A DNA stretch of 28,955 nucleotides, taken from positions 1-28,955 of the IMG/VR virus record IMGVR_UViG_3300036854_000084, one strand, 5' to 3'. Position 1 is the first letter of the stretch. The number at the start of each line of letters is the position of its first letter. The stretch is from a virus. The translations under genes were made by a program, and so were the position numbers. The notes under the pieces were generated by a model. That model did no database searches, was not told where the DNA came from, and worked only from the letters and a program-made list of their open reading frames with translations. Of this stretch, positions 1 through 28,955 are shown one piece after another.

Positions 1-294
1 CGACACGATCCGGAGGCGCTGATTCGCAATCCCGGCGGTGATCCCCTGGACGTCGAGGAGCGAGGCGTTGTCGGCGTAGATGACGAGATCGCCGGTGCCC
101 GAGGGGATGGCCAGCGCTGTCACCGCGCCGGTGGAGACGACCGAGAGCGTCGCAGTCGGAGGCTGCGCCACGCCGGCCGAGAAGAGCGCGGAGGCCGGCT
201 GCCAGCCCGTCCCGGTGACGATGTCCGTCGGGGAGGTGGAGAGCGGGAGGGGCAGGAGCCGCTCGGCGGGCACGACGCGGAGGAAGTTCGTCAT
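1..294 (-). CDS. Virion protein, 3' end outside window
   Basis: 98 codons are visible from the ATG at 294 (ATGA overlap with the gene before), and the frame is open to the window edge. The part seen is beta-rich: NFLRVVPAERLLPLPLSTSP, GTGWQPASALFSAGVAQPPT, TGDLVIYADNASLLDVQGIT, IANQRLRIVS. Alternating strands and Thr/Ser/Gly-rich turns are normal for virion proteins. No family or full length can be given. A location after the coiled-coil gene suggests an appendage or tail component. Confidence 0.75.
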   Translation of the reverse strand, partial: MTNFLRVVPAERLLPLPLSTSPTDIVTGTGWQPASALFSAGVAQPPTATLSVVSTGAVTALAIPSGTGDLVIYADNASLLDVQGITAGIANQRLRIVS

Positions 295-1016
295 GAGTCG
301 GGGAGGCCCCCGTCCGAGAGGAGCTGCGCCGGGCTGACCTCCTCCATCGTCGTGACCAGCGGATCGGTGAAGCTGTCGGGATTGGCGAACACCCGGTAGG
401 CGCGGATCACGCCGTCGACTTCCACCGTGAGCTGGTCGGTCGCGATGGTGTCCGCCGGGGTGCGCTGCCGCCCCGCGAGGAAGCCGGCCGTCTGGAGATG
501 CCAGATCATCCGGAGGAGGAGCTGGAGGACGTTGGACTGCCGGGCGGCGAGCGTCGCGGTCGGATTCTTCAGGGCGGAGAACTCGTTGCCGGTCCCGCAG
601 GTGATCTGTCCCGCCCGGATCGCGTTGAGGAGCCCGCCGGTGTCATGCCCGGAGGAGCCCGCCGCCGCGCAGCCGATCTGCCCGGCGCCGCCGTCGTCGG
701 TGCCGGCGGGCGGGGCGGTGGTGCCGTCGGTGGGCGTCCCGCTCGGCGCGGAGGTGGCCGCTTCGCCCGGCCGGAGACTGAGCGCGAGCGACGCCTTCGC
801 CTTGAGCAGGGCCGCGGCGGCGGTCGACTCGGTGGTGTTGGCCGCCGCGACGAGCTGCGTGATCGTCGCCTGGGCCGCGGTGAGCTGCTCCTCCAGTCCG
901 ACGACCCGGTCCCAGAGCAGTCGGAGGGTGGTCTGCGCCGCCCAGTCGGTGACCTGATCCAGGTGCGGGTAGACGCGCTTCAGCGTCTCGACGCTGACCT
1001 CGGTGACCGGCGTCAT
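291..1016 (-). CDS. Coiled-coil virion protein, possible fibre or appendage
   Basis: 241 residues from the ATG at 1016, overlapping the upstream stop by four bases (ATGA); a longer form to 1133 overlaps the nozzle gene. A helical N-terminus, SVETLKRVYPHLDQVTDWAA with LRLLWDRVVGLEEQLTAAQA, forms a likely coiled coil to about residue 80. A Thr/Pro/Gly linker follows, with TDDGGAGQIGCAAAGSSG and NAIRAGQITCGTGNEF. The C-terminal domain has LLLRMIWHLQTAGFLAGRQR and a strand end, VEVDGVIRAYRVFANPDS. The helical stalk, linker and globular tip suggest a small appendage protein. I recognise the HLQ-AGF-AGRQR motif from uncultured phages but not a named family. Confidence 0.65.
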   Translation of the reverse strand: MTPVTEVSVETLKRVYPHLDQVTDWAAQTTLRLLWDRVVGLEEQLTAAQATITQLVAAANTTESTAAAALLKAKASLALSLRPGEAATSAPSGTPTDGTTAPPAGTDDGGAGQIGCAAAGSSGHDTGGLLNAIRAGQITCGTGNEFSALKNPTATLAARQSNVLQLLLRMIWHLQTAGFLAGRQRTPADTIATDQLTVEVDGVIRAYRVFANPDSFTDPLVTTMEEVSPAQLLSDGGLPDS

Positions 1017-4000
1017 TCGGCGGCGCTCCCGCCAGAAGCCGTCGCCGCCGCATAGGAGGAGACCATGTTCCGGGTTGGATCCTCGCCGGAGTTGCCGAAG
1101 GGCCGGAGGACCGCCGGCTGATCCGCGCCCCACGGCTGGATGAAGACTACCGTCTCATCGCGGTAGAGCCAGAAGGGCTGGGCGGAGCTGAGGACCCACT
1201 TGTGCAGGACGTCCCGCCCCGCGCGGAAGGTCTGGTAGTGGCGGATCTTCTGCCCCCCGGTCGACGGGATCTCGTAGGTCTCGGTTCGGGTGAGCCCGCG
1301 CTGATTGAGCTGCCGGGTGAGACTGAGGATCACCGGGGCGGAGGACTTCAGCACCAGATGCCCGTAGGTCGGGTAGAACCACCCCGGGAGCCCGTAGTTC
1401 ACCTCCTGCGTCTCCCAGCGATCGAGCTGGAAGGGCTCCTCATCGAAGACTGGTTGGACCGAGTAGAGCCTTCCCGGATTTGAGTCGGTCGGGAAGAGCC
1501 GCCAGACCCGCCCGAGCCGCTCGGTCGAGAGCGCCTTCTGGACGACCTTCCGTCCTGACGCATTGATGATCAGGGTCTCGACCACCACCCCATCAGCTTC
1601 GATCGTCACCGACTTGTTCTGCCCGAAGGTGTCGCACTCGAAGACGACCGCCTTGAGCCACTTGTCGGCGCGCGATCCGTAGATCGAGAAGTTCTGGTTC
1701 CAGTTGGTCTGCTCGGAGGGCTCGGGGTCGAGATGCCACCGGTGCGAGTAAAGCAGCCCGGGATTGGCGTCGATCGCGACGAATCGGTAGACGTGCCCGC
1801 GCCCCCAGGGGAGCGTGAGGTGGACGACCTTGCGCCCGTTGGCGGTGACCGAGAAGAAGGTCAGCCCGGTCGCGGGGTCGTTCTGCCGGACGTTGTCGAC
1901 GTAAACCTCGACCTGCTTGGTCAGCCCAAGGGTGTCGCAGTAGAGATCCAGTCCGGTGTGGGACTGATCCCAGGCGTTCTCGAAGTGGACGTCCCAGGCG
2001 GCGACGCGCGGCGGCTCGGGCTGGACGATCCAGTCGGCGCGGTAGAGGAGCCAGAACTTGCACTCGTCAGAGGGGCGGATCCGGACCTGGTTCGCCGAGA
2101 CCGCCGCCCAGGAGAACTTCAGCTTGTGCCGACCGTCGGCCTGGACGGTGAGCGTCGCGACGGTCGAACGGACGCCGCCGAAGTCGCGCTCGACGAGGAT
2201 CGTGCGCGCGACATTCCCGGTGTCGACGTCCAGGGTGATACCGGTGAGCCAGAACTCGTCCGGGTAGCCGAGGTCGTCCCAGTTGGTCACCCGGCGGGTG
2301 GTGAGGTCGGGCTGCAGGGTGATCGCGTACCCGAGCTGATAGAGGGTCGGGGCGGCGGAGGCGGAAGACCACGCGATCTCGGTCGAGATCGAGTGGGCCT
2401 TCTGCGGGATCTCGCCGAACGGATCGAGAACGTACCGCTGACGCCCAGCCCCCTCGCCGATCGTCACCGGCGTGTTGCTGGTCGTCTCCTCGTTGAGGAA
2501 GTTCTGGACGCTCAGGACCATCCCCGCGCGGTCGGCGTCGAGGATCTGATCGCCGAAGAGTTTCTCTTCGCGCCGCCCGCCGGTGAAGGCGCCGGTCCGG
2601 TAGGCGCTGGCGATCGCGAGCCCGTCGTCGCTGAACCCGGTGTGGGTGTAGGTCGCGCCGACGGCGCCGCCGAGGAGGAGATCGGGTTCTTCGAGACCTT
2701 GGACCGTCACCACAGCCCGGCCGAACTTGTAGGGCCGCCAGAACTGCTGCAGGAGATGGTAGACGAGCGTCCAGCGCGAGCCGTCGGTCGCCTGGTAGGT
2801 GAAGTAGATCTTGTTCTCCCAGGCGGTGAGGCGGATGGCGGACCGGGCGGTGGTCGCCGTGTCGATCGGCGGGTAGCCGTAGCGGGTCTGACCCTGGAAG
2901 AGCGGATCGATGTCGCGCGAGATCCAGGTCTCGGGGCCGCCCTGGGTGACGAAGATCCCCTCGCCTTCTGCGTAGAAATAGATCCCGCCCGGGCCGACGC
3001 AGAATGCCCACCGGGAGGGGATCCCGCGCGTGCAGAGGGAGGGCGCGTAGTCGATGGTCGCCGTGCCGGTGAGCGACGGGTAGAGCAGATAGAGCCGCTC
3101 GCGGGAGAAGACGAACGCCTGCGACCCGACGAGATCCCCCGCCATGAGTTCTTCCGAGGGCGGGCAGATCTCCTTGTTGGAGGTCGCTGACCAGTGATCG
3201 GGCGCGTCGGGCAGTGACCAGTAGAGATGGCCGGGGCGGAGCGGATCGCCGCACGCCAGGAGCATCCCCTCGATCGGTCCCCAGAGGGCGGCGACCGGCT
3301 GCGCGAGGACGGTCGCGCCGGCGGCGTCGACGGTGGGGACCGGCTGGAAGTGATCGATCGGGAGGGTCCCGGCGGCGCTGATCGCGTCGTCCGAGAGTTG
3401 GTCGCTGAAGGTCCCGCCGTTCGAGGTGTTGGTGCCGACGAAGAACCAGTTGTCGATGAGGGATCCGCCGCGGCGGTAGATCCGCTGGCGCAAGGCGGCA
3501 TCGGAGGCCGCCGCCGGCGTGACGGTGATCTGCTGCCGGCGCGAGTCCACCAGCCCGGTCGACATCGTCGGGGAGCCATTACTCTCGGCGCCGGTTCGGG
3601 GGTCGTAGTTCGTCACCCGGTAGTCGTACTGCTGCGCGCCCGGCTCGACGGTGTCGGGGCCGTAGCCGCCAGTCAGGTAGAAGTCGTCCATCGCGAAGGA
3701 GGCGATCCGCTCGGTCGCCGTGACGTCGAGCTTCACGTAGACGATGAGGCCGGTCATCGTCGACCAGTCGCGGCCCGCGGTGGCGCCGATGCGCTGGAAG
3801 TCGCCCCGCCGCATGGGGAGCCCGATCGAGCCCAGCTCGAACCACTGCTCCGCCCCGCCGCCGAGCTGGAGGGAGCGGCCTCGGAGCGGATCAATCACCG
3901 CGCGAGCATTCGCCCAGGAGGTCCGGTCGTCATCGGTCGCGCGGTCTTCGAGGTCTTCGTCGCGCAGGGCGAAGATTCGCGCCGTCTCCGCCGCGTCGAT

Positions 4001-4999
4001 CTGGGTCTGCGCGGCCTGGATGAACTGCACGAAGTCGTTCTGGCGGAAGCCCTTCACGTACGCGTCGGTGTTGGCCGAGCCGGGCGTGCCGGGAAGGTGG
4101 GTGTCGCCGGGGACGAACCCCGCCGAGACGACGACGTAGACGCGGATCTCGCGGACGAACTGCGGCCGGGCGGTCTTCAGCCAGAGATGCAGGATGTCGT
4201 CATCGGAGGCGGGGATCGGACCGCCGCCCCCGGAAACCGGCGAGAGGGTCGAGAGATCGACGGCCTTCGTCAGCCCGAACCACGAGTCGTAGGCGGAGTC
4301 GATCGACGGGTTGTCGAGCGTGGTGAAGTAGACGTCGGGCGTGCCGCCTGGACTGCTCGATTCGTCGACAGCGTTGGGGAGGCCGGAAGGATGGCCGTGC
4401 TCATCGCTGCCGGCGACCGCGACCCACGCGGAGGCCTGCGTCCCGTCGGTCGAATCGAAGGCACAGATCGCGCGACGATGCTCGATGCCGAGAGTCGCGG
4501 TCACGGCGGCGGTGGGGGCGGCGAGCCCGATCGGGAGGACCAGTCCGTCAGACGCCCGGGCCTTGCGCATCCGCGATCGGTCGGCGACGAACATCCACGG
4601 CTCGCCTGAGAGCGGCGGGTGGTGGGGGACGAGAGCCAAGGGGTCGCCGGAGTAGCCGGTGTCGATCGAGGCGAGCGCGCCGGACGCCCCACGATAGAGC
4701 GAGGTGTCGATGCCCCAGAAGCGCGTCGGGACGCCGGTGGAGGGAACGAGGATCTTGCGAACTGAGTGATGGATCGTGCCACCGGTCGCGAAGCTGGTCT
4801 GCCCCGGGCGGGAGGTCACCGCGCCGGTCTGGTCGTGATCGACGTTGGTGAGGCGGGACGCCTGCTCGGGCGGGATGACGTCGAGTTCGTCTTTGAGGTT
4901 CCAGCCGCCGGCGCCGAGGCGGACGAGATGGTTCTCGAAGGCTCCGGTGAAGTCGGCGGCGGTGATTCGGTCGCCACGTTTGGTGGTCTGCTCGGGCAC
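1013..4999 (-). CDS. Large nozzle/tail-hub-like beta protein with four C-terminal repeats
   Basis: 1328 residues from a GTG (TAGTG overlap). The N-terminus, FENHLVRLGAGGWNLKDELD followed later by GAVTSRPGQTSFATGG, resembles the opening of phage beta-propeller tail proteins (T7 gp12 or P22 gp10-like nozzle). Long beta-rich blocks follow, with blade-like stretches such as HLYWSLPDAPDHWSATSNKE, SQAFVFSRERLYLLYPSL and GPGGIYFYAEGEGIFVTQGG. Residues about 905-1290 hold four ~95-residue repeats with the pattern D-x-D-T ... V-x-x-D ... GRxxV ... R ... PxxxNPGxLYS, clearest in copies two and three. Nozzles end the tail in short-tailed phages, which fits the adaptor-like genes upstream. The protein is longer than usual (~700-900), mainly through a ~300-residue insert and the repeats. 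Confidence 0.7.
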   Translation of the reverse strand: MPEQTTKRGDRITAADFTGAFENHLVRLGAGGWNLKDELDVIPPEQASRLTNVDHDQTGAVTSRPGQTSFATGGTIHHSVRKILVPSTGVPTRFWGIDTSLYRGASGALASIDTGYSGDPLALVPHHPPLSGEPWMFVADRSRMRKARASDGLVLPIGLAAPTAAVTATLGIEHRRAICAFDSTDGTQASAWVAVAGSDEHGHPSGLPNAVDESSSPGGTPDVYFTTLDNPSIDSAYDSWFGLTKAVDLSTLSPVSGGGGPIPASDDDILHLWLKTARPQFVREIRVYVVVSAGFVPGDTHLPGTPGSANTDAYVKGFRQNDFVQFIQAAQTQIDAAETARIFALRDEDLEDRATDDDRTSWANARAVIDPLRGRSLQLGGGAEQWFELGSIGLPMRRGDFQRIGATAGRDWSTMTGLIVYVKLDVTATERIASFAMDDFYLTGGYGPDTVEPGAQQYDYRVTNYDPRTGAESNGSPTMSTGLVDSRRQQITVTPAAASDAALRQRIYRRGGSLIDNWFFVGTNTSNGGTFSDQLSDDAISAAGTLPIDHFQPVPTVDAAGATVLAQPVAALWGPIEGMLLACGDPLRPGHLYWSLPDAPDHWSATSNKEICPPSEELMAGDLVGSQAFVFSRERLYLLYPSLTGTATIDYAPSLCTRGIPSRWAFCVGPGGIYFYAEGEGIFVTQGGPETWISRDIDPLFQGQTRYGYPPIDTATTARSAIRLTAWENKIYFTYQATDGSRWTLVYHLLQQFWRPYKFGRAVVTVQGLEEPDLLLGGAVGATYTHTGFSDDGLAIASAYRTGAFTGGRREEKLFGDQILDADRAGMVLSVQNFLNEETTSNTPVTIGEGAGRQRYVLDPFGEIPQKAHSISTEIAWSSASAAPTLYQLGYAITLQPDLTTRRVTNWDDLGYPDEFWLTGITLDVDTGNVARTILVERDFGGVRSTVATLTVQADGRHKLKFSWAAVSANQVRIRPSDECKFWLLYRADWIVQPEPPRVAAWDVHFENAWDQSHTGLDLYCDTLGLTKQVEVYVDNVRQNDPATGLTFFSVTANGRKVVHLTLPWGRGHVYRFVAIDANPGLLYSHRWHLDPEPSEQTNWNQNFSIYGSRADKWLKAVVFECDTFGQNKSVTIEADGVVVETLIINASGRKVVQKALSTERLGRVWRLFPTDSNPGRLYSVQPVFDEEPFQLDRWETQEVNYGLPGWFYPTYGHLVLKSSAPVILSLTRQLNQRGLTRTETYEIPSTGGQKIRHYQTFRAGRDVLHKWVLSSAQPFWLYRDETVVFIQPWGADQPAVLRPFGNSGEDPTRNMVSSYAAATASGGSAAE
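1130..2287 (-). repeat. Four tandem ~95-residue repeats coded in the nozzle-like gene
   Basis: The 3' third of the 1328-aa gene codes four successive blocks at about residues 905-1003, 1004-1098, 1099-1195 and 1196-1290. Copies two and three are most alike (NGRKVVHLTLPWGRGHVYRF versus SGRKVVQKALSTERLGRVWR, then DANPGLLYS versus DSNPGRLYS). Copies one and four keep only the strand pattern, so these are protein-level repeats with diverged DNA. Confidence 0.6.
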
Positions 5000-5628
5000 T
5001 ACAGGCCGCCTTTCAGGAGGAGATCCGCCGCCAGCTCCACCAGCGCGACGCGCTGATCACAGTAGACCGCGCGGGCGGGATCCTGCAGCCGCCCGACCTT
5101 CGAGAGGAGTGTACTCAGGGTGCCGTACTTCTCGCCCGACGCGAGTTCATCGGGGAGGGGCAGCGGGAGGTTCGCGCCAGCGAGTTCCGCCGGGCGGGGC
5201 GCGTAGAGGAGTTCGACGGTCCCGTCGGCGATCGGCGTCGGGATGAGCCGGAAGGTCAGGGTCGTACGGTCGAGATCGGCATAGGCGATCGGAACCGAGG
5301 TGGTGGTCTCCCAGCCAGGCAGCGCGAGATCGGCCTCGAAGGCGTCGGCGGAGGGGAGGGGGCTGCGGACGCCCGCGAGCGTGCGCCAGGACATCCAGAC
5401 GGTGGCGAGCCAGTCGGCGGGATGGCTGACGGAGGTCGCATTGGCGAGGACCGGGATCTCGGTGCGCAGTACGAGCACGCGAGTGGATCGGACCAGCGAT
5501 CGGATCGACGAGTTGAGGGCGTCGAGGACTTCGTCGCGCGTCCAGACCTCGGAGGGGAAGGACGCCCCACCGTCGGGCGGCTCCAGGAGCGCAAGCTGGA
5601 TCTCGGTGAGGATCTCCTGATCGGTCAC
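4999..5628 (-). CDS. Neck/head-tail adaptor-like protein 3
   Basis: 209 residues from a GTG that overlaps the upstream stop; GGAGG lies six bases before it. An N-terminal helical part (TDQEILTEIQLALLEPP, VWTRDEVLDALNSSIRSLVR) is followed by strands (VLVLRTEIPVLANATSVSHP, TLTFRLIPTPIADGTVELLY) and the C-terminal LPLPDELASGEKYGTLSTLL, SKVGRLQDPARAVYCDQR. This last pattern (KYGxLxxLLSKxGRxxDPARAxYC) recurs in adaptor-like proteins of uncultured phages, with which I associate it. It pairs with the gene upstream and immediately precedes the large nozzle-like gene, overlapping its start by one base. Confidence 0.7.
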   Translation of the reverse strand: MTDQEILTEIQLALLEPPDGGASFPSEVWTRDEVLDALNSSIRSLVRSTRVLVLRTEIPVLANATSVSHPADWLATVWMSWRTLAGVRSPLPSADAFEADLALPGWETTTSVPIAYADLDRTTLTFRLIPTPIADGTVELLYAPRPAELAGANLPLPLPDELASGEKYGTLSTLLSKVGRLQDPARAVYCDQRVALVELAADLLLKGGL

Positions 5629-6359
5629 TGATCACCTCCGAGGAGGAGCGGGAGATCTGACGGGGCGAGCTGCACGCGCCCCGTGCGGGTCGGCGCGAGA
5701 TCCCGTGTGCGATCCAGTCCCGCGAACCGCTTGTAGATCTGCTTCGCCTTGAGGAGCTGATTCTCCTCGGCGGCGGCACGGAAGAAGGCGTGGAAGAAGA
5801 GGATGGTCGCCTGCCAGCGCGCGCCGCCTTCCTTGAAGGCCGCGTTATGGATGGCGCAGTCCACCACCACGTCGAGGATCTCGTCGCCGAGATCCACCGT
5901 GTCGGCGTCCTCCGAGAGGACCGGGGTGGCCGAGACGCCGTCGACCAGGACGTTGTTCACGCCGACTCCCGCGGTCGAGGGCCAGATCGCGATCTGGGTC
6001 AGGGAGATCGGCGCCCAGAGGATCGGGGTGGTGGGGACGTCGCCGCCGGAGGCGGTGGTCTCGCCGCGCCAGGTCGGGCGGGCGAGATCGAGTTCGGTGT
6101 AGGAGGTCGCGACCAGCGGGACCGTCCCCACCCGCACCCGCATCCCGTAGGTGAGGGTCGAGGGGAGGGAGACTTCGGGCGTCGCCGCCGCGGTCGAGAG
6201 GACGACCGATCGCCGCCACCGCCCCGTCAGCAGGTTCCAGTCGCGCAGCGTCTCGTTCATCGCGAGCCGCGCCTCGTCGTCGGACCAGAACACGCTCGCG
6301 TCCCACCGGGCCGCCATCAGGACCTTGAGATCGGCGAGCGAGACGGTGGTGTAGGGCAT
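5625..6359 (-). CDS. Neck/head-tail adaptor-like protein 2
   Basis: 244 residues. It begins VSLADLKVLMAARWDASVFW, then SDDEARLAMNETLRDWNLLT, a helical N-terminus. A beta middle follows (VVLSTAAATPEVSLPSTLTY, RVRVGTVPLVATSYTELDLA, ILWAPISLTQIAIWPSTA), with EILDVVVDCAIHNAAFKEGG and FFHAFFRAAAEENQLLKAKQ forming a helical end. The order helix-beta-helix fits adaptor or neck-ring proteins such as those bridging portal and tail. No ribosome site is seen before its ATG, and its stop overlaps the next start by four bases (GTGA). I recognise the pattern from uncultured phages; its ring role is inferred. Confidence 0.7.
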   Translation of the reverse strand: MPYTTVSLADLKVLMAARWDASVFWSDDEARLAMNETLRDWNLLTGRWRRSVVLSTAAATPEVSLPSTLTYGMRVRVGTVPLVATSYTELDLARPTWRGETTASGGDVPTTPILWAPISLTQIAIWPSTAGVGVNNVLVDGVSATPVLSEDADTVDLGDEILDVVVDCAIHNAAFKEGGARWQATILFFHAFFRAAAEENQLLKAKQIYKRFAGLDRTRDLAPTRTGRVQLAPSDLPLLLGGDQ

Positions 6360-6362
6360 GGG

Positions 6363-9077
6363 TTAGGGGAGGAGGGGGGCCGCGCAGCCTTGGCCGGAGG
6401 TGACGGCGCCGTCTGAGGGCGCCGCGCAGCTTTGATTGCCGAGATCGGGGATCGTGGGGGCGGGCGCCGTCCACGGCCCCGGCGTGGGACGCACACGCGG
6501 GGCGACCGGATAGAAGACGCCGTTCCCCGTCCCCCCGATCACGAAGACATCATAGACCACCCCGTTGGCATTGAGGGTGGTCCCGACGCCGATCTGATCC
6601 GGGCGCGAGACATCGACGATCGCGGTCGCCGAGGTCGTGTTGATGTTGTTGAAGGGACGGCTGGTGGTGCCGGTCTCGGAGGGATCGCGGACGAAGGCGG
6701 CGGCGTTGTGCGGGACGACGAGGGCGAAGACGCCGGGAGGCTGACCGTTGAGCCGGACCGAAATGTAGCGCGTCCCACCGGCGCCGTTCCCGACGTAGGA
6801 GGTGACGTCGAACCAGCCGGTCACGCCCGAGCCGTCGTCCCGGCGCCAGCAGTTGTAGGCGATGTTGTTCGTCGCGGCGGCGTTGTTGAGGGTGGCGAGG
6901 GAGGTGATCGCGCCCGAGGCGAAGGCAGCCACCGTCGCGACAGTGGCGCCGTCAAGGGGCGAGCCGTCGTTGCCGGCGTGCCCCGGGCCTCGGTAGTAGC
7001 ACCCGCCAGAGGATCCGCCGCTCGCGTCCGACTCCAGCGCGAAGAAGGCCGCGTCGGGGAGGTAGGTCGGATCGATGAGCGGATTCGACGCGGTGGCCGT
7101 GCCCGACTCGTGCGCGAAGGCCCCATTGAGGAGGTAGCGCAGCGCCGGATCGCTGACGGCGACGTATTGGTAGGTCACCCCGGCGGCGTTCGAGGCGGCG
7201 TTGCCGGTGCCGAGGCGGAGGCGACAGGGGCCGTCTTGACTGTCGAGGAGGGCTTGGGGGAGGCGGTCGGCCTGGAAGCGCGATCCGACGTTCTCGTGCG
7301 CGCCGACCATCGAGGTGACCCAGCGGACGCCGGAGACGGCGCCGGTCAAGGGGCGGACGTACCACCAGTGGACGGCGTGGGGGAGGAGGATGTCTTGACC
7401 CGTGCCGTTGCCGACGTAGGTCCCGGCCATGACCGCGAGGATCCCGACCGGCGGGGTGATCGAGAGGGATTCGCCGCTCTGCCCGTAGGGCGCGTTGTGG
7501 ATCCCGAGGCGGGGCGGGACGGCGACGGGCTTGGTCGGGTCGAGATCCTCCGCCCCCCAGACGCCGAGGAACTCCGCCGCGGCGAGGAGATTCTGCAGGC
7601 TGACGGTGGAGGCGGTCCCGTCTTTCTGGAGGTAGAGGTTGACGGACGTCAGATTGGAGAGGGGGAGAGGCTGCTGCGCTGCGAGAGTGAAGGCGGCGTA
7701 GATCCACTGAAACGCACTCGTGATCACGGTCGGCGTGAGCGTGATCCCGCTGCTGGCGGTCTTGTAGCCGATCTGCTCGGTCTGGCCGACCGGTGATGTC
7801 AGGAAGGCGCCGCCGACCGCGAACGCCGGACAGCCGCGCTGTTCATCCTGGTAGTCGGTCTCGACGCCAGCGAGGGCTCCTGGGGAGGTGGTCGTCAGGA
7901 CGCTCGCGATCGGGAGATCCTCCCGGGGGAGATCGAGGAGGGTCCGGAAGTCGCCCGGCCAGGCGACGGCGTTGTGATCCGGTGTGAACCGGGTCGCGCG
8001 GACGAGCCGGATGTGGCTGCCGAGCGCGAGCGGGTTGCCCGGGAAGCGACACGTCGCCGATCCGCCCCCCACCACCTGACAGGCGTCGTCGCCGAGGAAG
8101 CAGACCCCCTCGGCGTTGATCCAGTCGTCGAGATCCCATTCGCCGTCGTTGGTTCCGCCCTGGGTGAGCGGGTTGCCAATCTGGCTCTGGGAGTGGAGCT
8201 GATCGAGCCCGAGCCCTCGACCGAGGACCCCGCCAGCGGTGAACTGCCCCACGCCGTCGAGATAGAGGCTGGCGGAGTTGGATCCGGCCTCCGGCACGAC
8301 CGGAACACCCGGATCGAGATCGTGGAGGAAGAAGAACCCGAAGTCGATCCGGTACCAGCGGTTGAGCGTGAGAATCGAAGAGGTGCCGAGAAGATCGCCG
8401 GGGAAGACGCCGTTGCCGAGGCTGTAGGCGGCGAGCGCCCCACTCGGGAGGACGTCGATGTGCAGAGCCGGCGTGCCTTCACCCGAGCCCCGCGCGTTCC
8501 AGCAGAGTTCGTTGCCGGAGGGGAGCTTGAGGAGCCGGATATAGAAGCGTTCCCACGAGAGGCGCGTGGAGACCGGGACGGTCTTCGTCCGGGTGACCGC
8601 GGCGCCGCGGTACGCCATGCCGCGACCTTCGGGGGTACGCGAGGCCGCGCGCGAGACCCCGCTATTGGTCGAGGCGACGGTCGACTCCGGCCCCTCGAAG
8701 CCGTCGATCCAGCGGCGGCGGCCGACCCAGATCGCCGGCTCACCCGAGGGGGGGATGCCGGGGCCTTCGTGCAGGAAGGTCCCCACCCAGGTGGCGTCGT
8801 AGGGCTGCGCCCACGGAGTCCCGGCGGCGTAGGTGAAGCTGAACCGATCCTCGCTGAGATGGGTCGTCGCCGAGGCCCACGCGAAGACGTCGAGCGCGAG
8901 TTGGACGCGCGGGACGATGACGGTAGGGGTGTCGATGCCAGCGATCGGCGCGCTGTAGGTCGCGGCGGCGGTCCGGGGCGCGGTCTGGATGCCGGTGGGG
9001 AACTGCGCCTGGAGGGCGGCGACTTGGGTCGCGTCCCCGAGGATGATCAGGTACTGAGCGACGTAGGGCGTCCCCAT
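6363..9077 (-). CDS. Large virion protein with LamG/concanavalin-like domain
   Basis: 904 residues. A short N-terminal part (about 1-110) is followed by a LamG/concanavalin A-like beta-sandwich at about 120-340, with RRWIDGFEGPE, WERFYIRLLKLPSGNELCWN, LTLNRWYRIDFGFFFL and ASLYLDGVG. Such domains usually bind sugars or mediate assembly. The later half is beta-rich (LPHAVHWWYVRPLTG, GWFDVTSYVGNGAGGTRYIS) and ends with a duplicated SCAAPxDG / GCAAPLLP. No catalytic tailspike residues are recognised. It lies eleven bases after the BppU-like gene and before the adaptor-like pair, so a receptor-binding or decoration role is likely. The length and lack of a long coiled coil differ from a simple fibre. 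Confidence 0.65.
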   Translation of the reverse strand: MGTPYVAQYLIILGDATQVAALQAQFPTGIQTAPRTAAATYSAPIAGIDTPTVIVPRVQLALDVFAWASATTHLSEDRFSFTYAAGTPWAQPYDATWVGTFLHEGPGIPPSGEPAIWVGRRRWIDGFEGPESTVASTNSGVSRAASRTPEGRGMAYRGAAVTRTKTVPVSTRLSWERFYIRLLKLPSGNELCWNARGSGEGTPALHIDVLPSGALAAYSLGNGVFPGDLLGTSSILTLNRWYRIDFGFFFLHDLDPGVPVVPEAGSNSASLYLDGVGQFTAGGVLGRGLGLDQLHSQSQIGNPLTQGGTNDGEWDLDDWINAEGVCFLGDDACQVVGGGSATCRFPGNPLALGSHIRLVRATRFTPDHNAVAWPGDFRTLLDLPREDLPIASVLTTTSPGALAGVETDYQDEQRGCPAFAVGGAFLTSPVGQTEQIGYKTASSGITLTPTVITSAFQWIYAAFTLAAQQPLPLSNLTSVNLYLQKDGTASTVSLQNLLAAAEFLGVWGAEDLDPTKPVAVPPRLGIHNAPYGQSGESLSITPPVGILAVMAGTYVGNGTGQDILLPHAVHWWYVRPLTGAVSGVRWVTSMVGAHENVGSRFQADRLPQALLDSQDGPCRLRLGTGNAASNAAGVTYQYVAVSDPALRYLLNGAFAHESGTATASNPLIDPTYLPDAAFFALESDASGGSSGGCYYRGPGHAGNDGSPLDGATVATVAAFASGAITSLATLNNAAATNNIAYNCWRRDDGSGVTGWFDVTSYVGNGAGGTRYISVRLNGQPPGVFALVVPHNAAAFVRDPSETGTTSRPFNNINTTSATAIVDVSRPDQIGVGTTLNANGVVYDVFVIGGTGNGVFYPVAPRVRPTPGPWTAPAPTIPDLGNQSCAAPSDGAVTSGQGCAAPLLP

Positions 9078-9087
9078 CGCGCCCCGA

Positions 9088-9471
9088 TTAGGTGACTTGG
9101 CGGAGGTTCTTCACCGCGAGGACGACCTCATGCTTCCCGGCGATCGCGGCGGTCGTCCACTCGAAGAGCGCGATATGGCGCTCGACCGGGACGGCTTCGA
9201 TGAGGGTCGTGTCGGTCGTCTGGATGACCCAGGTGAGGAGTCCGGAGGTCGCGTCCACGGTGACGTTGTTGACGTTGAGGACGTTCTGGTGATTGCGGAT
9301 GAGCGAGTCGGTGCCGTCCTGCTTGATGACGTAGAGGGTGAGGGTCAGGGTGAGGAGGGCGGCGAACGGGATCGGCGTGACGCCGTCGTTGCCGACGAGA
9401 GTCGCGGTGTAGGTGCCGGTGGCTTTCTCGGCGATCGGGAAGACCAAGGGGTCGAGCGAGAGGCTCAGCAT
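9088..9471 (-). CDS. BppU-like N-terminal domain virion protein
   Basis: 127 residues; AGGA precedes the ATG closely. It begins LSLSLDPLVFPIAEKATGTY, then TATLVGNDGVTPIPFAALLT and LTLTLYVIKQDGT, followed by QNVLNVNNVTVDATSGLLTW, ERHIALFEWTTAA and KHEVVLAVKNLRQV. The strand pattern and the GxxLLTWxIQxxDTxLxE...HIALFEW core are those of beta-sandwich proteins related to baseplate upper proteins (BppU N-domain) and similar appendage anchors. A role in attaching fibres to the tail is plausible. The call is by pattern. Confidence 0.7.
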   Translation of the reverse strand: MLSLSLDPLVFPIAEKATGTYTATLVGNDGVTPIPFAALLTLTLTLYVIKQDGTDSLIRNHQNVLNVNNVTVDATSGLLTWVIQTTDTTLIEAVPVERHIALFEWTTAAIAGKHEVVLAVKNLRQVT

Positions 9472-10049
9472 AGATCCTCGCTGACGAGGCGCGAGACGGC
9501 GAGGGACTCGGCGAGGAGGTCTGGGGCGGTCACCGCCTGGGCAGTGAGGGCGGAGGCGGCGATGGAGCGGTCGCGCAACTCGACGCAGGGGATTGCCGGG
9601 ATGATGCCCGGGATCGCGGTGAGGATCGCCGAGGGGGTGGAGAACGCCGTCGGGACGGATCGGGTCGGCCGAGCGGGGGCGGAGGTGATCGGCGCCCAGC
9701 TCATTGTCGCGGCTTGACGGAGCTGCGCGCCGTAGGTCGGGTCGATCATCGTCAGCTCGATGCGCGGCCGGGCGGGGCGGGGAAGCGGGCCGGCGAGGAG
9801 CGGCAGCCAGGCGTCGGGCGCGACCACGGTGGGGACGTCGAATGGGACGACGATCTCCAGACGCGTGCCGACCGGGCGGAGCGGGCGCTGCGGCGGCGGG
9901 AGGAGTGGGAAGAAGGTCAGGGAGGCGAGGATGTTCGGCGCCGGGGTGTAGGCGGCGGCGAAGGGCTCCCAGGCGGTGAGGGCCTCGCGCGGGCGGTCCC
10001 GCCGGGAGAGGACCTCACTCCAGTACGGCAGCCAGTTCGAGGGATCCAT
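9465..10049 (-). CDS. Hypothetical protein in the virion cluster
   Basis: 194 residues, starting three bases after the previous stop. It begins DPSNWLPYWSEVLSRRDRPR, then EALTAWEPFAAAYTPAPNIL, a Pro-rich strand region (PLLPPPQRPLRPVGTRLEIV, VPFDVPTVVAPDAWLPLL), TMIDPTYGAQLRQA, and a C-terminal helix-rich ALTAQAVTAPDLLAESLAVS. I do not recognise the family. Position between virion genes and composition suggest a structural or assembly protein. It overlaps the next gene by seven bases. Confidence 0.65.
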   Translation of the reverse strand: MDPSNWLPYWSEVLSRRDRPREALTAWEPFAAAYTPAPNILASLTFFPLLPPPQRPLRPVGTRLEIVVPFDVPTVVAPDAWLPLLAGPLPRPARPRIELTMIDPTYGAQLRQAATMSWAPITSAPARPTRSVPTAFSTPSAILTAIPGIIPAIPCVELRDRSIAASALTAQAVTAPDLLAESLAVSRLVSEDLC

Positions 10050-10052
10050 CGA

Positions 10053-10361
10053 TCAGACTCCGGCGGCGCGGCGGAGGCGGTCTCGGGCTTCGCTGCGCGC
10101 GAGCCGCCGCTCCCACGGGAGACAGCGACCGTCGCCGTGGCACGGGAGGCAGACGGGTCTCATGCAGACCAGACAGAAGGCGCCGGGCTCCTCGCGGAAC
10201 TGTCCCGACGGGCCAAGCGGGATCAGGTAGATCGTCGAGGCGGTGCGGGGCTTCACCAGGACGATCTTGTGGCAATGCCCGCAGGAGATCGTGTCGAACT
10301 CGGCGAACGGCGTCGGTCCGTCGGGGTCGGTGATCGTGAGATACCCGCCAGGCGCGCGCAT
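10053..10361 (-). CDS. Cysteine-rich zinc-binding phage protein
   Basis: 102 residues from the ATG at 10361; longer frames overlap the gene before. The N-terminus (MRAPGGYLTITDPDG) leads to FDTISCGHCHKIVLVKPRTA and then AFCLVCMRPVCLPCHGDGRC followed by LPWERRL. Seven cysteines plus histidines in CxxC groups indicate one or two zinc sites. The pattern CGHCxxIVxVKP...AFCxxCxRPxCLxC...CxPWE recurs in small phage proteins of structural clusters. It may be a minor virion protein or assembly factor, or bind nucleic acid. The zinc call is strong and the role unknown. Confidence 0.8.
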   Translation of the reverse strand: MRAPGGYLTITDPDGPTPFAEFDTISCGHCHKIVLVKPRTASTIYLIPLGPSGQFREEPGAFCLVCMRPVCLPCHGDGRCLPWERRLARSEARDRLRRAAGV

Positions 10362-10363
10362 CC

Positions 10364-10816
10364 CTACCGCTCGTTGGCGTGGACGGTCGCCGAGATCGCC
10401 ACCGCGGAGGCGGTGGGCGTCTGGATGCCGACCCCGTTGGAGGCGGTCGCCGGGGTCGTAATCCGGCAATCGTCGCGGACCGCCTGCCAGCGGATCGTCG
10501 CACGCTGATTCGCCGGGATCGCGAGCATCACCGCGTTGGCGGTGTAGGTCGGCTCGACGGTGTTCAGCTCGCCCGAGTCGGACTCAGTCGCGGCGTCGGC
10601 GGGATCGAGCGGCTGCGGGGTGACCGGCGTGTTGGTGCCGGGGGCGGTGCAGCGCTGCAGCAGCCAGAGGAAGGCATTGTCCGCCGGCGCCGCCTCGGAG
10701 CCGAAGATCAGATCGAAGATCTCCAGCCGGCGCGGGCGGGTCGCGTCGGCCACCCAGGTGCCGAGCGAGGCGGTGGTGGAGGCGGTGCGGTTGAGCTGAA
10801 CGGCGTAGTTCGCCAT
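10364..10816 (-). CDS. Conserved small virion protein (NRTAxxxxSxGTWVAD type)
   Basis: 150 residues with GGAG six bases before the ATG. It begins ANYAVQLNRTASTTASLGTW, continues VADATRPRRLEIFDLIFGSE and then FLWLLQRCTAPGTNT, LDPADAATESDSGE and VMLAIPANQRATIRWQAV, ending ATASNGVGIQTPTASAVAIS. This is a beta-sandwich-like protein that recurs in the structural clusters of uncultured tailed phages; I recognise the pattern but no function is proven. The next gene starts three bases after its stop. Confidence 0.8.
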   Translation of the reverse strand: MANYAVQLNRTASTTASLGTWVADATRPRRLEIFDLIFGSEAAPADNAFLWLLQRCTAPGTNTPVTPQPLDPADAATESDSGELNTVEPTYTANAVMLAIPANQRATIRWQAVRDDCRITTPATASNGVGIQTPTASAVAISATVHANER

Positions 10817-10834
10817 GAAACACTCCTTCGACCG

Positions 10835-10978
10835 TCAAGATCGGCGAGGGCTGGACAGACGCCAAGGATGCCGGCCGATTATAGCGAGGACGAGCGCGAT
10901 CCCCACACCCATGAGGGTCCGCAGCGGCGTCACACTCGGGGCGGGCGGCGCTCCGACCCGGGAAAGGAGGAGGCTCAT
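10835..10978 (-). CDS. 47-aa single-span membrane microprotein
   Basis: 47 residues, starting at the TGATG overlap with the gene before. The sequence is MSLLLSRVGAPPAPSVTPLR, then TLMGVGIALVLAIIGRHPWR and a basic LSSPRRS. One hydrophobic span lies at about residues 21-35 with positive charge after it. The only ribosome site would be within the upstream gene, so coupling is likely. No family is recognised. A membrane microprotein amid virion genes is unusual; it might act in lysis, superinfection exclusion or virion entry, none of which can be chosen from sequence. Confidence 0.5.
   Translation of the reverse strand: MSLLLSRVGAPPAPSVTPLRTLMGVGIALVLAIIGRHPWRLSSPRRS
10878..10883 (-). promoter_or_regulatory. 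Perfect TATAAT inside the microprotein gene, possible internal promoter
   Basis: TATAAT occurs on the minus strand about 60 bases before the next gene (start 10816). The hexamer 17 bases upstream is GTGGGG, far from TTGACA. It also encodes part of the membrane span (Ala-Ile-Ile, using the codon ATA, rare in such GC-rich genes). It could start transcription of the virion genes downstream, but may be coincidence. Confidence 0.2.
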
Positions 10979-11682
10979 CAGAACGCCGCCACTTCCGCCC
11001 ACGCGATCAGGACCGTGAGAATCCCCGTGCCCGCCGCGGGCCAGACGGTGCGGTTCCTGACGACGACCCCTTCGTTCTGCGCGAGCACGATCGGATGGTC
11101 GCCGTCGGCCATCGAGAAGTCCAGATCCATGCCGTCAAACGTCGGCATGATGACTTCTTCGGTCGCGGCGGCCGGATTGACCCGGTTGCCTTTCCGCAGC
11201 GACTGGGCAAACGGGAACGCGTCGAAGGTGTGCGTGCCGGCGGTGAGCGCCCCCGTGGTCGCGATCCGCACGTCGGTCACCAGCGACGTGCCCATGCTAG
11301 TCCGCAGCTTGGCGTTGTTGCCCGTGGGCGTGAGGGTCGTCCCGCCGGTGTGCGACCCGGTATAGCTGCGCACGATGAACGCGTCGAACGAGGTGTGATC
11401 GGTGAGCGTCGCCGCGGTAAACAGCGTCAGCGGCAGAAAGCGGGTCTTGAACTTGGTCAGGACGGCGAACCGGGTCGCGTCCCCCCAGCGAAAGGCGAAG
11501 ACGTGCCCCGCAGTCGCGGTGCCGGCAGCTAAGGTCGCCGCCAGCGTCCCCGTCATCGACTGGATACGATAGTGGCCGAGCGCGCCGTACTCGATGGGAT
11601 AGCAGGCGACCTTGGCCGCCCGGAATGTCGTCCCGGCCACATCCGCCACGATGCCGCTGTTGCCTTGGAGTTGAATCGCCAT
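10978..11682 (-). CDS. Conserved virion structural protein
   Basis: 234 residues from the ATG at 11682, which has TGAGGA about four bases upstream; longer forms to 11766 overlap the gene before. It begins AIQLQGNSGIVADVAGTTFR, has YPIEYGALGHYRIQSMTG, FRWGDATRFAVLTKFKTRF, LRTSMGTSLVTDVRIATTGA and ends in HPIVLAQNEGVVVRNRT and IAWAEVAAF. The start and the xxLAQNEGxVxR motif are recurrent in a beta-rich virion protein family that I know from many phage contigs. A head or tail surface position is plausible. The stop overlaps the next ATG by one base. Confidence 0.75.
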   Translation of the reverse strand: MAIQLQGNSGIVADVAGTTFRAAKVACYPIEYGALGHYRIQSMTGTLAATLAAGTATAGHVFAFRWGDATRFAVLTKFKTRFLPLTLFTAATLTDHTSFDAFIVRSYTGSHTGGTTLTPTGNNAKLRTSMGTSLVTDVRIATTGALTAGTHTFDAFPFAQSLRKGNRVNPAAATEEVIMPTFDGMDLDFSMADGDHPIVLAQNEGVVVRNRTVWPAAGTGILTVLIAWAEVAAF

Positions 11683-11689
11683 CAGATCC

Positions 11690-12073
11690 TCAGTTCCAGA
11701 CCCACGCGATGGTCCATTGCCCGTAGAGCCGAGTGCCGTACCCACCGACGCGTGGCATCCCGTCACCGGAGGGCGCCCCGATCGCGCCCGTCGCGGCGGC
11801 TCCCTCGCCCCCCGGCTGGAGTCCTTCGGTCAGTTGGCTCGTGTTGAAGCCGTAGATCGTGAAGCCGGTCCCGGCGACGATGTCCGCGGCGAACACCGCC
11901 AGGGTCTCGACCATGTGCTCGGTGTCGGTGTGATCGGCCGTCGCCACGGGGCGGATCCACGCCTCGACGAGCGAGCCGGCGACGATGCCGGCCTGCCCCG
12001 TCACCGCGACCGAGGCGTCGGACTTCCCGGGGAACGCGCCGAAGTCCAGAATCGCCGTGCCTTGCGCGCCCAT
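11690..12073 (-). CDS. Conserved small virion protein (GxATLDFGAFPG type)
   Basis: 127 residues from the ATG at 12073, overlapping the previous stop by one base (TGATG). It begins GAQGTAILDFGAFPGKSDAS, continues VAVTGQAGIVAGSLVEAWIR, and has GTGFTIYGFNTSQLTEG and a C-terminal YGQWTIAWVWN. I recognise this as a recurrent beta-rich protein in structural clusters of uncultured tailed phages, without a proven role. Longer forms starting at 12166 overlap the modular gene and are rejected. Confidence 0.75.
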   Translation of the reverse strand: MGAQGTAILDFGAFPGKSDASVAVTGQAGIVAGSLVEAWIRPVATADHTDTEHMVETLAVFAADIVAGTGFTIYGFNTSQLTEGLQPGGEGAAATGAIGAPSGDGMPRVGGYGTRLYGQWTIAWVWN

Positions 12074-13737
12074 CACGCCTCCAGGACGTACGAGAGATGG
12101 CCGCGGACGCCGACCGCGCCGCCCAGATTCAGGACGAGCGCCTGATTCACGGCGGTCTCCAGCCAATGGCCTTGGCCGGGGGCAATCGCGGGGGCGACCG
12201 CGCCGCCGTTGGCCGCCAGACTCATCGCCCCGCTCAGATTGCCCGCGGCGCCGGACTTCCAGCGGGCGGTGACGGCGGCGTCCGCCACGAGGACGTAGCT
12301 CAGGACTTTGACCTTCCGCGTCGCGTCGGCGGCGACGAGCGTGTTATCGCCGCTGGCCGCGACGTCGATCGCTGCGAAGTTGAGCGCCAGACCCCGCCGC
12401 AGATCCATCCGCCAATCGGCGGACCCCGCCGACCCCTGGTTGCTCGTGGTCGTGCCGGAGACCGGAACGGCGGACTGATCCGAGGCGAGGACGACCGGCG
12501 TCGAGGCCGCCATCGTCTTCTGACCCTGGGTGTTGATCCGGCCCGTGAAGGTCGCGTCGAGGAGGAGGGCTGAGGTATTGAGATTGGTGCCGGCGTTGGC
12601 GGTGACGGCGCCGATGACGTTCGATCCGGCCGGGAGGGGAGCGTCGATGGTGGCCGAGGCCCAGAGCCGCCCCGCCGACATCTGCAGGAACTCGTAGTCG
12701 CCATCCGTGTTGGAGGTGTTGGCGGGGGTGGCCTTGCGGATCGCCAGCGCGCCCATGCCGATGTCGCCTGAGAGCGAAGCGGCGTCTTCGTTGTGCGCCG
12801 CCAGCGAGGTCGTGCTAGAAGTGTCTTCGATCGCCTGGAGATGTCCAGCGTTAACGGCCTGCGTGGTCTCCAGGGCCAAGGCGGAGGTATTGAGGTTCGT
12901 CCCGGCGTTGGCGGTGACGGCGCCGGCGACCTGCACCGGATTGGTCGCGGTCCCGCCGGGCACCGCCCCACCGCTCCCCGGCAGCGCCAGACCGAACATC
13001 GTCACCGGATCAATACCCGCCCCGGTGTCGTAGTCGGCGGTCTTGGTCCCCTGCACGTCGATGGGCACCTGGAGCGGTTCCCACGACGATCCCCCGTTGG
13101 ACGAGATGCCAATCGGGAAGAGATTCTCCGACCCGGTCGGCGCCGTCCCCGACAGGATCACATTGGTCTCACGCGATCGGATCGGGTTGGTGACGGTGCC
13201 GCCAGCGACGGCGCCGCCGGAGGCGGGGAGCGCGACGCCGAACATCGTCACCGTGTCGGTGCCGGCGCCGGTGTCGTAGTCGGCGGTCTTCGTGCCGATG
13301 ACGGTGATCTGGTCGGACTGCTTGACGTAGAGTTCGCCCTTCGCCGTGCTGTTGAGGGCGGTGACGTCGCCGTCGGCGGAGGTCTCCGAGGCGAGGGTGT
13401 CGCGACGCCGCGCGATGAGTTGCGTGCCGGTCGGGTTGGCGGCTGAGGCGTCGTCCTCGGTGTACTGCGTCCCACCGCCGACCGAGACCGGGTCGCCGGC
13501 GGTGTCGCGCAGGGTCACCGCGACCGGGTTGGAGTTGGCGAAGTCGAAGACGGTCGCCTTGATCGCGGGATCCACCCCGTCGAGGAGGGCGCCGTCCCCG
13601 CCGCCGCCTCCCCCGCCGATGGTCCGGACGACCAGCCCCGGATCAGACGCGCCGGGCGCCGCGGTCGAGACCAGGGTTTCGAGCGATCCGTCGGCGGAGG
13701 TCAGGACGACTTTGTGAACGGTGGGATCGAGGCTCAT
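12073..13737 (-). CDS. Modular repeat virion protein (fibre or surface-display type)
   Basis: 554 residues assembled from repeated blocks. Block A (E-D-x-A ... R ... T-x-A ... DGD ... L) occurs at about 91-140 and 315-364. Block B, GTKTADYDTGAGxDxVTMFG, occurs at about 148-183 and 230-265. Block C, AVTANAGTNLNTSALxLE/D, occurs at about 273-289 and 377-393. The C-terminal ~120 residues (ALNFAAIDVAASGDN onward, with LVLNLGGAVGVRGHLSYVLE) look like a beta-sandwich. Such block-built proteins occur as head or tail fibres and virion surface proteins. A seven-glycine run lies at about 41-47. No transmembrane or enzymatic motif is visible. It ends by overlapping the next start by one base. Confidence 0.7.
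   Translation of the reverse strand: MSLDPTVHKVVLTSADGSLETLVSTAAPGASDPGLVVRTIGGGGGGGDGALLDGVDPAIKATVFDFANSNPVAVTLRDTAGDPVSVGGGTQYTEDDASAANPTGTQLIARRRDTLASETSADGDVTALNSTAKGELYVKQSDQITVIGTKTADYDTGAGTDTVTMFGVALPASGGAVAGGTVTNPIRSRETNVILSGTAPTGSENLFPIGISSNGGSSWEPLQVPIDVQGTKTADYDTGAGIDPVTMFGLALPGSGGAVPGGTATNPVQVAGAVTANAGTNLNTSALALETTQAVNAGHLQAIEDTSSTTSLAAHNEDAASLSGDIGMGALAIRKATPANTSNTDGDYEFLQMSAGRLWASATIDAPLPAGSNVIGAVTANAGTNLNTSALLLDATFTGRINTQGQKTMAASTPVVLASDQSAVPVSGTTTSNQGSAGSADWRMDLRRGLALNFAAIDVAASGDNTLVAADATRKVKVLSYVLVADAAVTARWKSGAAGNLSGAMSLAANGGAVAPAIAPGQGHWLETAVNQALVLNLGGAVGVRGHLSYVLEA
12884..12930 (-). repeat. DNA-level copy of block C in the modular protein (second copy about 12572-12618)
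   Basis: The stretch that encodes AVTANAGTNLNTSAL is present here and again at about 12572-12618 with only a few base changes, lying in the same frame and orientation about 310 bases apart. Near-identity at the base level, including third codon positions, suggests a recent duplication or ongoing recombination between the copies. Confidence 0.65.
12955..13052 (-). repeat. DNA-level copy of block B in the modular protein (second copy about 13195-13293)
   Basis: These bases encode the GTKTADYDTGAG block and its following Gly/Ala-rich turn. A related copy about 240 bases away differs at scattered third positions, so this pair looks older than the block C pair. Both lie in frame within the 554-aa gene. 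Confidence 0.6.
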
Positions 13738-13747
13738 GGCGCCGCGC

Positions 13748-14233
13748 CTAGCCGTAGGTCGGCTCGAAGTAGCCGACGAGGCGGACCGCGCCGGCGGCGT
13801 TCGCGAGCTTCGCCGTCGGAGAGCGGTTGATCAGGAGGACGTGCCACTTCCCGCCGCGATCGGCGAGCGGGATGGACGGGTCCTCGACGTCGAAGTCCGC
13901 ATAGGGGAGGTCGACGTTGGTCGCCTGGTAGACGAAGGCGGCATTGGCGGCGTACTGGACGCCGTCCGAGGCGGTGAAGCGGTAGGAGGCGAGGAAGCTG
14001 TCTTCACCGAGGGACGCGCCGGTGAGCGTCCGGCGCCCGAAGAACACCAGCTCCCAGGCGAGGTTCTGCACCGAGAAGAACACTAGGTGTCGGATGATCG
14101 AGCGGGAGTGCATCCCGGCGGAGACGGCGGAAATAATCGGGAGGTGCTCGGCGACGGACTGCCCGGTCGTGATGGCGGCGAGGAAGTGCGTCGCCGGATC
14201 CGATCGCGTCGGGAAAACATTCCCCCGCTGCAT
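13748..14233 (-). CDS. Probable virion structural protein
   Basis: 161 residues starting just after the previous stop, without a clear ribosome site, so probably coupled. The sequence contains HSRSIIRHLVFFSVQNLAWE, LVFFGRRTLTGASLGEDSFL, and YQATNVDLPYADFDVEDPSI, ending RLVGYFEPTYG. Alternating hydrophobic strands, with DLPYxD and a GKWHVLLINRS strand, give the look of a beta-sandwich virion protein. I recognise the general type from uncultured phage tail or neck clusters, not a named family. Confidence 0.65.
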   Translation of the reverse strand: MQRGNVFPTRSDPATHFLAAITTGQSVAEHLPIISAVSAGMHSRSIIRHLVFFSVQNLAWELVFFGRRTLTGASLGEDSFLASYRFTASDGVQYAANAAFVYQATNVDLPYADFDVEDPSIPLADRGGKWHVLLINRSPTAKLANAAGAVRLVGYFEPTYG

Positions 14234-14240
14234 CGGCGAC

Positions 14241-14546
14241 TCAGTACGGGATCCCCAGGATGTGCAGGGTGCCGGTGCCGAAGGCCCAGAGATCGGAGAG
14301 TTTCAAGGGGCCGGTCTCGAAGGGGCCGAGGGTGAGCGTGCCGGCGACCGCGATGGAGTTGCCGTAGACGGTGGCGCTGACGGTGTTGGCCGAGCCGATC
14401 TGGATCGCGCCGGTCTCCGCCTGGAGGAGGAGCTGGCGATACGGGATGTCGGAGACGGCGTCGATGGCGCCGGCGGGGCCGCCATAGGCATCGCTGACAC
14501 GCTTGGCGGCGCCGGCGAGGGCGAGCTGCAGGGACCGGGCGGCCAT
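14241..14546 (-). CDS. Small virion protein, beta-rich
   Basis: 101 residues after a strong AGGGAGGAGG site. A helical start (AARSLQLALAGAAKRVSDAY) is followed by IPYRQLLLQAETGAIQIGSA, NTVSATVYGNSIAV and then LGPFETGPLKLSDLWAFGTG, ending LHILGIPY. The pattern QxxxGxIxIG...GPF.TGP.KLSDLYxxG... is one I recognise from small virion-associated proteins of tailed phages that line up beside capsid or tail genes. The role is not established. The next gene starts seven bases after its stop. Confidence 0.7.
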   Translation of the reverse strand: MAARSLQLALAGAAKRVSDAYGGPAGAIDAVSDIPYRQLLLQAETGAIQIGSANTVSATVYGNSIAVAGTLTLGPFETGPLKLSDLWAFGTGTLHILGIPY

Positions 14547-14555
14547 CCCTCCTCC

Positions 14556-14855
14556 CTATTTGTCGACGTTCTGCGGTGAGCGGGACGTGAGGTTCGGCGG
14601 CTCCGGGGGCGTCTCGTTCGGCTCGAAGCGCGTCGGGAGGGACGGGAGGCCGGAGACCGAGTTGGCGGACTCGGCGGTCTCGGTGCGGGTGACGGGCTGC
14701 TTGGCGCCGTCCCACGGGATGCCGGTGAGTCCCTCGCCGGCGTTGTTGTCGCCCTCGGCGTTCGGATCGGAGCCGCGCGAGGTCACCCCGGCGCCGGCGA
14801 GATCGGACGTATCCGGGTAGATCGGGTTGTTGAACGGCGTCTTCAGATCACCCAT
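14556..14855 (-). CDS. Hypothetical acidic low-complexity protein
   Basis: 99 residues with a good ribosome site (GGAGGG, five bases before the ATG). It is rich in Asn, Asp, Pro, Gly and Ser: LKTPFNNPIYPDTSDLAGAG, then SDPNAEGDNNAGEGLTGIPW, and an end LTSRSPQNVDK. It is probably disordered and acidic. No family is recognised. Its place between an adaptor-like gene and a virion protein suggests a structural accessory or chaperone, without direct evidence. Confidence 0.6.
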   Translation of the reverse strand: MGDLKTPFNNPIYPDTSDLAGAGVTSRGSDPNAEGDNNAGEGLTGIPWDGAKQPVTRTETAESANSVSGLPSLPTRFEPNETPPEPPNLTSRSPQNVDK

Positions 14856-14867
14856 CGAGACCCTCCG

Positions 14868-15815
14868 TCAGTAGAAGTCGGCGAGCGTGGCATCCGAGCT
14901 GCGCAGCGCCTGGTCATTGTATGCGAGATCGGCGAGGGGCCAGCGTTCCCAGTGGACGGTCGCGAGGTCGTCGGGGGACTGGTCGTCGTCGCGCAGACTG
15001 AGGCGCTGGACGCCGGCGTAGAACTCCGCCTGCTTGGTCTTCGCGAGATCGAGATTGAAGTACGGGTTGCGCTGATCGACCGTGCCCGGCCAGGACGCCG
15101 CGTGCCAGAGGGCGCCGGCGACGAGGACTTCGCCCCCTTCCGCGAGGACGCCCGAGAAGGTCGAGGTGTCGTCGAGCCGGGGCGGCTGGCGGTTGTAGAG
15201 CGCCGGATAGGAGCGCGCGGCGGTCGGACGGGGCCAGTACTCGTAGCGCACCCGCGCGAGGGTGGCGGCGACTGGGGAGGTCGTCGTCGCGATGAGCGCG
15301 CGCGGGCCGGAGTCAGACGCCGTCCGCGAGGGGTCGAGGATGTTGAGCTGATCCTCGGTGATCCAGTACGGGAGGCGGCGCTGGGTGTAGGGATCGGCGA
15401 TGAGCCGGAAGGACTCGAAGTCGGCCGGGAGCGTCGCGAAGCCGTCGTAGATAGTCGCCGCGACGCCGACCTGGGAGGTCTCGCCGTACGCCGTGTCGAG
15501 TGTGAGCGTGTTCACGTCGGGGACCGCGAGAATCGTGTAGGCCGGGTAGGACGTGACGCGGAAGGTCCGCCCGGCGTCGCCCGTGACGAAGAGTCCCGCC
15601 GAGGTCACCGTGGCCGAGCCGTTGGTCACCGTCACCGCCGCGATCGCACGCGCGGCGCCGATCGTCAGGCGGAGATCGCCCTTGAGGAACGTCCAGTGCC
15701 GCACGCGCGCGAGCGTCTTCCACGCGTCGTTCACCCACTCGCGCACGAGGAAGGTCGGCGCGAGCGGCACGTGCAGCTTGACCGTCCGCCAGGCGTAGCC
15801 GAAGTCTTGCGCCAT
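14868..15815 (-). CDS. Neck/head-tail adaptor-like protein 1
   Basis: 315 residues. The start VPLAPTFLVREWVNDAWKTL with ARVRHWTFLKGDL resembles the helical N-terminus of phage adaptor proteins that stack under the portal. A beta-rich middle follows (VTVTNGSATVTSAG, TFRVTSYPAYTILAVPDVNT). LPADFESFRLIADPYTQRRL, and later a helical end, LVAGALWHAASWPG and LDLAKTKQAEFYAGVQRL, match the pattern strands-then-helices seen in adaptor-like proteins of many uncultured phages. An in-frame TGA just upstream fixes the ATG at 15815, which has no ribosome site. Two further proteins of this general design occur at 5625-6359 and 4999-5628. The exact role (ring protein versus tail assembly factor) is inferred. 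Confidence 0.65.
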   Translation of the reverse strand: MAQDFGYAWRTVKLHVPLAPTFLVREWVNDAWKTLARVRHWTFLKGDLRLTIGAARAIAAVTVTNGSATVTSAGLFVTGDAGRTFRVTSYPAYTILAVPDVNTLTLDTAYGETSQVGVAATIYDGFATLPADFESFRLIADPYTQRRLPYWITEDQLNILDPSRTASDSGPRALIATTTSPVAATLARVRYEYWPRPTAARSYPALYNRQPPRLDDTSTFSGVLAEGGEVLVAGALWHAASWPGTVDQRNPYFNLDLAKTKQAEFYAGVQRLSLRDDDQSPDDLATVHWERWPLADLAYNDQALRSSDATLADFY

Positions 15816-15918
15816 GACTCAAGGAAACACCACGGCAGCGTCGGCACCCAACCACGCCGTCCGGGGCGGACGACGGTTCCCAGCGGGTTTGCCCCGACGC
15901 CGCCGCGGCGGTGCGCGC
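15816..15918 (-). other. 103-base intergenic gap with 12-bp palindrome
   Basis: I find no coding sequence here in any minus-strand frame longer than about ten codons. The gap contains the perfect palindrome CCGCCGCGGCGG at 15900-15911, just after the upstream stop, with no T-run behind it, so a classical terminator is unlikely. The downstream ATG at 15815 has no Shine-Dalgarno site and an in-frame TGA two codons before it. A promoter or regulatory hairpin may be present, but no clear -35/-10 pair is seen. Confidence 0.4.
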
Positions 15919-16227
15919 CTAGTTGCCGAACACCACCAGCGATCCGGTGAAGGTCGAGAGGTTCGTCGTGTTGGCGACCTCCGCGTTGGTCGACGGGACG
16001 ATCCACTCCAGACGATTGGTGGTGATGTTCCACGCGCCAATCCGGACCGTCGTCCCGTCGGTGATCACCGCGGCGAGGAGCGCGACGATCTTGCCCAGCC
16101 CGAAGACCGACGGGCTGACGTCCTCCCCGCCGGTCGCGTAGGAAGCCGGCCCCGTCCACCGCGCGACCCGTACCAAGTGCGCGTTGGTGTTGTCGAAGTA
16201 GTTCCCGACGCTGCGATCGAGCGGCAT
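15919..16227 (-). CDS. Small beta-rich virion-type protein
   Basis: 102 residues, with an AAGGGG site six bases before the ATG. The sequence WTGPASYATGGEDVSPSVFG, then LGKIVALLAAVITDGTTVRI and NRLEWIVPS, shows the YxTGGxxxxPxxxGLGxI pattern common in small phage virion proteins near the capsid gene. The alternation of hydrophobic and polar residues indicates beta strands. The role is unknown; a head surface or capsid-associated protein is likely. It ends 103 bases before the next gene, the longest gap in the window. Confidence 0.7.
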   Translation of the reverse strand: MPLDRSVGNYFDNTNAHLVRVARWTGPASYATGGEDVSPSVFGLGKIVALLAAVITDGTTVRIGAWNITTNRLEWIVPSTNAEVANTTNLSTFTGSLVVFGN

Positions 16228-16240
16228 CAGTCACCCCTTC

Positions 16241-16795
16241 CTACGTCGTCTCGGGGACCGCCAGATCCACAACGACCGTCGCGCTCGGCGGATCGGTCGA
16301 GATCGGCGGGCCGGCGACCTGCCCCATGATCGTATGCGTCGGCGCGGTGCCCACGGCGACGCGCGTCGCCTTGCTGTTGGTCGACGACGGGATGATCACA
16401 TCACCGATCGCCACCGCGGCCATGTCGGCGTCGAGGATCTTCACGGTCGCCGGCCCGCCGATCTGCACACACCCGAAGTTCCCGGGGGTGACGGCGTTCT
16501 GGAACACTCCGGCGACGCGGTTTCGGTTGGTTGCGTTGGTCGTCACGAGGTACTGCGTCTTGTCCGACCACCAGCCGGTCGCGCCTTTGTACGGCGCCAC
16601 CGACATGGTCGAGTCGGTCTTGATCAGTTGATAGCGTTTGGAACGGCCTTCCTCCGCGCCCACCGCGGCGCGCGGCGGCTGGATGACCGTGAAGCGGACG
16701 CCGAGCTGCCCGCCGTAGGCGAGCGTCGGGACGTTTTCGGCCTCCGGGTCGCCGGATTGGAGGTAGACGGCAGGTTGCTCGAAGCGATTCGGCAT
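16241..16795 (-). CDS. Capsid decoration (head cement) protein
   Basis: 184 residues with a strong ribosome site (GGGAGGAG, four bases before the ATG). It is beta-rich: RFEQPAVYLQSGDPEAENVP, an aromatic middle (WWSDKTQYLVTTNATNRNRV), then AGVFQNAVTPGNFGCVQIGG, VGDVIIPSS-like turns and a C-terminal VVVDLAVPE. The FQNAVTPGNFGxVQIxGxAxV pattern is typical of the DUF2190-like small proteins next to major capsid genes, which bind the outer capsid surface and stabilise it. It starts 13 bases after the capsid stop. Decoration is inferred from pattern and position. Confidence 0.75.
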   Translation of the reverse strand: MPNRFEQPAVYLQSGDPEAENVPTLAYGGQLGVRFTVIQPPRAAVGAEEGRSKRYQLIKTDSTMSVAPYKGATGWWSDKTQYLVTTNATNRNRVAGVFQNAVTPGNFGCVQIGGPATVKILDADMAAVAIGDVIIPSSTNSKATRVAVGTAPTHTIMGQVAGPPISTDPPSATVVVDLAVPETT

Positions 16796-16807
16796 CGTCT
16801 CCTCCCT

Positions 16808-18007
16808 CTAGGCGGTGAAGCCGTGCAGGATCCGGCTGAGCCGGAGCGCCTTCACGGTCAGGTTGCCGCCGAACAGAATCTGCCCGGAGACCTGGTTGTC
16901 CTCACGCGCGCCCTTGAAGCCGGTGAAGCCGAAGGCGAACTTCGAGGATTGCGCGATGTAGAAACGGATGTACGCGTCGTCGCCCTGGGGGCCGAAGTTC
17001 AGCCACGCGAAGGTCTCGCCCGAGGCGTTGTAATTGCCCAGATCGGTATCGTTCGCGCCGTCCTGCCCCGGGGCGTACTGGCTCATCATGATCGTCGCTT
17101 TGTCGAACTTCAGCCCCGGCCAGTTGATCTCGGGCTGGGTCGTGTCGACGATCTGATGCGGGAGGAAATTCTCCGCGATGAAGCCCATCAGGCGGTTGGT
17201 CGTGACGCCCACGCCGGGGGCCTCGTTGCCGATGACGGTCGAAAAGTAGGAGTGGCGCAGCACCCGGTAGGAGATCGTGGTGTTCAGGGCGGAGACCAGT
17301 CCTGTGGGCGGCGTGAGCGCCGGGAGGACGTCGGCGCGGGTCTGTCCGCCGTAGGAGGGGAAGACGTTCCCCGCCCAGGAGGCATCGGCGCCGTTGTTGA
17401 GGGCCTCCTCGAAGCCGTTGATCTCGGCCGAGCGGTCGTCGCCGGCGAGCGCCTGACCGTGGCGGAACGCGGCGATCTCCAGCATCGCGGAGATGGTCAG
17501 CGCCGCCTGCTGCATGTCGGTCCGGATGACGGAGAAGGCGGCGCGCGGACCGGCCATCTCGACTTCGAGATCTTCCAGGAACTCGGTGACGTTCACCTCG
17601 TAGTAGCGCGGGGTGAAGAGCATCCCCGAGCGGGTCTGCCGACGCTTCACGTCGAAGGTCGCGCCCTTCTTATAGGCGCCGCCCTGCATCGGCTTAAACA
17701 TGAAGTTTTCCTGGATCTGCGGCCCGATCCACTTGCGGGTGAAGCGCGCCTTGCACATCGCGATGACGGGGCCGGCGCGGAAGTAGCCGTCGACCACCCC
17801 GGGCATGATCTCCTTGGTCGTGACGGTGTTCACGTCGTCGAGCTGAATCGCGCCGATGACGAGGAGCGACAGGGGCGCGAGGAGATCGCGATCGGGGTGG
17901 AGGAGGTGGAAGAGGCCGAGGAGGAGGCTCACGGCGCAGGCGGTCAGGCGGGGGTGTCCCGCCAGCCACCGCAGGGCGGCGTCCAGTCGACCGAGGCATC
18001 GAGTCAC
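16808..18007 (-). CDS. Major capsid protein with hydrophobic N-terminal extension
   Basis: 399 residues from a GTG at 18007, seven bases after GGGAGGG. The body, from about residue 57 (LDDVNTVTTKEIMPG), matches a capsid family I recognise from uncultured tailed phages: FTRKWIGPQIQENF, GGAYKKGATFDVKRRQTRSG, FTPRYYEVNVTEFLEDLEVE, LMGFIAENFLPHQIVDTTQP and GPQGDDAYIRFYIAQSSKFA. It is expected to form the icosahedral shell with an HK97-type fold. Residues 1-55 are unusual, with two hydrophobic stretches, LTACAVSLLLGLF and LLAPLSLLVIGAI. No ATG, GTG or TTG with a ribosome site offers a shorter start, although an ATT directly before the conserved part is conceivable. Frame extensions upstream of 18007 are shadows of the scaffold gene. 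Confidence 0.9.
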   Translation of the reverse strand: MTRCLGRLDAALRWLAGHPRLTACAVSLLLGLFHLLHPDRDLLAPLSLLVIGAIQLDDVNTVTTKEIMPGVVDGYFRAGPVIAMCKARFTRKWIGPQIQENFMFKPMQGGAYKKGATFDVKRRQTRSGMLFTPRYYEVNVTEFLEDLEVEMAGPRAAFSVIRTDMQQAALTISAMLEIAAFRHGQALAGDDRSAEINGFEEALNNGADASWAGNVFPSYGGQTRADVLPALTPPTGLVSALNTTISYRVLRHSYFSTVIGNEAPGVGVTTNRLMGFIAENFLPHQIVDTTQPEINWPGLKFDKATIMMSQYAPGQDGANDTDLGNYNASGETFAWLNFGPQGDDAYIRFYIAQSSKFAFGFTGFKGAREDNQVSGQILFGGNLTVKALRLSRILHGFTA

Positions 18008-18020
18008 AGGTAAACCCTCC

Positions 18021-18845
18021 CTATGAGGTGCGCGTCGCCTGCAGCCGCTCGTACTCCGCGACCGCGGTGTCGAGCGTGTGCGCCGCGGCACCTTCTTTGG
18101 TGTCGAGGACATCGAGGACGGAGGGGCCGGGACCACCGCGCAGTGGGAAGGGCTGGCCGATCGATGACTTGAGCTTCTCGGCGAGTCGCTTCTCCACTTC
18201 GTCGTTGATCCGCTTGTCTTCCGCCTCTTTGTGTTTCGCGGCGACCTTCTCGCCGAACTTCTCGTTGTAGGCATCCTGCAGGGAGAAGACCCGCCCCGGC
18301 TGGCCGGCGATCGGCTTCCCGAGTTTCGGGTTCCCCACCAGCTCGCGCATGTTCAGCGGCTCGCCGAACAGTTGGTGGTGCGTGAAGCCGGTGTCCTGCA
18401 TGAACGCGACGACGTCGACGTAGGAGCGTTCCCGCTCAGTGAGCGTGGAGTCGACGAGCTGCTGGATGGCGTCTTTGTCGAGCACCGGCGGGGGGCGGTG
18501 GTCGCCCTCGCCGTTCCCGTCGCCGCCCTGTTCGAGCGCCGCCAGCTTCGTCTTGAGCGTGGGGTACTCCTTGAGCGCCGCCTCGTTCTTCGTGTACCAC
18601 TCCTGGTTCTTCGTGTAGAGTGCGGTGGCCTCGTCGAGCTTCGCCTTGGCCGCCTCGCCCTGCTTCTTCAGATCGTCCATGTGCTTCGAGTAGTCCGAGC
18701 GAGCCAGGACGCCGTCCCCCACGAGGATGACGGCATCCTTGACCTCCGGCTTCTCGAAGACGGCCTGCACCTGTGATCGGAGATCCGCCGGGATCTTCGC
18801 GAGCACGCCAGCCAGGAAGGACGTTCCGTCTTCAAAGGCTCCCAT
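18021..18845 (-). CDS. Scaffolding protein
   Basis: 274 residues from the ATG at 18845, which has GGGAGGA four bases upstream; an earlier in-frame start at 18863 lies before this site and is rejected. Scaffolding proteins guide capsid protein into a procapsid and then leave. The sequence is charged and helical, without cysteine. A coiled-coil stretch at about residues 50-105 includes KKQGEAAKAKLDEATALYTK and YPTLKTKLAALEQ. A second helical region lies near the end (KHKEAEDKRINDEVEKRLAE). Position immediately before the capsid gene, length and composition all fit. No protease motif is visible, so a fused head protease is unlikely. Confidence 0.8.
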   Translation of the reverse strand: MGAFEDGTSFLAGVLAKIPADLRSQVQAVFEKPEVKDAVILVGDGVLARSDYSKHMDDLKKQGEAAKAKLDEATALYTKNQEWYTKNEAALKEYPTLKTKLAALEQGGDGNGEGDHRPPPVLDKDAIQQLVDSTLTERERSYVDVVAFMQDTGFTHHQLFGEPLNMRELVGNPKLGKPIAGQPGRVFSLQDAYNEKFGEKVAAKHKEAEDKRINDEVEKRLAEKLKSSIGQPFPLRGGPGPSVLDVLDTKEGAAAHTLDTAVAEYERLQATRTS

Positions 18846-18865
18846 ACGATCCTCCCTGATCACGC

Positions 18866-18901
18866 GGCCAGCGCCTCCCGGGGATCCGGGGCCAGCGCCT
18901 C
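18866..18901. repeat. 12-bp direct repeat around a CCGG core, before scaffold gene
   Basis: GGCCAGCGCCTC occurs at 18866-18877 and again at 18890-18901. Between the copies lies CCGGGGATCCGG, which is partly self-complementary. The element occupies most of the 62-base gap just upstream of the scaffold ribosome site (GGGAGGA). A hairpin or a protein-binding site is possible; in GC-rich DNA it could also be chance. Confidence 0.5.
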
Positions 18902-18907
18902 ACGCGA

Positions 18908-19318
18908 TCAGACACTCCCCGGTCCGGCGATGCCCTTGTCGATTCCGCCTCCGGGGAAGGCGGGACCGGCGGACGTCGGACTGACGGGGCCGGCGCCGGC
19001 CACCATCAGATCCGCGAGATACTGCTGCAGGAGATCCTTGATCAGGGCGAGCTGCGTCGCCTTGTCCGGGGTCACCTGCGCGAAGCTGTCGAGCATCTGC
19101 GAGATGGTCTGCGCCGACTGGGTCAGACCGGTCAGGACCTCCGGGGGCATCTGGCCCGAGGCGATCGGCGGCGCCAGCCCCCGCATCGGGAGGGGGGCGG
19201 AGGGGTCCTGCCCCATCGCGGTCGGGGAGGGCGGCGGACCGTCGAGGACCGAGCTGTCGGCGGAGGCGCCGGTCATCGGGCCGCCGCCGGGGCCGCGCGC
19301 GGGGAGGGGCGGGAACAT
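18908..19318 (-). CDS. Hypothetical head-region protein with helical core
   Basis: 136 residues. The first 55 are Pro/Gly/Ser-rich. A helical core then reads MPPEVLTGLTQSAQTISQML, DSFAQVTPDKATQLALIKDL, LQQYLADLMVAG, followed by a Gly/Pro-rich end. The helical core could form a coiled coil or bundle. A protein with disordered ends and one helix pair directly before the scaffold gene fits a minor head-assembly factor, but no family is recognised. It overlaps the upstream gene by one base and is followed by a 62-base gap that contains a direct repeat. Confidence 0.7.
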   Translation of the reverse strand: MFPPLPARGPGGGPMTGASADSSVLDGPPPSPTAMGQDPSAPLPMRGLAPPIASGQMPPEVLTGLTQSAQTISQMLDSFAQVTPDKATQLALIKDLLQQYLADLMVAGAGPVSPTSAGPAFPGGGIDKGIAGPGSV

Positions 19319-19518
19319 CAGCGACGTCCCATCATCGCCCGTCCGTTCGGGAGCTTCTGGGTGGGGGTGGGCGTGCGACCGGGGCCTCGGCCCGGGGTGA
19401 CCGCTCCGACCGCCCGACCGATGGGTCGCGCGACGCCGCCGATGGCGCCGCCGATCGCGCGGGTGGCCCCGCCGCCGACGCTCTTGATCGCGTTGCCGAT
19501 CGATCCGAACAGTCCCAT
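19318..19518 (-). CDS. Small Gly/Ala-rich basic protein ending GRR
   Basis: 66 residues from the ATG at 19518, with AGGAGG six bases upstream; the GTG immediately before it (19521) is less well spaced. The sequence is GLFGSIGNAIKSVGGGATRA followed by IGGAIGGVARPIGRAVGAV, a Gly/Ala-rich amphipathic stretch that could associate with membrane or capsid. A basic Pro/Thr tail ends AMMGRR. Short phage proteins with repeated IGxAIGG patterns are common near head genes, and their role is unknown. The stop overlaps the next ATG by one base (TGATG). Confidence 0.7.
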   Translation of the reverse strand: MGLFGSIGNAIKSVGGGATRAIGGAIGGVARPIGRAVGAVTPGRGPGRTPTPTQKLPNGRAMMGRR

Positions 19519-19545
19519 CACGTGCCTCCTGGACCTTCGCGACGC

Positions 19546-19728
19546 CTACCGCCGGCTCGTCATCATCGATCGCTTGGCCGGCGGGACCTTCTTCCCCGCC
19601 CGGCGTGCGGAGGAGAGGCCGATCGCGACCGCCTGTTTCCGAGAGGTCACCTTCGGGCCGCCCTTGCCCGAGTGAAGCGAGCCCGCCTTGTACTCGTGCA
19701 TCGCCTGCTCGACGGAGGTGATCGGCAC
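19546..19728 (-). CDS. DUF6496-like small basic protein
   Basis: 60 residues from a GTG at 19728, nine bases after the previous stop. The sequence AMHEYKAGSLHSGKGGPKVT followed by SRKQAVAIGLSSARRAGKK closely matches the pattern of DUF6496 proteins (vMhEyk.G.LhSG...vksrkQAiAIaLseArkaGkk). These are small basic proteins found in bacteria and phages, without an established function. The C-terminus is MMTSRR. The ribosome site is weak (TAGG), so coupling to the gene upstream is likely. Family recognition is by eye but the match is clear. Confidence 0.8.
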   Translation of the reverse strand: MPITSVEQAMHEYKAGSLHSGKGGPKVTSRKQAVAIGLSSARRAGKKVPPAKRSMMTSRR

Positions 19729-19736
19729 GGGCAGGC

Positions 19737-19907
19737 CTACCGCGCCTTCGCCAGGCCGCGCATCTTCGTCCCCGAGGCGGCGGCTTTCTGGAAGCGGGAC
19801 GCGCCGTACTTCTTCCGCCCGATGGAGGCGGCGACGGCGCCGGGGTCGCGGACCTTCGGGTTCTTCGCGACCGAGGATTCGACGGCTTTGAAGCCTTGAT
19901 AGCCCAT
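19737..19907 (-). CDS. 56-aa basic protein with IGRKKYG motif
   Basis: 56 residues read directly from the sequence: MGYQGFKAVESSVAKNPKVR, then DPGAVAASIGRKKYGASRFQ, KAAASGTKMRGLAKAR and a TAG. The A-A-S-I-G-R-K-K-Y-G-A-S-R-F-Q stretch resembles a motif seen in small basic phage and bacterial proteins with the layout pAVAAsIGRKKYGaxrFq; function unknown. A GAGG site lies eight bases before the ATG. The gene fills what would otherwise be a 200-base gap. Its predicted helix and charge suggest contact with nucleic acid. Confidence 0.7.
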   Translation of the reverse strand: MGYQGFKAVESSVAKNPKVRDPGAVAASIGRKKYGASRFQKAAASGTKMRGLAKAR

Positions 19908-19926
19908 CGTCAGTGCCTCAGTCTCC

Positions 19927-20130
19927 TCAGCGCCTCGGCTTCGTCAAGGGGCGGATCGGGCCGCGGGACTTGAGCGCGAGATCGCGGGCGGAGGTCTTCG
20001 GTCCGCCCGGACGCGAGACGTCGGTATCGGCGGAGAACTGCGAGGGGAGGGGCTGCGCGATCTTCTTCCGCGGCGCCATCGGGGGCGTCGGGTAGGAGGG
20101 GACGCGCGGACCGCCCTTCTCGTCCGCCAT
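19927..20130 (-). CDS. 67-aa basic proline-rich hypothetical protein
   Basis: 67 residues: ADEKGGPRVPSYPTPPMAPR, KKIAQPLPSQFSADTDVSRP, then KTSARDLALKSRGPIRPLTK and a terminal PRR. It is Pro- and Lys/Arg-rich and probably largely disordered. AAAGGA lies ten bases before the ATG, inside the end of the upstream gene, which has stopped one base earlier. No family is recognised. It shares the short basic design and Arg-Arg end of its neighbours. Confidence 0.6.
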   Translation of the reverse strand: MADEKGGPRVPSYPTPPMAPRKKIAQPLPSQFSADTDVSRPGGPKTSARDLALKSRGPIRPLTKPRR

Positions 20131-20131
20131 G

Positions 20132-20374
20132 TCAGCGCCGTCCTTTCGTGGAGGAGCGTCCCGAGGTCCCGACCATCTCGCGGCGGGGTTTGCTGAGCGC
20201 GGGGTCTTCGGCTCGGAAAGGACGCGCCATCCGCTTCACGGGCGCCGGGGGGATCTGCGCAGAGGTGTCCGGCATGGTGAGCCGCTCGGGGGCGGTTCGC
20301 ATCACGACGTCGCCGTATTCCTTGTTCACTTCCTGACCGAGCGCACGGCCGGCGCGGCGGAGGAGGCCGGCCAT
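20132..20374 (-). CDS. 80-aa basic hypothetical protein ending GRR
   Basis: 80 residues, starting at the TGATG overlap with the gene before. It begins with an amphipathic helix (AGLLRRAGRALGQEVNKEYG), continues through a Pro-rich middle (MPDTSAQIPPAPVKRMARPF) and ends STKGRR. AAGGGA lies about eight bases before the ATG, inside the end of the previous gene. The 3' end AAAGGACGGCGCTGAC likewise sits before the next ATG. I do not recognise the family. It is one of the run of short basic proteins between portal and scaffold. Confidence 0.65.
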   Translation of the reverse strand: MAGLLRRAGRALGQEVNKEYGDVVMRTAPERLTMPDTSAQIPPAPVKRMARPFRAEDPALSKPRREMVGTSGRSSTKGRR

Positions 20375-20508
20375 CAGCGGCGTCCCTTCGAGAGACGCCG
20401 TCCGCGGGGGCGCTTCCCCGAGGGCGGGGGCGACTTCGCCGGCTGGGTGATCGTCTGGCGCGCGAGCGGGAGGCGCGGGACGGTTCGGGTCGCGCGCGAG
20501 GCGTTCAT
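20374..20508 (-). CDS. 44-aa basic protein ending GRR
   Basis: 44 residues, very basic and proline-rich: RATRTVPRLPLARQTI, then KRPRGRRLSKGRR at the end. It overlaps the upstream gene by four bases (ATGA) and the next gene by one (TGATG), so it is read within a coupled chain. The last codons (AAGGGACGCCGC) supply a plausible ribosome site for the next gene. A longer reading from 20760 is rejected because it runs through the 77-aa gene in another frame. No family is recognised; the charge suggests nucleic acid or capsid-interior contact. Confidence 0.55.
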   Translation of the reverse strand: MNASRATRTVPRLPLARQTITQPAKSPPPSGKRPRGRRLSKGRR

Positions 20509-20738
20509 CGGTGCCCGCCGATCATCCGCCCGACGGTGGAGAGCGAGCGGGAGGCTTTCTTCTGGTGACGGCGCACCCCGGCCATCCGGGAGCGGTCGCC
20601 GGTGATCTCGGCCGCGCGCGACATCGTGCGGTGATCGTCTTCGTCGCGGTACTCGCGCTCCTTCTGCAGGGATGGACCAGTCGGGAAGGGGGAGGACGTC
20701 GCTGAGGAGGACGGGGAAGGCTTCGCCTTGCGCTTCAC
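20505..20738 (-). CDS. Small basic phage protein (EYRDEDDHRTM family by eye)
   Basis: 77 residues from the GTG at 20738. A Lys/Ser/Pro-rich start (VKRKAKPSPSSSATSSPFP) precedes a conserved-looking core, SLQKEREYRDEDDHRTMSRA, and a basic helical end, SRMAGVRRHQKKASRSL, finishing GGHR. I recognise the core as a recurrent small protein of phage head regions with unknown role. The start is uncertain: no ribosome site precedes the GTG, and the frame continues upstream through WRDPPRL to an ATT at 20762-20760. It ends with an ATGA overlap into the next gene. This is the first of seven basic proteins in a row that end in Arg. Confidence 0.7.
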   Translation of the reverse strand: MKRKAKPSPSSSATSSPFPTGPSLQKEREYRDEDDHRTMSRAAEITGDRSRMAGVRRHQKKASRSLSTVGRMIGGHR

Positions 20739-20747
20739 TAGCCGGGG

Positions 20748-20776
20748 AGGATCGCGCCAAATGGAAGGGTTGTCAA
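20748..20776 (-). promoter_or_regulatory. Possible promoter in short gap (perfect TTGACA)
   Basis: On the minus strand a perfect -35 consensus TTGACA (20776-20771) overlaps the stop of the 67-aa gene. A 17-base spacer leads to GATCCT (20753-20748), which matches the -10 consensus at only three of six positions. Transcription would start close to the GTG at 20738, a gene that itself lacks a Shine-Dalgarno site. The TTGACA is striking in GC-rich sequence, but the weak -10 keeps confidence low. Confidence 0.2.
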
Positions 20777-20976
20777 GCCTCCGAGTCAGCGGCGTCCGCG
20801 TCCTCGGGCGCCCAGGCGGCGCGGGCATAGGCGTCGGCGAGCCGGCCGAGTTCCTCGTCAGACGGAGTCCACGGCGTCGGGAGCGGAATGCCGATCTCCC
20901 GCATCGTCCGCTCCGCGAAGGGCTTGAACACCTCGCGGAGGGTCACCCGGTTCAGGTCGTCGAGGGAGATCGCCAC
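20773..20976 (-). CDS. Hypothetical small protein downstream of portal
   Basis: 67 residues from a GTG four bases after the portal stop, so it is probably coupled to portal translation; no clear ribosome site is visible. The sequence ISLDDLNRVTLREVFKPFAE is followed by a helical stretch, SDEELGRLADAYARAAW, and an acidic tail. The acidic net charge contrasts with the basic small proteins that follow. I do not recognise a family. Its constant position next to the portal suggests a head-assembly accessory, but that is guesswork. Confidence 0.7.
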   Translation of the reverse strand: MAISLDDLNRVTLREVFKPFAERTMREIGIPLPTPWTPSDEELGRLADAYARAAWAPEDADAADSEA

Positions 20977-20980
20977 CCGG

Positions 20981-23122
20981 CTACTTCTCGCTTTCCGTCA
21001 CCGTGGACCGCCCGTCGCTTTTCTCTTCCTGCTGGGGCGGCGCCTGTCCCGATGCTTTCCGGCCGGCGGGGTTCTGCGTCAGCCCGATCCCCAGGAGGGA
21101 CTGCGCCTGCAGCCGCTCGGTGATGGTGGTCGGGATCCGGAGTTCGAGAAGCTGCCCCGAGGCGACGTCGATCGTGAAGGTCCGCCCCGTATCGGGATCC
21201 TGGAACTGCGGCGGCGCGCCGCCCTGCCCCATCATCGCGAGCGCGGCCGGATTGGCCATCGCCTGCTGGAGGAGGCCTGGGAGGACGGTAGGGGGTGGTG
21301 GCTCCAGGGGAGGGAGGGGGATCGCCGGCGGGGCGCCGACGTTGGGCGTTTCGAGCGTCTCGTGGAGCGACCAGAAGTCGTAGTAGCCCATGCGCGCGAG
21401 CTGGAAGCGCATCATCTTGCGCTCGGAAGCGTCCATCGCCAACACGCTATTCGGCGCCACGATGAACTGCAGCGACTGATGGATGAATTCCGCCCGCTCG
21501 TCCCGGGTGGTGAGCGCGGGATCGAGTTCCGGGGTGTAGCCGTCCTGACCGGGAGATTTCGCCGGGACCAGCGTGTTCGGGTCGAAGTCGAAGTCGGCGA
21601 GGCTCATCCCCGCCGAGCCGAGGATCTGCACCCGCTTGGCTTTGCTGAGGAACTGGAAGTAGTTCACCTTCATGATCTGCGCGAAGTCGCGCAGGAAGGC
21701 TTCGACGTTGCGCGCTTCGGCGCGGATCTCCGGGGTGAGGGCTTCGTAGTACTTCTGGATGGTGTCGGCGGAGGGCATCTGCCGAAGCTGCAGGAGCGCG
21801 GTGAGGTTCGCGGTACCCGCCAGATCCGTAAACTTCGTCGTCAGCTGCGTCCACAGCTCCAGGCACATCGAGAGGACCTGGGCGGAGGGGCCGTCTTCCT
21901 TCTGCCACGGCGAGCCGAACCCCGGCATCGTCTTGACGCGTTTGCCGGGGCGCCGCGGGTCCATCAGCTTCATGGTCGCTTCGGAGACCGCGTTGCGGTT
22001 GTAGGTGATGTCGGGATCGACCCACTGGCGGATCCCGAGGCGGGCGTCGTGAACGGTCTCGTTGATCGCGTCCTGCACCGGGAGGAGATCGTTGAAGAGG
22101 GGGACGCCGAGGAACTGCCACGGGACCGACCAGAGGCGGAGGCGACAGACGGGGTAGAGGCCGTGCCAGTAGGTGTTGGGACCGTCGCTGACCTGGAGGT
22201 CGTCGGTGGCCACGAGGAGCCGCCCACGGGGGTAGAGTGGCTCCCCCGGCTTGACGACGTAGGCCCAGTTGGATCCCGGCGTGCCCATCGGGATCGGCTT
22301 CCCCGTGAGGTTGCGCGTGCGATCCTGGAAGTACGCCCGGTAGAGGACGATCGAGCCGCGGCGCGGGCGGCGGGCGGTCGCGGCGGTGCCCGAGGCGATC
22401 TGATCGAGGGGATCCGCCGGGGTGAGAAGCCGCGAGAGGCCGGAGCGGAAGCGGCCCATGACTTTGCCCAGCGCCGTCTCGGTCGCCGGTCGGAAGAGGT
22501 GCGCCTTGGTGGGATACATCCCGCGCAGGACGTTGACCGAGTGCTCCTCGCGCAGGCAGACCCCTTCCCAGTCCTGGATCGAGCGGGAGCCGGGCGGGGG
22601 GCGCAGGGGGAGGGTGTCGCGGCAGTCGCGCGCGGAGAACTGGTGCCCGCCGCCGAGCGGGATGTGCGGGTTCCAATCGATCCCGAGGTCGCCGGTTCCC
22701 CCGGCGAGCGAGTACTTCACCGTGTCGCCCAGATCGAGGTCGAGCATGAAGGTGATCCACTCGACCAGGAGGTACTTGTTGAGGAGGTCGGCCTGCGCCT
22801 GCGACTCCGGCGGCCCCTTCCACCCTACCACCGGCTTGAAGTCGGTGATCGCGCTGACATGCGCCTGCATCGCCTTGCGGGTCTCGTTGATCGTGACCTG
22901 CGGGAGGTATTTGAGCTTGCGCTGCTCGGCCGAGAGCTGCTCGCCGACGACGTACTGGTAGGCGCGCTCGATCCCGTCGTAGGAGGGGTCGGACCGGTTG
23001 ATCAGGTCGCCTTCCTGGATCCATTCGCGGAGCCAGCCGAGGACGCGCGGATCGCCCTTTTCGAGCGACTCGGCGGTGGTCGCCGGGAGGTCGAGGACGC
23101 CGGACGCAGAGAAATCAGCGAT
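20981..23122 (-). CDS. Portal protein with apparent ATC start
   Basis: About 713 residues, close to the 725 of phage P22 gp1. The portal is a dodecameric ring at one capsid vertex through which terminase drives DNA and to which the neck attaches. Recognisable parts are a helical N-terminus (GDLINRSDPSYDGIERAYQY), the central LFNDLLPVQDAINETVHDAR stretch of the stem region, and the long helix EALTPEIRAEARNVEAFLRD. The C-terminal ~130 residues are Pro/Gln/Ala-rich. Protein-like sequence begins IADFSASGVLDL, with the ATC at 23122 lying seven bases after GGGAGG. No ATG, GTG or TTG is in frame before the Met in RKAMQAHV. The upstream GTG at 23224 would add 34 Ser/Pro/Arg-rich residues overlapping the previous gene, so I reject it. 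Confidence 0.88.
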   Translation of the reverse strand: MADFSASGVLDLPATTAESLEKGDPRVLGWLREWIQEGDLINRSDPSYDGIERAYQYVVGEQLSAEQRKLKYLPQVTINETRKAMQAHVSAITDFKPVVGWKGPPESQAQADLLNKYLLVEWITFMLDLDLGDTVKYSLAGGTGDLGIDWNPHIPLGGGHQFSARDCRDTLPLRPPPGSRSIQDWEGVCLREEHSVNVLRGMYPTKAHLFRPATETALGKVMGRFRSGLSRLLTPADPLDQIASGTAATARRPRRGSIVLYRAYFQDRTRNLTGKPIPMGTPGSNWAYVVKPGEPLYPRGRLLVATDDLQVSDGPNTYWHGLYPVCRLRLWSVPWQFLGVPLFNDLLPVQDAINETVHDARLGIRQWVDPDITYNRNAVSEATMKLMDPRRPGKRVKTMPGFGSPWQKEDGPSAQVLSMCLELWTQLTTKFTDLAGTANLTALLQLRQMPSADTIQKYYEALTPEIRAEARNVEAFLRDFAQIMKVNYFQFLSKAKRVQILGSAGMSLADFDFDPNTLVPAKSPGQDGYTPELDPALTTRDERAEFIHQSLQFIVAPNSVLAMDASERKMMRFQLARMGYYDFWSLHETLETPNVGAPPAIPLPPLEPPPPTVLPGLLQQAMANPAALAMMGQGGAPPQFQDPDTGRTFTIDVASGQLLELRIPTTITERLQAQSLLGIGLTQNPAGRKASGQAPPQQEEKSDGRSTVTESEK

Positions 23123-23135
23123 GGCGGATCCTCCC

Positions 23136-23393
23136 TCAGCCGTGGTGCTCGTCGGTGACGGCGAGCGCGACGGGCTGGAGCGGCTGCCCGAAGGTCCAGA
23201 TCCAGAGCTGGAGGTTCTCCCCACGCGCGACCCGGGCGCGCTCCTCCTCGGAGAAGATCCACTCGGTCAGGATCCGCCCGTCCCGCCAGACCAGCGCAGG
23301 GAGGGTCTGGTACTCGGGCTGCGTCTTCGCGTACTCGACGAAGATCGGCTCGGGATCGGCGGCGAGGAGCGCGAGATCGGCGGAGGGCTCCAT
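23136..23393 (-). CDS. Conserved small phage protein of unknown function
   Basis: 85 residues, starting one base after the previous stop codon. It reads DLALLAADPEPIFVEYAKTQ, PEYQTLPALVWRDGRILTEW, then a helical FSEEERARVARGEN and a beta-rich LQLWIWTFGQPLQPVAL. This is a compact globular protein that I recognise as a recurrent neighbour of terminase and portal genes in uncultured phages, without an assigned role. The ATG is followed by normal coding sequence, so the start is secure. Its stop lies 13 bases before the ATC that appears to begin the portal, with the portal ribosome site (GGGAGGAT) in between. Confidence 0.8.
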   Translation of the reverse strand: MEPSADLALLAADPEPIFVEYAKTQPEYQTLPALVWRDGRILTEWIFSEEERARVARGENLQLWIWTFGQPLQPVALAVTDEHHG

Positions 23394-23394
23394 C

Positions 23395-23898
23395 TCAGGA
23401 TCCAGTCGGGGCGTCAGGGAGGGCGGAGGCGTTCGAGAGGTCGACCCCGGGGCCGAACACCCGTCCCTCCGGCTCCTCCGGGTGCCGCTGAGCCGTGGCG
23501 CCGAAGCGGTGCTTGGCCTCCGGGGTCGGCTGCTCGCCGCCGGCGTACGACTTACTGAGGGTCGGAAGGTCGGCGTTGGACGGGTCCTGCGCCCAGCGGC
23601 GGAAGACCATCGGCTGCCCTTCGCCGTTGCGGTAGGCCTGCTCCGCCTCGCGCTCCACCTGCCGGAGCTTGCGGAGGGAGTCGACGAAGACCCGATCGCC
23701 GCGGCCGTCGGTCGTGTAGAAGCCCCGGAAGCCGGCGGTCTTCACCCCGCCGATGTCCATCGCGCGGGTCTGCGGGATCCAGGACATGGGACGGGCGCAG
23801 TGGAGGGGCGGGACGGCGGAGGCGCCGACCGCCGCCGGGCGATAGACGTCGACGGCGATCTGGCCGCAGACGCTGCAGAAGTAATCGTGGAGCGGCAG
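23395..23898 (-). CDS. Zinc-ribbon phage protein with apparent CTG start
   Basis: 167 residues if begun at the CTG at 23898. The N-terminus (M/L)PLHDYFCSVCGQI, followed about 22 residues later by HCARPM, forms a zinc ribbon (Cys8, Cys11, His33/Cys34), as in FmdB-like and related small phage proteins. After it come MDIGGVKTAGFRGFY, VDSLRKLRQVEREAEQAYRN and GEGQPMVFRRWAQD, a conserved phage layout of unknown function. A TAG lies in frame at 23914-23916. Between it and the ribbon there is no ATG, GTG or TTG, and the CTG lies six bases after GGAGG. The first ATG (23787) would remove the whole ribbon and has no ribosome site. An ATC directly before the CTG is a less likely start, being only three bases from GGAGG. 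Confidence 0.8.
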   Translation of the reverse strand: MPLHDYFCSVCGQIAVDVYRPAAVGASAVPPLHCARPMSWIPQTRAMDIGGVKTAGFRGFYTTDGRGDRVFVDSLRKLRQVEREAEQAYRNGEGQPMVFRRWAQDPSNADLPTLSKSYAGGEQPTPEAKHRFGATAQRHPEEPEGRVFGPGVDLSNASALPDAPTGS

Positions 23899-23920
23899 GA
23901 TGCGCCTCCTTCCCTACGCC

Positions 23921-24214
23921 TTACCCGGGCCAGTGCCACGTGCCCGCGCGGTGCGTCTCGCTGTAGGGGACCGAGAGCGCCCAGTAGGTGTCATCGCCGT
24001 CGAGGAAGACCTTGAGGTTGACGTGCGCGGCGGGATCCTCCCAGCCGATGAGTCCAATGACCATCGCGGGGTAGACGTCGCCGACCGCCACCGGATTGGC
24101 ATGCGTGCGCGGCGGGATGGCGCGATCGTGCTCGATCGCCGCGACCGCGCCCTCGCTGACGACGTAGTAGACGATCCGCCCCGGTCTGAGCCCCTCCATC
24201 GTGGTGTGCTCCAT
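23921..24214 (-). CDS. Conserved small phage protein of unknown function
   Basis: 97 residues from the ATG at 24214, which has an AAGGA site seven bases upstream. The core reads LRPGRIVYYVVSEGAVAAIE, later GDVYPAMVIGLIG, VNLKVFLDGDDTYW and a terminal GTWHWPG. This is a compact beta-rich protein of a type I recognise from many phage packaging/head regions, without known function. An ATG at 24283 in the same frame would add 23 residues that are almost all Gly, Arg and Glu; I prefer the shorter form because that extension is low complexity and its ribosome site is poorer. It precedes the zinc-ribbon gene by 22 bases. Confidence 0.75.
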   Translation of the reverse strand: MEHTTMEGLRPGRIVYYVVSEGAVAAIEHDRAIPPRTHANPVAVGDVYPAMVIGLIGWEDPAAHVNLKVFLDGDDTYWALSVPYSETHRAGTWHWPG

Positions 24215-24297
24215 CGCGGCGTCCTTCTCTCCTCCGCTTCCTCCGCCTTCTCCGCCTCCTGCGCCCATCCGTCTCCTCCCCATCTCTGCTCCCGCCG

Positions 24298-24588
24298 TCA
24301 GGACTTGTAGAGATCGCCTTGGGATCCGGGCGGCGCGATGGTCGGGCGCGTCACCGAGGCGGGAGGCGCCGGGGGCGGAGGCGCGGGGACCGCGGGCGGC
24401 TGCGGGGGCGGAGGCTCCGTCGCGGGGGAGGGGCCGGTCGCCTTCCCCGTGGGGGGCGCGTCCGCGGAAGACGGCGTCCCTGCAGAGGTCGCGCCTCCGG
24501 GGGCGTCGAGCGGCGGAACGAGCGGCGGAATCGGATCGGTCGCCGGGGGATCGCCAGATTCGGGATCAGGAGTGGGACGCTTCGCCAT
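24298..24588 (-). CDS. Proline-rich low-complexity protein
   Basis: 96 residues with a strong ribosome-binding site (AAGGAGGAG, about five bases before the ATG). Most of the protein is Pro/Ala/Thr/Gly, including runs such as PPPPQPPAVPAPPPPAPP, so it is probably disordered. Only the basic start (MAKRP) and the end (GDLYKS) differ. The family is unknown. Its position between terminase and portal and its strong site argue that it is a real gene rather than a frame shadow. Proline-rich proteins of this type in phage head regions can be linkers or minor virion proteins, but no role can be read here. Confidence 0.6.
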   Translation of the reverse strand: MAKRPTPDPESGDPPATDPIPPLVPPLDAPGGATSAGTPSSADAPPTGKATGPSPATEPPPPQPPAVPAPPPPAPPASVTRPTIAPPGSQGDLYKS

Positions 24589-24602
24589 CGGGCTCCTCCT
24601 TG

Positions 24603-25184
24603 TCAGCTATGCCAGAACAGCTCGTCGTGGATCCGGGCGACGACCGCCTCGATCTCCTGCGCGACGGTCCGGCCGCGCTTCTCGGCGCGGTGCTTCAGCT
24701 CCTCTAGCTGTCCCGGGGTGAAGGGGAGGTCGACCCCGCCGATCGCAATCGAGGCGAGGCGACGGATCGCCGCGAGGAGGGCGGCGGGGGAGTCGGTCGA
24801 TCCAATCCCCGCGACCGCCTCGATCTGATGGCGGTCGTCGGGGCTGAGCACGCGCTGCTGATCGACGACGACCTCGTAAGGACCGGGGAAGGCTGCCGCG
24901 CGGACGACATCCAGGAGGGTCTGCCCGGTGGCAATCAGCCAGTCGCCGGTGGTGGCGGAGAGCGTCGTCCCGTCGACGAGGCGGACCGTCTGGGGCGCGA
25001 CCAGACGGACGGCGGTCAAGAGGGGCGGCGTCTTGCGGACGCGCAGGCGCGCGAGGCCCGAGGGGGCGACCGAGGCGGCCGGGGTGGACGGGGTCGGCGA
25101 CCCTCCCCCTTCATTCGCGGGTCCGGGCGTCGAAGTGGAGCGCGGTGACTCCTCCGTCGGTGAGGTCGTCGGCGAACTCATCAT
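24603..25184 (-). CDS. Hypothetical protein with PGDYL-like fold segment and C-terminal ribbon-helix-helix-like region
   Basis: 193 residues. The start is one of two adjacent ATGs (25184 or 25181); a GGAGG site lies three and six bases upstream, so 25181 has the better spacing. It overlaps the end of the terminase gene by about 70 bases. The first 45 residues are a Ser/Thr/Pro-rich linker. The middle, TVRLVDGTTLSATTGDWLIA, resembles the DG-x-(PGD)-W/Y-L-I core found in many small phage proteins. The C-terminus, LEELKHRAEKRGRTVAQEIE, has the spacing of an Arc-type ribbon-helix-helix (L..L...A...GRT...EI), a DNA-binding fold that dimerises. A regulatory or DNA-end role is possible but not shown. 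Both domain assignments are by eye. Confidence 0.6.
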   Translation of the reverse strand: MMSSPTTSPTEESPRSTSTPGPANEGGGSPTPSTPAASVAPSGLARLRVRKTPPLLTAVRLVAPQTVRLVDGTTLSATTGDWLIATGQTLLDVVRAAAFPGPYEVVVDQQRVLSPDDRHQIEAVAGIGSTDSPAALLAAIRRLASIAIGGVDLPFTPGQLEELKHRAEKRGRTVAQEIEAVVARIHDELFWHS

Positions 25185-27432
25185 CAGCCTCCAGACGGGC
25201 GTCGGCTTCGGCGGCCGTCGTCGGGGTGTTGCGCCAGTCGGGAGCGGCGACGGCGTGTCCCCCTGCGGCGATCCGGGCCTCCTCGCCCTGCCGGATCGCC
25301 GCACGGCGCCGGCGCTTCTCCGCGATCGGCTCAGCCTCCCCGCCGGCCAGCCGCCAGGCGACATAGTAACCGATCGCGGAGGCGAAGATCGCGTCGTCGA
25401 ACTGGCCGCGGGCGTGCTCGGCGTTGGCGAGCAGATCCGGCGTGATGAAGTGGCGCAGCTCCGATCGGGTCGTCGGGGAATTGAGGATGAAGTCGGGCTG
25501 CGACGAGATCGGATCCACGGTGATCACCGCGTCACGGAACGAGGTGAGGAGGATCGGGCGGGAGCGGGGGGAGGTGTACCAGCCGATCTTGGTCGAGTAG
25601 CGGTGGTCGGGGTCGCGCGCGTCGGCGTATTCCCAGACGTAGAAATGGGAGTAGCCGAGGTGGAGCTGCAGGGTGTCCTGGGTGGCGAGCCCGTGACTAT
25701 TGGTCTCGATCGCCGCCATCGCTTCGATCCCGTCTTCGTCGGCGTAGAAGCGCCCGATCGCGTCGACGATGAAGGCGAGCTGCTTGGTGTCGACGAGATT
25801 GCTGACGTACTGCGCGACTTCCTCGGCGGGCTCGTCGATGGTGGGCTCGCGGACGACCGAGACGACCGAGTATTCCTGCCCGAGGCCGTCGGCGACGTCG
25901 ACGCCGAGGACGTAGCGGCGCCGACCGCGAGGGCGAGGGTATTCCCAGATCGCGAGGACCGAGGCCCGGAGGGAGGGGAGGGCGGCGAGATCGGTGGCGG
26001 CGAGGCGGCGGAAGCCGTACCCAGGGGGGACGGGATAGGCTTCGGCGGCGATCGACGAGGCGGTAATCGATCCCAGCCGGGGCGCGAGCGGCGGCGGGGG
26101 GCGGCGCAGGGCGGAGGGCTGCGGATCCGGGTGGAGCGTCTCGGGGAGGGGCGCGAGCCGGCGCAGCTCCGCGATCTCGCGCGCGGGCTCGACCGCCCAG
26201 ACATCCTGCAGGCGGCGCCGCGACCCGGCGGCGTCGATCTGATCGAGCTGCTCGATGGTGAAGATCGCCTTGCCGGCGTACTGGAAGCACTCCTGGTCGT
26301 CGGAGGGGTACTCCTTCAGGAAGGCGCCCAGCTCGCCTTTGCGCGTGTAGAAGGCGCGGGTGGTCTCGTACCAGTAGAGCTGATCGCGCGAGAGGGAGAC
26401 GGCGTGTCCCAGCCAGCGGTGGAGTTCGCGCTCGGCTTTCGCGGCGATTTCGAGCGTCTGGGGGGAGGGGGTCCAGTCGGGCGGCGCCGGGAGGGAGTAT
26501 TTCTGCGGCTCCACCCCCCAGGGGATGAAGACGTTGGTGAAGCGCCCGAGCCCTTCGGCGGCCGTCTGCCAGTGCTGGTGCCACCAATCCCCCGCAAACT
26601 CCGCGGTCGACTCTAGGATGACGAGCGTCTCGGGGTGGATCGGGATCGTCGGGAAGAGCGCCGTGTCGAGCTGCTCGGGGTTCTCCCAGGTCGCCAGCTC
26701 GCTGATGTGCACGACGCTGTAGGTCTGGCCGCGGCCGATCGCGCCTTTGGAGCCTTCCGCTCCGCTCACGGCCTGGAGGGCGCCGCGGGTGGACTTGCCC
26801 CAGGCGGTCTTGAGGAAGGAGCCGTTCGAGAATCCCATCTCGCGATTCTTCACAAAGGGGAACCGGGAGGGGCGGAGGAACCAGGGGAGGTGGTCGTAGA
26901 TCCGCCCCACCATCCGGAAGAGGTACCCGGCTTGATCTTCCACATCCGCCCCGCAGAGCGCGCGGACGTGCGATCGGGTCAGCAGGCGATGCGCGAGCAG
27001 ACTCTCCGCCAGGGTACTTTCGCCGAGTTGTCTCGCTTTCAGGATGTTCAGGAGGAGGCCGTCGGGATAGCCGGATGCGAGGCGGTCCTTCTCCAGCCCT
27101 CCGAGCACATCGAGGGTGAAGCGCTGCGACTCCCAGAGGGGGAAGAGGGGGCGGAGGCCGCGGGCTTCCTGATCGATCACGATGAACGAGGCCGCGAAAT
27201 ATTGGTAGTCGAGGATCACCCGCAGCCGGGTCGTCGCGATGAAGTGATCCTCCTCCGGGGTGAGCGAGCGGGAGAGCCCTTTGGGCGTCTGGAGCGCGGC
27301 GAGGATCCGGGTGCGATCGCGCGTCTCGGCGACCGGGTAGATCTGGAGGCCGTGCGGGTAGAGACGGGCGAGCGCCTCGGAGGAGCGGAGCAGGGCGGAC
27401 TCGCGCGCGGCGACGACGTCAGGATGATACAT
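25111..27432 (-). CDS. terL: Terminase large subunit (packaging ATPase and nuclease)
   Basis: 773 residues. This motor pumps DNA into the procapsid and cuts it. The ATPase domain holds a Walker A-like motif ILKARQLGEST at residues 130-140, a Walker B-like VVHISE at 240-245 with the catalytic Glu at 245, and a coupling motif LEST at 273-276. The C-terminal RNase H-like nuclease shows YVLGVDVADG (metal-binding Asp about 512-514), IETN with Glu576, and FDDAIFASA with Asp679-680. A proline-rich linker at about 435-470 separates the two domains. The variant Walker A (KARQLGxST rather than GKT) is normal for many phage terminases. No Shine-Dalgarno site precedes the ATG, and coupling to the overlapping 59-aa gene is likely. 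The length is somewhat above the usual 450-650. Confidence 0.95.
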   Translation of the reverse strand: MYHPDVVAARESALLRSSEALARLYPHGLQIYPVAETRDRTRILAALQTPKGLSRSLTPEEDHFIATTRLRVILDYQYFAASFIVIDQEARGLRPLFPLWESQRFTLDVLGGLEKDRLASGYPDGLLLNILKARQLGESTLAESLLAHRLLTRSHVRALCGADVEDQAGYLFRMVGRIYDHLPWFLRPSRFPFVKNREMGFSNGSFLKTAWGKSTRGALQAVSGAEGSKGAIGRGQTYSVVHISELATWENPEQLDTALFPTIPIHPETLVILESTAEFAGDWWHQHWQTAAEGLGRFTNVFIPWGVEPQKYSLPAPPDWTPSPQTLEIAAKAERELHRWLGHAVSLSRDQLYWYETTRAFYTRKGELGAFLKEYPSDDQECFQYAGKAIFTIEQLDQIDAAGSRRRLQDVWAVEPAREIAELRRLAPLPETLHPDPQPSALRRPPPPLAPRLGSITASSIAAEAYPVPPGYGFRRLAATDLAALPSLRASVLAIWEYPRPRGRRRYVLGVDVADGLGQEYSVVSVVREPTIDEPAEEVAQYVSNLVDTKQLAFIVDAIGRFYADEDGIEAMAAIETNSHGLATQDTLQLHLGYSHFYVWEYADARDPDHRYSTKIGWYTSPRSRPILLTSFRDAVITVDPISSQPDFILNSPTTRSELRHFITPDLLANAEHARGQFDDAIFASAIGYYVAWRLAGGEAEPIAEKRRRRAAIRQGEEARIAAGGHAVAAPDWRNTPTTAAEADARLEADDEFADDLTDGGVTALHFDARTRE

Positions 27433-27598
27433 GGCCGGGGGGCGGGACGGGATCCCCAGCCGCCTCCGCGTACGCCCAGAGGAGATCGTACTGCGTCGGG
27501 GTCAGCCGCCCGGCGCGCAGCTCGGCGTCCAGCCACGCGAAGAGGGCCGTACGCGAGAGGGGCGGCGGGAGCGTCCGTCGGAGCGGGGGCGGGGTCAC
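27419..27598 (-). CDS. Hypothetical 59-aa protein, translationally coupled
   Basis: 59 residues starting with GTG. The start overlaps the stop of the upstream membrane gene by four bases (GTGA), and the gene ends 14 bases inside the terminase large subunit gene. A basic, proline-rich N-terminus precedes an amphipathic helical part (ALFAWLDAELRAGRLTPTQY, then DLLWAYAEAAG). There is no clear Shine-Dalgarno site, so translation probably depends on ribosomes finishing the upstream gene. I do not recognise the family. A longer reading of the same frame up to 28129 is rejected because it runs through the two membrane genes and is Arg/Pro-rich, unlike a real protein. Confidence 0.6.
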   Translation of the reverse strand: MTPPPLRRTLPPPLSRTALFAWLDAELRAGRLTPTQYDLLWAYAEAAGDPVPPPGHVSS

Positions 27599-27795
27599 AT
27601 CAGCCCGACCAGCCCGAGCAGCCACACGCAGGCGGCGAGCACGACCAGGACCAGGATCAGAGTCTTGATCGGGGCCGGCATCGGGACGTAGGTGAAGAGG
27701 AAGTACAGCACCACCCCGAGGACGGCCAGGACGACGATGATCTGGACCAGCCCGGCGAGCGCGAGCGTCGCGGCGAGGATGAGCGTGGCTTCCAT
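27595..27795 (-). CDS. Two-span small membrane protein, Thivi_2564-like, possible holin
   Basis: 66 residues, almost entirely hydrophobic. Two membrane spans, about residues 5-34 and 43-65, are joined by a short turn containing YVPMPAPIK. The hydrophobic-YxPM-hydrophobic layout resembles the small Thivi_2564-type membrane proteins often found in bacteria and phages; this is recognition by eye. A good Shine-Dalgarno site (GGAGG, five bases before the ATG) fixes the start. With the preceding single-span protein it forms a membrane pair between the terminase genes, which would fit a holin/antiholin-type pair, although nothing in the sequence proves lysis. The gene ends ATGTGA, and the next gene starts at the GTG inside that string. 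Confidence 0.65.
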   Translation of the reverse strand: MEATLILAATLALAGLVQIIVVLAVLGVVLYFLFTYVPMPAPIKTLILVLVVLAACVWLLGLVGLM

Positions 27796-27816
27796 CGGGA
27801 CCTCCGCCTGGGGAGT

Positions 27817-28194
27817 CTACCGCCCCTTGATGATCTTGTCGACGATCGGCGTCTGCCCCGGCGGGGCGGGGTGATCCGGGGTCGGGAGCGGACCGTTCGG
27901 ATCGCGCCGTTCGATCTCGCCCCGCCGGGCCTGCGCGTCGCGCAGCTCGTTGCGGATGACTTCCATCAGGACCGCCATCGCGGTTACGGCGGTGACGTTC
28001 TCCTTGACGACGAGGAGGAGGGCGTCGGACTGCCCCTTCCAGAGATCGACGTAACGCGACATGTCCTTGCGGTACACGTAGAACATCGCCAGGGCGAGGA
28101 CGCCGCCCACGCCGAGCGTCGCGGCCCACTGGAGGAAGGGCGTGGAGGCGACCGGGTCGGTGGCCTGCAGCGCGAGGAGCGCGAGGTGCTCCAT
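27817..28194 (-). CDS. Small single-span membrane protein, possible holin or holin-like
   Basis: 125 residues. An N-terminal segment of about 15 residues is followed by one hydrophobic span at roughly residues 20-42 (core LGVGGVLALAMFYVY). Then comes a charged, helical stretch of about 50 residues with coiled-coil character (MEVIRNELRDAQARRGEIER), and a proline-rich, basic C-terminus ending IIKGR. One span plus a cytoplasmic coiled coil is a common design for phage holin-like proteins, which open the inner membrane at lysis. No endolysin is visible in this window, so lysis is only an inference. No Shine-Dalgarno site precedes the ATG; a TATACT box seven bases upstream suggests a leaderless message. 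It sits 19 bases after the terminase small subunit gene. Confidence 0.6.
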   Translation of the reverse strand: MEHLALLALQATDPVASTPFLQWAATLGVGGVLALAMFYVYRKDMSRYVDLWKGQSDALLLVVKENVTAVTAMAVLMEVIRNELRDAQARRGEIERRDPNGPLPTPDHPAPPGQTPIVDKIIKGR

Positions 28195-28201
28195 GCAGAG
28201 G

Positions 28202-28207
28202 AGTATA
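28202..28207 (-). promoter_or_regulatory. Possible -10 box of a leaderless promoter
   Basis: On the minus strand TATACT lies exactly seven bases before the ATG at 28194, and the bases between (CCTCTGC) contain no Shine-Dalgarno site. This is the spacing at which transcription would start on the A of the ATG, giving a leaderless message. No good -35 box is visible 16-18 bases upstream. An AT-rich hexamer is uncommon in this GC-rich sequence, but the call rests on one hexamer. Confidence 0.3.
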
Positions 28208-28213
28208 CGCCGG

Positions 28214-28955
28214 TCAATCGGGCGGGGCTGTCGGGGGATGACTGACAGCCGATGTCTCTGAAGCCTCTGAAGCCGCCTCGGTCGCCGCCGCAGTCCCCTC
28301 GACGGTCGTCGGAGTCACCTCGATCACAACCGGCGTACGACTGAAGAGATCACTCACCGCCTGTTGGACCGCTTCGAGCGTCCCCTTGCCGGCGCCGCTC
28401 GCCGCCCCCGCCTCCGCGAGCGTCAGGGTGGTCTGCGACGCCTGGACGACGTTCACGCCGGCGGCACGGGAGATCAGCGAGGCGAGTTCGAGCGCGAGCT
28501 TCTGACGATCGAGATCCGGGAGCTGCAGGACGCGTCCGCGGCCGGCGCAGGTGGGGCAGACGACGATCGAGGGCGGCTCGCCCTTCTCGCCCGGCTCCGT
28601 GATCTGGCCCGTCGCCCCGCAGCCTCCGCAGCCGACTTCGTAGGGCGCCGCGCGGCTCATCACGTCCTCGACCACGGGGAGGAGACGGGTCGTGATCGCC
28701 TGGTAGGCCTGGACGTGCGCGCGGACGATCATCGCTTTGCGATAGGCGGCGAACAGATCCGCGATGGTGAGCCCGGCCAGCCCACATAGCCGGCGCAGGG
28801 GGAGATCGTCGTAGCGCGGATCGAGCAGCAGGCTCACGACCTGCTCGACCTCGGGGTGATCGGTGGCGATCGCGAGGGCGTCGGTGAGCGCCTGACGACC
28901 GCCGAGGACGTCGACGAAGGTGTCGATGGCGGCCGAGGAGAGGCGCGCTTCTTCG
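28214..28955 (-). CDS. Terminase small subunit-like protein with zinc-finger insert, 5' end outside window
   Basis: The frame is open to the window edge, so the true start lies beyond 28955; 246 residues are visible. A start at the GTG at 28837 would cut off coding-looking sequence. The first ~80 visible residues are helical, with LLLDPRYDDLPLRRLCGLAG followed by a second helix, resembling the DNA-binding helix-turn-helix of phage terminase small subunits that recognise the packaging site. Next come a DnaJ-like zinc pair, CGGCGATG and CPTCAGRG (28535-28630), a helical stretch, and an Ala/Thr/Ser/Pro-rich C-terminus. The large subunit lies about 0.8 kb downstream on the same strand, which supports the call. 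The zinc pair could serve DNA binding or oligomer stability; that is inference. A different DNA-binding regulator is the main alternative. Confidence 0.6.
   Translation of the reverse strand, partial: EEARLSSAAIDTFVDVLGGRQALTDALAIATDHPEVEQVVSLLLDPRYDDLPLRRLCGLAGLTIADLFAAYRKAMIVRAHVQAYQAITTRLLPVVEDVMSRAAPYEVGCGGCGATGQITEPGEKGEPPSIVVCPTCAGRGRVLQLPDLDRQKLALELASLISRAAGVNVVQASQTTLTLAEAGAASGAGKGTLEAVQQAVSDLFSRTPVVIEVTPTTVEGTAAATEAASEASETSAVSHPPTAPPD

Follow-up and report, generated by a model that had tools for sequence, protein, structure and literature searches.

The portal gene of a soil phage appears, from comparison with its relatives, to begin at ATC and not at ATG, and near-cognate starts behind strong Shine-Dalgarno (SD) sequences seem to be a functional practice in its phage group, not a sequencing slip. 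The virus record that we analysed, 28,955 bases long and here called the window, comes from an uncultivated soil-phage group. On its minus strand, the gene for the terminase large subunit (terL; 25111–27432, phrog_2) is followed by a few small genes, a zinc-ribbon-like gene (23395–23898), an 85-residue gene with an ATG start that adjoins the portal upstream and is kept in some relatives (23136–23393), and the portal gene itself (20981–23122; 713 codons counted from ATC). Judged by sequence comparison, genuine near-cognate initiation that is compensated by a strong SD, as a trade-off within the packaging cassette, is the reading that we hold to be very probable.

The portal gene and its apparent ATC start

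The portal was identified through phrog_156, a portal family matched by 5 of 15 orthologues, and through a match to a Tunturiibacter phage portal (24.6%, E 7e-29); no match was found among PDB sequences. With terL about 2 kb upstream, the combination of portal-family homology and a position beside terL marks the gene as a Caudoviricetes portal. Along the minus strand, the TGA stop of the 85-residue gene (23138–23136, preceded by GGC) is followed by the SD sequence GGGAGG (23130–23135), the spacer ATCCGCC and the ATC codon (23120–23122), and the portal reads from 23122 as ATC GCT GAT TTC TCT GCG TCC GGC. The SD lies 7 nt from the ATC and has a duplex energy of −11.4 kcal/mol. Local RNA folding at the start is not more stable than that of shuffled sequences (z −0.06).

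Among the IMG/VR portals with a readable N terminus, about 60 carry ATG or GTG exactly at the column of the window's ATC, and a conserved (A/P)(D/E)FSxSG motif comes right after the start column in related portals. After de-duplication, the survey of portals comprised 68 canonical starts and two ATC starts, the second being that of L104 (IMGVR_UViG_3300012206_000007), which reads GGAGGTGTGCT ATC GCC GAT CTG at this site and whose frame lacks any canonical codon from the preceding stop to the ATC. Comparison of the two ATC portals gives dN/dS values of 0.23 for codons 2–84 and 0.21 for the remainder; the N-terminal codons are therefore under purifying selection at the protein level. A pattern search for starts of the form ATC-Ala-Asp-Phe returned 22 chance matches, none of them to this gene.

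Initiation elsewhere in the frame would have to use either a GTG upstream (23222–23224) or the methionine at codon 85, the sole canonical codons nearby, and we consider it highly improbable. Upstream of the ATC, the frame stays open as far as 23266 with no other canonical codon. The GTG lies within the conserved 85-residue gene without an SD, and the extension that it would add has no counterpart in relatives. Codon 85 is the first ATG, GTG or TTG downstream, deep within conserved sequence, and a start there would drop 84 residues under purifying selection (dN/dS 0.23–0.59). Both sites were rejected on SD, conservation and dN/dS. A preliminary description of this DNA had placed the portal start at the ATC, 7 nt after a ribosome site that lies past the preceding stop, had found no usable ATG, GTG or TTG in frame before a deep methionine, and had regarded the residues added by the GTG at 23224 as Ser/Pro/Arg-rich shadow sequence. 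The homologous column agrees with the ATC as start position, and the comparison of portal N termini that it had proposed places the homologues' starts at the ATC column and not at the later methionine.

An apparent CTG start in the neighboring zinc-ribbon gene

The zinc-ribbon-like gene, which shows conserved Cys pairs in alignment and has no match in PHROGs, offers a parallel case. Its start context is AGGAGG CGCATC CTG CCG CTC CAC GAT TAC, with the CTG (23896–23898) at the homologous start column and the SD AGGAGG (23905–23910) 6 nt away at a duplex energy of −11.7 kcal/mol. The second non-standard start that had been reported 776 bases from the portal ATC is thus borne out. The same column holds CTG in L094, L095, L116 and L118, ACG in L147, and ATG, GTG or TTG in the rest, with ATG or GTG in most. 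We left the L114 gene out of the count; it has CTG at the column but TTG two codons downstream. Several of the near-cognate zinc ribbons leave no room for a hidden canonical start because a stop lies within a few codons upstream; the least certain of them is L118, whose frame is open for a long way upstream.

Near-cognate starts across the phage group

For the survey, we grouped the ORFs of the fetched loci into families, located each start column by alignment and inspected members without a nearby ATG, GTG or TTG. The final count demands an SD of −6 or stronger, although the same 17 cases remain in these families when that filter is removed. These 17 near-cognates, among 648 distinct starts, comprise eight CTG, six ATC, two ATT and one ACG, all of them codons for which low-level initiation is known, and none is AAG or AGG. 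They fall in terL (8/77), the zinc ribbon (6/74), the portal (2/70) and one head-region gene (1/40). The terL gene begins with ATG in the window and with a near-cognate in eight relatives, namely ATC in L168, L208 and L227, CTG in L157, L195 and L197, and ATT in L220 and L225; the head-region case is an ATC in L144/L163. The remaining surveyed families yielded no near-cognate start, including that of the major head protein (16808–17866, minus strand; phrog_9953 in 10 of 20 orthologues). The identity of this head protein rests on PHROGs because its AlphaFold model is poor (pLDDT 33). We rejected candidate non-canonical starts in MPPEVLTG, VAIQLDDVNT and other families, where the start column was ill defined, canonical codons lay upstream and the SD was weak.

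Two control groups passed through the same pipeline and criteria, phiC31-like and D3-like phages, gave 0/273 and 0/376 near-cognates (0/649 in total), and the difference from 17/648 is significant in a test that treats the sequences as independent, although they are only partly so (Fisher p=7e-6). Near copies among the 17 reduce the independent events to roughly 11–14. On the terL tree the near-cognate label requires at least five changes, all forced by supported branches, and on the zinc-ribbon tree it needs three to six; in the terL clade of L157, L220 and L225, the near-cognate state is retained while the codon differs. Larger stretches of five relatives held no additional gene with a convincing near-cognate start. 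A pattern search for ATH-started terL genes gave no matches, the pattern being too narrow even for L168, and the Tunturi portal as a control query retrieved no relatives.

That the window's codon is really ATG, misread in sequencing or assembly, was one refutation that the preliminary description had offered, and we judge it very improbable. The ATC is a single copy in a metagenome contig, and the portal of the sister locus L094 starts with ATG; an error at this one base is conceivable. Plain error nevertheless fits poorly with a second, independent ATC portal in L104 and with the recurrence of CTG, ATC, ATT and ACG in other genes of relatives; it would leave the strong SD at each case as an unexplained coincidence. 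The 96 full-length portal loci, some of which share one contig, include none that is broken internally. The group-wide pattern cannot be ascribed to error because error predicts AAG and AGG equally, disregard of the SD and broken frames, none of which was observed.

Shine-Dalgarno strength tracks the start codon

A strong SD is present at every accepted near-cognate case. The median duplex energy of the 17 near-cognate starts is −10.6 kcal/mol, compared with −5.1 kcal/mol for the 244 canonical starts in those families (p=1.3e-8). Across the four families, the medians for pairing with the anti-SD are graded, from −4.0 kcal/mol for ATG through −6.0 kcal/mol for GTG/TTG to −10.6 kcal/mol for near-cognates; every step reaches significance, and the trend holds after the values are centred by family. 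Among canonical starts, the medians are about −2.3 to −2.7 for terL, about −5.4 for the portal and about −10 for the major head protein. These data are best read as a trade-off between start strength and SD strength in the phage group. Canonical starts also often overlap the upstream stop and may depend on translational coupling, which would be harder for a near-cognate start; this alone could account for the weaker SDs at canonical starts.

Initiation, dosage and host

At near-cognate codons, fMet-tRNA pairs with a mismatch, which IF3 normally rejects. We propose that the portal would be translated from AUC and the zinc ribbon from CUG, presumably by way of the host's own initiator tRNA, with a near-optimal SD at 6–7 nt holding the ribosome at the near-cognate codon and, by raising occupancy, offsetting the weak codon. 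The terL, portal and zinc-ribbon genes could each then be served by AUG with a weak SD, by GUG with a stronger SD, or by AUC, CUG, AUU or ACG with a very strong SD, and all three routes probably yield the modest output needed by packaging genes. We infer initiation at AUC itself, its low yield and any benefit that it brings. The preference of IF3 for strong codon–anticodon pairs has been discussed (PMC10158994). Reporter output from near-cognates is leader-dependent and reaches ~0.1–3% of AUG in E. coli and 5–100% in clostridia (PMC9680021); the figure for AUC in E. coli reporters, only ~0.1–3% of AUG, counts against the explanation that we favor (PMC9680021).

An initiator tRNA encoded by the phage and reading AUC or CUG would account for several near-cognates in a single virus group, but different near-cognate codons would require different tRNAs, and we consider this extremely improbable. 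A tRNA search found none in the window, which is a genome fragment; the ~70-kb relatives gave nothing but tRNA-Thr(CGT), in two of them, and a single low-scoring match not called by ARAGORN. The phage initiator tRNA was rejected, as nothing initiator-like occurs in the window or these relatives. The two tRNA-Thr genes with anticodon CGT are in L376 (from IMGVR_UViG_3300043621_000137) and L377 (from IMGVR_UViG_3300009146_000002).

Portals with ATG in relatives indicate that the ATC codon is not required. The suggestion that ATC keeps the portal at low copy agrees with the distribution of near-cognates, which occur in terminase, portal and a neighbor and never in the major head protein; equally, these starts may have a strong SD that makes up for the weak codon and brings expression back to normal. 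A near-cognate codon paired with a strong SD might be an evolved dose setting for packaging genes, holding motor and portal low relative to capsid and possibly responding to the state of the host's initiation factors, and we put this forward as a doubtful proposal. The main rival to a dosage role is a host whose initiation is permissive, in which ATG drifts freely wherever the SD is strong and no dosage function is involved; this is plausible, if somewhat short of an even chance. Hosts do differ widely, as the range from 0.1–3% of AUG in E. coli to 5–100% in clostridia illustrates (PMC9680021), and differing codons at homologous sites resemble drift. Yet the families with strong SDs, the head protein and others, lack near-cognates even though drift should be easiest there.

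The sole match in a bacterial genome is L157 (QHVT01000038.1), which belongs to an Acidobacteria gp7 MAG and has 39% portal identity; its terL has a CTG start immediately behind a TAA stop. This contig could represent a provirus, or a phage sequence that was binned wrongly. Searched through 297 genomes of that phylum, the portal profile was found in one, the MAG itself, and because of this single occurrence the MAG does not settle the host.

Relation to known near-cognate starts

Single near-cognate starts, as in infC, and SD compensation for GUG and UUG are already known. The infC gene for IF3 in E. coli starts at AUU (Butler 1987 and Brombach and Pon 1987, both cited by PMC9845219). The phage genes resemble infC in that a conserved gene has a near-cognate codon where it truly begins, with low, IF3-sensitive initiation presumed. 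They differ in that infC is one host gene under autoregulation, whereas in the phages several packaging genes use four codons and autoregulation is not evident. Belinky et al. 2017 (PMC5622118) described how SDs compensate for weak start codons in prokaryotes, and the phage group likewise pairs a weaker start codon with a stronger SD. Their work covered GUG and UUG and recorded two CUG and one AUU switches in 61,358 AUG starts (PMC5622118), in contrast to the 17 near-cognates in 648 starts here. In Ralstonia phage RsoM1USA, too, some genes have been assigned CTG or GTC starts (PMC6389784), but these come from the annotation of a single genome, without comparative or SD evidence. In the open-licence literature that we searched, we did not find recurrent use of several near-cognate codons in the packaging cassette of one phage group.

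Gene finders limited to ATG, GTG and TTG would lose or mis-start such genes, and for this phage group that puts terminase and portal, both markers in virus taxonomy, at risk of wrong N termini. The group also provides a natural series in which members of the same families start at ATG, GTG, CTG, ATC, ATT or ACG and have SDs of corresponding strength, and because this series exists, both the trade-off between start and SD and the tolerance of a host for near-cognates can be tested with reporters.

Additional observations

Few relatives of window positions 1–14800 occurred among the fetched loci, and the long tail-side ORFs of this part that were tested (minus strand; for example, 1016–4999 and 6366–9077) had no Pfam match at E 0.01. 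In the window (16808–18352, minus strand) and in L100, L126, L142 and L163, the open frame of the major head protein extends upstream past its usual start and includes a hydrophobic stretch, LFHLLHPDRDLLAPLSLLVIGAIQLDDVNT, which leaves the true start ambiguous. In L157, L220, L212, L213, L155, L219, L222, L223, L226 and L215, terL consists of two separate open frames with a break at about residues 375–490, and this arrangement in several distant relatives points to a terminase that is split or carries an inserted element.
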